Part shown: piece by piece, positions 1 through 64,000 of the stretch
How the letters are laid out: each line of letters begins with the position of its first letter
Position numbering within the stretch: position 1 is the stretch's first letter
From: an uncultured Pelagibacteraceae bacterium
Lineage (GTDB): Bacteria > Pseudomonadota > Alphaproteobacteria > Pelagibacterales > Pelagibacteraceae
DNA length: 64,000 nucleotides
Direction of reading: 5' to 3'
Assembly: GCA_902576785.1 (NCBI GenBank)
Contig: CACGWC010000002.1
Location: forward strand, 62,001-126,000
Made by a program: the position numbers and the translations under genes
The notes under the pieces: model-generated
Databases searched by the model: none
Seen by the model: only the letters and a program-made list of their open reading frames with translations
Told to the model about the DNA's origin: nothing

Positions 1-1
1 A

Positions 2-961
2 AAATTTAGTATGCGTATTAAAGATAGAGTTATCTCAGATATGCCAAGACTTATTTGGTTATTAAAAATTGTTGCTCCTATTTTCAATAAAGTTAAAAAC
101 CTACCTCTAATTTCTACAATTGTTGAAAAGTTTGGTTTTGCAACAGCAAGGTCTATGCCTGAAGTTCAAAACCAGAATGCATTACGAGAGATTTATGACA
201 GTCAGACAGTATCAGAAAATAAAGTAATTTTGTTTGCAGATACTTTTAATATTAACTTTGAAAATGAAAATTTAGTTTATGCAATTAAAGTACTAAATAA
301 ATTTGGTTATCAGGCAATTATACCAAGTTTTGGTAAAGATAAATTAAAGAGACCCCTATGTTGTGGCAGAACTTATATATCTTACGGTCAATTAGACAAA
401 GCCTCTGAGGAACTAAATAGATTTAATGATTACGTTATCCAAAATAATTATATTGATTTACCAGTTGTAGGTATCGAACCATCTTGTTTATTAACTTTTA
501 ACGATGAATATCAGACTTTAAAAAATGTGAATAATAGAGAACAAATTAAAAATAAATTTTATCTGCTTGAGGAATTTATTTTAGAACAAATAAGAAATAA
601 TAATAACATTAAAGCTAATAAGTTCGATCAAAATGTATTAATCCATGGTCACTGTCATCAAAAATCACAAGATAGAATGAAGGGTCTAACTAGTCTTTTA
701 TCAGAATTAAATATTAATAATAAAATGATAGAATCTAGTTGTTGTGGAATGGCTGGTTCATTTGGATATGACAGTAAGACTTATGAAGTCTCTAAAAAAA
801 TGGCTAATCTTTCTTTAATACCTACAATCAATAATAGTGGTGAAAAAGATTTTATTGTTGCAAATGGTACAAGCTGTAGACATCAAATATCTGATTTATC
901 TGAGAAAAAAGGTAAACATGTGTCAGAGTTATTATTTAAAATTTTTGAAACAGTTAATTAA
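2..961 (+). CDS. FAD/Fe-S oxidoreductase, C-terminal part (partial, runs off window start)
   Basis: The frame is open to the left edge of the window, so the Met at base 11 is probably internal and this is the C-terminal third of a longer protein. Two cysteine-rich CCG-type motifs are visible: CCGRTY (codons starting near base 359) and SSCCGMAGSFGYD (near base 736), plus the HGHCHQK segment. These are typical of the heterodisulfide-reductase-like domain that ends large FAD-linked 2-hydroxyacid dehydrogenases (YdiJ type) and of GlcF. Family knowledge suggests oxidation of a 2-hydroxyacid with electrons passed through Fe-S centres. Its stop overlaps the convergent nitrilase gene by 4 bases. Substrate is not determinable from this part. 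Confidence 0.8.
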   Translation, partial: KFSMRIKDRVISDMPRLIWLLKIVAPIFNKVKNLPLISTIVEKFGFATARSMPEVQNQNALREIYDSQTVSENKVILFADTFNINFENENLVYAIKVLNKFGYQAIIPSFGKDKLKRPLCCGRTYISYGQLDKASEELNRFNDYVIQNNYIDLPVVGIEPSCLLTFNDEYQTLKNVNNREQIKNKFYLLEEFILEQIRNNNNIKANKFDQNVLIHGHCHQKSQDRMKGLTSLLSELNINNKMIESSCCGMAGSFGYDSKTYEVSKKMANLSLIPTINNSGEKDFIVANGTSCRHQISDLSEKKGKHVSELLFKIFETVN

Positions 962-1743
962 ACTAAACTAGGTATAATTTTTCTTAAATCCATAGAAAGC
1001 TTAGGGTTAATTTTTGAATAAATTACGCCCTTCCCTAATTTTTTTAATGCTAATATTTTTCCGTCTGGTGAAATAATTGCTGTATGACCAAATGTTTCTC
1101 TTTTAGGGGTATTTTTACCAGTTTGAGCTGGTGCAAAAATATAACAGAAATTTTCAATCGCCCTTGCTCTTAAAAGTGTTAACCAATGTTTTTGTCCCGT
1201 AAACTTTGTGAAAGCTGATGGAACAGCTATAAAACTTAAATTTTTTTTTGATAAATTCCTATAAAGTTCAGGAAATCTCAGATCAAAACAGATTGTAAAA
1301 CCTATTTTGCCCCAAGGTAAATTAGCCGTGACTAATTTATTTCCTGCTTTAAAAGTTTTACTTTCTTTATGTTGTTCTTTATTTGGAATTTTAACATCAA
1401 ACATATTAATTTTATCATAATATTTGACAATTTTTCCATTTGGTCCGACCAATATAGATCTATTTCTGAGTTTGTTTTTAACCTTAACGCAAATTGATCC
1501 GAGTAAAATCCATTTCTTATATTTTTTTGAAACTTCTCTAATTTTCATCAAAATTGGATCTTTATTCATTTCAAATGAATATTTAAAAAGTGTTTCTCTA
1601 CTACTAGACATCAAAGAAGAAGTTTCAGGTGTGATTATTAGATCAGATTTATTTTTTATAGCTTGATTTACGTATTTAATGATATCTTTAAAATTATTTT
1701 GATAATTTTCTCCACTAGATAATTGTATGCAAGCTATTTTCAT
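958..1743 (-). CDS. Carbon-nitrogen hydrolase (nitrilase family, Nit-like)
   Basis: A 261-residue protein covering the whole nitrilase fold. The Glu-Lys-Cys catalytic triad is visible: E40 in TPETSS, K111 in YYDKINMFD and C152 in FTICFDLRFPEL. The DLRFPELYR context and the RARAIEN motif are typical of the Nit1/Nit2 branch (deaminated glutathione or omega-amidase type), which clean up amide-containing metabolites in the cytoplasm. The start overlaps the stop of the upstream permease gene by 4 bases, so it is the last gene of the amino acid ABC operon. This placement hints at deamidation of an imported nitrogen compound, but substrate assignment is inference. Confidence 0.85.
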   Translation of the reverse strand: MKIACIQLSSGENYQNNFKDIIKYVNQAIKNKSDLIITPETSSLMSSSRETLFKYSFEMNKDPILMKIREVSKKYKKWILLGSICVKVKNKLRNRSILVGPNGKIVKYYDKINMFDVKIPNKEQHKESKTFKAGNKLVTANLPWGKIGFTICFDLRFPELYRNLSKKNLSFIAVPSAFTKFTGQKHWLTLLRARAIENFCYIFAPAQTGKNTPKRETFGHTAIISPDGKILALKKLGKGVIYSKINPKLSMDLRKIIPSLV

Positions 1744-2417
1744 GTTTGAAATCCATATTTTTTTTCTAAATATTTAATTACATTATGAATTATAAAAGTC
1801 ATAAACAAGTAAATACCTCCTGCCACAATAAATACCTCAACAGGCTTAAATGTTGTTGAAATTATATATTTAGCAACACCAGTTAAGTCCATAAGTGTGA
1901 CTGTACTTGCCAAGGATGTACCTTTAAGCATTAAAATAATTTCATTACCATAAGCTGGTAAAGATTGTTTAATTGCAATAGGAATTTGTATTTTTGTAAA
2001 AATAATCTTGGAAGGAATACCTAAGCTTCTTCCAGCTTCTAAATATCCAGGCTTTATAGTTTGAAATGCTGATCTCAAAATTTCTGATGTATAAGCACCA
2101 GTATTTAATGAAAATGCAATTATCGCGCACCAATATGGTTCTTTTAAAACTACCCACAAAAAGGTTGTTCTTAAATATTCAATTTGACCTAATCCAAAAT
2201 ATATTATGAAGATTTGAACCAATAAAGGTGTTCCTCTAAAAATATATGAATACCCGTAAGCAAATTTGTTAATCAACTTATTATTATTCATTCTCAAGAT
2301 TGCAAAACCTAATCCAATAAAAAGACCAAGAATTAAAGATACAGATAGCAGTTTAAGAGTAATCAAAGTTGCATTCAGCAACTTAGGAAAACTATTAATC
2401 ATTAATTCAATATCCAT
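1740..2417 (-). CDS. Polar amino acid ABC transporter permease (HisM/ArtM type)
   Basis: A 225-residue inner-membrane protein with several hydrophobic segments and the EAA-loop signature around GYLEAGRSLGIP that contacts the ATPase. The FRGTPLLVQIFI segment is the hallmark of His/Glu/Gln-type (PAAT) permeases. It directly follows the sister permease, sharing one base at the stop/start junction, and is preceded in the operon by a periplasmic binding protein. Together they would form a heterodimeric channel for basic or polar amino acids. The exact substrate cannot be read from the permease. Confidence 0.92.
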   Translation of the reverse strand: MDIELMINSFPKLLNATLITLKLLSVSLILGLFIGLGFAILRMNNNKLINKFAYGYSYIFRGTPLLVQIFIIYFGLGQIEYLRTTFLWVVLKEPYWCAIIAFSLNTGAYTSEILRSAFQTIKPGYLEAGRSLGIPSKIIFTKIQIPIAIKQSLPAYGNEIILMLKGTSLASTVTLMDLTGVAKYIISTTFKPVEVFIVAGGIYLFMTFIIHNVIKYLEKKYGFQT

Positions 2418-3109
2418 TAATAACCTTTGCTATATTTTGTTTCTAATCTATTTAATAATTGCATACTTAAAAATGTAAGCATTAAGTATAAAACTGCTGC
2501 AAATGAGTAAAAAAATAATGGATCTCTAGTTGAACCAGCTGCAATATAGGATTGTCTCATTATTTCAACTAAACCCGTTACAGATATAAGAGAAGTATCT
2601 TTTAATGTAATTTGCCAAACATTGCTTAAATTAGGAATTGCTAATCTTAGCATTTGAGGCAAAATAATTTTAAAGAAGTAAATATATTTTTTAAAACCTA
2701 AAACTTTTGCAGCTTCAAATTGACCTTTATCAATTGATTGTAGTGCTCCTCTAAATACTTCGGTTGAATATGCTCCCGATATAATCCCTATTGAGAATGA
2801 TCCAGTTAAAAAAGCATTAATTTCAATATAATCATTATAACCAAATATAGAAGCAACAAACATAATTGCTCCACTTCCACCAAAGAAAAATAAATAAATT
2901 ACAAGAAGCTCTGGTACACCTCTAATAACTGTGGTGTATGCATTGCCAATTGAGTTTAGAATTTTGTTATTAGATAACTTTAATGGAGTAAATAAAGCAG
3001 CAAATATAAAGCCAATTATCATTGCGGTTATTGAGACCGCAATTGTCATTAAGGTTGCAAAGAATAACTCGTCTCCCCAACCTTTATCACCAAAATATAG
3101 AAGTTCCAT
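2417..3109 (-). CDS. Polar amino acid ABC transporter permease (HisQ/ArtQ type)
   Basis: A 230-residue inner-membrane permease. TVIRGVPELLVIYLFFFGG near residues 60-78 and the EAA loop GQFEAAKVLGFKKY are diagnostic of the HisQ-like half of PAAT importers. It lies just downstream of the binding-protein gene, separated by a short GC-rich hairpin, and is followed with a one-base overlap by the second permease. No ATP-binding subunit is encoded in the operon, so the transporter must borrow an ATPase made elsewhere in the genome. Confidence 0.92.
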   Translation of the reverse strand: MELLYFGDKGWGDELFFATLMTIAVSITAMIIGFIFAALFTPLKLSNNKILNSIGNAYTTVIRGVPELLVIYLFFFGGSGAIMFVASIFGYNDYIEINAFLTGSFSIGIISGAYSTEVFRGALQSIDKGQFEAAKVLGFKKYIYFFKIILPQMLRLAIPNLSNVWQITLKDTSLISVTGLVEIMRQSYIAAGSTRDPLFFYSFAAVLYLMLTFLSMQLLNRLETKYSKGY

Positions 3110-3115
3110 AATATA

Positions 3116-3135
3116 GGTGGCTAACTATAGCCACC
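3116..3135 (-). terminator. Intercistronic hairpin after the binding-protein gene
   Basis: A perfect 8-bp stem (GGTGGCTA / TAGCCACC) with a 4-base loop sits between the binding-protein stop and the first permease start. There is no T-tract, so it is more likely an attenuator or 3'-end mRNA stabiliser that leaves binding-protein transcripts more abundant than permease transcripts than a full terminator. Function is inferred. Confidence 0.55.
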
Positions 3136-3148
3136 CATAAATAATTTA

Positions 3149-3976
3149 TTACATAGAAGCGTCAAAACCAAAATGTTTTATAGCAAGCTTACTGATAATG
3201 CCATCATCTCTAGCTTTATCAATTGCTGCATTAAAATCATTTAAAAGTTTAGAGTCACCTTTTCTAATACCGACGCCAACACCATTACCAAAATCTCCAC
3301 CTGCAAATGTTGGTCCAGTTAATACTACTCCTTTACCAGATTTTTCTGCATAATCTGTAAAAGCAACTGCTGCAGCTAGTGCTGCATCTATTCTACCAGC
3401 AGATAAATCTAAGTTTACTTCATCTTGAGTTTTGTAAGTTCTAATTTTTACATTACCCATTAAACCAGACTCTAAGAAGTTCTGGTGAATTGTTGCTGTT
3501 TGTACACCAATAGTTTTACCTTTAAATGCTTTGGTCAAAACATCTAGTGTTGCTTGTTCATCAGCACTTACGTCAGATAAATTTATAGCTGACATTGTTT
3601 TAAGACCTTCGTTTTTTGATCCTTTCATAACAGCTAATGATGCAACTTCATCAGCATAACCTTGAGAAAAGTTAATTGTTTTCATTCTCTCACCAGTTAT
3701 TGACATTCCAGCCATGATGGCATCAAATTTTCTTGAGACCAAAGCTGGTATCATTCCATCCCAGTCTTGCTCCACAATTGTGCAATCATGATTCATAATT
3801 TTACATAATTCATTTGCTAATTCGACTTCAAAGCCAATCAAATTTCCTGCTGAGTCTTTAGAATTCCAAGGTGGATATGCACCTTCGGTTCCTATTTTAA
3901 TTTGATCTGCAATTGAAGAAATTGTTAGAAATGATGATATTAAAATACCAAGTCCTAATACTTTTAATTTTTTCAT
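3149..3976 (-). CDS. Periplasmic polar amino acid-binding protein (HisJ/ArgT-like)
   Basis: A 275-residue solute-binding protein with an N-terminal signal peptide (KK then a hydrophobic stretch ending SSIADQ). The mature N-terminus IKIGTEGAYPPWN, GFEVELANELC and DWDGMIPAL are family-3 substrate-binding signatures of Lys/Arg/Orn/His or octopine/nopaline-type receptors. The ribosome-binding site GGAGG is visible just upstream of the ATG. It is the first gene of an operon with two permeases and a nitrilase-like hydrolase. It would capture a positively charged or polar amino acid in the periplasm. Confidence 0.92.
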   Translation of the reverse strand: MKKLKVLGLGILISSFLTISSIADQIKIGTEGAYPPWNSKDSAGNLIGFEVELANELCKIMNHDCTIVEQDWDGMIPALVSRKFDAIMAGMSITGERMKTINFSQGYADEVASLAVMKGSKNEGLKTMSAINLSDVSADEQATLDVLTKAFKGKTIGVQTATIHQNFLESGLMGNVKIRTYKTQDEVNLDLSAGRIDAALAAAVAFTDYAEKSGKGVVLTGPTFAGGDFGNGVGVGIRKGDSKLLNDFNAAIDKARDDGIISKLAIKHFGFDASM

Positions 3977-4035
3977 TTTTTTCCTCCAAAAATTTTGAAG
4001 ATTATTTCATAAAATTATTGTTTTAAAAAGAAAAA

Positions 4036-5076
4036 TTAATGATTTATTGACGAGGAAAAATTCCAAGAACAATCGAAACTTGGTATATAAACTCTTGAAA
4101 GTTTTGTATTTCCAAAATTTTTGTTAAAAACATTTAACCAATTTTCAACTTGTTTTGGTTTTTTGTCTTGGCTTCCTACTTGAGCGGTAATTACACCTTT
4201 AGGTTTTAAAATTCTTTCTAAAGATGACATATTTTTTGCAGCCAAATCTATACAAAATTGATCATCATTTAGATCAACAAATATTTGATCATAAGTATTG
4301 TCTTTGACAGATTTAATACTTTCAAAAGCATCTCCCCAAACGCATTTAACTGAATTCTTTTCGGTAGCTTTCTCGCCAATTTTGCTTAAATGTTTATCAC
4401 ATACATCAACAACCTCAGGATCTAATTCATACCAATCTATAAAGCCAAAGTTTTGTGAAATGCATTCTCTTGCAACACCGCCGTCACCTCCACCAATAAT
4501 TGCAGCTTTTTCTTTGTTTGAATTTAAATTAAGACCTGAATTTACAAAGGTTGAGCTATATAAATGTTCATCACTTTCAGCTACTTGTATTTCATTATCA
4601 ATAAATAAAGCTTTTCCAAATTGTTCTAAATCAAGTATTTCAATATATTGACCTACTTTAGATTTAAAATTTTCTAAAACTCTATTAACAACATATGATT
4701 TTTTTAAACCTGGAGAACTATAATTGTCATGATAAAGATCAATAGTATCTCTATTAAATTCTTTAATTATGATATTTGTATGATCTATCTCGTCTTTTAT
4801 TATATCTAGAGACACTTTTGGTGATACTTTCCCACATGTAAAAAAATCAAAGCTTACAATTTCTTTTTCTGGGAAAGTATGAAAACTAATGTGACTTTCA
4901 GCGAGCAAAGCAACCAATGTAAATCCTTGTGGCTCGAATTTATATTTAGAAATTTTTAAAACTGTTACTTTTGCTGCTTTAGCAATTTTATAAACTAACT
5001 TTTCATAAAATTCAGGAGTATATTCCTTTTTAGTTCCAACTATATCCAGCGTTATATGTTCCCCAACTTTTTCCAT
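4036..5076 (-). CDS. speDE: Fused S-adenosylmethionine decarboxylase / spermidine synthase
   Basis: A 346-residue fusion. Residues 1 to about 115 are a prokaryotic AdoMet decarboxylase with the self-cleavage site AE|SHISFHTFPE (E60/S61; Ser61 would become the pyruvoyl group). Residues about 125-346 are an aminopropyltransferase with the AdoMet-binding GGGDGGVARE loop, the ELDPEVVDVC acidic motif and YDQIFVDLND at the catalytic Asp. It would make decarboxylated AdoMet and use it to turn a diamine into a triamine, releasing MTA. SpeD-SpeE fusions are known from several bacteria including Ca. Pelagibacter. The MTA salvage genes follow immediately. Confidence 0.93.
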   Translation of the reverse strand: MEKVGEHITLDIVGTKKEYTPEFYEKLVYKIAKAAKVTVLKISKYKFEPQGFTLVALLAESHISFHTFPEKEIVSFDFFTCGKVSPKVSLDIIKDEIDHTNIIIKEFNRDTIDLYHDNYSSPGLKKSYVVNRVLENFKSKVGQYIEILDLEQFGKALFIDNEIQVAESDEHLYSSTFVNSGLNLNSNKEKAAIIGGGDGGVARECISQNFGFIDWYELDPEVVDVCDKHLSKIGEKATEKNSVKCVWGDAFESIKSVKDNTYDQIFVDLNDDQFCIDLAAKNMSSLERILKPKGVITAQVGSQDKKPKQVENWLNVFNKNFGNTKLSRVYIPSFDCSWNFSSSINH

Positions 5077-5165
5077 AAGAATTTAATATATATCTTTTTT
5101 AACTAACGAAATTTTTTACTTCTTTCAAACAAAAAACTATTATAATAATTTATCGAGGATAAACA

Positions 5166-7199
5166 TTGAAAAACAATTGGTCAAAAAACGAAGCTAAAAA
5201 ATATATTAAAAAATATAAGAAATTAGGTCATTCTGAAGATATGGCTTTAAGGGTTTATACAACCAGGCTTCTAGGAAGAAATCCAGAATTGGTGTTACAT
5301 GGTGGTGGCAATACTTCAGTCAAGACAAAAATCAAAGATATAGATGGTAAATATTATGATGTTCTTTGTGTAAAAGGCAGCGGATGGGATATGGCTGAAA
5401 TTGAACCAGCGGGTTTGCCAGCTGTTAAATTAAATCCATTGCTTGCTATGAAAAAAAAGAAAACGCTGTCTGATGATGACATGGTTGCTTTTCAAAAAAA
5501 AAATTTGATAGATACAAAATCGCCCAATCCATCAGTTGAAACTTTTTTACATGCATTTTTACCATTTAAATTTGTTGATCACACTCATTCTGATGCAATT
5601 ATGAAAATCACTAATAGACCAAATGGAGAAATGCTATCAAAAAAAATATTTGGTAAAAAAACTGCAATAGTTCCTTATGTAATGCCTGGATTTAAATTAG
5701 CACAAAAAATAAATGAAGTTTATTCAAAAAATCCAAATATCAATTGTTTAATTTTATTAAACCACGGTATTTTCACATTTGCCGATAATGCAAAAGATGC
5801 TTACAGTTTAATGATAAAGTATATATCTGATGCTGAAAAAACTTTAACTAAATTTAAAAAGAAAAAAATAAAACAAATAAAGAAAACTAAATTTAATTTC
5901 TCAATTACAGATGTAGCTCCTATATTAAGAGGTCTTTTATCTGAGAAAAATGATGACAAATTTATCTTAAATTTTAAAAAAAATAGTAAGTTAGATTATT
6001 TTATTAATGGTAAAGATATAAATAGATACTCAAATGAAGGAACAGCTACTCCTGATCATGTTATAAGAGTTAAACCATTTCCTTTAGTAATATCACCAAA
6101 AGCAAACTGTACTTTAGATGAATTTAAAAATTTAGCTGAAAAAAAATTCAAAGAATATAGGCAAAAATATAAAAAATATTTTGAAACTAATAAGAAAAAA
6201 ACTAAAGAAAAAAAAGTAATGCTTGATACATCTCCTAGAGTAATTCTAGTTCAGAATTTTGGTTTATTTACAGTAGGAGATACCTTAAAAGCTGCAAAAA
6301 TTGCAGGAGATTTGACTCAAACTAATGCCAATGTAATTTCAAGTGTTGAAGAAACGTCCAGATATAAATTTTTATCGAAAAAAGACTTATTTGATGTTGA
6401 GTATTGGTCCTTGGAACAAGCAAAATTAAATAAAACAAAAAAAGAATTGCAAGGCAACGTTGTTGTTATCACCGGCAGTACTGGAGAAATTGGTAAAGCA
6501 ACCTATAAATTATTTAAAAAATACGGAGCAGAAGTTGTTTTACTTGATATTAATAAAAGTAAGATAAATGATTTACAGACGAAAATAAGTGATCTTTGTA
6601 TTCACTGTGATGTAACCAATAAACAAAGTGTAAAAAAAGCATTTAATAAAGTTTTGGAGATATACGGGGGTTTAGATATTTTAATATCTAATGCTGGTAC
6701 TGCTATAGGTGGATCAATTGCAGAAGTTAATGATGAAATACTTCGAAAAAGTTTTGAAGATAATTTTTTCTCACACCAAAATTGTGCTTCAGAGGCTGTA
6801 AAAATTATGAAAAAACAAAATATAAATGGGTGTTTGTTATTTAATATATCTAAGCAATCAGTTAATCCTGGTAAAAATTTTGGACCATATGGATTGCCTA
6901 AGTCTGCGCTTTTAAATTTGTGTAAACAATATGCAGTTGATTATGGACACCTTGGTATTAGATCAAATGGTGTTAATGCTGATAGAATTAGAAGTGGTTT
7001 ATTAAATGATAAAATGATTAAACAAAGAGCAAAGGCAAGAGAAGTAACCACGGATCAATATATGAGTGGTAATCTACTGTTAAGCGAAGTTAAAGCAGAT
7101 GATGTGGCCAAAGCTTTTTATCATCTTGCGATATCAAAAAAATCAACTGGAGCAGTATTAACCGTGGACGGTGGAAATATTGCAGCTTCTTTAAGATAA
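5166..7199 (+). CDS. Bifunctional class II aldolase / short-chain dehydrogenase
   Basis: A 677-residue two-domain enzyme starting at TTG. The N-terminal class II aldolase domain (about residues 20-410) carries LVLHGGGNTSVK, the zinc ligands in DHTHSDAI and NHGIFTF, and a sugar-phosphate-like pocket. The C-terminal short-chain dehydrogenase (about 430-677) has the nucleotide motif TGSTGEIGKA, SNAGTAIGG and the catalytic Ser / YGLPK (YxxxK) set. The layout matches 'rhamnulose-1-phosphate aldolase/alcohol dehydrogenase' proteins. No rhamnose genes are nearby. It sits tail-to-tail with mtnA (no bases between stops), so methylthioribulose-1-phosphate is an attractive substrate: DHAP plus methylthioacetaldehyde, the latter handled by the dehydrogenase. 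Fold is certain; substrate is inference. Confidence 0.9.
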   Translation: MKNNWSKNEAKKYIKKYKKLGHSEDMALRVYTTRLLGRNPELVLHGGGNTSVKTKIKDIDGKYYDVLCVKGSGWDMAEIEPAGLPAVKLNPLLAMKKKKTLSDDDMVAFQKKNLIDTKSPNPSVETFLHAFLPFKFVDHTHSDAIMKITNRPNGEMLSKKIFGKKTAIVPYVMPGFKLAQKINEVYSKNPNINCLILLNHGIFTFADNAKDAYSLMIKYISDAEKTLTKFKKKKIKQIKKTKFNFSITDVAPILRGLLSEKNDDKFILNFKKNSKLDYFINGKDINRYSNEGTATPDHVIRVKPFPLVISPKANCTLDEFKNLAEKKFKEYRQKYKKYFETNKKKTKEKKVMLDTSPRVILVQNFGLFTVGDTLKAAKIAGDLTQTNANVISSVEETSRYKFLSKKDLFDVEYWSLEQAKLNKTKKELQGNVVVITGSTGEIGKATYKLFKKYGAEVVLLDINKSKINDLQTKISDLCIHCDVTNKQSVKKAFNKVLEIYGGLDILISNAGTAIGGSIAEVNDEILRKSFEDNFFSHQNCASEAVKIMKKQNINGCLLFNISKQSVNPGKNFGPYGLPKSALLNLCKQYAVDYGHLGIRSNGVNADRIRSGLLNDKMIKQRAKAREVTTDQYMSGNLLLSEVKADDVAKAFYHLAISKKSTGAVLTVDGGNIAASLR

Positions 7200-8276
7200 T
7201 TAATTAAATAACTTTTTTAATCCTTCAGAAGAAGCATCACAAACTCCCTTTTCTGTTATTAATGCAGTAACATATTTAGCAGGTGTTACATCAAACGCTA
7301 AATTTAATGATTTGCTTTTTTCGGGATATATTAAAACTTTATCCACTTTATTATCTTTGTTAATTCCATCCACATGAGAAAGTTCTTTTGGATCTCTTTC
7401 TTCTATAGGAATATCTTTTGAGTTTTTTAAATTCCAATCTATAGTTGAACTTGGTAAAGCAACATAAAAAGGTACCTTATTATCATGAGCTGCAAGAGCT
7501 TTTAAATATGTACCGATTTTATTGCACACATCTCCGTTAGATAATGTCCTATCTGTTCCAACAATACACATATCGACCTGTCCTCTTTGCATTAATATTC
7601 CACCTGTATTATCTGCTATAATTGTATTTGGAATTTCTTCTTCATTAAGTTCATATGATGTAAGGTTTGCCCCTTGATTTCTTGGTCTAGTTTCATCAAC
7701 CCAAACATGTATTGGTATTCCTTTTTTATGTGCATGATAAATAGGAGAAGTTGCTGTTCCCCAATCTATTGTAGCTAACCAACCTGCATTACAATGTGTG
7801 AGAATATTTACGGTATCTTTCTTTTTATTATATATATCTTCAATAATATTTAATCCATTTTTACCAATACTTTCACAAAATCCCTCATCTTCTTTACAAA
7901 TTTCTTTAGCTTCATTGAGTGCAACATTAAATAAATCTCCAGGCTCAACAAATGACAACTTGTTATTCATTCTATGAACTGCCCACTGAAGATTTATAGC
8001 CGTAGGCCTAGAAGCAACTAATTCTTCCGAACTTTTTTTTATAAAATCTAAACTATTATTTTCTTTTACAGCTAGAACTAATCCAAATGCAGCTGTGCCT
8101 CCGATTAATGGAGCACCTCGAACTTCCATTGTTTTGATAGCATTTATGGCGTCTTTAACTGAATTTAATTCTTTTATTATAAATTTATGTGGAAGCTTTG
8201 TCTGATCTATAATTTTTACAACTTGTTTTTCTTCATCGAACCAAATTGTTTTATATTTAACACCATTAATTTTCAT
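7200..8276 (-). CDS. mtnA: S-methyl-5-thioribose-1-phosphate isomerase
   Basis: A 358-residue protein of the eIF2B-like/MtnA family. VRGAPLIGGTAAFG near the N-terminus, the ILTHCNAGWLAT motif with its catalytic Cys, VDETRPRNQGANLT and the GTDRTLSNGDVCNKIGTY stretch (catalytic Asp) match MtnA. It converts methylthioribose-1-phosphate to methylthioribulose-1-phosphate in the cytoplasm. Its start overlaps the mtnP stop by one base (TAATG), so the two are translated together. The downstream steps of the classical salvage (mtnBCD etc.) are absent from the window; the adjacent aldolase fusion may replace them. Confidence 0.95.
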   Translation of the reverse strand: MKINGVKYKTIWFDEEKQVVKIIDQTKLPHKFIIKELNSVKDAINAIKTMEVRGAPLIGGTAAFGLVLAVKENNSLDFIKKSSEELVASRPTAINLQWAVHRMNNKLSFVEPGDLFNVALNEAKEICKEDEGFCESIGKNGLNIIEDIYNKKKDTVNILTHCNAGWLATIDWGTATSPIYHAHKKGIPIHVWVDETRPRNQGANLTSYELNEEEIPNTIIADNTGGILMQRGQVDMCIVGTDRTLSNGDVCNKIGTYLKALAAHDNKVPFYVALPSSTIDWNLKNSKDIPIEERDPKELSHVDGINKDNKVDKVLIYPEKSKSLNLAFDVTPAKYVTALITEKGVCDASSEGLKKLFN

Positions 8277-9145
8277 TAAGTAAGAACTCTTCCTGCAATT
8301 GTTTTTAATTTATCTTTAGTTTTTTGAGTTCTTTTTTCTGGAGCCGTTATTATTGCTACATCTAAACAATTATTAGTTGGATCATTGGGATTAATGTGAT
8401 TTTCAAAGTTCTCTATCAAATTTTTAATCATATTTTTAGCTTTTGCTGCATTATCTAAGAGTACTTTTATAACTTGTTGGACATCTACATTCTCATGATC
8501 TGGATGCCAGCAATCATAGTCTGTTACCATTGAAACTGAAGCATACCTAATTTCTGCTTCTCTTGCTAGTTTAGCTTCTGGCATGTTTGTCATTCCAATA
8601 ACATCAGCTTTCCAAGATCTATATAGGTTTGACTCTGCTAATGTAGAAAATTGTGGACCTTCCATTACAATATAAGTTCCTCCTCTTTGATAAGGTATAC
8701 TTTCTTTTTTTATAGCATCTTCGCACGCGTTCATCAGTCCATTTGAAGTTGGATGTGCCATTGATACATGCGCAACAATTTCATCATCAAAAAAAGTTTT
8801 GTTTCTTGCAAAAGTTCTATCAATGAACTGATCAACGATAACAAATTTACCTGGAGGTAAATCTTCTTTTAAAGATCCAACAGCTGAAACAGAGACTATG
8901 TCTGTAATGCCAATTTGTTTAAGTGCATCAATATTTGCTCTAAAATTTATTTTTGATGGAGAAATAAAATGACCTTTTCCATGTCTTGGTAGAAAATAAA
9001 TTTCTTTATTATTGTAGTTTGCCTTTAAAATTAGATCTGAGGGTTTTCCCCATGGTGTATTTAAATCTAAAGTTTCTCTATCTTTAAACTCTTCAACATC
9101 ATATAGGCCACTTCCACCAATAATTGCTAATTTATTATTTGCCAT
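8276..9145 (-). CDS. mtnP: S-methyl-5'-thioadenosine phosphorylase
   Basis: A 289-residue purine-nucleoside-phosphorylase family 2 protein. IIGGSGLYDVEEF, FLPRHGKGHFISPSKIN, VSAVGSLKEDLPPG and IGMTNMPEAKLAREAEI match MTA phosphorylase. It splits MTA, the by-product of spermidine synthesis, with phosphate into adenine and methylthioribose-1-phosphate. The two products feed the neighbours: adenine to Apt (divergent, 28 bases away) and the sugar phosphate to MtnA (overlapping). Confidence 0.95.
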   Translation of the reverse strand: MANNKLAIIGGSGLYDVEEFKDRETLDLNTPWGKPSDLILKANYNNKEIYFLPRHGKGHFISPSKINFRANIDALKQIGITDIVSVSAVGSLKEDLPPGKFVIVDQFIDRTFARNKTFFDDEIVAHVSMAHPTSNGLMNACEDAIKKESIPYQRGGTYIVMEGPQFSTLAESNLYRSWKADVIGMTNMPEAKLAREAEIRYASVSMVTDYDCWHPDHENVDVQQVIKVLLDNAAKAKNMIKNLIENFENHINPNDPTNNCLDVAIITAPEKRTQKTKDKLKTIAGRVLT

Positions 9146-9173
9146 AATACATTTTAGATTATAATTAAGTTTT

Positions 9174-9701
9174 ATGGATTTAAAAGAACATATTAGATCA
9201 ATTCAAGACTATCCTAAAAAGGGAATTCTATTTAGAGACATCACAACTCTCATAAAAAATGAAAAAGCATTTAAAGAATGTATCAACCAAATTGTTGAAA
9301 GATCAAAAAAATTTAATTTTGATAAAATAGCTGCAGTAGAATCTAGAGGTTTCGTATTTGCTTCTGCTATCTCATACATCTTAGATAAGCCATTTATAAT
9401 GCTAAGAAAAAAAAATAAACTACCCGCTGAAGTACATTCTGTTGATTTTGAGCTAGAATATGGAACAGCAACAATTGAAGTTCACAGAGACTCTTTTAAT
9501 GAAAACGATAATGTATTAATTATTGATGACTTAATTGCAACTGGAGGCACTGCTGAAGCTGCGGCTAAACTAATAGAAATATCAAAAAGTAAGGTTGCAG
9601 GATTTATATTTGTAATTAATTTATTTGACCTTGGAGGTACTGATAATCTTCTAAAAAAAGGTTATAAAGTGGAAAATCTTTTAGACTTTCCAGGTCATTG
9701 A
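9174..9701 (+). CDS. apt: Adenine phosphoribosyltransferase
   Basis: A 175-residue type I phosphoribosyltransferase. DYPKKGILFRDIT, the AAVESRGFVFA segment and the PRPP-binding loop VLIIDDLIATGGTAEA are typical. It recycles adenine from MtnP into AMP. The TGA stop is followed without any gap by a 37-base copy of the 3' half of tRNA-Met, which suggests that apt and the tRNA gene were convergent neighbours before an insertion separated them. Confidence 0.96.
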   Translation: MDLKEHIRSIQDYPKKGILFRDITTLIKNEKAFKECINQIVERSKKFNFDKIAAVESRGFVFASAISYILDKPFIMLRKKNKLPAEVHSVDFELEYGTATIEVHRDSFNENDNVLIIDDLIATGGTAEAAAKLIEISKSKVAGFIFVINLFDLGGTDNLLKKGYKVENLLDFPGH

Positions 9702-9738
9702 TGGTAGCGGGAAGTGGGATCGAACCACTGACCTCGGG
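9702..9738 (-). repeat. Displaced 3'-half copy of tRNA-Met (att-like direct repeat)
   Basis: 37 bases are identical to the 3' end of the intact tRNA-Met gene at 10390-10466, from the CCA end through the T arm and variable loop to the 3' strand of the anticodon stem; weaker similarity continues to about 9744. The copies are direct repeats 688 bases apart. This is what site-specific integration into a tRNA gene leaves behind: the original 3' end displaced to the distal junction and a full tRNA rebuilt on the other side. No function as a tRNA is possible. Confidence 0.9.
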
Positions 9739-10389
9739 ATCATGTTTTGTGATATTATATTTTTTTCAATATTGATTATCTCCAAAAATAAGAAATAGTA
9801 AAATTACCCAATAATAAAGTTATATGTGTAACAGGAATTTTTCAATTTTAGTGTTTTTAAATTTCTGTTAAAGTTTCATATGAAAATAAATATCGGCGGC
9901 TTAACAAAAAAAGATGGTTGGAAAAACTTTAACGCACAAAAGAAACCTGATGTTGATATTGTTGGAAATATAGAGGATCTAAGTCAATTTGAGGATGAAA
10001 GCATAGAAGAAATTTATGCTAGTCATATAATTGAACATATTGATCAAAAAAAAATTCATAATACATTAAAAGGTATTTACAGAATTTTAAAGAAAGATGG
10101 AAAGTTTTATGTTTCCGTGCCAGATATGGATGTTCTTTGTCATTTTTTTGTATCTCCAATCGCAAATAAAAAAATAAAATTCCATACCATGCGAATGATT
10201 TTTGGTGGACAGGTTGATAATTATGATTATCACTATTTTGGATGGAACTATGAGTTTATGTATGATTATCTCAGTGCGGCGGGTTTTTCAAAAATTAATA
10301 AAGTTGGTTCATTTGGTTTGTTTAATGATACTAGTGAATTCAAACCTTATGGTTTTCCTATAAGTTTAAATGTAATAGCAATTAAATAA
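9739..10389. mobile_element. Putative tRNA-flanked islet (single-cargo insertion)
   Basis: The stretch between the 3'-half tRNA copy and the intact tRNA-Met. It holds about 140 AT-rich non-coding bases followed by one methyltransferase-like gene whose stop touches the tRNA 3' end. No integrase or transposase is present, so it would be a remnant or a passively mobilised cargo islet. Evidence for mobility is structural only (direct repeats at a tRNA 3' end). Confidence 0.6.
9880..10389 (+). CDS. Predicted SAM-dependent methyltransferase-like protein (islet cargo)
   Basis: A 169-residue protein resembling the short class I methyltransferases often found with cell-surface sugar genes. INIGG...DGWKNFN, DIVGNIEDLSQF and IYASHIIEHI...GIYRILKKDGKFYVSVPD follow the order of the family's motifs, although the glycine-rich AdoMet loop is shortened (IGGL rather than GxGxG), so activity is uncertain. 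It is the only gene of the tRNA-flanked islet, ends exactly at the tRNA 3' end, and has no metabolic link to apt. Surface-polysaccharide modification is a reasonable but unproven guess. Confidence 0.75.
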   Translation: MKINIGGLTKKDGWKNFNAQKKPDVDIVGNIEDLSQFEDESIEEIYASHIIEHIDQKKIHNTLKGIYRILKKDGKFYVSVPDMDVLCHFFVSPIANKKIKFHTMRMIFGGQVDNYDYHYFGWNYEFMYDYLSAAGFSKINKVGSFGLFNDTSEFKPYGFPISLNVIAIK

Positions 10390-10466
10390 TGGTAGCGGGA
10401 AGTGGGATCGAACCACTGACCTCGGGCTTATGAGTCCCGCGCTCTAACCAACTGAGCTACCCCGCC
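10390..10466 (-). tRNA. tRNA-Met (anticodon CAT)
   Basis: A 77-nt tRNA with encoded CCA. Reading the minus strand: 7-bp acceptor stem beginning GGCGGGG, D arm GCTC...GAGC, anticodon loop CTCATAA and T loop TTCGATC. The regular acceptor pairing and D arm suggest an elongator tRNA-Met, or a CAT tRNA to be modified for Ile. The first pair under the anticodon loop is A-G (31-39), an unusual mismatch. The 3' half is duplicated at 9702-9738. Confidence 0.96.
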
Positions 10467-10517
10467 GTAAATAATTTTTGGTTTATACTACTTTTATTTT
10501 TTGTTGCAAACAAGATT

Positions 10518-10631
10518 TCACTTACTCTTTTTCTTATCTTTTTTAATTTTTCTTTTTTCCTTTAAAGAAAGTTTGGCTTTTTTCATTACACTAGAGTCTT
10601 TAAATGATTTTCCACTATACCTTTTTGACAT
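10518..10631 (-). CDS. Small lysine-rich basic protein (37 aa)
   Basis: An ATG at 10631-10629 opens a 37-codon frame ending in TGA. The product begins MSKRYSGKSFKDS and ends in a long run of Lys/Arg with a few Ile, Asp and Glu (…KEKRKIKKDKKKSK), giving a strongly positive charge. There is no membrane segment or cysteine. It fills the gap between tRNA-Met and the AEC transporter gene. Such short basic proteins may bind nucleic acid or ribosomes; function is unknown. Coding status rests on composition and the gap it fills. Confidence 0.55.
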   Translation of the reverse strand: MSKRYSGKSFKDSSVMKKAKLSLKEKRKIKKDKKKSK

Positions 10632-10635
10632 TGTA

Positions 10636-11559
10636 TTAACTTAAAAAATTTATAGTGAGTAAAAAGGTAAATATTGAGGCAAATGTCGAAATAAATATTG
10701 CCTTAATGATGTTTTCTGGGCTTACATTGTACGCAGAGCACATAACAATTGAGGTGGCACCACAAGGACCAACGCTAACTAATAATGCTCCTGCAAAATT
10801 AAGTGGATTTGACAAATTGAAAAATGTGTAGCCTAAAATTAACAATATCAAAGGAGATATAATCAACTTTAATAATGAAATTGTAATGGTTAATTTGTTA
10901 AAAACTTTTTGTGAGTAAAAAGATAGAATAATTCCAATTGCAAACAAACCAACAGGCATAACACATGCCGCCAATCTTTGTAGAATATATTCAAATGGGG
11001 TTTCGTCTATATTGATCTTTGAAATTCTTATTATTAATCCGATTAATATTGCTAATATCATGGGATTTAATATTAAATTTCTTAAAAACTGAAATAATTT
11101 AATCCTTTTTTTTACAGTAAGCTCTAAAAAGAAACTAACTATGGACAATAAAACTACACTATCCATTAAAATAATACCCGATATTTGAGTTATAGTACTT
11201 CCTGCAAAGAAAATTTCTGCAATAGGCAGAACTAATATTACGTGATTGGATAAAGCAACTGTTAGAGCCCATATAATAGACTCCTGTATTGATCTTTTAA
11301 AAGTATTTTTGGTTAACAAAAAAGCAAATATTCCGCTTGTTAACTGCATTAAAAAATATGATGAAATTTGAGATACGTCTATTTCGCCAACGTCACTTTG
11401 CGCAACTAGTTTTATGATTAAAGCTGGTACCGCGATATAAAATGAAAATAAATTAAATATTCTAGCCTTCTGTAAATCGAATATTTTAATATGACCTAAA
11501 AGATAACCAATAAGAGTAATACCTATAAATGGTGTTAACCCTAAAAAAACCTGGAACAT
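10636..11559 (-). CDS. AEC family transporter (auxin efflux carrier-like)
   Basis: A 307-residue inner-membrane protein with about ten hydrophobic segments. The N-terminal GITLIGYLLG..., the inverted-repeat architecture and the GPCGATSIVMCSAYNV motif near residue 265 are characteristic of AEC (malate permease/auxin efflux) carriers, which move small organic anions. Its start overlaps the stop of the TauD-like gene by one base, so it is translationally coupled to a dioxygenase and an alpha/beta hydrolase. It probably carries the substrate or product of those enzymes. Confidence 0.85.
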   Translation of the reverse strand: MFQVFLGLTPFIGITLIGYLLGHIKIFDLQKARIFNLFSFYIAVPALIIKLVAQSDVGEIDVSQISSYFLMQLTSGIFAFLLTKNTFKRSIQESIIWALTVALSNHVILVLPIAEIFFAGSTITQISGIILMDSVVLLSIVSFFLELTVKKRIKLFQFLRNLILNPMILAILIGLIIRISKINIDETPFEYILQRLAACVMPVGLFAIGIILSFYSQKVFNKLTITISLLKLIISPLILLILGYTFFNLSNPLNFAGALLVSVGPCGATSIVMCSAYNVSPENIIKAIFISTFASIFTFLLTINFLS

Positions 11560-12347
11560 TATTGGACAGTAATTCTATGCATAATTCTATTACCCTTAAA
11601 AGCCGTTGCTTGATGAAGCATAGATCTATTATCCCAAATAGCTAATTGGTTCTTTTCCCATTCTAAAGAGTATTGAAAACTTTTTTTTAATTGGTGTTTA
11701 AATAAATACTTTTTTAATTTTTTATCAATTTTACTGTTATTGAAACGAATAAAGTGTCCTGGACTACAATATAAAGTATATTTACTATTTATTTTTCTTA
11801 TTAAATTATGCTTTGAAATTAGTTCTTTAGCTTTTTTCCCTTTTTCTTTCTCTCTTTCCAATCTTGTTACAGAAATAGGTCCTTCTGATGAAAATATACA
11901 TTTTTCGTTTTTAAACTTTCTTTTGAAGCTAGCTGGTAATTTTTCATAAGCCAAATATTGAGAACAGAAATCTGTATTTGCCTGACCTTTCTTTGGAACT
12001 AATTTAGATAACAACATTGTAAATCTAGGTGGCTTTTTAGTATAAATTGAGTCTGTGTGAAATTGCTCGCCAAAACTAGGGCCTTTGTCAGTTGATTTTC
12101 TTTGAACAACAGTTATTTGAGGATATTTTTTATTCAATCCTTTAAGTCTTGGATAGTTTGCTAGTTTTCCAAATTTTTTTGCAAATTTTACATAATGATT
12201 AGAGCTTAATTTTTGGTTTCTAAAATAAATCATTCCATATTTCGATAAGGCAGATTTAATTTTTTTTAGTGAAGAATTATTAATTTTATTTAAATCGCAG
12301 ACTAATTCTGCGCCTATATTTTTTTTGTTAGGAATAATTTTAAGCAT
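11559..12347 (-). CDS. TauD/TfdA family 2-oxoglutarate-dependent dioxygenase
   Basis: A 262-residue protein with the full facial triad of the family: H97 and D99 in EQFHTDS, distal H245 in SMLHQAT, and R258 in MHRITV for 2-oxoglutarate. WDNRSMLH is a TauD hallmark. It would hydroxylate a small substrate with O2 and 2-oxoglutarate, often releasing sulfite or an aldehyde/ketone. The start overlaps the upstream hydrolase by 8 bases and its stop overlaps the AEC transporter start. Taurine is unlikely to be assignable from sequence alone. Confidence 0.88.
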   Translation of the reverse strand: MLKIIPNKKNIGAELVCDLNKINNSSLKKIKSALSKYGMIYFRNQKLSSNHYVKFAKKFGKLANYPRLKGLNKKYPQITVVQRKSTDKGPSFGEQFHTDSIYTKKPPRFTMLLSKLVPKKGQANTDFCSQYLAYEKLPASFKRKFKNEKCIFSSEGPISVTRLEREKEKGKKAKELISKHNLIRKINSKYTLYCSPGHFIRFNNSKIDKKLKKYLFKHQLKKSFQYSLEWEKNQLAIWDNRSMLHQATAFKGNRIMHRITVQ

Positions 12348-13215
12348 TTTTTAAAAAGAAACTTTTTAATTGTTTAATTGTTTCTTTGGGATTTTGCTCT
12401 GGTATAAAATGTCCAGATTTAACAGCAACTCCAACAACTTTTTTATTTGAATATTTTTGCCAAATTTTAATCGGTTTAAATTGTTTGCCTATAACACCAT
12501 TTTTTCCCCATAATACTTGAACTGGAATATTTAATTTTTTCTTTCTATCATGTCTGTCATGATCAAGATCAATTGTAGCAGATGCTCTATAATCTTCACA
12601 TGATCCATGTATTCTCTTTGGTTGTTTAAAGCACTTTATGTAACCCTCTTCAACTTTTCCAAATTTATGATTGCCTGACCATTTATCCAAGCAATACTTC
12701 ATCCATTTTCTTGGATCACTCATTATCATTCTTTCAGGTAGCCATTTTGGTTGAATTAAGAAAAACCAATGGAAGTAAGCTTTTGCAAAATCTCTAGTTG
12801 TTAGTTCGTACATATCTAAAGTTGGACAAATATCTAAAACGCTGAGAGCAAGCACGTTTTTTCTGTGATCTCTTGCCAATCTATGAGCAACTCTTCCACC
12901 CCTATCATGGCCTGCAACAAAAAACTTGGCATACCCCAATTTTACCATCATTTGTTTCATGTCACTCGCCATTTCTCTTTTAGAATAATTAAAATGTTTA
13001 CTGTCAGATGGTGGAGCTAAACTATTTCCATAACCTCTTAGGTCTGCTGCAACAACTGTAAAAATTTTAGATAACTCTGGAGCTGTTTTATGCCACATTA
13101 AATGCGTTTGAGGGTAACCATGGAGCAATAATAAAGGAGGACCATCTCCTTTAACTTTACAAAAGACTTTACCTTTTTTTACTTTTACGTATTTACTCTT
13201 AAAACCTTCAAACAT
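12340..13215 (-). CDS. Alpha/beta hydrolase resembling fluoroacetate dehalogenase
   Basis: A 291-residue alpha/beta hydrolase. The nucleophile elbow is GHDRGGR (D104), with acid D128 in VLDICP and base H269 in SGHFIPEQNP. Beyond the triad, the residues that bind carboxylate and halide in haloacetate dehalogenases appear present: R105 and R108 in the elbow, H149-W150 in FHWFF and Y209 in CEDYRAS. This pattern is specific to the fluoroacetate/haloacetate dehalogenase branch. First gene of a coupled operon with a TauD-like dioxygenase and an AEC transporter. Dehalogenation versus another ester/epoxide hydrolysis needs assay. Confidence 0.85.
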   Translation of the reverse strand: MFEGFKSKYVKVKKGKVFCKVKGDGPPLLLLHGYPQTHLMWHKTAPELSKIFTVVAADLRGYGNSLAPPSDSKHFNYSKREMASDMKQMMVKLGYAKFFVAGHDRGGRVAHRLARDHRKNVLALSVLDICPTLDMYELTTRDFAKAYFHWFFLIQPKWLPERMIMSDPRKWMKYCLDKWSGNHKFGKVEEGYIKCFKQPKRIHGSCEDYRASATIDLDHDRHDRKKKLNIPVQVLWGKNGVIGKQFKPIKIWQKYSNKKVVGVAVKSGHFIPEQNPKETIKQLKSFFLKNA

Positions 13216-13337
13216 TAATTTATCTTAATTTATATTTTTATAATTCAATAAATAATTTTAAAATTGTTCAAATACAACGTTAATAAGCTTAATTATTAAA
13301 TTGAATTATCATTCATTGGATGTATATCTTCATTTTT

Positions 13338-14372
13338 GTGAGAATTGAAGAAGAACTAAAACTAGATTATTCCGACGTACTTTTTAGACCTAAGAGAAGC
13401 ACTCTTAAAAGTAGAAAAGATGTTAATTTAAAAAGAACTTATCGTTTTAAATACAGTAAAAACGAATGGTCTGGAATCCCTATAATGGCAGCTAATATGG
13501 ATGGTGTAGGTGTACTTGGTGTTGCCGAAAAATTATCTGAATATGGAATGATTACATGTTTAACAAAACAACATGATGTAAAAAAAATTAAACAATTTAA
13601 AAAAATAAAATCAATATATCCAAATGTTGCTTTAAGTATTGGAACAAAAAAAGAAGATTTTCAAAATTTAGATAAAGTTTTAAAAGAATTTAGTTTTATA
13701 AAATTCATCTGTATAGATGTTGCAAATGGTTACTCTGAACATTTTAGTAAATTTTTAAAATCTGTTAGAGATAAATACCCAACAAAAACAATTATTGCAG
13801 GTAATGTTGTTACTGCAGATATGACTCAAGAATTAATTTTATCAGGAGCAGATATTGTTAAAGTTGGAATTGGACCAGGGAGTGTGTGTACAACAAGAAT
13901 ACAAACTGGGGTTGGCTATCCTCAGTTAAGTGCGGTAATAGAATGTGCTGATGCAGCGCATGGATTAGGTGCACATATCATTGCAGATGGTGGATGCACT
14001 TGTCCAGGTGATGTTGCTAAAGCATTTGGTGGAGGAGCTGATTTTGTCATGCTTGGAGGAATGTTTGCAGGTCATGATGAAGGTAAAGGAAAATTAGTAA
14101 AATCTAATGGCTCAAAGTATGTTGAATTTTACGGATCAAGTTCTGAAACTGCAAATAACAAACATTATGGTGGACTATCAGACTACAGAAGTAGCGAAGG
14201 CAGAACAGTAAGAGTTAAGTACCGTGGTAAAATTAATGATACCATTTTAAATATTTTAGGTGGTGTTAGAAGCAGTTGTACATATGTTGGAGCACCTTCA
14301 CTTAAACAATTAAGTAAGTGCACAACTTTTGTAAGAGTTACTAAGCAATTTAACGATACATTCACTAAATAA
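13338..14372 (+). CDS. guaC: GMP reductase
   Basis: An IMPDH/GMPR-family TIM barrel. The GTG at 13338 is chosen as start because the product then begins (M)[13 protein letters not shown], matching GuaC N-termini; an upstream ATG at 13320 would add six unlikely residues. [30 protein letters not shown] (catalytic Cys) and [15 protein letters not shown] are visible. There is no CBS insert, arguing for GMP reductase rather than IMP dehydrogenase. It converts GMP to IMP with NADPH, balancing purine pools. It is separated from the next gene by no bases. Confidence 0.93.
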
Positions 14373-15447
14373 ATGAAAGAGTATTCTATAGCGTCAATTG
14401 CTGGTGACGGCATTGGTAAAGAAGTTGTACCTGAAGCACAAAAAATTTTAAAAGAAATTTCTCAGCAACATCAATTCAAATTAAAGATAGAGGATTATGA
14501 TTTCGCATCGTGTGATTATTATGAAAAGCATGGAAAAATGATGCCAGATGACTGGAAAGATAAATTAACTAAACATGATGCAATTTTTTTTGGTGCGGTT
14601 GGCATGCCAGATAAATATCCAGATCACATAACACTTTGGGGATCATTGTTAAAATTTAGAAGAGAGTTTGATCAATTTATTAACTTAAGACCTGTAAAAC
14701 TTTTTGAAGGTGTAAATGCTCCATTAGCTAATAAAAAGCCAGGTGATATTGACATGATAATCGTTAGAGAAAATACCGAAGGAGAATATTCATCAGTCGG
14801 TGGAAGAATGTATCAGGGAAGTGATAGAGAAGTGGTTATTCAAGAAACAATAATGTCAAAATATGGAATAGATAGAGTTCAACAATTTGCATTTGAATTA
14901 GCTAAAAAAAGAAAAAGAAAAAAACTAACAAGTGCTACAAAATCAAATGGAATATCTATTACAATGCCTTATTGGGATGAAAGATTTAATGAAAATAAAA
15001 AAAATTATCCTGATGTTGAAACTGATCAATACCATATCGATATATTAGCTGCTAGATTTGTTTTAAGTCCTGAACGCTTTGATGTGATAGTCGCATCGAA
15101 CCTTTTTGGGGATATTCTATCTGATCTAGGACCAGCTTGTACTGGAACTATTGGAATTGCACCGTCTGGAAATATAAATCCAACTAATAAGTATCCATCA
15201 TTATTTGAACCCGTTCATGGATCGGCACCTGACATAGCTGGAAAAGGTATTGCAAATCCTGTAGGTCAAATTTGGTCAGCTGCAATGATGTTAGATTACT
15301 TAGGTGAAAAAAGAAGCTTCTGATAGAATAGTTAAATCAATTGAATTAACTCTTAAAGATAAAGACAGTCTAACAAAAGATCTTCAAGGCTCTAGTAATA
15401 CAGAACAGTGCTCAAAAAAAATTTTAGATAATCTTAGTTCAGTTTAA
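14373..15447 (+). pseudogene. Tartrate/D-malate dehydrogenase-type enzyme, frameshifted near the C-terminus
   Basis: The first frame (14373-15323, 316 residues) is a beta-decarboxylating dehydrogenase: IAGDGIGKEVVPEA, VRENTEGEYSSVGGR, SNLFGDILSDLGP and FEPVHGSAPDIAGKG. LKFRREFDQFINLRP fits the TtuC/DmlA branch (D-malate, tartrate). It stops early, but the +1 frame from 15313 to 15447 carries the missing tail (EASDRIVKSIEL ... ILDNLSSV). One extra A in the A6 run at 15307-15312 explains the break. About 358 residues would be restored, the usual family length. Whether this is a true mutation, a sequencing error or slippage cannot be told here. Confidence 0.85.
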
Positions 15448-15459
15448 AATTTAATCAAA

Positions 15460-16344
15460 ATGATAAATTTTCTTAAAAATAAATCTATTACCAAAGTTAT
15501 AATTTTATCTATATCTGGATTTTTTATTTTAGTTTGCCAAGATTCTACTGCAAAATATCTGGGAACATTAATGCCATTAAATCAAGTGATATGGGGCAGA
15601 TTTTTTTTTCACTTTGTTTGTGTTATAATCTTGCTTACCATTTTAAGACCTAATCTAAATTTAAAAAAAAATTTCAAAATTAATATCATTCGATCAATAC
15701 TAATGGTATTTGCAACTTTTTTTTTTATTCACTCATTACAGAAGTTTGACCTTGTAGATATCTATGTAGTATTTTTTTCAGCTCCATTGATAGTTTCCAT
15801 TTTAACAGCGTTATTTTTAAAAGATATTCTTTCACCTAAAGGTATAATTTTAATGTTGTTAAGCTTTGGGTGTATAATTTATTCAATGAGTCCAAGTATG
15901 AAAGTTTTAAGTTATGACTTAATTTTTCCTTTGGTACCACCAATATGTTGGGCTTTATATCAATTTTTTACAAAATTTATTTCCAGTGATAATGACCCTT
16001 TGGTAGCTTTATTTTATGCTGCTGTAGTGGGGGCTGTAGTTTTCTCTATTTACGTAATGTTAGACTGGACTCCTATTGAGAATAAAAAGTTGTGGATTTG
16101 GTTAGTATTTCTAGGTGTATTAGGTTTTACCAGCCACCTTTTAATTATATTTGCAATTCAGCTATCAAACTTATCTTTTGTTACTAATTTTCAATATTCA
16201 CAGTTAATTTGGTCAACATTAATCAATTTTTATATATTCGGAGTTCCTTTTGATTTTAATAAAACTTTTGGAGTTATTGGAATAATTGTTTTTGGAGTTT
16301 TATTTGTTCAGGCCGAAAGTAAAAAAAGGAAAGTTAGTTCTTAA
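15460..16344 (+). CDS. EamA/DMT family permease
   Basis: A 294-residue membrane protein with about ten transmembrane segments in two homologous halves (EamA repeats), the classic drug/metabolite transporter layout. GFFILVCQDSTAKYLG at the start and NQVIWGRFFFHF resemble S-adenosylmethionine/RhaT-like DMT members. It probably exports or imports a small metabolite. It follows the dehydrogenase by 12 bases and overlaps the convergent FAD-GcvT gene by 11 bases. Substrate unknown. Confidence 0.88.
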   Translation: MINFLKNKSITKVIILSISGFFILVCQDSTAKYLGTLMPLNQVIWGRFFFHFVCVIILLTILRPNLNLKKNFKINIIRSILMVFATFFFIHSLQKFDLVDIYVVFFSAPLIVSILTALFLKDILSPKGIILMLLSFGCIIYSMSPSMKVLSYDLIFPLVPPICWALYQFFTKFISSDNDPLVALFYAAVVGAVVFSIYVMLDWTPIENKKLWIWLVFLGVLGFTSHLLIIFAIQLSNLSFVTNFQYSQLIWSTLINFYIFGVPFDFNKTFGVIGIIVFGVLFVQAESKKRKVSS

Positions 16345-18772
16345 AATTTTTATTGTTTAAAGGTTTTTCTAACACCTCAACTGGATATTTTTGTTTTTCA
16401 ATTTCAATATATATATTTTTGTCTTTTAATGTTTCAACTGTATTTCCAGAATTGACGTATCCAAAAGAAAGATTTTTATCATAACAGAATGAATAATTTC
16501 CTGAAGTTGTTCTGCCAATTATTTTGTCATCCATATAAATAGGTTCTTCATGTAATAAAAGTGGCTCACCAGGTTTACTGTCTTTAAGAGTAAACATCAT
16601 TATCCTCTTATCTAATTTTTGGTCTTTAATTTTTAATAGAGCATCTTTTCCAATAAAGTTTACATTTTTCTTATAACTAATTGCAAATTTTAAACCTGCT
16701 TGATACTGATTTTCCTCTGGTGAAATATCATGTCCCCAGTGAACAAATCCACTTTCCATTCTCATAATATCCATTGCATGCATTCCACAATGAGATAGTT
16801 CAAAGTTTTTTCCCTCTTCAATTAGAATTTCATATAAATCCTTAGCTAAACTTGAATCAACATAAAGCTCAAATCCTAATTCACCAACATAAGAAAGTCG
16901 TTGAGCCCAAACTTTAACGCCATTTATCATGATGAACTTCCCAGTTCCAAACTTAAATTCATTATTACTAAAATCATCATTACTTATTTTCGAAATCATC
17001 TCTCTACTCTTTGGACCGAATAATCCTAGACAACAAATATCCTCTGTTACGTCTTTAAATGATACATCTTCATCTAAATACTTTAATATATGATATTTAT
17101 CGTGTTCTCTCGTTGCTGCTGAGCTTACAATTCTAAAATAATTTTTATCCATACATACAACAGTTAAATCTGTTTCTATTCCACCATCTTCATTTAACAT
17201 ATGAGTGTAAGTTGTTTTTCCAATCTCATTTTTAATGTTAGCAGTGCACAACTTTTGTAGTTCTTGGTGAGTTTTTTCACCTTTCAAATCAAATTTTGAA
17301 AATGTTGAGAAATCAAATAGACCAACATTTTTTCTTGCATTTAAAGTTTCGTGTTTTACTGAAGGGTACCAATTTTGATAATTAAAACTATATTCATATT
17401 TAGGCTCTTTACCATTTAATGAATACCACATTGGCCTTTCAAATCCTCCTGCAACTCCAAAACAAGCTCCTACTCTTTTTAATTCTTCATGATAGGGCAA
17501 AAGTTTTTGATTTCTTGATGTATTTGGTTGTTTATAAGGCCAATGCATTCCATACAGATCACCAAGCGTTTCTGTTACTCTTTCCATAATAAAGTTTTTT
17601 GATGAATGGAATTTTTGAAACCTTTTAATATCCACTGAAAATAAATCTTCATTAATATATCCATTCATCATCCATTCGGCAGTAACTCTACCCGCTCCTC
17701 CTGAACTAGCAATTCCAATGCTATTAAAGCCACAACATGTATATAGATTTTTAACTTCAGGGGTTTCGCCTAATAAATATTGAGTATCTGGAGTAAAAGA
17801 CTCTGGACCAGAGAAGAATTTTCTTATTCCTGCACTTTCTAACATTGGCAATCTATGAAATGATTTTTCTAAGAAAGGTTCAAAGTGATCAAAATCATCT
17901 GGCAGTTCACCAAACGAAAAATTGTCTGGCACTCTTCCTGTATCTTTAAAAGCCGGTTTTGCCTTTGGTTCAAAAATACCAACAAGTATTTTTCCTGCAT
18001 CTTCTTTCAAATATAAACAAGCATTATAATCTCTTAAAACGGGAAGATTTTGAGGTAAATTTTTTATTGGCTCAGTGATTATATAAAAATGTTCATTTGG
18101 GTATAAAGGAACACTAACATTAATTTCTTCACCTAATTGTCTTGACCACATTCCTGTAGCCATAACAACGTATTCACAATCGATGACACCTTTATCAGTT
18201 TCTACCCCACTAATTCTAGAATTTTTAATTAAAATTTTTTTTACAGGTGTTTTTTCAAAAATCTTTGCGCCCTCCATTTTTGCAGCTTTTGCAAGTACGT
18301 TGGTTACTCCAACTGGATCTGCTTGAGCATCTTTTGGCATATAAATACCACCCACAATATCTTCACTATGTAATACGGGATACAATTCCTTTAAACGTTT
18401 TTTATTAAGAACTTCTACTTCAACATCTGATAATTGAGCAGTTGTTGCTTGTCTTAGTAGTTCTTGCATTCTTTCTTTGGTAGATGCAACTGTGATTGCA
18501 CCATTTTGCTTCATTCCAGTTGATAGACCTGTAGTCTTTTCTAAATCTTTATAAAGATCTAAAGAATATTTTCTTATTTTTGTAATTGTTGATGATGCAC
18601 CTAATTGACCTAGAAGACCAGCAGCGTGCCAAGTAGTTCCTGATGTTAATTGATCTCTTTCAAGCAATATTACATCTTTCCAACCAAATTTTGCCAGATG
18701 ATAAGCACATGATGTTCCGGCAACGCCTCCGCCTATAACAACTACTTTAGTACTTTTTGGTAACTCTTTCAT
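16334..18772 (-). CDS. FAD-dependent dimethylglycine/sarcosine dehydrogenase-like protein with GcvT domain
   Basis: An 812-residue enzyme in three parts: an N-terminal FAD oxidoreductase (VVVIGGGVAGTSCAYHL; TTWHAAGL with H49 at the covalent FAD-His position), an FAO-M linker around residues 370-425, and a C-terminal GcvT-like folate domain (about 430-800) with GELGFELYV and GMHAMDIMRMESGF. Family members demethylate dimethylglycine or sarcosine and pass the one-carbon unit to tetrahydrofolate, electrons going to ETF. It is a distant paralogue of the gene at 30276. The actual N-methyl substrate is not known; it lies just upstream of the iron ABC genes without clear functional link. Confidence 0.88.
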   Translation of the reverse strand: MKELPKSTKVVVIGGGVAGTSCAYHLAKFGWKDVILLERDQLTSGTTWHAAGLLGQLGASSTITKIRKYSLDLYKDLEKTTGLSTGMKQNGAITVASTKERMQELLRQATTAQLSDVEVEVLNKKRLKELYPVLHSEDIVGGIYMPKDAQADPVGVTNVLAKAAKMEGAKIFEKTPVKKILIKNSRISGVETDKGVIDCEYVVMATGMWSRQLGEEINVSVPLYPNEHFYIITEPIKNLPQNLPVLRDYNACLYLKEDAGKILVGIFEPKAKPAFKDTGRVPDNFSFGELPDDFDHFEPFLEKSFHRLPMLESAGIRKFFSGPESFTPDTQYLLGETPEVKNLYTCCGFNSIGIASSGGAGRVTAEWMMNGYINEDLFSVDIKRFQKFHSSKNFIMERVTETLGDLYGMHWPYKQPNTSRNQKLLPYHEELKRVGACFGVAGGFERPMWYSLNGKEPKYEYSFNYQNWYPSVKHETLNARKNVGLFDFSTFSKFDLKGEKTHQELQKLCTANIKNEIGKTTYTHMLNEDGGIETDLTVVCMDKNYFRIVSSAATREHDKYHILKYLDEDVSFKDVTEDICCLGLFGPKSREMISKISNDDFSNNEFKFGTGKFIMINGVKVWAQRLSYVGELGFELYVDSSLAKDLYEILIEEGKNFELSHCGMHAMDIMRMESGFVHWGHDISPEENQYQAGLKFAISYKKNVNFIGKDALLKIKDQKLDKRIMMFTLKDSKPGEPLLLHEEPIYMDDKIIGRTTSGNYSFCYDKNLSFGYVNSGNTVETLKDKNIYIEIEKQKYPVEVLEKPLNNKNFKN

Positions 18773-18798
18773 ACTTAATGTGATTTATACGATTAAAT

Positions 18799-19854
18799 TT
18801 AAAAGCAAACAATATGATCGATATGGATGGGTCTTTTTATACCAAATTTTTCATCGACTTCATGTTGATGAATATGATGAGAATGCACAAAAACTGGTAT
18901 TAATTTATTACTTAATGTTTTTAACGTATAAATAAAATTTGATCCTCTGAATTTTCTATCTACTACTTCAAGTTTGAGATTGCTCGCATCATCATGCTGC
19001 AAGTCCTCTGGTTGTATTAATAATTTTACTTTAGATCCTATTGGAAATGGTCTAGCGAAATTTCCAGTTATTGTACCTAAATCCTCATTTTCAAGACTTT
19101 TCGGACTGGTAACTTCTGCTGGTATTAATGTGCCTCTATTTAAAAAATTAACTACCTCTACTGAATTTGGCAAATGATAAACATTATATGGATCATCATA
19201 TTGCTTTAATTCACCATCTAATATTATTCCACATTTACTGCCTAGATAAAAAGCTTCATAAGAATCGTGTGTTACAATTATTGTAGTTATTTTAGAATTT
19301 GTTAAAATTTGTTTTAATTCAACTTGAATTTCCTCCTTAAAACTTTGATCTACATTTGATAATGGCTCATCAAGCATTAATAAATCAGGTTGAGAAACTA
19401 AAGATCTTGCTAGAGATGCTCTTTGGGCTTCGCCAGCACTTATCTCATGCGGAAATTTATTTAATATTTTGTTTAAGTTTAAAAAATTAATTACTTCTTT
19501 AGTTTGTATTTTTTTATCATCTTTCACTCTATCTGAGCCAAGATTAATATTTTTTTCTATATTGTAATGAGGAAATAAGCTGTTCTCTTGAAATGATAGA
19601 GCAATATTACGATTTTCTGGTTCGATATGAATATTTTCAGAAGAAATTGTTCTGCCTTTTAGATTAATTTTACCTTTATTAATTTTTTCTAAACCTGCAA
19701 TAGTTCTTAATATTGTGGTTTTACCTATGCCTGAGGGACCAAGTAAACATACAATTTCACCTTCATTTTCAATTTTTAAAGAAACGTTATTTACTTTATT
19801 TTTCCCGCCAGCAGCAAAAGATACATTTTCAATTTCAAAAAAATTATTAGCCAT
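18799..19854 (-). CDS. fbpC: Iron(III) ABC transporter ATP-binding protein
   Basis: A 351-residue ATPase with Walker A LLGPSGIGKTT, signature ISAGEAQRASLARS (variant of LSGGQ), Walker B LLMLDEPLSNVD and H-loop VTHDSYEA. A C-terminal TOBE-like domain (about residues 245-350) is typical of FbpC/AfuC. It is the last gene of the fbpA-small ORF-fbpB-fbpC operon; its ATG overlaps the permease stop by one base. The ISAGE substitution in the signature motif departs from the usual LSGGE/Q. Confidence 0.9.
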   Translation of the reverse strand: MANNFFEIENVSFAAGGKNKVNNVSLKIENEGEIVCLLGPSGIGKTTILRTIAGLEKINKGKINLKGRTISSENIHIEPENRNIALSFQENSLFPHYNIEKNINLGSDRVKDDKKIQTKEVINFLNLNKILNKFPHEISAGEAQRASLARSLVSQPDLLMLDEPLSNVDQSFKEEIQVELKQILTNSKITTIIVTHDSYEAFYLGSKCGIILDGELKQYDDPYNVYHLPNSVEVVNFLNRGTLIPAEVTSPKSLENEDLGTITGNFARPFPIGSKVKLLIQPEDLQHDDASNLKLEVVDRKFRGSNFIYTLKTLSNKLIPVFVHSHHIHQHEVDEKFGIKRPIHIDHIVCF

Positions 19855-21464
19855 TAGTCTTTCAAAATAAATTTAGACGTAATCAAAATAAATGTACTTG
19901 CAATTAATATCAAGAATAATGATGGAACTGCTGCAGCCTCTAAGAGATCTTGAGATGCAAAAATATATGCTGTTGTAGCGAATGTTTCAAAGTTAAATGG
20001 TCTCAATATCAAAGTTATAGGTAATTCTTTTATTACTTCTATAGTAATCAATATCCCTATAAGAAAAATAGAATTTTTTAAATAAGGAACATGAATTCCT
20101 AAAAAAGTTTTTATTTTCGAGTAACCAAGAAGATAAGAACTTTCATCAATAGACCTATTTATTCTTTCATAACCCGTTTTCAAACCGTTATAAGCTAATG
20201 AATAAAATCTGATAAAATAAACTATTACTAAACCAAAAATAGATCCTATAAATACTCTCTTTATAGAATTAAATTCAAAGGCTTTTATAAAAGTGTTATC
20301 AAACCAAGCAATAAAAGTGATGAATGCTACAGCTAAAATTACACCAGGAATTGCATAACCAGTAATAGAAAATGTTGTAAGATAATTTAAGAATTTACTT
20401 TTAGTTACTCTGTTTCCATAATTTGAAATAAATGAAAAAATTACTAGAACAACACTTGATAAAAATACCAAGTAAATTGTGTTTATAAATAATTGAAAAG
20501 TATTTAAATCAAATAAATTTTTTGGAAAAATTATTGTCCAATAAAACATTTGTAAAACAGGGAATAAAAAGCTGATTAAAAAAACTAAAAAACAAAATCC
20601 GAATGTTAAAGATCCTTTTGAAAAGTTTAATTTAATTTTCTTCTTTTCTTTAATTCCTCCCTTAACTGGAGAGTGATATTGAGCTTTTTTTCTTGAAATA
20701 TTCTCAATAAAAAAAAGTCCTAATATAAATAATAGCAAAAAAAATGAGAGCTGATTTGCAAAAGCTAAATCATCAAAAGATATCCATGAATCATATATTC
20801 CAGTAGTAAGAGTTGCTATTCCAAAAAATGATACTGCTCCAAAATCTGATAATGTTTCCATAGCAACTAAGGCTAATCCAGCAACTATCGCTGGTCTTGC
20901 AGATGGTAAAATGATTTTAAAGAAAGACTTATATTTTGAAAAACCTAGATTTTGTCCTAATTCTATTAAATTTTGAGACTGATAATGAAAAGATGCTCTA
21001 GTTAGAACATAAACATATCCAAATAGTGAAAAAGAAATAGATAAAATAGCACCAAGCATACCATCAAATTTTGGGATGGATTGATTGTATTCACCAGGTC
21101 CAAATAAAGATTTCAATATTGAATATAGTGTTCCAAAGTTTTCAAAAAAAGCAGTTAATGAATAAGCATAAATGTAAGCAGGTACTGCAAAAGATAATAT
21201 TAAAGCCCATTTAAAAAATTTAACGCCTGGAAATTCATAAAATGATACTACATATGCACAGCCTACACCTAAGATTAATGTCAGAAATAAAACTCCTAAA
21301 AGTAATATTAAAGAATTATAAATATATTCAATTAAAAATGTATTTTTTAAAATATCAAAGTAATTAGTTGTTTCTTGGAAGAAACTTGCAAACACAGTCA
21401 AAATTGGAATTGCGACAACAAATGAAACTAAAAATGAAGAAAGGTACCATGAATTAAATTTCAT
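19854..21464 (-). CDS. fbpB: Iron(III) ABC transporter permease (duplicated)
   Basis: A 536-residue permease with about twelve transmembrane segments in two homologous halves, the usual FbpB/AfuB/FutB architecture. EAA-type loops are visible in each half (LIELGQNLGFSKYKSF and IDESSYLLGYSKIKTF). It lies between the binding protein plus microprotein upstream and the ATPase downstream, completing an iron(III) importer. Confidence 0.92.
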   Translation of the reverse strand: MKFNSWYLSSFLVSFVVAIPILTVFASFFQETTNYFDILKNTFLIEYIYNSLILLLGVLFLTLILGVGCAYVVSFYEFPGVKFFKWALILSFAVPAYIYAYSLTAFFENFGTLYSILKSLFGPGEYNQSIPKFDGMLGAILSISFSLFGYVYVLTRASFHYQSQNLIELGQNLGFSKYKSFFKIILPSARPAIVAGLALVAMETLSDFGAVSFFGIATLTTGIYDSWISFDDLAFANQLSFFLLLFILGLFFIENISRKKAQYHSPVKGGIKEKKKIKLNFSKGSLTFGFCFLVFLISFLFPVLQMFYWTIIFPKNLFDLNTFQLFINTIYLVFLSSVVLVIFSFISNYGNRVTKSKFLNYLTTFSITGYAIPGVILAVAFITFIAWFDNTFIKAFEFNSIKRVFIGSIFGLVIVYFIRFYSLAYNGLKTGYERINRSIDESSYLLGYSKIKTFLGIHVPYLKNSIFLIGILITIEVIKELPITLILRPFNFETFATTAYIFASQDLLEAAAVPSLFLILIASTFILITSKFILKD

Positions 21465-21500
21465 ATATTATAATCCGCCTTATAATCATGAAAATCAAAA

Positions 21501-21534
21501 GTGCCCATGGTTTAGGAGACCAAACCATAGGCAC
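21501..21534 (-). terminator. Intercistronic hairpin in the iron operon
   Basis: A near-perfect inverted repeat (5-bp GTGCC/GGCAC, one mismatch, then 7-bp ATGGTTT/AAACCAT, with a further short GG/CC pair in the loop) lies 14 bases after the stop of the Cys-rich small gene and before fbpB. No T-tract follows, so partial attenuation or 3'-end protection of the fbpA message is more likely than full termination. Confidence 0.6.
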
Positions 21535-21547
21535 AAACTTTAGAAAA

Positions 21548-21721
21548 TCAAAAATTAAATACTTTTAGGATATGCGGAACCTCCTTAGTTTTAATTTCAG
21601 ACAATTTTCTATTATTTACACGTTTATTGATTTTTTCACACTCCGAAGCACATGCAGGACAGGCTTTGGAAGATTTATTATAATCAACTTCTGTATTAAA
21701 TTTTTTTTTAACAGCTATCAT
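21548..21721 (-). CDS. Cys-rich microprotein in the iron-uptake operon (57 aa)
   Basis: The ATG (21721-21719) directly follows the fbpA stop with no gap, opening a 57-codon frame to TGA. The product starts MIAVKKKFNTEV, is basic, and carries CPACASEC at residues 21-28, three cysteines spaced C-x2-C-x3-C, which could bind iron, zinc or an Fe-S cluster. No signal peptide or membrane segment, so cytoplasmic. I do not recognise the family. Position between fbpA and fbpB, in the same Fur-associated transcript, suggests a role in iron handling or sensing; this is inference. Confidence 0.6.
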   Translation of the reverse strand: MIAVKKKFNTEVDYNKSSKACPACASECEKINKRVNNRKLSEIKTKEVPHILKVFNF

Positions 21722-22744
21722 TTACTTCCAACCGGCAGCCAACATTACTTCTAATGCATCAGCTTGTTTTGCACTGTATGACTTAACACTTGTTTTAGTG
21801 TCCATTACAAAGTTCATCTCTTTGCCAGGAACTAAATCATTAGGTGTTACACCATCGATCATTGGATACTCAAAAGTATTATTTACAATGTGATTTTGAG
21901 CCTCTGTTGATAATAAAAACTCAACTAATTTTACAGCATTAGCTTTGTTTGGTGCATATTTAAGCATTCCAGCTCCACTAATATTAATGTGCGTTCCTCT
22001 ATCTTGTTGATTAGGGAAAAAAGGCATTACTTTTTTTGCTGCTTCTTGTTGTTCAGCACCTTTTTTTCCAGATAACATCAATGCATGATAGTATGTGTTT
22101 GCAACAGCAATATCAGCTTCTCCAGCTGCAACAGCCATGATTTGAGCACGGTCGTTACCTTTTGGAGTTCTTGCCATGTTTGCCACAACAGCTTTAGACC
22201 ATTCTGCAGTTTTTGCTTTACCATTATTCTTAACAAGTGAAGCAACTAAAGATTGGTTATAAATGTTGTTAGATTTTCTAATTACTAATCTACCTTTCCA
22301 TTTTGGATCAGCTAGACCTTCGTAAGTCATGCCATTTAGTTCATTTGCATTTACTCTTTCAGGTGAATAATAAATTATTCTTGCTCTCTTAGCTATTCCA
22401 GTCCATTTAGCAGATCTAAATTGTGCAGGTACAGCATCCTTAATAGCTTTTGACCAACCAGCGTTTTGCATCATGCCTTTAGCTGCAAATGCACCTAATC
22501 TTCCAGCATCAGCTGTGATGTATAAATCTCCAACACAGTCTGCTCCCTCTTCTGTAATTCTTTTTTGCAGGGCTTTATCTTTACCTGATACTACGTTTAC
22601 TTTAATTCCTGTTGCTGCTGTGAACTTTTCATATAATTGAATGTCAGAATCATAGTGTCTTGCACTAAAAATATTGACCTCAGCTGCAATCGTAAAACTT
22701 GAAATTAAAGCAAAAAACAATGAAATTATTGTTAATTTTCTCAT
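21722..22744 (-). CDS. fbpA: Periplasmic iron(III)-binding protein (FutA/FbpA-like)
   Basis: The start is placed at 22744, where TTAAGGAG precedes the ATG and a clean signal peptide begins (MRKLTIISLFFALISSF...AAEVN); an in-frame ATG at 22813 would add 23 residues and lies within the operator region. The 340-residue product has SARHYDSD near the mature N-terminus, SNNIYNQSLV and ANTYYHALM, the tyrosine and histidine ligands of the FutA/FbpA group. It captures ferric iron in the periplasm. Followed directly by a Cys-rich microprotein and, past a hairpin, the permease and ATPase. Confidence 0.93.
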   Translation of the reverse strand: MRKLTIISLFFALISSFTIAAEVNIFSARHYDSDIQLYEKFTAATGIKVNVVSGKDKALQKRITEEGADCVGDLYITADAGRLGAFAAKGMMQNAGWSKAIKDAVPAQFRSAKWTGIAKRARIIYYSPERVNANELNGMTYEGLADPKWKGRLVIRKSNNIYNQSLVASLVKNNGKAKTAEWSKAVVANMARTPKGNDRAQIMAVAAGEADIAVANTYYHALMLSGKKGAEQQEAAKKVMPFFPNQQDRGTHINISGAGMLKYAPNKANAVKLVEFLLSTEAQNHIVNNTFEYPMIDGVTPNDLVPGKEMNFVMDTKTSVKSYSAKQADALEVMLAAGWK

Positions 22745-22813
22745 TCTACTCCTTAAATTTATATTTATATTAAACGTAATTTGTCCTGCAATGCGGATGA
22801 TAACTATTCTCAA

Positions 22814-22828
22814 TGAAAATGATTATCA
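22814..22828 (-). promoter_or_regulatory. Candidate Fur box upstream of fbpA
   Basis: TGAAAATGATTATCA matches the 7-1-7 Fur consensus TGATAATNATTATCA at 13 of 14 defined positions. It lies 70 bases upstream of the fbpA ATG and downstream of the lysR stop, in the only sizeable gap before the iron operon. This predicts repression of iron uptake when iron is plentiful. Based on sequence match and position only. Confidence 0.7.
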
Positions 22829-22855
22829 ATTGCAATATTGTCGCAATTGATAATC
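22821..22855. promoter_or_regulatory. 13-bp perfect inverted repeat overlapping the Fur box
   Basis: GATTATCAATTGC is followed after 9 bases by its exact reverse complement GCAATTGATAATC. The left arm overlaps the Fur box; the right arm and following TCGCAATT add a further half-site. It could hold two adjacent dimers of Fur, or a second regulator such as Irr or the neighbouring LysR protein. Confidence 0.65.
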
Positions 22856-22889
22856 AATCGCAATTAGTACTGTTTTTTGGTTAAATTAT

Positions 22890-23780
22890 TTAAAATTCCC
22901 ACTCAGAAATTTTACTGTAAAGGAAGTTTCTAAAAGCTTGAACTCTAGCAACATTTTTAAGTGATTGAGGATATACAAAGTGTGCCTCAGTAGTTGGACC
23001 TTGAACGCTTGGTAAAACTTTAACGATATTTGGTTGTTTCACAGTTAAGTAATCTGGAATTGCAGCTAGTCCTACACCGCTTTGAACAGCTAATAGTAAA
23101 CCATAAACACTATTCACTCTCATTACTGTTTTTCTTTTTTTATTATCTTTCATTCCAAGTTTTAATGCCCAATCTGGATTATAAACTGGAGATGGAGCTC
23201 CTCTACCAAATGAAATAAAGTTGTGCTTATTCAAGTCATTAACTGTCTTAGGATATCCATGTTTTTCTAAGTATTTTGGTGATCCGTAGATGTGATAATT
23301 AATATCTATGAGCTTTTTTTGAATATAATTAAGTTGTTTCGGTCTTCTCATAAATATTCCAATATCTGCTTGTCTTGTGCTTAAATCTAACTCCCTATCA
23401 TCAAATATGAGTTCAACTTCAATTTCTGGATTTAATTGCATAAATTCTTGTATTCTTGGCGTCAGCCAAGTTGTTCCAAAACTAACAACGGTTGTTACTG
23501 ATAGTTTTCCGGATGGTTTATGTTTTTTATCTCCTAAAGTTGTTTCTACCTCTTTTAATTTGGAGATAACTTCATGAGCTGTTTTAAATACATATTCTCC
23601 ATTTTCAGTTAGTGTTAAACCTCTAGCATGACGTTCAAATAATTTAACTTTTAAATCTTCTTCTAAAGATTGAATTTGTCTACTAATTGCAGATTGACTT
23701 AGATTTAGAATTACTGTTGCACTAGTAAAGCTACCTGCCTCAGCAACTGCATGAAATATCTTTAATTTATCCCAATCCAT
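22890..23780 (-). CDS. LysR-family transcriptional regulator
   Basis: A 296-residue LysR protein: N-terminal winged helix-turn-helix (LKIFHAVAEAGSFTSAT...LNLSQSAISRQIQSLE) and a C-terminal substrate-binding-like effector domain (about 90-295). Its ATG overlaps the acuI stop by one base (TAATG), so it is expressed with folE and acuI, and it lies just upstream of the iron operon promoter. Target genes and effector are unknown; neighbours acuI and the iron genes are candidates. Confidence 0.92.
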   Translation of the reverse strand: MDWDKLKIFHAVAEAGSFTSATVILNLSQSAISRQIQSLEEDLKVKLFERHARGLTLTENGEYVFKTAHEVISKLKEVETTLGDKKHKPSGKLSVTTVVSFGTTWLTPRIQEFMQLNPEIEVELIFDDRELDLSTRQADIGIFMRRPKQLNYIQKKLIDINYHIYGSPKYLEKHGYPKTVNDLNKHNFISFGRGAPSPVYNPDWALKLGMKDNKKRKTVMRVNSVYGLLLAVQSGVGLAAIPDYLTVKQPNIVKVLPSVQGPTTEAHFVYPQSLKNVARVQAFRNFLYSKISEWEF

Positions 23781-24781
23781 TATTTATTTACATCCACTAC
23801 TATTTTATTTTTTAAATTTCCTTTTAATATATCAGGATAGATATTTAATAATTCGTCTAATCCAATAGTATTTACTGATTTTTCTAAAATATCAAAATCT
23901 AGCAAAGCAGGGAATTCTCCCCATACAAACTCTTTTCTTTTTTTACTGATATTAACCGAGTCTACTCCCCATAATTTGACTGCTCTTAATATAAATGGAA
24001 TTACTGATGTATTTAATTTATTGCCACTAGCATTTCCACATATAGCAACAATTCCTTTTGGTTTAGTTTGAGCTATTGCATTAGATAAAATGTTACCACC
24101 GACGGTATCTACAACTCCATCCCATGTTCCTTTATCTATTAATCTTGCTTCACCCTCAAATTCTTTACGATCTATAACGTTTTTTGCACCAAGTTCTTTT
24201 AAGTAATCTGCTTTATCTGGTTTACCAGTTATAGCTGTTACATTAATTCCCATCTTTGCAAGAACCATTACTGCTACCATACCAACTCCACCTGTAGAAC
24301 CTGTTACCAATACATCATTTACTTTTGATTGCATCAATAGTTCCTCTCTTGCTTTAACTGCAAAGGCACATAACAATCCTGTAAGACCAGCAGTTCCTAG
24401 AATCATAGCTTGTTTATTTGTCATTCCCTCAGGTGTTTTTGTAATATGATCTTTTTTAACTTTTGCGTATTGAGAATATCCACCATCAAAAAGTTCACCT
24501 GCTCTACAACCTGTTAATATAACTCTGTCTCCTTCTTTAAATTCTTCACCATCTCCTTGTGCAACAGTTCCAGAAAAATCAATACCAGGTATTCTTGGAT
24601 ACTCTTTAACTAATTTACCACCATCTTTTAGTATCATTGCATCTTTCCAATTAAGATCGGAATAATCTATCTTAACTAGCACCTCACCATCTTTAAAATG
24701 ATCTAAACTTAGTTCTTTGACTTCTCTTGTAAAATTTTCGTTCTGATTGTTTATTACAACTGCTTTAAATGAGTCCGCCAT
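23780..24781 (-). CDS. acuI: Acryloyl-CoA reductase-type zinc-free MDR oxidoreductase
   Basis: A 333-residue medium-chain dehydrogenase/reductase of the YhdH/AcuI group: SDLNWKDAMILKDGGK, YPRIPGIDFSGTV, ILGTAGLTGLLC and the NADP-binding VTGSTGGVGMVAV. AcuI reduces toxic acryloyl-CoA to propionyl-CoA, protecting cells that cleave DMSP. It sits between folE (15 bases upstream) and lysR (overlapping). No DMSP lyase is in the window, so the physiological acrylate source is elsewhere or external. Confidence 0.88.
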   Translation of the reverse strand: MADSFKAVVINNQNENFTREVKELSLDHFKDGEVLVKIDYSDLNWKDAMILKDGGKLVKEYPRIPGIDFSGTVAQGDGEEFKEGDRVILTGCRAGELFDGGYSQYAKVKKDHITKTPEGMTNKQAMILGTAGLTGLLCAFAVKAREELLMQSKVNDVLVTGSTGGVGMVAVMVLAKMGINVTAITGKPDKADYLKELGAKNVIDRKEFEGEARLIDKGTWDGVVDTVGGNILSNAIAQTKPKGIVAICGNASGNKLNTSVIPFILRAVKLWGVDSVNISKKRKEFVWGEFPALLDFDILEKSVNTIGLDELLNIYPDILKGNLKNKIVVDVNK

Positions 24782-24796
24782 GTTTATCAGTAAATA

Positions 24797-25399
24797 TTAT
24801 TTTGCAATAAATCGCAAATATCTATTTTGATAACTTAAATCGTCTTTAAACTGTCCAAGATAAAAATTTGTAACTGTGGTAGCTTGCTCTTTTTTTATAC
24901 CTCTCATAGTCATACACTGATGAGTTGAATCTATTGTTACCGCAACTCCTTTTGCATCCAACGACTCCATTAAAGTATTAGCGATCTGAACAGTTAATCT
25001 TTCTTGTGTTTGTAATCTTTTAGAAAATACTTCTACTACTCTTGCTATTTTACTTAATCCTACAACTCTTTGATTTGGAATGTATGCTACATGAGCAATT
25101 CCTATAATTGGTGCCATGTGATGTTCACAATGACTTTGAACTGAAATATTTTTCTGAACAACCATATCGCTATAGCCTTCAACATCACCAAATGTTTTAT
25201 CTAAAACTGCTTTAGGATCTTCTTTGTATCCCTTGAAATATTCTTTAAATGCTTTTGTTACTCTTTTTGGAGTTTCCAATAAACCTTCTCTGGTAGGATC
25301 TTCACCTAACCACTTAAGAATTTTAACGAAAGCTTCTTCAGCTTCCTTGTCTGTTACATCGTTAATTTTTTTTTCGTTTTCGTTTTTTACTAATTTCAT
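24797..25399 (-). CDS. folE: GTP cyclohydrolase I
   Basis: A 200-residue enzyme with EEAFVKILKWLGEDPTREGL, the zinc-site SHCEHHMAPIIG and GLSKIARVVEVFSKRLQTQERLT, all diagnostic. It makes dihydroneopterin triphosphate, the first step of folate synthesis, fitting the strong folate dependence of the C1 enzymes in this window. First gene of the folE-acuI-lysR unit; divergent from hisI with about 57 bases between. Confidence 0.97.
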   Translation of the reverse strand: MKLVKNENEKKINDVTDKEAEEAFVKILKWLGEDPTREGLLETPKRVTKAFKEYFKGYKEDPKAVLDKTFGDVEGYSDMVVQKNISVQSHCEHHMAPIIGIAHVAYIPNQRVVGLSKIARVVEVFSKRLQTQERLTVQIANTLMESLDAKGVAVTIDSTHQCMTMRGIKKEQATTVTNFYLGQFKDDLSYQNRYLRFIAK

Positions 25400-25456
25400 G
25401 ACGTGCTTTTATATATATAAAACCTTAATTTTAAAATATTTATTATATTTATTATT

Positions 25457-25945
25457 ATGTTAGATAATTCCACATATATGTTTAAAAAAAGAGAAAATGT
25501 AGCAGAAATAGAAGAAGGCAAGCTTTTATCTCCTAAATTCGACAATGATGGATTGATTCCAGTCATTACAACATGCTCAAAAACAAAAGAAATATTAATG
25601 CATGGGTATATGAATGTCGAAGCCTTCAAGTTAACTATTGAAACCAAAGAAGCACATTACTGGAGCAGATCAAGGCAATCAATTTGGCATAAAGGAAAAA
25701 CAAGTGGGTTTGTTCAAAAAGTAAAAGAGATTCGAATTGATGATGATCAAGATGCAGTGTGGATGACTGTAGATATTGGCGAAGGTTCTAGTTGCCACGT
25801 TGGGTACAGATCCTGTTTTTACAGATCTGTTCCTTTGGGTAAAATTGATAATGCAAGACAAATCGAAATGAAATTTGAAGAAGAAGAAAAAAAATTTGAT
25901 CCAGAAGTTGTTTATAAAGGACAACCTAATCCAACAAAAATATAA
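25457..25945 (+). CDS. hisI: Phosphoribosyl-AMP cyclohydrolase
   Basis: A 162-residue HisI: LMHGYMNVEAFKLTIET, AHYWSRSRQSIWHKGKTSG, and the zinc/magnesium motif with DDDQDAVWM and SSCHVGYRSCFYR. It opens the adenine ring of phosphoribosyl-AMP in histidine synthesis. Slightly longer than usual, with about 25 extra charged C-terminal residues. Probably co-transcribed with the oxygenase-like gene 7 bases downstream. Confidence 0.94.
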   Translation: MLDNSTYMFKKRENVAEIEEGKLLSPKFDNDGLIPVITTCSKTKEILMHGYMNVEAFKLTIETKEAHYWSRSRQSIWHKGKTSGFVQKVKEIRIDDDQDAVWMTVDIGEGSSCHVGYRSCFYRSVPLGKIDNARQIEMKFEEEEKKFDPEVVYKGQPNPTKI

Positions 25946-25952
25946 AAAATTA

Positions 25953-26561
25953 ATGAAAGTTTTAAGTCCGTTTGGACCAAAAATTGCTGTTGTTAAAATT
26001 CCATTAAATTTGGTAAAAAAAATTAATGATGAAGTTGAAAGTATTATCAAAGATAAAAAAAAATTGAAATCAAATGACTACTCAAAAAAGTTAGTAGGTC
26101 AAGTTGAGCAAGAAATTGAATTAAAAAATAAATTTATTAAAAAAAATTTAAAAAGTTTTATTTTTAAAAGTGTAAATCAATATTTAAAAAAAAATCTTAA
26201 TAAGAAGTCAAAAAATATTAAAATTAAGAATTTATGGGTCGTAAGACAATTTAAAAATGATTATAACCCTGTACATTTTCATGATGGCAATGTTTCTGGA
26301 GTTGGTTATTTAAAAATTCCAAACAATTTAACAAAGGGACATAAAAAAATTAAAACTAACGGAACAATTGATTTTATTTATGGTTCTAAATCTTTTTTAA
26401 ATAATTCTATATTTAATCATAAACCAAGAGTTGGTGATCTTATCTTATTCCCAAATAATTTAATGCATACTGCATATCCATTTAAATCTGATGGTGAAAG
26501 AAGATCATTTTCTTTTAACATAGATATTGATAAAAAATTAACAAGATTGTTTCATGGCTGA
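25953..26561 (+). CDS. Putative 2OG-Fe(II) oxygenase
   Basis: The ATG at 25953, just after the hisI stop, is preferred over an upstream in-frame ATG inside hisI. The 203-residue product has a Lys-rich N-terminal half and a C-terminal cupin-like oxygenase domain: PVHFHDGNVSGVGYL (HxD), PRVGDLILFPNNLMHTAYP (distal His) and ERRSFSFN (Arg). This is the pattern of putative 2OG-Fe(II) oxygenases also common in marine phages. Substrate unknown; it might hydroxylate a protein residue. Confidence 0.8.
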   Translation: MKVLSPFGPKIAVVKIPLNLVKKINDEVESIIKDKKKLKSNDYSKKLVGQVEQEIELKNKFIKKNLKSFIFKSVNQYLKKNLNKKSKNIKIKNLWVVRQFKNDYNPVHFHDGNVSGVGYLKIPNNLTKGHKKIKTNGTIDFIYGSKSFLNNSIFNHKPRVGDLILFPNNLMHTAYPFKSDGERRSFSFNIDIDKKLTRLFHG

Positions 26562-26928
26562 TAAACAAAAAAACGTTTTAGACGAAGACTTAGAGTTATG
26601 TTCAAATGATCCTTTAACAGGATGGTATAGAGACGGATGTTGCAATACAGATGAAAATGATCATGGTGTGCACACTGTTTGTGCAAAAGTAAATACTGAA
26701 TTTTTAGAATGGTGTAAAGAAGCAGGCAATGATTTAATTACACCTCATCCTGAGTTTGGTTTTCCAGGTTTAAAAGATGGAGATAGTTGGTGCGTGTGTG
26801 CAGGCTGGTATGCTCGAGCTTTAGAAGCTGGAAAAGGATGTCCAATTTATTTAAAAAAAACTCATAAAAACACTTTAAAGCTTATTCCAATTGAAACCTT
26901 AAAAAAGTTTGCAATCGATTTATCTTAA
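26554..26928 (+). CDS. DUF2237 family protein
   Basis: A 124-residue protein matching DUF2237: LCSNDPLTGWYRDGCCNT, GVHTVCAKVNTEFLEW, NDLITPHPEFGFPGLKDGDSWCVCAGWYA (shown in parts) and a THKNTL stretch near the end. Six conserved cysteines. The family is widespread but uncharacterised. Its start overlaps the oxygenase gene by 8 bases; it converges on etfD with no gap. Confidence 0.9.
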   Translation: MADKQKNVLDEDLELCSNDPLTGWYRDGCCNTDENDHGVHTVCAKVNTEFLEWCKEAGNDLITPHPEFGFPGLKDGDSWCVCAGWYARALEAGKGCPIYLKKTHKNTLKLIPIETLKKFAIDLS

Positions 26929-28548
26929 TTACATATTTCCGTATTTAGGTCCACCTCCGCCTTCTGGTGTGACCCAAGTAATATTTTGAGATGGCTCTTT
27001 AATATCACAAGTTTTACAATGTATGCAATTTTGTGCATTTATTACAAATTTTTGAACAGAATTTACTTCTTGAACTTCATAAACTCCTGCTGGACAATAT
27101 CTTTGTGCGGGCTCATCAAATTTCTCTAAAGTATATTTTATAGGCAAATCTGGATCTTTAAGTTTTAAATGTACTGGTTGATTATCATCATGAATTGTAC
27201 CCGTTAAATAAACCGAACTAGTTTTATCAAATGTAATAACGTTATCAGGCTTAGGATAATCAATTTTTGGCATTTTATCTGCTGGTTTTAAAGCTTCATG
27301 ATCAGCATGTTTATGCTTTAATGTGAAAGGAAGCTTTCCTCTAAATAAAATCTGATCAATTCCAGTAAATAATATACCCAAAATTAATCCCCAAGAGAAA
27401 CTTGGTTTTACATTTCTTGCCTCATGTAATTCTTTATAAACCCAACTTTCTTTAAATTTTTGTTCATATGTAGATAAATTTAAATTTTTTGTAAGATGCT
27501 CATAAATTGTTTCAGCAGCGATCATTCCACTCTTCATTGCAGTATGTGAACCTTTTATTTTAGGCATATTTAATGTTCCTGCATCACACCCAACTAACAA
27601 AGCACCTGGCATAAACATCTGAGGTAAACTCTGTATACCACCCTCAATTAAAGCTCTTGCGCCATAAGAAATTCTTTTTCCACCTTCAATTATTTTTTTT
27701 ATATCTGGATGAGTTTTAAATCTTTGGAATTCATCGAAAGGTGAGAGATGAGGATTTTGGTAATCTAATCCAATTACGTAACCTAGAAAAACTTGTTTAT
27801 TTTCTGCATGATACATAAAACTTCCACCATAGGTGTTATTGTCTAAAGGCCATCCAGCAGTATGCATTACTAAACCTTCTGTATGATTTTTTTCATCTAT
27901 CTCCCAAATTTCTTTAAAACCAATTCCATATTGTTGAGGATTTTTACCTTTATCCAATTCAAACTTCTTTATTAATTCTTTTCCTAAGTGACCTCTGCAT
28001 CCTTCTGCAAATACTGTAACTTTTGAATGCAATTCCATTCCTGGTTCATAAGTATCTTTTTTATTTCCCTCTTTGTCGATACCCATATCTTGGGTTGCAA
28101 TACCTTTAACTGATCCATCGTCATTATATAAGACTTCACTTGCTGGAAATCCTGGGAATATTTCAACTCCTAATCCCTCAGCCTGCTCTGCTAACCATCT
28201 ACAAAGATTTGCAAGACTTATAATATAATTGTTATGATTTTGTTGAACCTTAGGAAGTAACCAAGTTGGCCAAGTTACTGATTTTTGTTTTCCTAAAAAT
28301 AAAAATTTTTCTTTTGTAACTTTTGTTTTAATTGGAGCATTTAATTCTTTCCAATTAGGTATCAATTCATCTAAAGCACGTGTTTCAAACACGTTACCTG
28401 ACAAAATATGTGCACCTATCTCAGATGCTTTTTCTAAAAGGCAGACATTAATATCTGGATTTAACTGCTTTAATTTAATTGCAGTTGAAAGTCCTGATGG
28501 TCCACCACCTACGATAACTACATCGTATTCCATCACTTCTCTGGACAT
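26929..28548 (-). CDS. etfD: Electron transfer flavoprotein-ubiquinone oxidoreductase
   Basis: A 539-residue ETF-QO. The N-terminal FAD motif VVIVGGGPSGLSTAIKL, a central quinone-binding region and the C-terminal 4Fe-4S site (CPAGVYEV ... CIHCKTCDIKEPSQNI ending WVTPEGGGGPKYGNM) are clear. It moves electrons from reduced ETF to the membrane quinone pool. It ends the operon dehydrogenase-etfB-etfA-etfD, so the transcript covers the whole path from methylated glycine to ubiquinone. Confidence 0.97.
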   Translation of the reverse strand: MSREVMEYDVVIVGGGPSGLSTAIKLKQLNPDINVCLLEKASEIGAHILSGNVFETRALDELIPNWKELNAPIKTKVTKEKFLFLGKQKSVTWPTWLLPKVQQNHNNYIISLANLCRWLAEQAEGLGVEIFPGFPASEVLYNDDGSVKGIATQDMGIDKEGNKKDTYEPGMELHSKVTVFAEGCRGHLGKELIKKFELDKGKNPQQYGIGFKEIWEIDEKNHTEGLVMHTAGWPLDNNTYGGSFMYHAENKQVFLGYVIGLDYQNPHLSPFDEFQRFKTHPDIKKIIEGGKRISYGARALIEGGIQSLPQMFMPGALLVGCDAGTLNMPKIKGSHTAMKSGMIAAETIYEHLTKNLNLSTYEQKFKESWVYKELHEARNVKPSFSWGLILGILFTGIDQILFRGKLPFTLKHKHADHEALKPADKMPKIDYPKPDNVITFDKTSSVYLTGTIHDDNQPVHLKLKDPDLPIKYTLEKFDEPAQRYCPAGVYEVQEVNSVQKFVINAQNCIHCKTCDIKEPSQNITWVTPEGGGGPKYGNM

Positions 28549-28572
28549 AATGATAATTTCTTACAGTATTTG

Positions 28573-29526
28573 CTATTTTTGTATAGTGTTTAATTTGTTC
28601 AATTCTGACAAAAACTGAGGAAGCGCCTCAAAAAGATCTGCTTCTAATCCGTAATCTGCGACACTAAAAATTGGAGCTTCACCGTCTTTATTTATAGCTA
28701 CAATAACTTTACTTTCTTTCATTCCTGCTAAGTGCTGTATCGCACCTGAAATTCCAACTGCAATATATAAATCTGGGACTACTACTTTACCCGTTTGTCC
28801 TACTTGATGATCATTCGTAATATAACCTGCATCAACTGCTGCTCTTGATGCTCCAATTGCTGCATTAAGTTTATCAGCAATATCGCTGATTAATTTGAAA
28901 TTTTCGCCATTTTGCATTCCTCTGCCACCAGAAATAACTATTCTAGCTGTTCCAAGCTCTGGTCTGTCTGACTTAACTTCTTCTTTCTTAAGAAATTTAG
29001 TTGATGAACTAGCTTCTGCTGGATCAGATTTTGTAATTTCAGCAGATCCACCACTCTTATCAGCAGGGTCAAACGACGTCGGTCTAATAGTAACACATTT
29101 TTTTTTGTCATTACTTTTAACCGTAGCAAAAGCATTTCCTGCATAAATTGGTCTTAAAAAAGTATCCTCAGAAATAACTTTAATTATATCGCTCACTTGC
29201 GAAGTATCTAGTAATGCCGCAATTCTTGGCATTAGATTTTTACCAAATGTATTTGCTGAGCTTACAATATGTGAATAACTTTCTGCATGCTTAATTATTG
29301 CTGCTGTATAATTTTCAGCAATATAGTTTTCATAAATTTCATTATCAACGTGAATAACTTTTTTTACATTTGGAGCTTCAGATAAAGATTTTGCAACATC
29401 ATCAGCTTGATGACCTAAAACCAAAATATGAAGATCCTCATTTATTTGAGAAGCTGCAGTTATAGCATTATAGGTAAATGGTCTAACCTCTTTATTATTA
29501 TGTTCTGCAATTAATAATACTGACAT
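28573..29526 (-). CDS. etfA: Electron transfer flavoprotein alpha subunit
   Basis: A 317-residue EtfA with the C-terminal FAD-binding signature: [33 protein letters not shown] and [20 protein letters not shown]. Adjacent to etfB with no spacer. Forms the heterodimer that accepts electrons from the dimethylglycine-type dehydrogenases encoded here. Confidence 0.97.
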
Positions 29527-30276
29527 TTAAATTACCTTAGCCTCATTTTTTAATTTTTGCACTAATTCTTCTACACTAGCGACTTTTATTCCAGCTTTTC
29601 TTTTTGGTGGTTCTTCAACTTTAATTTGTTCGATTCTAGGATTAATATCAACTCCTAAATCTGAGGCATTTAACTGTTCTATTGGTTTTTTCTTAGCTTT
29701 CATAATATTTGGAAGCGAAGCATATCTTGGTTCATTTAGTCTTAAATCACATGTAACAATAGCTGGAACATTTACTTCAATAGTTTCTAAACCTTCATCA
29801 ATTTCACGAGTTACTTCTAATGCATTATCTTTAACTTCAATTTTCGATGCAAAAGTTGCTTGAGGCCAATTTAATAAAGCTGCAAGCATCTGACCAGTTT
29901 GATTGCAATCATCGTCAATTGCTTGTTTTCCCATAAACACCAAATCAGGATTTTCTTTTTCTACAATTTTTTTCAAAATTTTTGAAACTGCTAATGGCTC
30001 AATCACATTATCAACTTTGACATGTATTCCTCTATCCGCTCCAACAGCTAATGCTTTTCTAACGGTTTCTTGAGCTTTTTCTTCACCGATTGTAATTGCA
30101 ACTATTTCTTTAGCTTTGCCAGCCTCTTTAATTTTTACTGCTTCTTCTATTGCATTGTCATCTGGTGGATTTGTTGACATTTTAACGTTGTCAGTAACAA
30201 CACCAGAACCATCTTCTTTAACTCTTATTTGAACGTTGTAATCAATAACTCTTTTAACTGCGACTAATATTTTCAT
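29527..30276 (-). CDS. etfB: Electron transfer flavoprotein beta subunit
   Basis: A 249-residue Etf[39 protein letters not shown] and the [19 protein letters not shown]-like recognition region (here [14 protein letters not shown]). The ATG overlaps the stop of the 810-residue dehydrogenase by one base, tying its synthesis to that enzyme. Confidence 0.97.
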
Positions 30277-32708
30277 TAAGCTCTTAATAAATTGTTTTCT
30301 GGATCGTAAGGACTTTCATCTAAAATTGTAGCTTCATATTTCTCACCTAATATTTCAATTTTAAGTTTTTGTCCAACATTTGCTAATTCTGGTTTAACCA
30401 TTCCTAATGCTAATGATTTTCCAATTCTAAAACCAAAATCTCCTCCTGTAGCTCTTCCTATAACACTTCCATTTTCATAAATGGGATTGTTGCCTAATAC
30501 ATCTGCATCTTTTGGATTATGAACCTCCAGGGTAACAAGTTTGTTATCAAAACCTTTTTCTCTCCACTTATTCAATGCTTCAAGTCCAATAAAACTTCCT
30601 TTATTAGGATGTATAAATCTATCAAGACCACTTTCATAAGGTGAGTATTCTATTGATAGTTCTGTTCCAACTAATTTATACGATTTTTCTACTCTCAAAC
30701 TATTCATTGCTCTAATACCATATGGCTTTAGTCCAAGATCTTGCCCTGCTTCCATAAGTTTATCAAAAATGTGATTTTGATATTCAATTGGATGATGAAG
30801 TTCCCATCCTAATTCACCAACAAAATTAACTCTCATAGCATTTACTGGTGCGTACCCTACATCAACCATTTTTGCACTTAGCCATTTAAAGTTTTCATTT
30901 GAAAAATCATCTTTTGAAACTCTTTGCATTAACTCTCTTGCTTTTGGACCTGAAACAACCAAAACACCATTACTATTAGTTAAATTTTCAAACTGCACTG
31001 AACCATCTGAAGGCATCCATTTTAAAATCCAATCATGATCTAATCTTTGGAAAGCTCCTGCTGATACTAAATAAAAGCTATCATGTGACTCTCTCAAAAT
31101 AGTAAATTCAGAATGAACTCCGCCTTTAGTATTTAAAGCGTGACATAAATTAATTCTTCCAACTTTTTTTGGTAATTTGTTTGCAACTAAATTATCTAAA
31201 AATTCCTCAGCACCAGGTCCTTTAATTCTACATTTTGCAAATGCAGTCATATCTAAAAGACCAACATTATCTTTTACGTTCTTGCATTCTTTTTCCATTG
31301 CATTGAACCATTTAGATCTTCTAAATGACCAATCGTCTTTTTGCTCCATTCCATCGGTTGCAAAAAAATTAGGTCTTTCCCATCCAAATTTTTGACCAAA
31401 TACTGCTCCTAAATTTTTCATTCTGTCATAACATGGCGCTGTTCTTAATGGTCTTGCTGCTGGTCTTTCTTCATCAGGAAAGTGAGTTATGAAAACGTGA
31501 CTGTAAGCTTCTTCATTTTTAGCTTTTAAATATGACTTAGAGCAATAATCTCCATACCTTCTTGGTTCAACACCAAGCATATCAATTGTTGGTTCACCAT
31601 CTACGATCCATTCAGCAAGTTGCCATCCTGCTCCACCTGCTGCAGTGATACCAAAACTATGACCTTCATTTATCCAAAAATTTTTCAATCCCCAAGCAGG
31701 ACCAACAATTGGGTTACCATCTGGAGTGTAACAAATTGCTCCATTATAAACTTTCTTAACTCCCACTTCTCCAAAAGCTGGTACTCTATGAATTGCACCT
31801 TCAATATGAGGTGCTAATCTATCCAAATCTTCCTGAAATAATTCATATTCAGAATCTTTTGATGGTCCATCTACATAACAAGCTGGTGCACCATCTTCAT
31901 ATGGTCCTAAAATTAATCCACCTGCTTCTTCTCTCATATACCATCTACTATCACTATCTCTTAAAACTCCCATCTCTGGTAATCCATCCTTTTTTCTTTT
32001 TTGAATTTCTGGATGAGGTTCAGTAACAATGTATTGATGTTCAACTGGAATGACTGGAATATCTAAACCAACCATTTTTCCAGTTTGTCTTGCAAAATTT
32101 CCTGAACAAGAAATAATATGTTCACATTCTATTGATCCTTTATCTGTTTCTACAACCCAACCATCTTTGGTTTGTTTCATTCCAACAACATTTGTATTTC
32201 TATATATTTCTGCTCCTCTATTTCTTGCACCTGTTGCAAGTGCTTGAGTTAAATCAGCTGGTTGAATATATCCATCTTCAGGATGTTGTATTGCACCAAC
32301 TAAATCTGATGTATTACATAATGGCCAGATTTCTTTAACTTGATCTGGAGTTAAAAATTTTACATCAACACCAATTGTTTGAGCAACACCAGCGTATTGA
32401 AAATATTCATCCATTCTATCTTTAGTGCTTGCTAATCTAATATTTGATACAACACTGAAACCTACGTTCTTACCTGTCTCTTCTTCTAAAGTTTTATATA
32501 AATTGACAGCATACTTATGGAGTTGTCCCACAGAATAACTCATATTAAATAATGGTAATAAGCCAGCCGCATGCCAAGTTGAGCCTGATGTTAGTTCTTT
32601 TCTTTCAATCAAAACTACATCTGACCAACCTTTTTTTGCTAAATGATAAAGAGCACTTACCCCTACTACTCCACCGCCAACTACAACTACTTTTGCTTTG
32701 GATTTCAT
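30276..32708 (-). CDS. Dimethylglycine dehydrogenase-like FAD/GcvT enzyme
   Basis: An 810-residue enzyme: FAD domain ([25 protein letters not shown] with H46 at the covalent FAD-His position), FAO-M linker (about 365-425) and GcvT-type folate domain (about 430-800) with [10 protein letters not shown] and [14 protein letters not shown]. Being the first gene of an operon with both ETF subunits and ETF-QO strongly supports an ETF-reducing N-demethylase, most likely dimethylglycine to sarcosine with the methyl trapped as methylene-tetrahydrofolate. SoxBDAG, encoded at 52834, would take sarcosine to glycine. Sarcosine as substrate cannot be excluded. Confidence 0.9.
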
Positions 32709-32754
32709 TATAAGATTCCTACTAAATTTTAATTACTTACGAAACAAAATTCTA

Positions 32755-32958
32755 TTATTCATCATCTGCGTCACGCCAGCCCATTCTGAACATTAAATAA
32801 GCGGCAACTACAACCGAAATTGTACCTACTACCATACCAATATTAATCCCAACTTCACTTCCCCAAAAATACCATCCAAGTTGAGTGGATGAAATTGTTG
32901 GAAAGCATAAAATAAACATTAAAATTGCGTACCTAATATACATTGGAGGCTTTTTCAT
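32755..32958 (-). CDS. Small two-helix membrane protein
   Basis: The start is set at 32958, where ATG overlaps the preceding stop (TAATG), giving 67 residues beginning MKKPPMYIRYAILMF; the longer frame from 33012 lies within the DUF4864 gene. Two hydrophobic helices (about 9-22 and 33-55) and an acidic tail DADDE. Translationally coupled to the secreted DUF4864 protein, suggesting the two work together at the inner membrane. Function unknown. Confidence 0.75.
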   Translation of the reverse strand: MKKPPMYIRYAILMFILCFPTISSTQLGWYFWGSEVGINIGMVVGTISVVVAAYLMFRMGWRDADDE

Positions 32959-33419
32959 TATATTGATGATCCCATCGGTATTGGTTGTGAAACTGCTGTT
33001 GTTAGCCAGCAATCTAAAAGGTTGCCTTCTTTATTATTCTTTTCAACTTTCCATTTAAATTTAAAATATTGTTTATCCTTATCCAAGACAACAACTTCAT
33101 AAGTTGCCATTGTACTTGATTTGTAAATTTCAGTTACTGTATTTTCTTTGTGATCAATCAGCATCGAGTATGAGGCCCCTTTTAACATTCTTTTAAATCT
33201 ATCTAATGGACCTGTCATCCTTTGATTATTTGGATGTGCAAATTCCCACGTTTGCTCAATTCCTCTATCTTTATATGGACTGTCATTTTTCATTAACGCC
33301 TTTAATTGAATTAAAACAACTTGTTTCGGATCTATATTCACACTTGGTTTTAAAACGTCGGCAAATGAAGAATTAAAATAAAAAAATGTAATTAAAATAA
33401 ATAAAATTTTAGATTTCAT
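32958..33419 (-). CDS. Secreted DUF4864 domain protein
   Basis: A 153-residue protein with a signal peptide (MKSKILFILITFFYFNSSFAD) and a DUF4864-like NTF2-type body: YKDRGIEQTWEFAHPNNQRMTGPL, RFKRMLKGASYSML and FKFKWKVEKN. Probably periplasmic. Function of the family is unknown. It is coupled to a small membrane protein downstream. Confidence 0.8.
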   Translation of the reverse strand: MKSKILFILITFFYFNSSFADVLKPSVNIDPKQVVLIQLKALMKNDSPYKDRGIEQTWEFAHPNNQRMTGPLDRFKRMLKGASYSMLIDHKENTVTEIYKSSTMATYEVVVLDKDKQYFKFKWKVEKNNKEGNLLDCWLTTAVSQPIPMGSSI

Positions 33420-33485
33420 ATTTTAAATTTATCTTAAATTTAAAATGAAATAAAAGGTCTTAATATCACACTCCATAATTTGTTA

Positions 33486-33911
33486 TTAAATAGTTTTGAA
33501 TAATCTGTCGTATTCGTTTTTAATACATTTATTAGATATATAATAAATTTTATTTTGAGAGACTAATTTTGCTGCATTTTCGTTATGAATTCCTAATTGC
33601 AACCATAATACATTTGCACCAATTTCTATTGTTTGTTTTGCTATTTCCTCGGCTTCTTCGCTGGGTCTAAAAACGTTAACAATTCCTACATGATCTTTTA
33701 TATCTGTTAATTTTTTATAAACTGGCTCACCATGTATTATTTTATTATCTGTAACTGGATTAACAGGAAAAACTTTGTAACCTGTATTTCTTAAATATTT
33801 CATTATTATATTAGAAGTTTTTTTTGAGTCTGGGCTTGCTCCAACAATTGCTATCGTCCTATAACTTAAATATAGTTCTTTTATTTTTTCATCTACAAGT
33901 GTTGTATCCAT
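33486..33911 (-). CDS. CoA-binding domain protein (YccU-like), copy 1
   Basis: A 141-residue Rossmann-fold CoA-binding protein: TIAIVGASPDSKKTSN, KVFPVNPV and NVLWLQLGIHN. It is the second of two tandem paralogues; the neighbour upstream (33920) shares TIAxVGASPD and the same length class. The family is linked in other genomes to methionine/sulfhydrylase genes and to CoA-thioester sensing, but the molecular role is unknown. Confidence 0.88.
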   Translation of the reverse strand: MDTTLVDEKIKELYLSYRTIAIVGASPDSKKTSNIIMKYLRNTGYKVFPVNPVTDNKIIHGEPVYKKLTDIKDHVGIVNVFRPSEEAEEIAKQTIEIGANVLWLQLGIHNENAAKLVSQNKIYYISNKCIKNEYDRLFKTI

Positions 33912-33919
33912 AATTTAAT

Positions 33920-34369
33920 TTAAATTTTAAGATCTAGTCGAGGTTTCCAAAATGGTCTGAAGAGTTCAATTTTTGGACATCTATTCATAACTACTTTTAA
34001 ACCTGCATCTTCAGCAATTTTTGCTGCATCATGATTAATTACACCTATTTGTCCCCATAATACTTTTGCTCCAATTGATATTGCCTCTTCAGCAATTCCA
34101 TAAAGATCCTCAGATTTTCTAAATACTTCAACCATATCAACAGGTCTATCGATAGCAGATAAATTTGGATAAACTTTTAAATTTCTAATTTCCTTTATAC
34201 CTGGTTTAGGATTTACAGGTATCATGTCATAACCAGTTTCATGCAAAACTCTTAGCACACCATAACTAAATTTAGTTTTATCTGGGCTAGCACCAACCAT
34301 AGCAATTGTCTTAACTGAGCTTAAAATATCTTTTAAATATTCAGCACTATAAGGTTCGTTGTGGTTCAT
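33920..34369 (-). CDS. CoA-binding domain protein (YccU-like), copy 2
   Basis: A 149-residue paralogue of the next gene: TIAMVGASPDKTKFSYGVL, YDMIPVNPKPGIKEI and KVLWGQIGVIN. Two bases separate it from the ferredoxin gene upstream, so it is in the same operon as the methanethiol-oxidase-like gene. Tandem duplication with divergence suggests a heteromer or different ligands. Confidence 0.88.
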   Translation of the reverse strand: MNHNEPYSAEYLKDILSSVKTIAMVGASPDKTKFSYGVLRVLHETGYDMIPVNPKPGIKEIRNLKVYPNLSAIDRPVDMVEVFRKSEDLYGIAEEAISIGAKVLWGQIGVINHDAAKIAEDAGLKVVMNRCPKIELFRPFWKPRLDLKI

Positions 34370-34371
34370 GT

Positions 34372-34737
34372 TTATTTTTTTTCTTCCTTTTTGCTCGCGA
34401 TATCTGCTTTTAATTCATGAGGTTCTAAAGGGTCTAGGAAAGGATTTCGATACAATTTATCATGACTTTCAACTCCTATCTCAATTGTGCAATCTGTTTT
34501 TGCTTTAGCAACACATAAAATAATATATCCATCATTTATTTGTCTGTTATTCAAAGCAACTTGAGAACGTTGATCTACTTCTCCATTAATTAGTTTAGCT
34601 GCACATGTAATACATCCTCCATATTGACATCCGTATGGAAGATCGACACCTTGATCTCTTAATTCGTTTAATAAAGGTTTTTTTCCACTGACTTCAAATG
34701 CACTGTTATTTCTGTTTGAGATTGTAATCTTTGTCAT
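34372..34737 (-). CDS. 2Fe-2S plant-type ferredoxin
   Basis: The ATG at 34737 overlaps the stop of the upstream gene (ATGA) and is preferred over an in-frame ATG 21 bases earlier. The 121-residue product has the classic C-x4-C-x2-C...C arrangement (C37, C42, C45 in YGCQYGGCITC; C75 in IILCVAKAK) and a charged C-terminal tail. It would carry single electrons. Candidate partners are the Rieske oxygenase at 37718 or the redox chemistry around the methanethiol-oxidase-like protein. Confidence 0.92.
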   Translation of the reverse strand: MTKITISNRNNSAFEVSGKKPLLNELRDQGVDLPYGCQYGGCITCAAKLINGEVDQRSQVALNNRQINDGYIILCVAKAKTDCTIEIGVESHDKLYRNPFLDPLEPHELKADIASKKEEKK

Positions 34738-36086
34738 AGCCAGATGTCGCTTGTGCAATCTCCACCTGGATATCTACTTTCATGGCACCTACTTGGTCCA
34801 TTTGGCTCTTTACCAAAATCAACAATAAAATCTTTATTAATTTTCATTCCCCCATTTTCAACATCACAATCAATCATTATCATTGCTCCACCCTGTTTTC
34901 TTATCTCAGGATAAAATTGATTATCCCAAGTAGAAAATAATGATGTTGTTACATACATTCTTTTACCATCTAAAGATAATTGATACATTTGAGGTCCACC
35001 AGCAATTTTAACACCATTAACTTCTGGAGCCTTTCCTAACAATCCACCCATCCAGACTTGACCGGTTAATTTAGGATTGTGCGGATCTGAAATATCGTAT
35101 TGCCTCATATCCCCATGAAGCCAATTATTTATATAGAGATATTTATCATCCATTGAAACTAATATTGCTGACATCACTCCAGGCACAGGGATTGGCCAAT
35201 CAGGATGTGGTTCATTTTCAACATCAATTATTTTTTCCCATTCCCATTTACCTTCTTTTGATTTCCAAAAATGAATTACATTTGCACTTAATGCTGCACC
35301 ACAAAATCCATGACTACTATCAGGATTATGCATAAATTTTACTTCTAATGGTATTAAACCATCTTCACCTAAATACATTGTTTGAACTGGTTCTTTTTTT
35401 TTAAAATCCCAAACATGAAGTCTTCTTCCATATTTTAAATGACCAACTTCCTCTAAATCAAATCCAGGCATGAAAGTATTTGGAGCAGCCCATTCAGAAC
35501 TAACCATTACATTGTGTCTTGGTTGATACCAGAAGTCATAACTAAAAGGTATGTCCCCCATTGAATTTTCCCATCTACCCACAATTTCAAAATCTTTATT
35601 TAAATGTAAATATCCACCTGGAGCTTCTCCTCGAGCATCTCCAAGAAAAGAAATGATAATTTCAGAACCTAAGCAATGAACTGTATGCGGTCCTGATAAA
35701 TTAGTTTTTTTCTTTATTTCAGATCCATCCACTACTTTATGTATTTTTGGAGCTCTAGGATCAGATGCAGTATCAACAACATAGATGTTATTGGATCTAA
35801 CACCTGGAACTAATAAATATTTTCTGCTCATGTTTGAGTCACCGTGGCAAGAAGAACATGCATTCCATCCCATGTGATGCAGTTCATCACCAATACCTGG
35901 CATTTCAAGTCTATGAATTACTTTAGAATATGTGGGGCTTTGAGGATCAACATCGATAGTTGCTAAATAGTCTGGTTTTTGTATTCCCGTCCCTGTGTAG
36001 ATAGCTATTGTATATAAAAGCTTTTCTTTTGGCGCTTTTATTGCTTCTACAGGACTAGCATATCCAGGACCACAGCATCCATCCAT
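34734..36086 (-). CDS. mtoX: Selenium-binding protein 56 family / methanethiol oxidase-like
   Basis: A 450-residue SBP56/MtoX protein. MDGCCGPGYASPVEA at the start, WNACSSCHGDSNMSR, SGPHTVHCLG, EVKFMHNPDSSHGFCGAAL and the C-terminal SRCHESRYPGGDCTSDIW carry the Cys and His residues used for copper in methanethiol oxidase. Family reaction: methanethiol to formaldehyde, sulfide and hydrogen peroxide. No signal peptide is seen, unlike periplasmic MtoX. Coupled to a ferredoxin and two CoA-binding proteins. It would detoxify methanethiol from DMSP or methionine breakdown and free sulfide for cysteine synthesis (inference). Confidence 0.88.
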   Translation of the reverse strand: MDGCCGPGYASPVEAIKAPKEKLLYTIAIYTGTGIQKPDYLATIDVDPQSPTYSKVIHRLEMPGIGDELHHMGWNACSSCHGDSNMSRKYLLVPGVRSNNIYVVDTASDPRAPKIHKVVDGSEIKKKTNLSGPHTVHCLGSEIIISFLGDARGEAPGGYLHLNKDFEIVGRWENSMGDIPFSYDFWYQPRHNVMVSSEWAAPNTFMPGFDLEEVGHLKYGRRLHVWDFKKKEPVQTMYLGEDGLIPLEVKFMHNPDSSHGFCGAALSANVIHFWKSKEGKWEWEKIIDVENEPHPDWPIPVPGVMSAILVSMDDKYLYINNWLHGDMRQYDISDPHNPKLTGQVWMGGLLGKAPEVNGVKIAGGPQMYQLSLDGKRMYVTTSLFSTWDNQFYPEIRKQGGAMIMIDCDVENGGMKINKDFIVDFGKEPNGPSRCHESRYPGGDCTSDIWL

Positions 36087-36146
36087 GATTGATTTTCTCC
36101 TTTGTTTACAACTTAAACTTTTTTTTAAGTGACTTCAACTTAATGG

Positions 36147-36920
36147 TTATTTGTTTTTCCAACTTGGATTTCTTTTTTCAATAAAGGCACTAATACCCTC
36201 TTTGGCATCATAAGATGACATATTAAGTGTCATCATCTTACTTGTGTAATCATAAGCTTTACCTAATGGCATTTCTAATTGTTTATAAAAACCTTTTTTA
36301 CCTATTTTGATGGTTAAATTTGATTTTGAAGATATTTTTTTTGCAACATCTAAAACTTTTTTATTCAAAGTTTTTGGACTGTAATGATCATTAATTAATC
36401 CAATTTCCTTTGCATATTTTGCACTAATTGGATCACCGGTAAGTAGCATTTCCATCATTCTTTTTCTACTGATTTTTCGACTGACAGCGACCATTGGAGT
36501 ACTGCAAAATAATCCAATTTTTACTCCAGGTGTAGCAAATGTTGCTGAGTTTGTACTATATGCAAGATCACAACTTGCTGCTAATTGACATCCAGCTGCG
36601 TAAGCTGCTCCATGTACTTTAGCTATCACTGGTTTGTTTCCTTCAACAATTTGCATCATAAGTTTTGAACAAAGTTTAAACAGTTTTAGATGATTAGATC
36701 TATTTTTTATACCTCTTACCTCTTTTAAATTGTGACCTGCACTAAATCCTTTGCCAGCCCCTTCTAAAATAATAACTCTAGTTTCTTTATCGTTATCTAA
36801 TTTTTTGAATGCTTTTAATAAAGACGAAAGAGTATTGTATGATAAGGAATTATAAGTTTTTGGATCATTAATTAAAACTCTTTTAACACCCGGTGATACT
36901 TTATTTATTTTTACAGTCAC
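36147..36920 (-). CDS. Crotonase-family protein (ECHDC3-like) lacking both catalytic Glu
   Basis: A 257-residue enoyl-CoA hydratase/isomerase fold starting at GTG. The oxyanion-hole motifs are present (GKGFSAGHNLKE; VHGAAYAAGCQLAASCD). The usual catalytic glutamates are replaced: CEL becomes CQL (Q112) and the FAxPEI position becomes FATPGV (G132), as in the ECHDC3-like branch (GLFCSTP follows). Classic hydratase activity is therefore doubtful; a different CoA-thioester reaction is likely. Its GTG directly follows the TAA of the nucleotidyltransferase gene. Confidence 0.88.
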   Translation of the reverse strand: MTVKINKVSPGVKRVLINDPKTYNSLSYNTLSSLLKAFKKLDNDKETRVIILEGAGKGFSAGHNLKEVRGIKNRSNHLKLFKLCSKLMMQIVEGNKPVIAKVHGAAYAAGCQLAASCDLAYSTNSATFATPGVKIGLFCSTPMVAVSRKISRKRMMEMLLTGDPISAKYAKEIGLINDHYSPKTLNKKVLDVAKKISSKSNLTIKIGKKGFYKQLEMPLGKAYDYTSKMMTLNMSSYDAKEGISAFIEKRNPSWKNK

Positions 36921-37295
36921 TTATTTTAATTTACCTTCTTCTCTCATCTTGGCTCTAATTTTAGTTGCTGAAATTTTTTGGATTTCTTCAGACAAAACTA
37001 TTTCTTCAATTTTATATCCAACACCTCTTCCATAACAAATATTTGTAATATTAGGGACAAGCATAATTTTGAACCTGCCCTCAAACTCTGGATTAAGTTT
37101 TTCTTCAATATTTTTCTTAACTGTTTCAAAATCAAATGGATTATCATCAACACCTTGTACATCTCTAATTTGAATACATACTTGTCCTGTTTTTTTTATA
37201 ATTTCCTTAAATAGAGTATAGTGACCATCATGAAACGGTTGCCATCTTCCTAACATTTGAGCAGTTGGTTTTTTATTGTCCCATTGATACGTCAT
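36921..37295 (-). CDS. Small cytidylyltransferase-like nucleotidyltransferase
   Basis: The ATG at 37295 overlaps the kinase stop (ATGA) and gives 124 residues; an upstream in-frame ATG inside the kinase gene is less likely. GRWQPFHDGHYTLF contains the HxGH motif and ISATKIRAKMR is the second nucleotide-binding signature of the NMNAT/CCT family. It would attach a nucleotide to a phosphorylated small molecule. The immediate coupling to a P-loop kinase suggests phosphorylate-then-activate chemistry; substrate unknown. Confidence 0.85.
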   Translation of the reverse strand: MTYQWDNKKPTAQMLGRWQPFHDGHYTLFKEIIKKTGQVCIQIRDVQGVDDNPFDFETVKKNIEEKLNPEFEGRFKIMLVPNITNICYGRGVGYKIEEIVLSEEIQKISATKIRAKMREEGKLK

Positions 37296-37702
37296 TTTTT
37301 TATCTCCTTTAAAATCTTTGGTGCCCAAGACTTAGCATCTTGCGATGTAACATGAAAATCATATTTTTCTGGTTTAACAAACATTTTATTAGTGTCATCA
37401 AACCTACCTTCTTTTATAGTATCTACCCAAACTACATAATCTGCAGGAAATAAACTTCTTGCCTTTGGAGTTGGGCAAATAAAATCCGCAATCACATAAT
37501 TTCCTTTATCTTTTAATTTTAATGCAAAGTCAGCCATTCTTTTTGCTTGTCTTGTTCTTCCCTCTTCTGAAAAATCCCAATCGTTTGCAGCTTTTCTTAC
37601 TTCATCTGCATTTAATCTTTTTGCATTCAATAAGGGAGCAAGTTCATCAGCTAATGTAGTTTTCCCTGCGCCTGGAAGTCCCATAATTAATATAATTTTC
37701 AT
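37292..37702 (-). CDS. Small P-loop kinase (adenylylsulfate kinase-like)
   Basis: A 136-residue kinase with Walker A GLPGAGKTT, LNADEVRKAAND and FSEEGRTRQAKRM, resembling CysC. It is shorter than usual APS kinases (about 200 residues), and the C-terminal half (ICPTPKARSLFPADYVVWVD) differs. There is no ATP sulfurylase or sulfate reductase nearby, so sulfate assimilation is unlikely. Coupled by ATGA to a nucleotidyltransferase; probably phosphorylates a small metabolite. Confidence 0.82.
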   Translation of the reverse strand: MKIILIMGLPGAGKTTLADELAPLLNAKRLNADEVRKAANDWDFSEEGRTRQAKRMADFALKLKDKGNYVIADFICPTPKARSLFPADYVVWVDTIKEGRFDDTNKMFVKPEKYDFHVTSQDAKSWAPKILKEIKK

Positions 37703-37717
37703 TTTTAGGTTTTAACT

Positions 37718-38893
37718 TTAAATTAAATTACCAGCAACCCACTTATGAAAATGATGTGTAGGATTGTCCATCTTTGGAGAAAAATTACCACCATTATAAG
37801 CTGGAGAGTTTCTACCTATTTGCATACTTTGAATTATATCTACATCTTCTTTTTGAATATCTTCCCATTGTTTATGATTTTTTTGTCTTAGGGATTTATA
37901 TTTTGTTGAATTTGCTGCTTCATCTCCTACATAATAAATTTCCATATGTTCTATTGTAAACTCATGATTGATTGGCTCTAACCAATAAGCATAATAATGA
38001 TCTTTGTGAATTCCTAACATTACGTTAGGAAAAAGTGCTACGTACTCAGCTATATTTTCTTTATCTTTCGGCCAGTTAGGGAAACAAGGAAACTTTTCAT
38101 TTCCTTCAAATCTTGGATTGTAAACAACTGTTCCTTGTCCAGCGAAACGATTTGGCAGTCCTTGAATATGATAGTGATCCTCTAATTTTGAATAAGAATT
38201 TAAACCTGGATGTACCCAAGGCAAATGATAGCTCTCACAATAATTTTCAATTGCAAATTTCCAATTACATTTTGCATCTAATTTAAAATAACCATAATCA
38301 TTTGCATGATAAATTAATTCTCTATCTTTCAAAGGCCAAAATTTTTCCCATCTTTCACTTAAAGGACTAATGTAATCCTCAAATGAAATTTCATTGTTGT
38401 TAATGTTAATCATAATTAGATCTAACCAAATATATGATCTTATCTCTTTTAAATTACTTTTTGATTTATCAAATTCAGGTGTTTGATGAATATTCATGCC
38501 TCCTATGTGAGGTGTAGCAATTAATTTTCCCTCTAAGTCATATGACCATGAATGATATGAGCACCTCATAACATTTCTAATTTTGCCAGCTTCTTTAACT
38601 AATTTAACTCCTCTATGACTACAAATATTATGAAAAACTTTTATTTCTTTATTTTTTGTTCTAACAATAAGCAAAGGTATTCCAAGTAAATCAATTGGTT
38701 TTACATCCCCTGCATCTGGAATTGAACTTCCTACTCCTATTACTATCCACTTATCTTCAAATAATTTTTTTCTTTCAATTAAAGTATATTCTTTACTGAT
38801 GTAACATTCATTTGGTAAACCATTAGCTTCACTAATTGGTTTCGATACAATATCTAACTTTTGTTTATCTATAATATTGTAAATTTCTGACAT
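37718..38893 (-). CDS. Rieske non-heme iron oxygenase, alpha subunit (quaternary-amine type?)
   Basis: A 391-residue oxygenase. The Rieske 2Fe-2S ligands are C91/H93 (CSHRG) and C111/H114 (CSYHSW); the mononuclear iron site is ENYCESYHLPWVHP with H223 and H228. The residue bridging to the neighbouring Rieske centre is Glu (E220) where ring-hydroxylating dioxygenases have Asp. Glu here is typical of carnitine, choline and glycine-betaine oxygenases, so a quaternary ammonium substrate is plausible. No reductase gene is adjacent; the ferredoxin at 34372 may supply electrons. Confidence 0.87.
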   Translation of the reverse strand: MSEIYNIIDKQKLDIVSKPISEANGLPNECYISKEYTLIERKKLFEDKWIVIGVGSSIPDAGDVKPIDLLGIPLLIVRTKNKEIKVFHNICSHRGVKLVKEAGKIRNVMRCSYHSWSYDLEGKLIATPHIGGMNIHQTPEFDKSKSNLKEIRSYIWLDLIMININNNEISFEDYISPLSERWEKFWPLKDRELIYHANDYGYFKLDAKCNWKFAIENYCESYHLPWVHPGLNSYSKLEDHYHIQGLPNRFAGQGTVVYNPRFEGNEKFPCFPNWPKDKENIAEYVALFPNVMLGIHKDHYYAYWLEPINHEFTIEHMEIYYVGDEAANSTKYKSLRQKNHKQWEDIQKEDVDIIQSMQIGRNSPAYNGGNFSPKMDNPTHHFHKWVAGNLI

Positions 38894-38896
38894 GGC

Positions 38897-39526
38897 TTAC
38901 TTTATCACTTGATATAACCCTAACCAAGCATTTACATCTTTACTTGCAATGTAATCTGACTTAAAAAATTTTATTTCTTTCCATTTATTTTGCTGTTTAA
39001 GTTGTTCAATTTTTTTATCAAAACCATATTCTTCATGTATTCCCTCATTTATAGTAAAACAGATAAATCCATCATTCTTTGTAATCCTGATAAATTCCTC
39101 CAAAGCTGGTGGCTTGACATGTCCAAAAGTAAATGTACCAACGCACATAACAGAGTCATATTCGTCATCTTTTTTATTAATGGGTTTATTCAAGTCTACT
39201 TGTTCAAGCTCTTCATAAAGATCATTCGGTACCAATTCTAATAACTTTTTCGAAAGATCTGCCCCATGAAAATTTTTAAAACCATGTTTTTTTAATTCAA
39301 CACCGACCAATCCAGTACCACAACCAGCATCATAAATTTTTGCATCTTTATTTTTCTGAAATTCTGAAAATACTTTTGTTGTTTCTTTTGGTCCTGTGTA
39401 ATTCCAATCGACCATATCCTTGTCATATTTATTACCATCACCCCACTCATCGTAATATTTCATTACTTGATCGGTGTCTTTTAACTTATAAATGGGAATT
39501 TTATTACCTACGTCTTTTTGCGCCAT
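38897..39526 (-). CDS. Class I SAM-dependent methyltransferase (METTL27-like)
   Basis: A 209-residue methyltransferase: YYDEWGDGNKYDKDMVDWNYTG at the N-terminus (a YDxWxxxYDxDM-like entry), AdoMet loop IYDAGCGTGLVGVEL, GADLSKKLLEL and DSVMCVGTFTFGHV. Resembles the small METTL27/WBSCR27 group. Three bases from the Rieske gene and 8 from egtD, so likely in the egtB-egtD operon. It may tailor a metabolite of the histidine-betaine pathway or act on the Rieske substrate; untested. Confidence 0.87.
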   Translation of the reverse strand: MAQKDVGNKIPIYKLKDTDQVMKYYDEWGDGNKYDKDMVDWNYTGPKETTKVFSEFQKNKDAKIYDAGCGTGLVGVELKKHGFKNFHGADLSKKLLELVPNDLYEELEQVDLNKPINKKDDEYDSVMCVGTFTFGHVKPPALEEFIRITKNDGFICFTINEGIHEEYGFDKKIEQLKQQNKWKEIKFFKSDYIASKDVNAWLGLYQVIK

Positions 39527-39534
39527 GATAAAAC

Positions 39535-40497
39535 TTACTTCACTTTTAATAAAAAAACTCCAAAATAATTTTTTTTATCAGTAAAATATTTTAAGACTTT
39601 AAAGCCAGATTTATTAACTAATTTAATAAAGTTATGTTTTGAATATTTATGAGAATTTTCAGTATGAATGGTTTCATCTTTAGTAAATTTAATATTCTTT
39701 TTATTAATTTTTAACGTGAAATTTTTTTTCGAAATAAGGTGCATTTCAATTCTATTTTTTTTTAAATTGTAGAATGCTTTATGTTCAAAATCTTTAGTTT
39801 GAAATTTTGAATTACAAATTTTGTTTACTACATTTAATATATTTTTATTAAATTTTGCTGTAACTCCCGATTTATCGTTGTAAGCATTTTCAAGAGTTTT
39901 ATTATTTTTGATTAAATCAACCCCGATTACTAAATAAGAATTTTTGCCTATAATTTTTGAAAAATTTTTTAATATTTTTTTTGCATTTTTGGGTAAATAA
40001 TTTCCTATTGTCGATCCTGGAAAAAAACTGACTATTTTTTTTTTATTTTTTAAAATTTTATTTAATCTATTGGTCTGACTAAAGTCGGCACATATTGCTG
40101 TTACCTTTAAATCTGAGAATTTTTTTGCAATTATCGATGCATTTTCAAACAAATATTCCTTACTAATATCTATAGGAATATATTCTTTGGGTTCACTTAA
40201 TGAATTTATAAATTTATTAATTTTTTTATTTGAGCCACTACCAAATTCTACAATTGTTGAATTGATTGGTAATTTCTTTCTTATCTCTTTTTGTGAACTA
40301 CCTAGTATTTCTAACTCTTTGTTTGTTGGGTAATATTCTTTAAGGTTTGTAATTTTATTAAATAACTTTGAACCTTTCTCATCATAAAAATATTTAGGTA
40401 GTAAATATTTTTGTTTTTTATTTAATAATCCTTGTAAGATTAATTTTTTATCATCTTGAATTTGATTGTTTATGTTTATTAATTTTAAATTAGTCAC
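39535..40497 (-). CDS. egtD: L-histidine N-alpha-methyltransferase
   Basis: A 320-residue EgtD: LLPKYFYDEKGSKLFNKIT, EYYPTNKELEIL, VEFGSGSNKKI (AdoMet loop), YIPIDISKEYL, SFFPGSTIGN and the C-terminal EIHTENSHKYS-like motif (here TIHTENSHKYS). It trimethylates histidine to hercynine. The GTG start overlaps the egtB TAG stop (TAGTG), so the two are co-translated. Together they make the core of ergothioneine. Confidence 0.94.
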   Translation of the reverse strand: MTNLKLININNQIQDDKKLILQGLLNKKQKYLLPKYFYDEKGSKLFNKITNLKEYYPTNKELEILGSSQKEIRKKLPINSTIVEFGSGSNKKINKFINSLSEPKEYIPIDISKEYLFENASIIAKKFSDLKVTAICADFSQTNRLNKILKNKKKIVSFFPGSTIGNYLPKNAKKILKNFSKIIGKNSYLVIGVDLIKNNKTLENAYNDKSGVTAKFNKNILNVVNKICNSKFQTKDFEHKAFYNLKKNRIEMHLISKKNFTLKINKKNIKFTKDETIHTENSHKYSKHNFIKLVNKSGFKVLKYFTDKKNYFGVFLLKVK

Positions 40498-41714
40498 TAG
40501 ATGTCATCAGCTAGTCTGACACCACAAAACTGCCAAGTATCACTTGGGTAAAAGAAATTTCTATAAGATGCTCTGACATGATTAATAGACGTAGAATGTG
40601 AGCCACCTTTTAAGACAAACTGATTACACATGAACTTATTATTATATTCTCCTAGATTTCCTTCATAAGGTTTATATTTTTTGTAAGGTGTGTAATTACT
40701 ACTTGTCCAAGCCCATAAATTTCCATAAACATCGTCTGCTTTTTCTTCCACTTCATGGAAAATTTTATTTTCTAAAAAATTACCTTTTTTCTCAGATTGT
40801 TTTAAAAAATACTCTAGTTCAAATTCAGTTGGTAATCTTTTGTTTTTATATCTTGCAAATGCATCTGCTTCATAGAAACTTATATGAGAAACTGGCTTTT
40901 CATTATCAATTTTTTTTACACCGTTTAATGTAAAATAATTATTATTATCTATCCAATACATTGGTTTTTGTAATTTGTTATTATTTACAAAATCCCATCC
41001 ATCAGATAACCAATACTCATGGTTTTTATATCCTCCATCATTAATAAATTCTTTCCACTCTCCATTAGTAACAAATGAATATATTTTAAAAGGATCTAAT
41101 TGTGTTTCTGATACTGGTAATTCGTTATCGTAACAAAAAATATCCTCGTTATTTCCATATTTAAATTTTTTACTAGTTTCTAATGTCAATTCATTTTCTT
41201 CTTTAGCAGTTGGTTTATCATCGTTAGAATTATAAGTCGGCATCAATGGATTGTTGTAAAAAATATTTTTAATATCCATTAACATTAATTCTTGATGCTG
41301 TTGTTCGTGATTTGAACCTAGTTCAACTAAAAATGATGTCCTGTTATTTTTTGTCCTTTTTAAAAAATCAATAATATTTTCAGTTACATAGTGTCTATAT
41401 TTTACAACATCTTTTAAGATGGGTCTATTTAGTGAACCTCTCTTATTTCGAGGATTGTACTCACCCACAGAATTATAATATGAATTAAATATGTAATTGT
41501 AATCTTTGTTAAAAGGTTTGTAACTATCATCTAATTCTGACAAGATGAATTTTTCGAAGAACCATGTGGTGTGACCAAGATGCCACTTAAGTGGGCTAAC
41601 ATTTTTGCTGGGCTGTATGACCATATCCTCAGCCTCTAAGTTCTCGCACAGAGATAGCGTTTGCTGTCTTGTTTTGGAGAATAATTCTGTAATTTGAGAT
41701 AATTTATTTTCCAT
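40497..41714 (-). CDS. egtB: Ergothioneine sulfoxide synthase EgtB
   Basis: A 405-residue EgtB. The N-terminal DinB-like domain has the iron ligands in WHLGHTTWFFE (H48) and SNHEQQHQE (H136, H140); the C-terminal FGE-sulfatase domain (about 190-405) includes YEADAFARYKNKRLPTEFE, GNLWAWTSS and VLKGGSHSTS ... SYRNFF. It forms the C-S bond between hercynine and a thiol. No egtC or egtE is adjacent, so either cysteine is used directly, or the remaining steps are elsewhere. First gene of the operon, divergent from the MTHFR-like gene. Confidence 0.94.
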   Translation of the reverse strand: MENKLSQITELFSKTRQQTLSLCENLEAEDMVIQPSKNVSPLKWHLGHTTWFFEKFILSELDDSYKPFNKDYNYIFNSYYNSVGEYNPRNKRGSLNRPILKDVVKYRHYVTENIIDFLKRTKNNRTSFLVELGSNHEQQHQELMLMDIKNIFYNNPLMPTYNSNDDKPTAKEENELTLETSKKFKYGNNEDIFCYDNELPVSETQLDPFKIYSFVTNGEWKEFINDGGYKNHEYWLSDGWDFVNNNKLQKPMYWIDNNNYFTLNGVKKIDNEKPVSHISFYEADAFARYKNKRLPTEFELEYFLKQSEKKGNFLENKIFHEVEEKADDVYGNLWAWTSSNYTPYKKYKPYEGNLGEYNNKFMCNQFVLKGGSHSTSINHVRASYRNFFYPSDTWQFCGVRLADDI

Positions 41715-41818
41715 GACTAAATTTAATTAAATTTTCGGATCATGACAATGGGTTACAATGTGTTCAGCTGTTTAATATTTTTATAGACACGGAATATAAA
41801 ATAATTAAGAATTTAGTT

Positions 41819-42547
41819 ATGAATTTTTCTTTAGAAATAGGTCCTAAAACTGATTTAAGTACGTTGCCTAAGGTAAAAGATGTTTATGTTACAATGCTAC
41901 CTGGAGGTGATTATAAAGAGACTGCTCAACAATCTGGAGAGTTAGTTAAAGAGGGATTTAATCCAGTTCCTCACTTCCCAGCAAGGTCAATAAATGATGA
42001 AAATCAGCTAAAAGATTATGTTTCTAGATGTAAAGATTTGGGTGTTAAGCAGGTCTTGGTGATAGGTGGAAGTCGTGACCCGATCGGAAAATTTGATAGC
42101 TCATATCAAATGTTAGAGACAGGGTTTTTTGATGGCATCAAGATTGGAATTGCTGGACATCCCGAGGGGAGTCCTGATATATCCGACTCTGATTTAGAAA
42201 AAGCTATGATAGATAAAAAGCCTTATGCTGATTATATAGTTACACAATGGCTAATGGATACTCAGCCTATTATAGATTTTATCTCAAAACAAACAATACC
42301 AGTTCATGTTGGAATAACTGGGCCAATGAAAATATCTAGCTTAATTAAATTTGCTAATATTGTAGGGGCAAAAAATTCCATTAACTTTCTTAAATCTAAT
42401 TTTAGTAAGGCGTTAGATTTATTGAAACCTAAAGACCCTAATGATTTAATTGGGAAAGTTAAATCGCATACTGATTATTTCCACATTTATACATTCGGCG
42501 GCTTGAAGGAAACTAACAAGTGGTTGAAGGAGAATAACTATGTCTAA
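41819..42547 (+). CDS. Methylenetetrahydrofolate reductase-like protein
   Basis: A 242-residue MetF-family barrel, shorter than the usual 280-300. VYVTMLPGGDYKETA, HFPARSINDENQLKDYV, VLVIGGSRDP, IGIAGHPEGSPD and VHVGITGPM are family features. It overlaps the GcvT-like gene by 8 bases. In methyl-group catabolism the enzyme would run in reverse, oxidising 5-methyl-THF made by the GcvT-like partner to methylene-THF. Direction is inferred from the pairing. Confidence 0.88.
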   Translation: MNFSLEIGPKTDLSTLPKVKDVYVTMLPGGDYKETAQQSGELVKEGFNPVPHFPARSINDENQLKDYVSRCKDLGVKQVLVIGGSRDPIGKFDSSYQMLETGFFDGIKIGIAGHPEGSPDISDSDLEKAMIDKKPYADYIVTQWLMDTQPIIDFISKQTIPVHVGITGPMKISSLIKFANIVGAKNSINFLKSNFSKALDLLKPKDPNDLIGKVKSHTDYFHIYTFGGLKETNKWLKENNYV

Positions 42548-43895
42548 TGAATTTGACTATAGTAAACTAAGACATACAACATCAGTAGATCAGTCTGATA
42601 GAAAAGTACCATACAATTTAAGGCAAAGCGGACCTACTAAAGTTGAGATGCTAATATCAACAAGAGTAAGGAAATCTCCATACTGGCATTTATCTATGAA
42701 AGCAGGATGTTGGAGAGCAACTGTTTATAACAGAATTTATCATCCAAGAGGTTATGTTAAACCTGAAGATGGTGGTGCAATGGTTGAGTACGAAGCAATT
42801 AAAAACCATGTAACAATGTGGAATGTTGCAGTTGAAAGACAAATACAAGTTAAAGGACCAGATGCAGAAAAATTTGTTGATTATGTAATTACAAGAGATG
42901 CAACAAAAATTTCTCCAATGAGAGGAAGATATGTAATTTTGTGTAATTCTTATGGAGGAGTATTAAATGATCCTATTCTTTTAAGAATTTCTAAAGATGA
43001 ATTTTGGTTTAGTTTATCAGATAGTGATATAGGATTATATCTGCAAGGAGTAAATGCAGATGAAAGGTTTAATGTTCAAATTAATGAAATAGATGCTTGT
43101 CCTGTACAAATTCAAGGTCCTAAAGCAAAAGCTTTGATGAAAGATCTTTGTGGAAGTGAAGTTGATATTGATAACATGCCTTTTTATGGATTGGCTTCTG
43201 CAAAAGTTGGTGGAAGAAGTTGTATAATTTCTCAAACAGGTTTTTCAGGCGAGTCTGGATTTGAAATATATTTAAGAGAAGCAACTTTATATGCCGAAGA
43301 TATGTGGAATGCTGTTCTTGAAGCAGGTAAAAAACATAACTTAATGGTAATTGCTCCTGCACACCATAGAAGGATACAAGCTGGAATTCTTTCATGGGGA
43401 CAAGATATGGATCATGAGCATAATCCATTTCAATGTAATCTTGGATATCAAGTTTCTTTATCTGGTAAAGGTGAATGGAACAAAAAAGCAGATTACATTG
43501 GTAAAAAAGCTCTCGAGAAAATGAAAGCTGATTTAAAAGCAGGTCATAAACCTTACAAACTTCAATTAGTTGGACTTGAATTAGGAGGAAAACCTATTGA
43601 AGAATATGCTCCAGATTTTTGGTTAATTTCAGAAAACGGCAGTGAGCCTGTAGGATTTATAACTTCTCCTTGGTATCACCCAGAAAAAGGGAAAAATATT
43701 GCCATGGGATACGTTCCATTTGATGGAACGCTAAATGCAAATGGTTTTCCAAAGGGTAAGGTTGGATCGAAATTTAAAGTCCACCTACCAGAAAAATATT
43801 CTGATAAACCTGGAGAACCGGTCGATGCAGTTGTAGTTGATGTTCCATTTACAGAATCTTACAACGCAAATACAAGAGAAGTAGTCAGTAAGTGA
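42540..43895 (+). CDS. GcvT/DmdA-family tetrahydrofolate methyltransferase
   Basis: A 451-residue folate-dependent aminomethyltransferase-fold protein. NHVTMWNVAVERQIQVKGPDA, DPILLRISKDEFWFSLSDSD, GFSGESGFEIYL and the C-terminal barrel domain (PVGFITSPWYHP, GYVPFD) resemble DMSP demethylase DmdA and GcvT. It is about 80 residues longer than typical DmdA because of an N-terminal extension, so I do not call it DmdA. The overlapping MTHFR-like gene implies methyl transfer from a methylated osmolyte or sulfonium/amine to THF. Confidence 0.85.
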   Translation: MSNEFDYSKLRHTTSVDQSDRKVPYNLRQSGPTKVEMLISTRVRKSPYWHLSMKAGCWRATVYNRIYHPRGYVKPEDGGAMVEYEAIKNHVTMWNVAVERQIQVKGPDAEKFVDYVITRDATKISPMRGRYVILCNSYGGVLNDPILLRISKDEFWFSLSDSDIGLYLQGVNADERFNVQINEIDACPVQIQGPKAKALMKDLCGSEVDIDNMPFYGLASAKVGGRSCIISQTGFSGESGFEIYLREATLYAEDMWNAVLEAGKKHNLMVIAPAHHRRIQAGILSWGQDMDHEHNPFQCNLGYQVSLSGKGEWNKKADYIGKKALEKMKADLKAGHKPYKLQLVGLELGGKPIEEYAPDFWLISENGSEPVGFITSPWYHPEKGKNIAMGYVPFDGTLNANGFPKGKVGSKFKVHLPEKYSDKPGEPVDAVVVDVPFTESYNANTREVVSK

Positions 43896-43905
43896 TAAAA
43901 ATTTT

Positions 43906-43932
43906 TTTAGGGGGAATTTAATTCCCCCTAAA
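43906..43932 (+). promoter_or_regulatory. Strong GC-rich hairpin between GcvT-like gene and microprotein
   Basis: An 11-bp perfect stem (TTTAGGGGGAA / TTCCCCCTAAA) plus one further T-A pair, loop of three. It begins 10 bases after the GcvT-like stop and ends one base before the ATG of a 35-residue ORF. The T-run lies before, not after, the stem, so it is not a standard terminator on either strand. It may protect the upstream message or gate translation of the small ORF. Confidence 0.6.
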
Positions 43933-43933
43933 T

Positions 43934-44041
43934 ATGACGAAAACCTTTTTCATAGTTGTTTGCATTATAATCGCTATTGCTCTAATAATATTCCCATTAA
44001 TCGTTTCGTATAAGGCGCAAAAAAAAAATAAAGATAATTAA
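43934..44041 (+). CDS. Single-helix membrane microprotein (35 aa)
   Basis: ATG at 43934 opens 35 codons ending TAA that share a base with the ATG of the next gene (TAATG). The product is one hydrophobic helix (FFIVVCIIIAIALIIFPLIV) followed by a positively charged tail YKAQKKNKDN. Coupling to a Yip1-type membrane protein suggests they work as a pair. Coding status is supported by the coupling and by codon pattern; function unknown. Confidence 0.6.
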   Translation: MTKTFFIVVCIIIAIALIIFPLIVSYKAQKKNKDN

Positions 44042-44586
44042 TGTTTGCTCAGTTTTTAGATATTGTTTTTAAATCGTTAAAGCTTGATAAAACTCTTTAT
44101 AGAACTCCAAGATATTATGGAGAAGCTGGAATTTATTTTGCAATTCTAATTATGATTTTAGATGGGGTTGCGGGTGCTATTGCAGCTAATACCATTGTAA
44201 AAACATCAGTTGGTATATCTGGTTTAACAGCATTATTAACATGGCTGGTGTGGGCAATTTTTATATTTGTAATTGGCGTTAAAATTTTTCCTGATAAAGA
44301 TAGAAAAATTCCATTTAAAAGAGTTCTTATAGCTGTTGGGTACGCTCACGCTCCAGGCCTGATAAGATTTTTTGCAGTTACACCAGAACTGGTTCTTTTA
44401 ATTATTTTTCTTACTCAATTTTGGATTTTTGCTTCATTAATCATTGCAACACGACATATTTTAAATTTAAAATCAAATTTAAAAGCATTTGGAATTGTAT
44501 TTTTGTCTTTTTTAATTATTTCTTTTTTGACAATTTCATTTGTAATGACAAAAATTAATTCATTACCTATAAGTACAAATATTTAA
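44041..44586 (+). CDS. Yip1-domain membrane protein
   Basis: A 181-residue integral membrane protein with about five hydrophobic segments; YYGEAGIYFAILIMILDGVAGA, RVLIAVGYAHAPGLIRFF and the intervening layout fit the Yip1/YIPF family (bacterial members of unknown role). Coupled to the 35-residue microprotein upstream; converges with the zinc-ribbon gene with a few bases of overlap. Confidence 0.82.
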   Translation: MFAQFLDIVFKSLKLDKTLYRTPRYYGEAGIYFAILIMILDGVAGAIAANTIVKTSVGISGLTALLTWLVWAIFIFVIGVKIFPDKDRKIPFKRVLIAVGYAHAPGLIRFFAVTPELVLLIIFLTQFWIFASLIIATRHILNLKSNLKAFGIVFLSFLIISFLTISFVMTKINSLPISTNI

Positions 44587-44750
44587 AGCGGAAATAAAGT
44601 TTTTGATGTTCTGCAGGAGTTACAAAGTTTATATCCTGTTAGTATTAAATTTTGGGTTACTGTTTCATCTTTTTTTTTACATTCATCACAAATATCATTT
44701 AATTCATTATTATCTGATTTGTCTAATTTATATTCAAAGTTATCAGTCAT
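44583..44750 (-). CDS. Small zinc-ribbon-like protein (55 aa)
   Basis: ATG at 44750-44748, 8 bases inside the end of the DUF3726 gene, opens 55 codons to TAA. The product (MTDNFEYKLDKSD...) carries two CxxC pairs, CDEC at 21-24 and CNSC at 43-46, the pattern of a zinc ribbon. Acidic N-terminus, no membrane segment. Its overlap makes it the fourth member of the M19-unknown-DUF3726 operon. Function unknown; could be an adaptor for that set. Confidence 0.65.
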   Translation of the reverse strand: MTDNFEYKLDKSDNNELNDICDECKKKDETVTQNLILTGYKLCNSCRTSKTLFPL

Positions 44751-45351
44751 TATCTGTTAATCCTGCTCCTGCAGTTTTTTGTTTTAACTCATCTGTTTCT
44801 TCCACAAATGTGTTTTCTGATAATTTTGTTAATTCTTTCCAATCTTCTTCAGAAAAATTATTCTTATTTTCTAAGAATTGAATTTTAATTACATCAGCTT
44901 TTTCTACAATCTCACTACTTAAGTAATTTGAATAAATTGATTGATTGAAATTTAATAAAAATTCTTTTTGATCTATCTTTAAAAAAATTCTCTTTCCTGT
45001 TATTTCTGAAGATCTGCTGACAAACGGCAAAAATATCAATGGGTAAGCCATTTTTTCAATTTCTATATCATTTAGATCTTGGATAGAGATAGATTGATCA
45101 AAAAAACTTAATCCAAGTTTAATCGGACAGTAAAAGTTTTGAGGTCTGTTGCTTTTGTTAAAAGATTGGCAATTTTCAAACTTCTCATTATTAAAAATCT
45201 TAAAATATTGATTTATATGTTTTATTCCTGGTAAACCAAATAACTCAAGTTGTTTAATGTTCTTTCCTATTTCTTCGGCAACACCCCAAGAGAAACCTTT
45301 TGCTTTAGTTGAACGTTTAACAATTGTATCGATTTCACTATAACTTCTCAT
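44743..45351 (-). CDS. DUF3726 family protein
   Basis: A 202-residue protein. The N-terminal RSYSEIDTIVKRSTKAKGFSWGVAEEIGKN (in parts) and LELFGLPGI match the DUF3726 pattern seen in roseobacters and other proteobacteria. No enzyme motif recognised. Eight bases downstream of the 550-residue unknown and overlapping the zinc-ribbon gene, so part of a coupled unit. Confidence 0.7.
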   Translation of the reverse strand: MRSYSEIDTIVKRSTKAKGFSWGVAEEIGKNIKQLELFGLPGIKHINQYFKIFNNEKFENCQSFNKSNRPQNFYCPIKLGLSFFDQSISIQDLNDIEIEKMAYPLIFLPFVSRSSEITGKRIFLKIDQKEFLLNFNQSIYSNYLSSEIVEKADVIKIQFLENKNNFSEEDWKELTKLSENTFVEETDELKQKTAGAGLTDND

Positions 45352-45359
45352 TAATTACT

Positions 45360-47012
45360 TTAGTTATATATCCAATATTGATTAAATGAATTAAGTTCAT
45401 TTGGTAATGGTGCTCCTTGAAACATACAAATCCTTAACCATTTATCAGATCTTGGATCAAACTTTACTGCACCAAAAAAAGATAGTTTAAGTCTTAACAT
45501 ATCAATAGGAACTAATTTTGAGCCGATGGTGTTATCTTGAATTTCAGAATATGGATATTTCTCTGTTATAAACACTCTTCTTACAATATGTCTTAAATCA
45601 TTGTTCCGTACTAGAAATTTACCAATTTTTAAGCTGTTTTTTAATGTAAAAATAGTTTCATAAAGTTTTTTTATATCTCTAGCAATAGCTGTAGGCTGCT
45701 CAAGTTCTGAACCATTATCTTCAAACCGATCTCCAATTCTAGGCTCTTCTTTATTTTTTGAAATGAACCAAAATTTTTTATTATTTTCATTTTTTGAAAA
45801 ATCAATTTTTAGAATATCTGAATAATTTTTCTCAATTATTTCTCTTAGATCATTTATAGTTCTATCTATAGGTATATTAAAACTAATATCCTCGTCTGAA
45901 CTCATTTGAGAAATTAAAGGATCAATTATTTCATTATATGGCTCCATCATTATAGAAACCAAATACTCAATTCCTTCTTCAGATAAATTTTCCTCTGCCC
46001 AGTTATATAATTTATCAAATATATAAAAATTTGATTTATCAATATTATCTTTCAAATAATTAATTAAATTTTGTAAATCATTAATTAAATTGTTTATTTT
46101 TTTCTTTTGGTATTCGCTGTCAGTATTCCATGAAGTTACATTTTTTAAAGATTTTGTTAAACAGTTGTAAAAAATTTTAAACTCTTCATCTGATACTTTT
46201 TCTATTTCTCTTATTTTTTTTAAAGCTGTCTCTTTAGCTAGAATCCAATTATTTAACAATGAAGGGTGGTTAACAATAAATGGTGCCATTCCTAATCCAG
46301 TTGAATTTCCAATTCCTAAATTTCTACAAATATCCAAGTCTAATTCTACTGCGTCTTTAGGATTTTTATGTTTAGCTATATGATTGACTTGATCGAAAGT
46401 GAATTGTCTTACAAGGTAAACTAACATCATTTCCAATCTAAAAGGACCATTTATTTCATCTCTATTTTTAATTCTAAACCTGTCTGCTAATCCAAATTTT
46501 CCTGAGCCGTATACTGCAGTTGTTCTGTACAAATATCCAACTTTTGAAAGCTCATTAGTATTTGGCTGGATACCTTTTGATAAACACTCAACCACATAAT
46601 TAAATGCTCTAACTGATCTATTTGCTCTTGAGAGAGTTAGTTCTTTATAAGAAAGTCTCCCTACTTCTTGTTTAGGGACATTTTGTGAAAGTCTATCAAT
46701 ATCAATTTTTGAAGGAATGCCATCATACAAAGCAAATGCAGCATCCCATTTGGTTGCTATTACTCTATCAGATCTTTCCTCATCTTTAAGCTCATTAGCA
46801 AAACAAACTAAAGAATATGTTTTTTTATCTTTTGAAAATGAATAAATAGCTACTCCATACCCCCTATCATTCAAGTCGAACAAATCTCTGTTATATTTCC
46901 AATCTTTGAACTCATTTAAAAATGATCTTAGAAAAGATAATTTAGATTGATGAAACGATCCAAGCCTAGAAAGTTTCATTACAATTTTAGGATCTCTTAG
47001 TGGAACTTGCAT
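45360..47012 (-). CDS. Conserved hypothetical protein, 550 aa, family not recognised
   Basis: I do not recognise the family. The protein is soluble-looking, with no signal peptide. It has a conserved-looking N-terminal third (RLGSFHQSKLSFLRSFL, GYGVAIYSFSKD, TKWDAAFALYDG), a GSGKFGLADRFRIK stretch near residue 170, LGIGNSTGLGMAPFIVNHP near 235, a Lys/Asn-rich helical middle (about 280-400) and a conserved-looking C-terminus (EPRIGDRFEDNG; VFITEKYPYSEIQ; MFQGAPLPNEL). Its ATG overlaps the stop of the M19-like gene (TAATG) and DUF3726 follows at 8 bases, so a joint pathway is likely. Confidence 0.75.
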   Translation of the reverse strand: MQVPLRDPKIVMKLSRLGSFHQSKLSFLRSFLNEFKDWKYNRDLFDLNDRGYGVAIYSFSKDKKTYSLVCFANELKDEERSDRVIATKWDAAFALYDGIPSKIDIDRLSQNVPKQEVGRLSYKELTLSRANRSVRAFNYVVECLSKGIQPNTNELSKVGYLYRTTAVYGSGKFGLADRFRIKNRDEINGPFRLEMMLVYLVRQFTFDQVNHIAKHKNPKDAVELDLDICRNLGIGNSTGLGMAPFIVNHPSLLNNWILAKETALKKIREIEKVSDEEFKIFYNCLTKSLKNVTSWNTDSEYQKKKINNLINDLQNLINYLKDNIDKSNFYIFDKLYNWAEENLSEEGIEYLVSIMMEPYNEIIDPLISQMSSDEDISFNIPIDRTINDLREIIEKNYSDILKIDFSKNENNKKFWFISKNKEEPRIGDRFEDNGSELEQPTAIARDIKKLYETIFTLKNSLKIGKFLVRNNDLRHIVRRVFITEKYPYSEIQDNTIGSKLVPIDMLRLKLSFFGAVKFDPRSDKWLRICMFQGAPLPNELNSFNQYWIYN

Positions 47013-47980
47013 TAATTAATTCCTTTATAAAAATTAAACCAGTTATTGCCAAGTATCTTATTTATCTCTTCTTCCTGAAAACCTCTATTTTTTAGTTCTG
47101 TATTTAAGTTATTAAATCCTCTTGCGTCCAAAAACCAATCTGGTTGTTTTGGAAAACCAGGTTTATCTTTACTGCCTTCACCAAAATTTTTTGATTTTGA
47201 CCAAGTTCCATTTCTCATCCACTCAACTACATTGTCTGGTTGGTTCAAACATAAGTCTGATCCTATACCAACATTATTAATACCCATAATTTCAACTGTT
47301 CTTGCAACCATTTCACAAAAACTTTCTATTTTACAATTCGTTCCATCTTTTAAATGGTGGGCATACAATGACAATCCTAACATTCCTCCACTATCAGATA
47401 AAACTTTTAATAATTCTGTAGATTTATTTCTTTTTGCTTCAAACCAAAAAGTTGGATTTGCATGAGTGATCGCAATTGGTTTTTGACTAATTTCAATTGC
47501 ATCAAGTGTACTTTTCTCTGCTGAATGAGACATGTCAACAACGATACCTACTTTATTCATTTCTTTAATAGCCTCTTTTCCAAAATTAGTAACTCCGCTA
47601 TCGTTTTTTTCATAACATCCAGTGGCTAATAATGATTGGTTGTTATAAGTTAATTGCATAAATCGACAACCTTGTGAGTGTACTTTTTCTATAAGACCTA
47701 TGTCATCTTCAATTGGTGAACAATTTTGAAATCCAAAAAAAATTGCAGTTTTGTTTTCTTCTTTTGCTTTTGTAATATCGTTGTAGTTATTTCCTAGAAA
47801 TATAAGATCTTTATTTTCTTCGAAATGTTTATTCCACTCTTGTATTCTTTGTTGTAATTCATCATAGTCTTCATGATAAACTAACGTTACGTGAACTGCA
47901 TTTAATCCAGCTTTATTATTTATTTCAAAGATTTCTCTAGACCATTTACAATATTGAAGATTATCAATTCGATAATTCAT
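47012..47980 (-). CDS. Peptidase M19-like (membrane dipeptidase family) with altered metal site
   Basis: A 322-residue M19 barrel. VVDMSHSAE (H152), IAITHANPT (H173) and GIGSDLCL (D242) are the retained metal and substrate positions. The N-terminal HxD motif is missing (RIDNLQYCKW instead), and the metal-bridging Glu is Gln (Q85 in FFGFQNCSP). A normal two-zinc dipeptidase is therefore unlikely; a mononuclear amidohydrolase acting on a small amide is one possibility. It leads the four-gene coupled operon with two unknown families. Confidence 0.82.
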   Translation of the reverse strand: MNYRIDNLQYCKWSREIFEINNKAGLNAVHVTLVYHEDYDELQQRIQEWNKHFEENKDLIFLGNNYNDITKAKEENKTAIFFGFQNCSPIEDDIGLIEKVHSQGCRFMQLTYNNQSLLATGCYEKNDSGVTNFGKEAIKEMNKVGIVVDMSHSAEKSTLDAIEISQKPIAITHANPTFWFEAKRNKSTELLKVLSDSGGMLGLSLYAHHLKDGTNCKIESFCEMVARTVEIMGINNVGIGSDLCLNQPDNVVEWMRNGTWSKSKNFGEGSKDKPGFPKQPDWFLDARGFNNLNTELKNRGFQEEEINKILGNNWFNFYKGIN

Positions 47981-48084
47981 ATTTGGTATACACTATTATT
48001 ATTATTATGATTGTCACTAATTTAAACTGTCATTAGCTAAAAATTGCAATTTAAGGGAAATATCTGTAAATTGATATTATTTTC

Positions 48085-48579
48085 ATGAGATACAAAAAAA
48101 AATCACATAAAGTATCAATTGTAATGGGCAGTCAGTCTGATTACAAAACAATGAAAAATTGTGAAAAAGTTCTTAAGATTTTAAAAGTTAATTATGAGAC
48201 AAATATCGTCTCTGCACACAGAACGCCTGATAGACTTTATACCTATGCAAAGAAAGCAGAAAATAATAATATTTCTATTATTATTGCTGGGGCCGGAGGA
48301 TCAGCACATTTACCTGGTATGATTGCTGCTATAACTAGAATTCCAGTCATAGGTGTTCCCATTGAAAGTAAAAAGTTAAAAGGTTTAGATAGCCTACTAT
48401 CAATTGCTCAAATGCCAAAAGGAATTCCTGTTGGTACAGTTGCTATTGGAGAAGATGGTGCAATCAATGCTGGTTTATATGCTGCTTCAATTATAGCTAC
48501 GTATGATAACAATGTAAAAAAAACACTTTTAAATTGGCGAAAAAAACAAACATCAAAAGTAAAAAAAAAACCAAAGTAA
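48085..48579 (+). CDS. purE: N5-carboxyaminoimidazole ribonucleotide mutase
   Basis: A 164-residue PurE: VSIVMGSQSDYKTM, ETNIVSAHRTPDR, IIAGAGGSAHLPGM and GVPIESKKLKGLDSLLS. Together with PurK, 4 bases downstream, it carboxylates AIR in purine synthesis. A lysine-rich tail (KKQTSKVKKKPK) extends the normal end. Confidence 0.97.
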   Translation: MRYKKKSHKVSIVMGSQSDYKTMKNCEKVLKILKVNYETNIVSAHRTPDRLYTYAKKAENNNISIIIAGAGGSAHLPGMIAAITRIPVIGVPIESKKLKGLDSLLSIAQMPKGIPVGTVAIGEDGAINAGLYAASIIATYDNNVKKTLLNWRKKQTSKVKKKPK

Positions 48580-48582
48580 TTA

Positions 48583-49626
48583 ATGTCTAAACCTGATCTA
48601 GGAATAATAGGTGGAGGACAATTAGGAAGTCTATTAGCATCTGCAGCAAAAAAACTTAATATTAAAACGGTTATTTTATCAGATGATAAAGATGCACCCG
48701 CAATCAATTTTGCAGATGAATTTATTTATGGAGACTACCAAGACATAAATATTATCAATAACTTTTTAGAAAAAGTGGATCTTGTTACTTATGAGTTTGA
48801 AAATATCCCATATGATATATTAAAAAAAATTAATGAAACCAAATCTGTATTACCAAGCCCCGAAATAAATAAATTAATTCAAAATAGAATGACTGAAAAA
48901 GAGTTTTTAAATAAAAATAATATAACTACAACACAGTTTGTAAGCATAAAAGATTTAGATGATATAAAGATAAACGATAGATTAATGCCTGGTTTATTGA
49001 AAACTTGTACACTTGGTTATGATGGAAAGGGCCAATATAAAATAATTAATGCAAATGATTTAAATGAAGATTTTGATTTTTCAAAAGGCTACATCTTAGA
49101 AAAGATAGTAAATTTAAAAAAAGAAATTTCAGTAGTGGTTACAAGATTTGGTCATCAAAAATATGAAATTTATGATCCAATTGAAAATTATCATGAAGAC
49201 CAGATTTTAAAACACTCCAAAATTCCCGCTGATATAAGTGATGAAATTAAAAATAAAGCATTGGACTGGGCAAAAACAGTAGCTGAAGAGCTTGATTATA
49301 TTGGTACTATGTGCGTTGAATTCTTTATAGATAAAAATAATAATTTATATGCTAATGAAGTTGCACCAAGAGTACATAATTCTGGACACCTAACTATAAA
49401 TTCACACAACATTAGCCAATTTGAAAATCATATAAGAGCTGTATGTGGACTTGAAAAATTAGAAACAAAAAAAATTTATAATGCAAAAATGCTTAATTTG
49501 ATTGGTGAAGATATATTAGAATATAAAAATAAAAAATTTAAAGAAAATGAATTTTTTTATGATTATTTAAAAAAAGAAGTTAAAGCTAAAAGGAAAATGG
49601 GACATTTAACAACTATAGAAAAATAG
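48583..49626 (+). CDS. purK: N5-carboxyaminoimidazole ribonucleotide synthase
   Basis: A 347-residue ATP-grasp enzyme: LGIIGGGQLGSLLA, LVTYEFENIP, LKTCTLGYDGKGQYKI, CVEFFIDKNNNLYANEVAPRVHNSGH (in parts). Converts AIR, ATP and bicarbonate to N5-CAIR for PurE. Standard length and context. Confidence 0.97.
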   Translation: MSKPDLGIIGGGQLGSLLASAAKKLNIKTVILSDDKDAPAINFADEFIYGDYQDINIINNFLEKVDLVTYEFENIPYDILKKINETKSVLPSPEINKLIQNRMTEKEFLNKNNITTTQFVSIKDLDDIKINDRLMPGLLKTCTLGYDGKGQYKIINANDLNEDFDFSKGYILEKIVNLKKEISVVVTRFGHQKYEIYDPIENYHEDQILKHSKIPADISDEIKNKALDWAKTVAEELDYIGTMCVEFFIDKNNNLYANEVAPRVHNSGHLTINSHNISQFENHIRAVCGLEKLETKKIYNAKMLNLIGEDILEYKNKKFKENEFFYDYLKKEVKAKRKMGHLTTIEK

Positions 49627-49628
49627 TT

Positions 49629-50252
49629 TTAAGAAATTGTTTGGATCAAAGAAATATTATTGTTTGTGGGTTTGTTAACTTCCTTTGAAACTTCATGAAA
49701 GTTTAATTTTGTTTTTTTACACTCTTTCAGAAAACTCGATCCTGTTAATTCAAGATTTAAATATCTATTAACATCATTTTCATTGATTATAACAGGCTGT
49801 CTATGATGTATTTCTTTAATATTTTCATCTGCATCCTCGGTTATTAAACAAAATTGATCGTTGTCATAAATAGCCGCTAAATACATAAGCTTTTTATCCT
49901 CTCTTAAAAAATAATAAGGTGTTTTATTTTCTTTTTCTCTTTTCCACTCATAAAAACCATCTGCTACAGCTACACATCTATGTAGTCGAATTAATTTTTT
50001 GAAAGACACTTTTTCATCTATAGTTTCTAGTCTTGCATTTATTAAAGGTTTAAAATCTTTTTGCTTAGCCCAGCTAGGTACTACTCCCCACTTTAAATTT
50101 TCTAGAGTATTTCCATTATTATATTTTTTAATTACAGGTAATTTTTGAAATGGATGTGCATTATAATTTTCATTATCTTCAACTTGTATAGCTGACTTAA
50201 CAAGTTTTTTTGTTTTTGTAACGGGGCTAGTTATTACGTATCTTCCACACAT
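49629..50252 (-). CDS. SRAP domain protein (YedK/HMCES-like)
   Basis: A 207-residue SRAP protein. Cys2 in MCGRYVI is the residue that crosslinks abasic sites; INARLETI, ADGFYEW (catalytic Glu) and HHRQPVII complete the site (canonical HxRMP here HRQP). It shields abasic single-stranded DNA by covalent attachment. Converges on purK with 2 bases between. Confidence 0.93.
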   Translation of the reverse strand: MCGRYVITSPVTKTKKLVKSAIQVEDNENYNAHPFQKLPVIKKYNNGNTLENLKWGVVPSWAKQKDFKPLINARLETIDEKVSFKKLIRLHRCVAVADGFYEWKREKENKTPYYFLREDKKLMYLAAIYDNDQFCLITEDADENIKEIHHRQPVIINENDVNRYLNLELTGSSFLKECKKTKLNFHEVSKEVNKPTNNNISLIQTIS

Positions 50253-50288
50253 ATTTAATTTTCTTGGTTTAATCTAAATTTAGATTAT

Positions 50289-50759
50289 ATGTTTTTCGAA
50301 ACTATGAAATCAATAGAAAATAATTTTGATGATCCGCAAGTAAATGAGTTGCTAACTAAGCATTTTATTGAATTGAGATCAGTTTCTCCTGAGGGGAGTT
50401 CGCATGTATTAGATATACCTGGATTAAAGGATCCAAGTATAAAATTCTGGAGTTTGTGGGAAAATAATGAATTAATTGGTTGTGGAGCTTTAAAATTATT
50501 TGATGAAACGCATGGAGAATTTAAATCTATAAGAGTTTCAGATAAATTTAGAAATAAAAAATATGGTGGAAAAATAATTTCACATCTTATTGAAAAATCT
50601 AAACAAATAGGAATTACTAAACTAAGTGTCGAAACTGGTGCGGGTGATTTTTTTGCGCCCGCTAGAAAACTTTTTAAAAGTTTTGGTTTTAAAGAGTGTG
50701 GGCCTTTTGCGCACTATAAAGATGATCCTAATTCGTGCTATTATTCAGTAGACATTTGA
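50289..50759 (+). CDS. GNAT family N-acetyltransferase
   Basis: A 156-residue GNAT: LIGCGALKLFDETHGEFKSIRVSDKFRNKKYGGKIISHLIEK (in parts) with the acetyl-CoA loop RNKKYGGK, and LSVETGAGDFFAPARKLFKSFGF. Resembles YjgM/ElaA-like small acetyltransferases. An alternative ATG at 50304 is possible. Acceptor unknown. Confidence 0.9.
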   Translation: MFFETMKSIENNFDDPQVNELLTKHFIELRSVSPEGSSHVLDIPGLKDPSIKFWSLWENNELIGCGALKLFDETHGEFKSIRVSDKFRNKKYGGKIISHLIEKSKQIGITKLSVETGAGDFFAPARKLFKSFGFKECGPFAHYKDDPNSCYYSVDI

Positions 50760-50769
50760 GGAGTTTAGT

Positions 50770-51210
50770 TTGGAAGCTGATAAATCAAGACCATTTGTAT
50801 TATATGTTGCTGAAATCATTTATCGAAAGATATATGAAATCAAGATTAAAAATCCAAATTTAACTAATATTCAAGCTTTTGAAATATTTATTGCATCAGA
50901 TGATTATAATGAAATTAGTTCAGGAAATTTTCATGATAAATGGTTTAAAGAACTTGAGAGCAATGACTACGTGGATAAATCTACAAAAAAAAAGATTAAT
51001 CAAGAAACTATAAGACTTTTACAAATACAAAAAGATACTATGATTAAACAATTAATGAAAATCCCAAAATTATATTATGCAAAAAGTCACTTTCCTTTGG
51101 AATTATCTCAAAGAGCATTTGATCATTTATGGAGAGTTTGTGAAAGTTATGAACTTTGGTGTAAAGAAACTAAACAAAATGGATTAATATTATTAAATTT
51201 AACAGAATAA
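50770..51210 (+). CDS. Hypothetical protein (146 aa)
   Basis: A TTG start is used in this frame, with GAGGAG about 10 bases upstream. The product is mostly helical and charged, with no signal peptide, membrane segment or recognised motif. Aromatic-rich C-terminal stretch (FDHLWRVCESYELWCKET). It lies 10 bases after the GNAT gene and 3 before the BT1 transporter, so probably co-transcribed. Family not recognised. Confidence 0.65.
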   Translation: MEADKSRPFVLYVAEIIYRKIYEIKIKNPNLTNIQAFEIFIASDDYNEISSGNFHDKWFKELESNDYVDKSTKKKINQETIRLLQIQKDTMIKQLMKIPKLYYAKSHFPLELSQRAFDHLWRVCESYELWCKETKQNGLILLNLTE

Positions 51211-51213
51211 TTT

Positions 51214-52830
51214 ATGAGTAATAAAATTTTGAGATTTATAGATAGTACTTTAATAGATTTAGGAAGACAGTTTAAGTGGACCTATCTACCACCATTGATG
51301 ATTTATCTTGCTGCTGGTATTTCAGGACTAACAGGTATTGTTGGAACTTTTTTTGTTAAAGACTATCTAAACTTATCTGCTGCTTTTCTTGCTGGACTGG
51401 GTTTTTGGGCTGGAATTCCATGGGCATTGAAGATGCCTTTAGGTCATCTTGTTGATCTAATCTGGAATAAAAAAAATTACATGGTTTTTGTTGGAGCATC
51501 TTTAATCTCATTAAGTTTAATTATAATGTACGGTTTAATAATTCATACTGAATGGATGTCCTCAATTCTTTCAGTAGAAACATGGTTTGTGATCAGTGTT
51601 TTGCTTGCTCCGATTGGTTATGTTGTGCAAGATGTTGTAGCCGATGCTATGACTGTAGAAGCAGTTCCTTTAGTTGATGATAGTGGAAATAAATTTTCAA
51701 GAGATGAAATCAAACTTATGCATACAACAATGCAAACTCTTGGAAGATTTGCAATAATTGGTGGAACTGTTTTAGTTGCTTTAGCTAACGTTATCCTCTT
51801 TAAAGGAGTAGACGATCTTGAACAAGCAGATAAGATAAGTTTATACGGTTCAATTTATATATATGCTTTAATTATACCAATTGTATCCGTTCTTGGAATA
51901 TTTCTCGCTTCATATTTAAAAAATCAAAAGAAAAGAAAACTTATTGAACAAGGTCTTGAGGGTGACCAAGATTATGCTCCTTCAGAGAAAACTGAAGTAA
52001 ACTGGTGGATATTAGGTGGAAGTTTAGTTTTTGTTATTTTCACTTTAGGTATTGGATCATTCAAAGTGCCATTTGCTCAAGAAATTGTTTTTGTAGGTTC
52101 AATGGCAATTATTCTATTTTTAATGAATAAATTAGTTAAAGAACTTCCTCAGGATTTAAGACTTACTGTTGTAGGGACAGCAATAATAATTTTTATTTTT
52201 AGAGCAATGCCAGGACCTGGTCCAGGTTTATCTTGGTTTGAAATTGATGTACTTGAATTCAATGAACAATTTTTTTCAGTGTTATCACTTATTGCTTCAG
52301 TTTTAACCCTTGTAGGGATTATCTTATTAAGACCATTTATGGCAAACAACTCAATAGCTAAAATAATAGTGATTTTATCCATTGCAGGTGCAATTTTATT
52401 TTTACCAAGTGTTGGTATGTATTATGGATTTCACAATTGGACATCATCAATTACTAATGGAGTTGTTGATGCCAAGTTTATTGCAATATTAAATACTGCA
52501 CTTGAGTCACCTTTGGGACAAGTCTCAATGATACCTTTGCTTGCATGGATTGCTAAAAATGCTCCGTCGCACTTAAAAGCAACTTTCTTTGCAGTATTCG
52601 CATCTTTTACAAATCTTGCTTTATCAGCAAGTGCTTTAGGGACTAAATATTTAAATGAAATTTATGTTATTACTAGAGAAGTAAAAGATAAGGTAACAAA
52701 CGCTATTCTTACCACTGCCGATTATTCAGATCTAGGTATTTTGTTGATAACAGTAACACTAATAACTTTAATAATTCCAATTGTGTTTGTGGTTATAATT
52801 CAAAAGACTAAATTTAAAACTTCAGAATAA
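51214..52830 (+). CDS. BT1 (folate-biopterin transporter) family MFS protein
   Basis: A 538-residue membrane protein with about twelve transmembrane segments. LPPLMIYLAAGISGLTGIVGTFFVKDYL, WALKMPLGHLVDLIW and the IGYVVQDVVADAMTVEAV motif (family DxxVVE-like signature) place it in the BT1 folate/pterin group. It may import folates or pterins, which would suit the many THF-dependent enzymes here and the adjacent SoxBDAG. Substrate is inferred from family. Confidence 0.82.
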   Translation: MSNKILRFIDSTLIDLGRQFKWTYLPPLMIYLAAGISGLTGIVGTFFVKDYLNLSAAFLAGLGFWAGIPWALKMPLGHLVDLIWNKKNYMVFVGASLISLSLIIMYGLIIHTEWMSSILSVETWFVISVLLAPIGYVVQDVVADAMTVEAVPLVDDSGNKFSRDEIKLMHTTMQTLGRFAIIGGTVLVALANVILFKGVDDLEQADKISLYGSIYIYALIIPIVSVLGIFLASYLKNQKKRKLIEQGLEGDQDYAPSEKTEVNWWILGGSLVFVIFTLGIGSFKVPFAQEIVFVGSMAIILFLMNKLVKELPQDLRLTVVGTAIIIFIFRAMPGPGPGLSWFEIDVLEFNEQFFSVLSLIASVLTLVGIILLRPFMANNSIAKIIVILSIAGAILFLPSVGMYYGFHNWTSSITNGVVDAKFIAILNTALESPLGQVSMIPLLAWIAKNAPSHLKATFFAVFASFTNLALSASALGTKYLNEIYVITREVKDKVTNAILTTADYSDLGILLITVTLITLIIPIVFVVIIQKTKFKTSE

Positions 52831-52833
52831 TTT

Positions 52834-53412
52834 TTATTCAGCTTTATAGCCAAATTCTAAACAAGCATCAGTTATTGAATGATAAAGAGATTCTCCAAAA
52901 CTTCTTAAAGCAAATATTCTTACTTTTCTTGGATTTGAACTAATAAAATCAATAGTTATTGTGATTGCATGAAAAGCAGAATTAGAACATTTTCCTTCAT
53001 CAAGACCATCTAAATTTAACGGACAACCCTTTTTCAATACTTCATCTACCAAAGAACCTTCTAATTCAAGTATTGTTCTTGAATGAGATAGATCAGTTAA
53101 TGCAAAATCATCATGACTTAGGTTTTCTAAAATAGATTTTTCTATTTCTTTATTCGTTGAAACGACCAACCAATTATCAGGTCCCATCCATAAAATTCTT
53201 GTATTAGTATTTGAAGATACCAAGAGTGTCTCAGGTAAATTTAAATTATCTATTTTTATTTTATCAATACTAATTGAAGATTTTTTATATTTAACAATTT
53301 GATAAATCAAAACATCCTTGATTTCTCTAATATTTATTAGCTCATCTTTACTATCGTAATTGCCAAACAATCCATGTTTATGAATATTTTCTAGTGCAGA
53401 AACATTTTTCAT
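52834..53412 (-). CDS. soxG: Sarcosine oxidase gamma subunit
   Basis: A 192-residue SoxG with a GcvT-like fold; ILWMGPDNWLVVS, FALTDLSHSRTILELEG and VLKKGCPLNLDGLDEGKCSNSAFHAI (in parts) match. The ATG overlaps the end of soxA by 4 bases. Structural subunit of the heterotetrameric cytoplasmic sarcosine oxidase. Last gene of soxBDAG. Confidence 0.94.
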   Translation of the reverse strand: MKNVSALENIHKHGLFGNYDSKDELINIREIKDVLIYQIVKYKKSSISIDKIKIDNLNLPETLLVSSNTNTRILWMGPDNWLVVSTNKEIEKSILENLSHDDFALTDLSHSRTILELEGSLVDEVLKKGCPLNLDGLDEGKCSNSAFHAITITIDFISSNPRKVRIFALRSFGESLYHSITDACLEFGYKAE

Positions 53413-56405
53413 GATCTAACTCTTTTTCCTTCAGGGTCAACATAATGTGAAGATATAACTTCTACTTCAATTGATTTATTTTTTAATGGTGATACCGCAA
53501 AAAACTTTTTACCTATCATATTTTTTCCATCTTTCATTATTGCCAGAGAAAATGGATTATTATTTTCTACACTCCAACAAGAAGAAGAAACGTGACCAAG
53601 TTTAGGGTTTGGTAATTTTGCATTCTGATCTTGGACGATATGAGATCCTTCAGGAATACTAGACTTTCTATCAATTGGAATAAGTCCAACAATTTTTTGT
53701 CTGCTCTCAACATTAAATGCTTCTCTCCCTAAAGAATTTTTGCCAATAAAATCTTTTTTCTTTGAAACTAATCCATTTAATGAAACATCTGATGGGATTG
53801 TTCGACCATCTAATTCTGGCCCTGCAACGTGTCCCATTTCTATTCTTAATGTTGACAAAGCTTCAGTTCCATAAGGCTGATTTCCAAAATCTTTTCCTAC
53901 TTCCATCATTTTCTCCCACATGAACATGCCATGATCTGATTTGACATTAATCTCATATGCAAGCTCACCAGAAAATGAAATTCTAAAAATTCTTGATGGA
54001 ACACCAAAAAATTCTGCTTCTTTATAGCCCATAAAAGGCAAAGCTTCATTTGATACGTCTAAGTCCGGATATAATTTTGATAACATGTCTCTAGATTTAG
54101 GTCCAGCAATTGCAGCCCCTGCCCATTGCTCAGTTGTAGAGACAACATTTACATTTAATTCTGGCCAAACAATTTGAAGATAATATTCTAAGTGAGATAA
54201 AACATTTGCAGCTTGTGCAGTTGTTGTTGTCATATGATAATGATTTTCTGAAATTCTTGTTGTTGTTCCATCGTCCATGACAATTCCATCTTCTCTAAGC
54301 ATCAATCCATATCTTGCTTTTCCAACAGGTAATTTCATCCAAGCATTTGTATAAACTCTATTTAAAAATTCTGCTGCGTCTGGACCTTTAATATCAATTT
54401 TTCCTAATGTAGTTACATCGCATATACCAACATTCTCTCTAACATTTTTTGCCTCTCTCTTTGAAGCTTCAAATAAAGTTTCACTTCCTAGTTTATAATA
54501 TCGAGGTCTTTTCCAAGCACCTGCATCAACAAATACAGCATTATTTTTCTCATGCCATTCATGCATTGGGGTTTTTCTAGTCGGCATATATTCCATACCT
54601 ACTTCACGACCAACTATTGTCCCGATTGTAATTGGTGTGAAAGGTGGTCTAAATGTTGTGTGTCCCACTTCAGGAACTATTTTATTTTCTATATTAGATA
54701 CCAACTGAAGACCATTTAAATTACTTGTACGGCCTTGATCTGTTGCCATTCCAAGGGTTGTGTATCTTTTGACGTGCTCTATTGATCTGTAACCTTCTCT
54801 TAGTGCGATTTCTATATCAGAAACAGATACATCATTTTGAAAATCAACAAATCTTTTTGGATTTTCATTTTTAGGTAATGGCATACACCAAAATTTATCA
54901 TGAGCTCCGTATTTCTTTTCATTTACATTTGGAATTGCAATTTCTGCTTTAGTATCTGTAATTTTAGCAGAAAGATTTGAACCATTTTCAAAACCATTTT
55001 TTAAACTTTCTTCTAAAGTAAAGGATCCATTTGCTGCGCCAACTGAGGTCTCATGTTGTTTTTTCTTATCTGGAATAAATGCATCAATTTTTTCTTCGTA
55101 CTTAAGTTTATTTCCTGATTGTGATGCTAAATGTACAGATGGTGTCCAAAATCCAGACACACAAATACAATCACAATCTACAGTTTCTATTTTTTCAAAA
55201 GAATTTTTATCTTTATTCAGTTTGCCAATTTTTGCAGATTTAACTTTCTTGTACCCATTAGCAACAATAACACCGTGAGAAAATCTTATATCAATTCCTC
55301 TTGATTTAGCTTCATCGATTAATTCTGATGAATGTTCTTCTCTAGTATCTAATATAATTGGTTCAACATTATTTTTTTTGAACTCTAAAGCTGTTTCATA
55401 TGCACTATCGTTATTTGTGAATATTAAAGGTTTCTTTCCAACCAATACTCCATAGACTTTCATATATTCTTTTGCAGCAGCTGATAAAAAAATTCCTGGA
55501 GTATCATTGTTTCCAAATACAATTGGTCTTTCAATTGAACCAGTTGATAAAATTGTTTCTTTGGCTCTAATATACCAAAGTCTTTGTCTTGGAGTGAATT
55601 TTGATTTTTTCTCTAAATGATCACTAACTCTCTCAAACATTACCAGCATGTTATGATCATAATAACCAAAAACTTGAGATCTATTTTTTACAGTTACATT
55701 AGGCATGGATTTTAATTCACTAATTATTTTTTCTGCCCAATCTTTTCCTGATAAATTATCGATGCTTACATCGTCGGTTAAAAGTGTTCCTCCAAATCTT
55801 GGTTTATCCTCAGCTAAAATTACTTTTGCTCCATTTTTTGCAGCAGCATAAGCGCTTGCTAATCCAGATGGCCCAGATCCAGTAACTAATAGATCACAAT
55901 ACTCAAATTTATGTTCGTATCTTTCTTTATCTTTTTCTATTGAAGCAACCCCTAAACCTGCAGCTTTTCTTATGAAAGGTTCGTAAATTTTATACCAGAA
56001 ACTTTTAGGCCACATAAATGTTTTGTAATAAAACCCAGCAGGGAAAAACATTTTTAAAAAATTATTAATTGCACCAATATCAAAATTAACTGATGGCCAA
56101 CAATTCTGGCTAGTAGCTGATAAACCTTCAACGAGTTCCATTTCTGTTGCGTTAACATTTGGCTCTGAATGACCATTGAATTCTACTTGAAGCTTTGCGT
56201 TTGGCTCCTCCACTCCTGCACCAAAAAAACCTCTCGGTCTATGATATTTAAAACTTCTACCAACTAGGTGTATTCCATTTGCTATTAAAGCAGATGCAAT
56301 TGTATCACCTTCATATCCAAATAATTTTTTACCATTAAAAGTAAAAGATATTTTTTTGTTTCGATTAATTAATCCCTCTTTATTTAATCTAAATGGTTGG
56401 CTCAT
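53409..56405 (-). CDS. soxA: Sarcosine oxidase alpha subunit
   Basis: A 998-residue SoxA: N-terminal 2Fe-2S ferredoxin-like fold remnant (FGYEGDTIASALIANGI; HRPRGFFGAGVEEPNA), a dinucleotide-binding domain (LLVTGSGPSGLASAYAA, EDKPRFGGTLL) and a C-terminal GcvT-type domain (from about 600: VGICDVTTLGKIDIKGPDA, GELAYEIN, LSTLRIEMGH). Oxidises sarcosine to glycine with THF taking the methylene group. Overlaps soxD by 4 bases. Confidence 0.96.
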   Translation of the reverse strand: MSQPFRLNKEGLINRNKKISFTFNGKKLFGYEGDTIASALIANGIHLVGRSFKYHRPRGFFGAGVEEPNAKLQVEFNGHSEPNVNATEMELVEGLSATSQNCWPSVNFDIGAINNFLKMFFPAGFYYKTFMWPKSFWYKIYEPFIRKAAGLGVASIEKDKERYEHKFEYCDLLVTGSGPSGLASAYAAAKNGAKVILAEDKPRFGGTLLTDDVSIDNLSGKDWAEKIISELKSMPNVTVKNRSQVFGYYDHNMLVMFERVSDHLEKKSKFTPRQRLWYIRAKETILSTGSIERPIVFGNNDTPGIFLSAAAKEYMKVYGVLVGKKPLIFTNNDSAYETALEFKKNNVEPIILDTREEHSSELIDEAKSRGIDIRFSHGVIVANGYKKVKSAKIGKLNKDKNSFEKIETVDCDCICVSGFWTPSVHLASQSGNKLKYEEKIDAFIPDKKKQHETSVGAANGSFTLEESLKNGFENGSNLSAKITDTKAEIAIPNVNEKKYGAHDKFWCMPLPKNENPKRFVDFQNDVSVSDIEIALREGYRSIEHVKRYTTLGMATDQGRTSNLNGLQLVSNIENKIVPEVGHTTFRPPFTPITIGTIVGREVGMEYMPTRKTPMHEWHEKNNAVFVDAGAWKRPRYYKLGSETLFEASKREAKNVRENVGICDVTTLGKIDIKGPDAAEFLNRVYTNAWMKLPVGKARYGLMLREDGIVMDDGTTTRISENHYHMTTTTAQAANVLSHLEYYLQIVWPELNVNVVSTTEQWAGAAIAGPKSRDMLSKLYPDLDVSNEALPFMGYKEAEFFGVPSRIFRISFSGELAYEINVKSDHGMFMWEKMMEVGKDFGNQPYGTEALSTLRIEMGHVAGPELDGRTIPSDVSLNGLVSKKKDFIGKNSLGREAFNVESRQKIVGLIPIDRKSSIPEGSHIVQDQNAKLPNPKLGHVSSSCWSVENNNPFSLAIMKDGKNMIGKKFFAVSPLKNKSIEVEVISSHYVDPEGKRVRS

Positions 56406-56671
56406 CTTATTTCTTCTGTGACTTTTGCTGTTTGGAAAATTTCATGTGTAGCGGTGTCTCTTTGCACCTTAATCCATTGTCTACATCCAGCTATATGTTG
56501 CCATAACTCTATATGTTTCCCTCTTGGACTTTTTCTCATATAAACAAAATTATCCCAATCCTCGCTTGATACTTCTTCATTTATATTAGGTCTTTTTACA
56601 GTTGCATCACCTCCATATGAAAATTCTTTTTGTGCTCTTAAACCGCAATAAGGACATTTGATATATAACAT
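56402..56671 (-). CDS. soxD: Sarcosine oxidase delta subunit
   Basis: An 89-residue zinc-binding subunit: IKCPYCGLRAQKEFSYGGDA, RKSPRGKHIELWQHIAGCRQWI and TAxxDT-type RDTATHEIF. C5? and the His/Cys pair HIAGC supply zinc ligands. Standard size, between soxB and soxA with minimal spacing. Confidence 0.95.
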   Translation of the reverse strand: MLYIKCPYCGLRAQKEFSYGGDATVKRPNINEEVSSEDWDNFVYMRKSPRGKHIELWQHIAGCRQWIKVQRDTATHEIFQTAKVTEEIR

Positions 56672-56674
56672 TTT

Positions 56675-57931
56675 TTAACCAATCCAGGTTTTAGTTCCTA
56701 AACCTTTTTCATCTAAAAGATGACCTGTAGAAAATCTATTTAATCTTAATTCTGAATTTAATTCATGAACTTGGTCTTGCGCAATTGTATGAGCAAAAGT
56801 CCAACCTGAAACAGGAGTTGATTTAAAACCTCCATAACACCATCCGCAGTTTAAATATAAACCTTCAATATGAGTTTTATCAATTATTGGGGAACCATCC
56901 ATAGACATATCCATGATCCCTCCCCATGTCCTTAACATTTTTAATCTACTTAAAAATGGAAACAAAGCTAAGCCACCTGTCAATACATGTTGTATAGTTG
57001 GTAAGTTACCTCTTTGAGCATAACTATTATATCCATCAAGATCACCACCCATTACCATCTCACCTTTATCTGATTGACTTATATAAAAGTGGCCTGCACC
57101 AAAAGTTACTACTCCGTCTAATAATGGTTTTACAGGTTCTGAAACACATGCTTGCAGTACATGTGTTTCTATTGGCAGAGTCATATTTAATTTTTCAGCT
57201 AATATATTTGTGCTACCTGCAACACATAATCCAACTTTTTTTGCTTTAATATCTCCTCTTGAAGTTCTAATTCCTTTTATCTTTCCATTAACAACATCAA
57301 AACCAGTGACCTCACAATGCTGTATTATATCTACTCCCATATCATCTGCTTGACGTGCATAACCCCAAGCAACAGCATCATGTCTTGCGGTACCAGCGCT
57401 TGGTTGCATTAAGCCTCCAAAAATTGGGAAACGTACTTCATCGCTAAAGTCAGCCATTGGAATTAATTTTTTAACTTCGTCTCTATCCAATAATTTTGCA
57501 TCTATTCCATTTAATCTCATAGAGTTTCCTCTACGAGCATATGCGTTCATTTGAGCATCTGAGTGGGCTAAGTTTATTATTCCTCTTGGAGAAAACATCA
57601 CATTAAAGTTCAGTTCTTGACTTAAGTTTCTCCATAAATCCATTCCAAATTCATTAAATCTTGCATTAGCATCGTACATAAAATTTGATCTTATGATCGT
57701 TGTATTTCGACCAACATTTCCACCACCAATCCAGCCTTTCTCAATGATAGCTACATTTCTAATATTATGTTCTTTTGCTAAATAATATGCAGTAGCAAGA
57801 CCATGTCCTCCGCCTCCAATGATGACTACATCATATTCACTTTTTGGAGTTGGATCTTTCCAAGCAACTTCCCAATTTTGGTGATTGGAGAAAGCGTTTT
57901 TGATTAGACTAAATACTGAATATTTCTGCAT
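56675..57931 (-). CDS. soxB: Sarcosine oxidase beta subunit
   Basis: A 418-residue FAD/FMN subunit: VVIIGGGGHGLATAYYLA, GWIGGGNVGRNTTIIRSNF and PSAGTARHDAVAWG with H184 at the position that binds FMN covalently. Contains the sarcosine oxidation site. First gene of the soxBDAG operon, divergent from fhs with 121 bases between, which is the likely promoter region for both. Nothing else was recognised in that gap. Confidence 0.96.
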   Translation of the reverse strand: MQKYSVFSLIKNAFSNHQNWEVAWKDPTPKSEYDVVIIGGGGHGLATAYYLAKEHNIRNVAIIEKGWIGGGNVGRNTTIIRSNFMYDANARFNEFGMDLWRNLSQELNFNVMFSPRGIINLAHSDAQMNAYARRGNSMRLNGIDAKLLDRDEVKKLIPMADFSDEVRFPIFGGLMQPSAGTARHDAVAWGYARQADDMGVDIIQHCEVTGFDVVNGKIKGIRTSRGDIKAKKVGLCVAGSTNILAEKLNMTLPIETHVLQACVSEPVKPLLDGVVTFGAGHFYISQSDKGEMVMGGDLDGYNSYAQRGNLPTIQHVLTGGLALFPFLSRLKMLRTWGGIMDMSMDGSPIIDKTHIEGLYLNCGWCYGGFKSTPVSGWTFAHTIAQDQVHELNSELRLNRFSTGHLLDEKGLGTKTWIG

Positions 57932-58052
57932 CCGTAAGTTTTATAAAATTAAATATAAGTTTTTGCTAATTTTTTTTATATATATTTTTTAGATGTTTAA
58001 ATACGTGACAAAAAAGGATAGTAATTCTGCTCATTAATAAGTAATTAGATTT

Positions 58053-59732
58053 ATGTCAAAATCAGATATCCAAATTGCACGAGAAGCAAAAATGAAACCC
58101 ATAAATGAGATTTTGGGTAAAATTAATGTTCCAGACGAACCAAGTGCTTTTAGCCCTATGGGACGTCATATTGCTAAAATAAATTTAGAATATTTGGATA
58201 GTTTAAAAGATAAACAAAATGGAAAATTAATTTTAGTTACTGCTATTACACCAACTCCTGCAGGTGAGGGAAAAACCACTACGTCAGTTGGTTTAAATGA
58301 TGGATTAAATAAAATTGGTAAAAATTCTATAGTGTGTTTACGTGAACCTAGTTTAGGTCCTTCGTTTGGAATGAAAGGTGGAGCAGCAGGTGGAGGATAT
58401 GCTCAAGTTGTTCCAATGGAACAAATCAATTTACATTTTACTGGAGACTTCCATGCAATTACATCTGCTCACAATTTATTGTCAGCGTTGATTGATAATC
58501 ATATTTATTGGGGAAATAAATTAAACATAGATGTAAGAAGAGTAGTCTGGAGAAGAGTAATGGATATGAATGATAGATCTTTAAGATCTATCAATATTAA
58601 TTTAGGTGGAGTAGCTAATGGTTTTCCAAGAGAAGATGGTTTTGATATTACAGTAGCATCTGAGATAATGGCTATCTTTTGTTTAGCAAATGATCTTGAA
58701 GATTTGGAAAAGAGAATCGGTAATATTACTGTTGCTTATACTAGAGATAGAAAGCCTATTTTTGCAAAAGACTTAAATGCCCACGGACCAATGACTGTTT
58801 TGTTAAAAGAAGCAATCAGGCCTAACGTAACTCAAACGTTAGAAAATAATCCAGCAATTATTCATGGTGGTCCTTTTGCAAACATTGCGCACGGTTGTAA
58901 CTCTGTAATAGCAACTAAAGCAGGTTTAAAACTAGCTGATTATGTTGTAACTGAAGCTGGATTTGGAGCAGACCTAGGAGCAGAAAAATTTTTAGATATT
59001 AAATGTAGAAAATCAAATTTAAAACCTGAGTGTGTAGTTATTGTTGCAACAATCAGAGCATTAAAAATGCACGGCGGTGTAGCTAAAGATGATTTAAAAA
59101 ATGAAAATGTAGAAGCGTTAAAAAAAGGTTTAGTAAATTTAGAAAGACATATTGAAAACGTAAAAAAATTTGGTTTACCGGTAGCGGTTGCTGTTAATCA
59201 TTTTGTTGCTGATACAGATAATGAGGTAAAAGAGTTAATAAATGCTTGTGATAATATGGGAGTAAAAGCTACTTTATGCACTCATTGGTCAAATGGTGGC
59301 GAAGGGACAAAAGAACTTGCTTCACATGTTGTAGATTTAATTGATCAAAAACAAGCAAATTTTAAATTTTTATATGATGAAAAAACACCTTTGTTAAAGA
59401 AAGTTGAAACTGTTGCAAAAGAAATATATCGAGCAAACGAAGTTGTTGCTGACAGTAAAATAAAAGATCAATTAAAATCTTTTGAAGAAGCGGGTTATGG
59501 AAATTTACCTATATGCGTAGCAAAAACACAATATAGTTTTTCTACTGATCCAAACGCAAAAGGTGCTCCAACAGGCCATTCATTACCAATTAGAGAAGTA
59601 AGATTATCTTCAGGTGCAGAGTTTATTGTTGTTATATGTGGAGCCATCATGACAATGCCTGGACTTCCAAGAGTTCCTGCGGCAGACTCTATCAAGCTAA
59701 ATGAAAAAGGTGAAATAGAAGGCTTGTTCTAA
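58053..59732 (+). CDS. fhs: Formate-tetrahydrofolate ligase
   Basis: A 559-residue Fhs: [16 protein letters not shown] (ATP site), [32 protein letters not shown] and the C-terminal [15 protein letters not shown]. Interconverts formate and 10-formyl-THF. In methyl-group oxidation it can regenerate ATP by working towards formate. Placed head-to-head with soxBDAG, which delivers methylene-THF. Confidence 0.97.
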
Positions 59733-60511
59733 TTTAAATTATTTAGCCAATTTTCTAATTCTCTCATCCTTGCATCTTTATTTGAAATTTTATTTTCATC
59801 TTCTATAATTTTTACGTGAGAGTCTATTTCCATTTGGTCAATAAATGCTTTTTTTTCTAAAAGTCGATCTCTCCTAAAATGAATTAAGCTTATCATTTTG
59901 GTATAAGTTATTTCTGGGTGATATTGTATTCCCCATACATTCGTTGAACCAACATTAAAATTTATACCCATGACTTTATTTATTGGATTTGATGAAAGTA
60001 ATGTAGAGCCCTCAGGTAATTTTACAACTTCATCAAAATTAAATGCAGGGGTATTAAATTTTTTATTTTTATTTTTATAAAGCGGATGTTTAAGACCATT
60101 TTCATTTATTTCTATGTCGTGAGCTATTCCCCTGTGAGCGCCATTAGGGCATTTCTTTACTTCACCACCAGCAACGGTCACAGCAACTTGCATACCCCAA
60201 CATATTGCGAATATATTTTTTATATTCTTTTGACATTCCCTCATAAAGTTTATTTGTCTTCTTATTTCTGGAGTATCATTGTAAATATTTAAACTACTAC
60301 CACCCCATATCATTCCATGATATTTAGTTAAATCTTTAGCTACTTCATTAATATTTTCATCTGATGAAGGATTAACAACATCAATATCTAATTGATCTGT
60401 AAAATAACTAATACTGTCTTTTAAACTTTCAGTATGAGTTTTAATTCCACCATCAGTAAAGCTTTGATTTTCTTCTCTAAGGTTACCTTCAACTATCAGA
60501 ATTCTTTTCAT
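59729..60511 (-). CDS. Class I glutamine amidotransferase-like protein
   Basis: A 260-residue GATase domain: [28 protein letters not shown] (nucleophile Cys) and the [11 protein letters not shown] His/Glu pair. Free-standing, with a C-terminal extension of about 45 charged residues. It may deliver ammonia to a partner synthase or hydrolyse gamma-glutamyl amides; gamma-glutamylated amines would suit the methylamine context, but this is speculation. Its stop overlaps fhs by 4 bases; the start overlaps the FeADH stop by one. Confidence 0.88.
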
Positions 60512-61668
60512 TAAAATAATTTACCTGAAATACTATGTTCATAAAGTGCTTTCATGTCATCCTTACTCATTGTTCTTGGATTGGTAGAAGTTGAAGGATC
60601 TTCTAATGCCATAACTGATAACTGCTCTAAATTTATTTTATTTACATCAACAATTTCTGATAATTTATGCGGTATATTTAATTCCTTTCTTAGTTCTAAA
60701 ATCCACTTTAAAAAACTATCAAAACTTTTATCGAGTTTGAGATAATCACATATAGAAATTATCCTTTTTTCAATCATATCTTTGTTAAAAGTTAATACAT
60801 AAGGCATAAAGATAGCATTTGATAAACCGTGATGAACATTAAATTGTGCATTAATAGGGTGGCTTAAAGAATGAATAGCACCAAGCCCTTTTTGAAAAGC
60901 GGTAGAACCCATACTAGCTGAAGCTAATAATTCTGCTCTAGCATTTAAATCTTTACCGTTCTTAACTGCTTTAATTAATGAGTTTTTAATTAACTTCATT
61001 CCCTCAATCGCAATTCCATCAGCCATCGGGTGGAATCCTGGTGCACAAAAAGCTTCTAAATTGTGTGCCAAAGCATCCATACCTGTCGCTGCAGTCAATC
61101 TTGGAGAAAGATCTAAAGTTAAATTAGGATCTAAAATTACAATTGAAGGTAAAAATTTCGGGTGGAAAATAATTTTTTTTATACCTGTTTGTTTATTGAT
61201 TATAGCTGATGCTCTTCCAGTTTCTGATCCTGTCCCTGCTGTAGTGGGTACAGCAATGATAGGTGCAATGTTAGTCTCATCTGCTCTTTTCCAATAATCA
61301 CCTATATCTTCAAAATCCCATATTGGTCTAGACTGTCCTGACATAAAAGCAATAGCTTTACCTACATCAAGACCGCTGCCACCACCAAATGCAATAACTC
61401 CATCACAACCTAATTTTTTAAACTCCCCCACTCCCTCTTCCACATTCTCGCCTACAGGATTACCTGAAAAATTTGAAAAAACTTGAAGATGATTAAAGGT
61501 TTTTTTTAAATCTATAATTATATCTTGAACCATTTTTAGATTAATTAAATCCTTATCTGTGACAAATAATGGTTTATCGATTTTTAGATTTTTACATGCT
61601 AGACCTAAATCTTGAATTCTGTTCTCTCCAACCCAAATTGTAGTAGGATAATTCCAATTAGTTTTCAT
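60511..61668 (-). CDS. Iron-containing alcohol dehydrogenase
   Basis: A 385-residue group III ADH: FGGGSGLDVGKAIAF, VPTTAGTGSETG, and the metal site AATGMDALAHNLEAF with downstream HSLSHPINAQFNVHHG. NAD-linked oxidation of short alcohols or reduction of aldehydes. In SAR11 such an enzyme has been proposed for methanol and other small alcohols. Coupled to the GATase gene and divergent from tmm, inside a C1-metabolism block. Confidence 0.93.
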   Translation of the reverse strand: MKTNWNYPTTIWVGENRIQDLGLACKNLKIDKPLFVTDKDLINLKMVQDIIIDLKKTFNHLQVFSNFSGNPVGENVEEGVGEFKKLGCDGVIAFGGGSGLDVGKAIAFMSGQSRPIWDFEDIGDYWKRADETNIAPIIAVPTTAGTGSETGRASAIINKQTGIKKIIFHPKFLPSIVILDPNLTLDLSPRLTAATGMDALAHNLEAFCAPGFHPMADGIAIEGMKLIKNSLIKAVKNGKDLNARAELLASASMGSTAFQKGLGAIHSLSHPINAQFNVHHGLSNAIFMPYVLTFNKDMIEKRIISICDYLKLDKSFDSFLKWILELRKELNIPHKLSEIVDVNKINLEQLSVMALEDPSTSTNPRTMSKDDMKALYEHSISGKLF

Positions 61669-61744
61669 ATTAAAATAATATTTAATTTTTCTATTTTTCT
61701 TAGTACAATATATTTATAATTTTAATTGTAGAGGAAAAATTATC

Positions 61745-63079
61745 ATGACTAAAGTCGCTATTATCGGTGCTGGACCTTGTGGGTTATCAATACTGAGGGC
61801 TTTTGAACATGCCGAGAAAAAAGGAGATAAGATCCCTGAAATAGTTTGCTTCGAAAAACAAAGTGATTGGGGAGGTCTTTGGAATTATAGCTGGAGAACA
61901 GGATCTGACCAATATGGAGATCCAGTTCATAATAGTATGTATAGATATCTTTGGTCAAACGGACCTAAAGAGTGTCTTGAATTTGCAGATTATTCTTTTG
62001 ATGAACATTTTGGTAAGCCAATTCCATCTTTCCCACCTAGAGAAGTACTTTATGATTATATCACGAGTAGAGTAAGTAAAGGAAATTTAAGAAATAAAAT
62101 TAAATTTAATACAAGAGTAGTTAACACAGTTTTTAAATCAGATAAATTTGAAGTTAGCTATCAAGATAAAGAAAATGATAAAATTTTAACTGATCATTTT
62201 GATTACGTTGTAGTGTCCACTGGTCATTTTTCAGTTCCTTTTATACCCGAATATAAAGGTATGAGTTCATTTCCTGGAAGAATAATGCACTCACATGATT
62301 TTAGAGATGCAGAAGAATTTAGAGGAAAAAATATTATAGTTTTAGGAAGCAGTTATTCCGCTGAGGATATTGCGCTTCAATGCAATAAATATGGAGCAAA
62401 AAGTGTAACAATTGGCTACAGGCATAATCCTATGGGTTTTAAATGGCCTGAAGGAATGAAAGAAGTATTCTATTTAGATAGATTAGAGGGAAAAAAAGCA
62501 ATTTTTAAAGATGGTACTGAGCAGGATGCAGATGTAATAATACTGTGTACTGGTTACCTACATCATTTTCCTTTCTTGGAAGAAAATTTAAAACTTAAAA
62601 CAAGAAATAGACTCTATCCCCCAAAATTATACAAAGGTATTGTTTGGCAAGATAATCACAAACTTTTGTATCTAGGAATGCAAGACCAGTTTCACACATT
62701 TAATATGTTTGATTGCCAAGCTTGGTACGCAAGAGACGTTATAATGGGTAAAATAAATATGCCAAGTGGTGAGGATATTGAAAAAGATATTAACAAATGG
62801 GTTGCTTTAGAAGAAAAACTAGAAAATCCTGATCAGATGATTGATTTTCAAACTGAATACACAAAAGAATTACATGAGATGTCAGATTACCCAAAAATAG
62901 ATTTTGAATTAATCAGAAAACATTTTAAAGAATGGGAGCATCATAAGGTTGAAGATATTTCAACTTATAGAAATAAATCTTTTTCATCTCCAGTGACTGG
63001 ATCTGTAGCTCCAGTTCATCATACAGCTTGGGCAAAAGCAATGGACGATTCATCTGAAACATTTCTAAATAAAAACTAA
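61745..63079 (+). CDS. tmm: Trimethylamine monooxygenase (flavin-containing)
   Basis: A 444-residue FMO: FAD motif IIGAGPCGLSILRAFEHA, the YRYLWSNGPKECLEFADYSF stretch typical of bacterial Tmm, FMO fingerprint region FSVPFIPEYKG, NADPH motif VLGSSYSAEDIA, and MQDQFHTFNMFDCQAWYARDV (in parts) near the C-terminus. Oxidises trimethylamine to trimethylamine N-oxide (and can oxidise DMS). AGAGGAAAAATTATC lies ahead of the ATG. TMAO demethylase and GmaS are not in the window. Confidence 0.95.
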   Translation: MTKVAIIGAGPCGLSILRAFEHAEKKGDKIPEIVCFEKQSDWGGLWNYSWRTGSDQYGDPVHNSMYRYLWSNGPKECLEFADYSFDEHFGKPIPSFPPREVLYDYITSRVSKGNLRNKIKFNTRVVNTVFKSDKFEVSYQDKENDKILTDHFDYVVVSTGHFSVPFIPEYKGMSSFPGRIMHSHDFRDAEEFRGKNIIVLGSSYSAEDIALQCNKYGAKSVTIGYRHNPMGFKWPEGMKEVFYLDRLEGKKAIFKDGTEQDADVIILCTGYLHHFPFLEENLKLKTRNRLYPPKLYKGIVWQDNHKLLYLGMQDQFHTFNMFDCQAWYARDVIMGKINMPSGEDIEKDINKWVALEEKLENPDQMIDFQTEYTKELHEMSDYPKIDFELIRKHFKEWEHHKVEDISTYRNKSFSSPVTGSVAPVHHTAWAKAMDDSSETFLNKN

Positions 63080-63088
63080 AAATTTAAA

Positions 63089-64000
63089 CTAATTTTCTAA
63101 AACTAAGTCTAAATATAAAGCTGCGCTCCATGAGAAATTATTTGCGCCCATAACTGATCCATCTTTATAACTGTAATATTCATGGAAACCTTTTTCTTCA
63201 ATTAATTCTATAGTTTTTTTTTTGATTTCATTCGCATATTCTGGCTCTTTTTTGATAAGTCCTTGATAAATCAACCAATTACAATTTATCCATATTGGAC
63301 CTCTCCAATATCTTTTTTCTTCAAATGAAGGATGATTTGGTTTTATTGTTGAGAAATAGTAATTGTCATTAATGTTATGATTTTTTAAATTATTAATAAT
63401 TTTTTTATTTAATTCATCATCTTGTAAATTTGCGTAGAGAGTAAAATAATTTGTTATTGATGGAACAACGATATTCAAGTTAGTTTTTAAATCTTTTGAG
63501 ACAAAATCATTAATATTATCATCAAATAATTTTAATATTTCATTTTCAGTTTTGGATACAAAATTATTCAAATCATCAAAATTTAAATCAAAATTTTTAG
63601 CTAAGCTAAGTAGATCTTTATTTGCTCTCAAAAATAAAGCATTAAATCCAACATCTGCTATATTAAAATCAGAAATCTCATACAATTTATGTGGATCATA
63701 CTGAACATCCCTAAATTGATCTCTTAAAGTTACATATCTATCATAATCAGTTTTTAAAGGTCTCTCATCAGAGTTTGAAACTTCAAGGTCTCTTCTTTTA
63801 TAATTGAGGTCTTTATCTACTTTGATATTGCTCATTGGCTGATCCCAAATTGGTGAATTATCATACCCACTCTCCCAAGGATGTAATATTGATACAAGGC
63901 CAGTTTTATTAGGATCTCTGAATTTTATGAACCAATCATGATAATTTTTAATTTTTGTTATTATATTTACAATTCTTGAATGTTGTTCAGTACTAAGTTG
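63089..64000 (-). CDS. GH63-type glycosidase (mannosylglycerate hydrolase-like), partial
   Basis: The frame is open to the right edge of the window, so only the C-terminal part is present (about 304 residues); an internal ATG lies at 63835. ILHPWESGYDNSPIWDQP near the edge and YWRGPIWINCNWLIYQGL, EYYSYKDGSVMGANNFSWSAAL are hallmarks of the GH63/mannosyl-oligosaccharide glucosidase-like fold (as in glucosyl- or mannosylglycerate hydrolases). It probably recycles a compatible solute or alpha-glucoside. The last residues run into the convergent tmm region with 9 bases between. Confidence 0.87.
   Translation of the reverse strand, partial: QLSTEQHSRIVNIITKIKNYHDWFIKFRDPNKTGLVSILHPWESGYDNSPIWDQPMSNIKVDKDLNYKRRDLEVSNSDERPLKTDYDRYVTLRDQFRDVQYDPHKLYEISDFNIADVGFNALFLRANKDLLSLAKNFDLNFDDLNNFVSKTENEILKLFDDNINDFVSKDLKTNLNIVVPSITNYFTLYANLQDDELNKKIINNLKNHNINDNYYFSTIKPNHPSFEEKRYWRGPIWINCNWLIYQGLIKKEPEYANEIKKKTIELIEEKGFHEYYSYKDGSVMGANNFSWSAALYLDLVLEN

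Follow-up and report, generated by a model that had tools for sequence, protein, structure and literature searches.

The window, the whole 64,000-nucleotide stretch of DNA analysed here, comes from an uncultured SAR11 bacterium of the Pelagibacteraceae. Between positions 4036 and 9701 it carries five consecutive genes, as the sequence-only reading had claimed, and Pfam and NCBIfam concur on the identity of each. The first is speDE (4036-5076, minus strand), an S-adenosylmethionine decarboxylase/spermidine (polyamine) synthase fusion and the source of MTA, with Pfam AdoMet_dc at residues 7-109 and Spermine_synth at 170-340. It is followed by a 677-residue fusion of a class II aldolase, a middle region and a short-chain dehydrogenase (SDR) (5166-7199, plus strand; TTG start; NF006192). 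Next come mtnA, encoding methylthioribose-1-phosphate isomerase (7200-8276, minus strand; TIGR00512, 412.8 bits, cut-off 279), and mtnP, encoding MTA phosphorylase (8276-9145, minus strand; TIGR01694, 308 bits, cut-off 274.85; NF006492, 443.2 bits, cut-off 437). The last is apt, encoding adenine phosphoribosyltransferase (9174-9701, plus strand; TIGR01090, 199.7 bits, cut-off 185.85). The fusion gene lies tail-to-tail with mtnA, again as had been read, and is also head-to-head with speDE. Since it is convergent with the one and divergent from the other, co-transcription with either is not expected, and we rejected the simple operon that gene adjacency might suggest. Two f2-family loci, L043 and L044, have the fusion and mtnA in the same orientation. 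A scan of the whole window for regulatory RNAs at the gathering threshold gave one tRNA and no regulatory RNA. The arrangement of speDE and mtnA around the fusion is far beyond chance: in the 80 named contigs, which are the best 80 of 574 confirmed candidates, speDE lay within 300 bp of the fusion in 78, and mtnA was in the fetched flank (up to 8 kb) in 68.

The fusion protein matched NF006192 (PRK08324.1-6) over residues 1-677 with 901.7 bits, above the curated cut-off of 639. Pfam, conservation and a structure match to 3m4r place its aldolase domain (Aldolase_II) at residues 31-217 (5256-5816, plus strand), and Pfam, conservation and structure matches place the SDR domain (adh_short_C2) at residues 442-670 (6489-7175, plus strand). 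In the aldolase domain H139, H141, H200 and E125, which by analogy to FucA we take to be the metal ligands and catalytic acid, are shared by the window protein and every one of the 53 NF006192-type rows in the comparison, and a GGGNTSVK motif is also conserved. The SDR domain has the classical signature, the glycine-rich TGSTGEIG (pattern TGxxGxIG) plus S562, Y575 and K579 (S...YxxxK). These three residues and N533, for which we assume the usual SDR roles, are conserved in the row comparison; among the glycines, G437 and G443 occur in each of the 53 rows and G440 in 64%. D461, a residue that we presume to be an indicator of NAD(H), suggests use of that cofactor and is conserved on both the mtn and the rhamnose sides of the family. 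A model of the whole fusion matched known folds for both domains, the aldolase domain giving Z 21.8 with 3m4r (an N-terminal class II aldolase domain) and the SDR domain Z 18.7-20 with SDR structures. The quality of this model is poor (mean pLDDT 67.5), and thus a tunnel between the active sites cannot be judged from it. Modelled alone, the middle region gave a pLDDT of 59.9; a profile comparison with the aldolase domain (probability 40, single-comparison E 0.0003, 33 columns) hints that this region may be a degenerate second aldolase half.

A survey of mtnA neighbourhoods, which the sequence-only reading had called for, covered 147 genomes of Pelagibacterales, the window's own included, and found mtnA in 80. 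The fusion, counted only when full length, was present in 17 genomes and a stand-alone aldolase of 205-235 residues near mtnA in 61; every one of these genomes has mtnA and none of the 147 has both aldolases. One or the other is thus found in 78 of the 80 mtnA genomes. Neither cassette was seen in the remaining two (G141 and G144), the first of which has an Aldolase_II match. The length range for stand-alone frames was set after the table had been seen. It leaves out Aldolase_II frames of 237-264 residues (many of them in f2 genomes lacking mtnA) and two truncated Aldolase_II matches, those of G016 (175 residues) and of G036, a genome without an mtnA match.

The two aldolase genes occupy the same place. 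A close relative (locus L035 of genome G120) has, in place of the window's interval 5072-7215, 652 bp with a gene for a 214-residue fuculose-aldolase-like (Ald2-type) protein, which lies at 6773-7417 of that locus between speDE and mtnA. Comparison by blastn gave sharp block borders, at 5071 and 7216 in the window and at 7426 and 6773 in L035, with flanking blocks 92-96% identical. Eight of the 61 stand-alone aldolases were scored against family models. Their best matches were fuculose-phosphate aldolase models (195-214 bits, none reaching the cut-offs of 264), and with MtnB TIGR03328 they gave 60-76 bits (cut-off 137). Judged by scores, length and position, the SAR11 stand-alone aldolases are probably of the Ald2 type, 8 of the 61 having been typed by family models. 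Trees of the flanking genes, which sampled 10 of the 61 stand-alone genomes, need nine changes of cassette state, six to seven of which are forced by well supported branches. These trees exclude L041 (in which neither cassette was seen), identical sequences and rows that cover less than 90% of the query; with only 10 stand-alone rows, the comparison with shuffled labels, with which they agree, has little power. At one SAR11 locus, the fusion and the stand-alone Ald2-type aldolase serve as interchangeable cassettes, a clear case from a streamlined genome in which two enzymes, only distantly related, seem able to replace one another. The window speDE is of the known SAR11 SpeD-SpeE fusion type (PMC8437039, cited, as are all papers below, from the portions of text available) and is not new; its fixed neighbourhood with two aldolase cassettes is.

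The absence of mtnB and mtnD from the locus extends to the window's own genome (85.9% complete), in which the fusion is the only Aldolase_II match, there is no MtnB and MtnD (PF03079) has no match. Across the 147 genomes MtnD never exceeded the cut-off (one sub-threshold match, G007), and no RuBisCO-like protein (PF00016) was found, the window's own genome included; of 14 controls, five matched MtnD, two of them over the cut-off, and five matched PF00016. Hence, by these markers, no sign of the universal or the isoprenoid salvage route can be seen, and on the same basis we rejected both universal methionine salvage encoded elsewhere in the genome and the MTA-isoprenoid shunt or Bacillus MtnW route.

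The coupling to mtnA extends beyond SAR11. In a class-level sample of 337 genomes the fusion exceeded the cut-off in 57, and mtnA was present in 54 of these versus 107 of the 280 others (Fisher 1.6e-16); among the 54 are two weak or partial matches, and the other three fusion genomes gave none. Outside SAR11, 35 of 56 NF006192 loci have mtnA (29), mtnP (23) or apt (14) within about 8 kb, and none of 11 loci with lower-scoring fusions does. The fetched flank of the other 21 loci contains none of the three genes, and in 10 of these it extends for nearly 8 kb to either side. A homologue on pSymB of Sinorhizobium meliloti (46.9% identical, its NF006192 membership unscored) sits beside a sugar ABC transporter with no annotated mtn gene. 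Part of the subfamily may therefore act on another sugar phosphate. With G443 counted in, eight of 58 fusion genomes have an over-cut-off MtnD match, and hence the fusion is not in every case a substitute for the universal route. We found no NF006192 member with a measured substrate.

Given these data we consider it highly probable that the last step of a DHAP shunt for MTA, and probably for 5'-deoxyadenosine, is carried out by the fusion, whose own SDR domain would convert the aldehyde. As such the fusion would most likely combine, in two domains, a 5-methylthioribulose-1-phosphate (and 5-deoxyribulose-1-phosphate) aldolase with an aldehyde dehydrogenase, and represent a new form of the shunt. 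MTA made by SpeDE would be phosphorolysed by MtnP to adenine, which Apt would recapture, and methylthioribose-1-phosphate, which MtnA would convert to 5-methylthioribulose-1-phosphate. The aldolase domain would then give DHAP, for central metabolism, and methylthioacetaldehyde. That aldehyde is reactive, and the SDR domain of the same polypeptide would act on it immediately. Its most likely fate is NAD+-linked oxidation to methylthioacetate, in the way that the sister enzyme RhaEW treats lactaldehyde; reduction to 2-methylthioethanol is less likely. We infer the substrate, redox direction, channelling and fate of the sulfur. That the fusion would cleave methylthioribulose-1-phosphate instead of MtnB/C/D, the core of the sequence-only reading, is well supported by co-occurrence with mtnA, exclusion with the Ald2-type aldolase, absence of MtnD and RuBisCO-like proteins, and mtnA/mtnP linkage outside SAR11. 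The same reading's self-contained loop holds for adenine (through Apt) and DHAP; nothing supports return of the methylthio group to methionine, and the loop is thus unproven. If the proposal is right, a three-carbon piece is very probably reclaimed from the sugar left by polyamine synthesis and the sulfur-containing remainder is processed by one fused enzyme. SAR11 SpeE has also been proposed to run backwards (PMC8437039), which would consume MTA and may be another MTA sink.

The precedent for the proposed aldolase reaction is Ald2 of the DHAP shunt of R. rubrum, R. palustris and E. coli ATCC 25922, in which MtnP (or a nucleosidase plus a kinase), MtnA and a class II aldolase give DHAP and (methylthio)acetaldehyde and MtnB/C/D are dispensable (PMC5893883, PMC10986504). 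The window has the MTA phosphorylase, an MtnA coupled to the aldolase in 17 of 17 order-level fusion genomes, and a class II aldolase with conserved metal-ligand and catalytic-acid residues; instead of a stand-alone Ald2-type aldolase it has the 677-residue fusion. In the known shunt the class II aldolase-like protein Ald2 and a putative alcohol dehydrogenase are separate proteins (PMC5893883), whereas here aldolase and SDR form one polypeptide, the aldolase belongs to another subfamily and it is swapped with a stand-alone aldolase in SAR11. DrdA, the 5-deoxyribulose-1-phosphate aldolase of Bacillus thuringiensis, is likewise a class II aldolase in a kinase-isomerase-aldolase scheme for 5-deoxypentoses, but it is fed by a kinase rather than by MtnP, and the available text mentions no fused dehydrogenase (PMC6079011). 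Our proposal, if true, would extend the known shunt across the Alphaproteobacteria. Its fullest form, a two-in-one MTA/5'-deoxyadenosine aldolase-NAD+ dehydrogenase that is widespread in that class, passes the aldehyde directly between its domains and yields methylthioacetate instead of methylthioethanol, with recombination in SAR11 switching cells again and again between two methylthio fates, is for us nearly an even matter.

The same aldolase reaction might instead be followed by reduction of the aldehyde with NADH to 2-methylthioethanol or ethanol, which may well be the case although we lean against it. SDRs commonly interconvert alcohols and carbonyls, and N533, S562, Y575 and K579 are conserved in the subfamily, the N533 position being Leu in 90% of 10 rhamnose-side rows; D461, as we read it, points the other way. 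The product seen in both R. palustris and E. coli ATCC 25922 is 2-(methylthio)ethanol (PMC5893883, PMC10986504), and separate alcohol dehydrogenases are thought to reduce the aldehyde in the known shunts, which counts against oxidation by the SDR domain (PMC5893883). However, the sister enzyme RhaEW requires NAD+ and forms lactate (PMC3870299). Under our proposal the output, methylthioacetate or methylthioethanol with methanethiol possibly formed later, would be a testable flux.

We think a broader catabolic role unlikely, in which the subfamily would cleave various imported 5-deoxy or 5-substituted pentulose-1-phosphates and mtnA linkage would reflect shared sugar chemistry rather than MTA disposal. 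The pSymB homologue would fit such a role, as would plasmids of two Hyphomicrobiales (Pararhizobium qamdonense and Mariluticola halotolerans) on which the fusion clusters with a sugar ABC transporter, mtnK and mtnA. The mtnK and mtnA of these plasmid clusters also count in favour of the shunt. Against the broader role, mtnP is present in 23 and apt in 14 of the 35 linked class-level loci, and only one of 68 class-level loci searched (L209) has an mtnK-like gene. Less likely still is that the main substrate is 5-deoxyribulose-1-phosphate from 5'-deoxyadenosine, a radical SAM by-product, with MTA minor. SAR11 inhabits oxic water, and it is the MTA source speDE that adjoins the cassette in almost all of the named SAR11 contigs. 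The DHAP shunt does serve both by-products, and a variant with MtnP has been described (PMC10986504, PMC12632272), but aerobic E. coli makes little 5'-deoxyadenosine (PMC10986504).

It is very improbable that the fusion is a rhamnulose-/fuculose-1-phosphate aldolase/lactaldehyde dehydrogenase (RhaEW) with mtnA a chance neighbour; the model score, the tree, the genome content and the gene context all led us to reject this reading. RhaEW (L-rhamnulose-1-phosphate aldolase/L-lactaldehyde dehydrogenase; TIGR02632, NF006189) does have the same two-domain architecture, couples a DHAP-forming aldolase to an aldehyde-removing NAD+ dehydrogenase and occurs in Alphaproteobacteria (PMC3870299), and the fusion has a median identity of about 31% to 10 rhamnose-side fusions. 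However, the fusion scored 443.2 bits with TIGR02632, under the 567.75 cut-off (the rhamnose-linked L222 scored 1011.5), and the tree puts it on a separate side from the rhamnose fusions, a split with 100% SH-aLRT. Of 54 positions that distinguish the two sides, the window protein agrees with the mtn side at 47 and with the rhamnose side at two. L223 and L228 were not pooled with the rhamnose side in the row comparison of conserved residues, and the fragmentary L218-L221 were left out of the tree and position comparison. The rhizobial-type rhamnose isomerase TIGR02629 had no match in any of the 17 SAR11 fusion genomes (controls matched in 3 of 14, none over the cut-off). Rhamnose isomerase neighbours were found in two of three lower-scoring loci tested, versus mtnA and mtnP at the window fusion, and the strict coupling to mtnA also speaks against RhaEW. 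The RhaEW sugar has the other stereochemistry at C4, and hence the substrate of the fusion cannot be read from homology. The earlier claim that the usual annotation would be wrong stands in that a rhamnulose name is very probably incorrect, but the NCBI models would not give it: NF006192 is named only 'bifunctional aldolase/short-chain dehydrogenase', a subfamily to which our proposal, if true, assigns a substrate. The side-specific positions are enriched in SDR loop 563-578 (8/10 versus 46/173, p 0.001, tested after the list had been seen).

The sequence-only reading had placed speDE, the aldolase-dehydrogenase fusion, mtnA, mtnP and apt consecutively at 4036-9701, and the positions and strands were upheld (the fusion at 5166-7199, plus strand), with the gene identities agreeing in both Pfam and NCBIfam. 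In the 677-residue fusion protein, Pfam marks a class II aldolase (residues 31-217) and a short-chain dehydrogenase (SDR; residues 442-670), separated by a middle region (window 5859-6449) in which some 200 residues have no Pfam match. The aldolase part contains GGGNTSVK, E125, H139, H141 and H200 and the SDR part contains TGSTGEIG, S562, Y575 and K579, residues that presumably have the roles expected in a functional class II aldolase and a functional SDR, respectively. The single catalytic and metal positions were invariant or nearly so across 53 related proteins. The predicted structure (mean pLDDT 67.5) resembled an N-terminal class II aldolase domain from Thermoplasma (3m4r; Z 21.8, rmsd 2.8 Å, 195 residues aligned) and also many SDRs (Z 18.7-20). 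In a profile comparison the middle region weakly matched the end of the aldolase domain, a hint that it may be a degenerate duplicate of the aldolase part.

The fusion scored 901.7 bits against the NCBIfam model NF006192 (cut-off 639), the name of which gives no substrate, versus 443.2 bits against the rhamnulose model TIGR02632, below the cut-off of 567.75. Matches to NF006192 over cut-off were present in 57 of 337 alphaproteobacterial genomes. A tree of 72 fusions, made by a quick method and with long branches flagged, had two sides split at 100% SH-aLRT, 61 NF006192-type rows versus 11 rows under cut-off. All eight SAR11 fusions given to the tree fell on the NF006192 side, and at 54 side-distinguishing positions the window protein agrees with the NF006192 side 47 times and with the rhamnose side twice. 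SAR11 has fusion homologues that are 75-80% identical to the window protein. The two low-scoring proteins that were scored directly (of loci L222 and L225, among the 11) both passed TIGR02632 with >1000 bits. When the neighbors of three of the 11 low-scoring loci were tested with the rhamnose isomerase model TIGR02629 (cut-off 647), L222 and L232 gave 671 and 630 bits, respectively, and L225 gave no match. Two genomes (G339 and G431) encode a second, divergent fusion (L223 and L228) alongside the mtnA-linked protein; these second copies are under the NF006192 cut-off and form a separate branch next to the other low-scoring rows.

The survey of SAR11 mtnA neighborhoods proposed in the sequence-only reading linked aldolases to methylthioadenosine (MTA) genes: 78 of the 80 Pelagibacterales genomes having an mtnA match (TIGR00512; 147 genomes sampled, 77 matches over cut-off) contained either the full-length fusion (17 genomes) or a stand-alone class II aldolase of 205-235 residues (61 genomes), and none of the 147 contained both. 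Every one of the 17 and of the 61 had mtnA (Fisher 3.5e-40), which lay within 300 bp of the fusion in 13 and of the stand-alone aldolase in 54. Each of the 17 fusion genomes is an assembly with at least 20 contigs. The length rule excluded one truncated aldolase match, in a genome without mtnA (G036). Two mtnA genomes had neither cassette (fusion or stand-alone aldolase). In G141 the contig ends about 0.2 kb from mtnA, and an Aldolase_II match (E 5e-15) was reported, its place not listed. In G144 about 9 kb separate mtnA from the end of its contig, and neither type of aldolase was found in that interval; a search of both genomes that used the fusion's aldolase part as query gave no match. As the aldolase of the similarly arranged G074 is 9 kb away from mtnA, an assembly gap may plausibly account for the absence of a cassette. 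A scan of named genome contigs gave at least 574 confirmed candidates, the best 80 of which were all labeled Pelagibacteraceae or Pelagibacter. Among these 80, speDE lay within 300 bp of the fusion in 78 and mtnA was in the fetched flank of 68 (within 300 bp in 48), and no fetched flank contained a stand-alone aldolase.

The two cassettes seem to have been exchanged repeatedly, since the cassette state (10 stand-alone rows) required nine changes on the speDE tree and on the mtnP tree, both genes flanking the cassette; the well-supported branches alone force seven and six of these, respectively, labels shuffled on the same trees giving means of 9.7 and 9.6 changes. The mtnA tree likewise required nine. 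The close relative G120 aligned with window 956-14224 in four blocks whose DNA is 92-96% identical, and there the fusion segment (5072-7215) is replaced by 652 bp encoding a 214-residue aldolase in the same direction as its mtnA and speDE. Also absent from G120 is window 9745-10388, which contains most of a small methyltransferase gene and is a second presence/absence difference at the locus. On L-fuculose-phosphate aldolase models (cut-offs 264), the best scores of eight stand-alone aldolases were 195-214 bits, versus 60-76 bits on the MtnB model (cut-off 137). Judged by these eight scored proteins, the SAR11 stand-alone enzymes are probably fuculose-aldolase-like or Ald2-like (Ald2 being the stand-alone aldolase of the DHAP shunt) rather than dehydratases.

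Beyond SAR11 the fusion was also associated with MTA genes. Of the 57 alphaproteobacterial genomes with a fusion over cut-off, Tistrella mobilis among the carriers, 54 had an mtnA match (weak or partial in G244 and G345) versus 107 of the 280 others (Fisher 1.6e-16); no match was found in G176, G257 and G430. In up to 18 kb of sequence surrounding each of 56 fusions, the window left out, mtnA (29), mtnP (23) or apt (14) was present at 35, frequently in the order mtnP-(apt)-mtnA-fusion directly upstream, versus none of 11 loci of low-scoring fusions (Fisher 1e-4). Tistrella mobilis has such a cluster, arranged mtnP-mtnA-fusion. Of the 21 loci lacking all three genes, 11 were shortened by contig ends and 10 had nearly 8 kb on either side. 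Two observations weigh on the other side: a pSymB homologue is beside a sugar ABC transporter and has no annotated mtn gene near it, and MtnD passed its cut-off in 8 of the 58 genomes with a fusion (the 57 plus G443). G443 has an interrupted fusion and an mtnA in two frames next to mtnP (L221, 8342-12685), which suggests either pathway decay or sequence errors. On plasmids of Pararhizobium qamdonense (L236, 7966-20052) and Mariluticola halotolerans (L237, 5749-15802), a fusion homologue is clustered with mtnK and mtnA and with genes for a sugar-binding regulator and a sugar ABC transporter. Both clusters also contain a DXS-like half, to which Pararhizobium adds a transketolase half and a RuBisCO-like protein; these plasmids may have two methylthioribose or 5-deoxyribose routes side by side.

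The absence of the mtnB and mtnD steps noted from the sequence was borne out by the searches. No MtnD was over cut-off in the 147 Pelagibacterales genomes (a single sub-threshold match, G007), with a search that in 14 control genomes matched in five and passed cut-off in two, and RuBisCO-like proteins had no match in the same 147 genomes. In the assembly to which the window belongs (1.196 Mb, 26 contigs, 85.9% complete), no class II aldolase other than the fusion was found. No alternative route of the MtnD or RuBisCO-like types is visible in the Pelagibacterales sample.

In the DHAP shunt as described (PMC5893883, PMC10986504, PMC12632272), MtnP and MtnA convert MTA to 5-methylthioribulose-1-phosphate, Ald2 cleaves this to DHAP and methylthioacetaldehyde, and the shunts known so far yield methylthioethanol. 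The fusion, a two-domain polypeptide, would stand in for Ald2 and perform the same split, and its SDR part may oxidize the aldehyde to methylthioacetate (or to acetate, if derived from 5'-deoxyadenosine). A similar coupling is described for RhaEW, the rhamnulose-1-phosphate aldolase/lactaldehyde dehydrogenase fusion, in which an NAD+-dependent SDR oxidizes the aldehyde and the aldolase activity depends on the SDR (PMC3870299). RhaEW belongs to the other side of the tree. By analogy, oxidation may be favored over reduction because RhaEW is a precedent for NAD+-dependent aldehyde oxidation, but only slightly, because the DHAP shunts give methylthioethanol. The self-contained loop from polyamine synthesis to MTA recycling claimed earlier closes for adenine and carbon alone, and the fate of the sulfur, like the substrate and reaction direction of the fusion, is inferred. 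The reversible SpeE proposed for SAR11 (PMC8437039) could be an additional MTA sink; the SAR11 SpeD-SpeE fusion itself is already known (PMC8437039). Among the matches listed in a literature search, none described this SAR11 locus or placed a fused aldolase and dehydrogenase in MTA metabolism.

An insertion hotspot separates the aldolase cassette from mtnA (L046 9008-19054, L049 4720-8506, L040 and L041; genomes G088, G121, G074 and G144). In G088 the locus is split by an apparent aromatic-acid island encoding an FAD hydroxylase, an extradiol dioxygenase-like protein, a fumarylacetoacetate hydrolase, a TRAP substrate-binding protein, a BKACE protein and a sulfatase-like hydrolase, and in G144 mtnP and mtnA are separated by a PhyH-family gene. 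Nearby genes in other genomes encode an enoyl-CoA hydratase, DUF1015/PLP-enzyme proteins or sub-threshold GDSL-like proteins. In the window, apt is followed by a gene encoding a 169-residue Pfam Methyltransf_11 SAM-dependent methyltransferase-like protein (9880-10389; no NCBIfam match) and a minus-strand tRNA gene (10393-10466). The stretches 958-1743 and 1740-3976 beside speDE encode an ABC transporter for amino acids, with two permeases and a binding protein of the lysine/arginine type, together with a nitrilase-family amidase, and the transporter genes hold this position in most fetched loci of the same genus.
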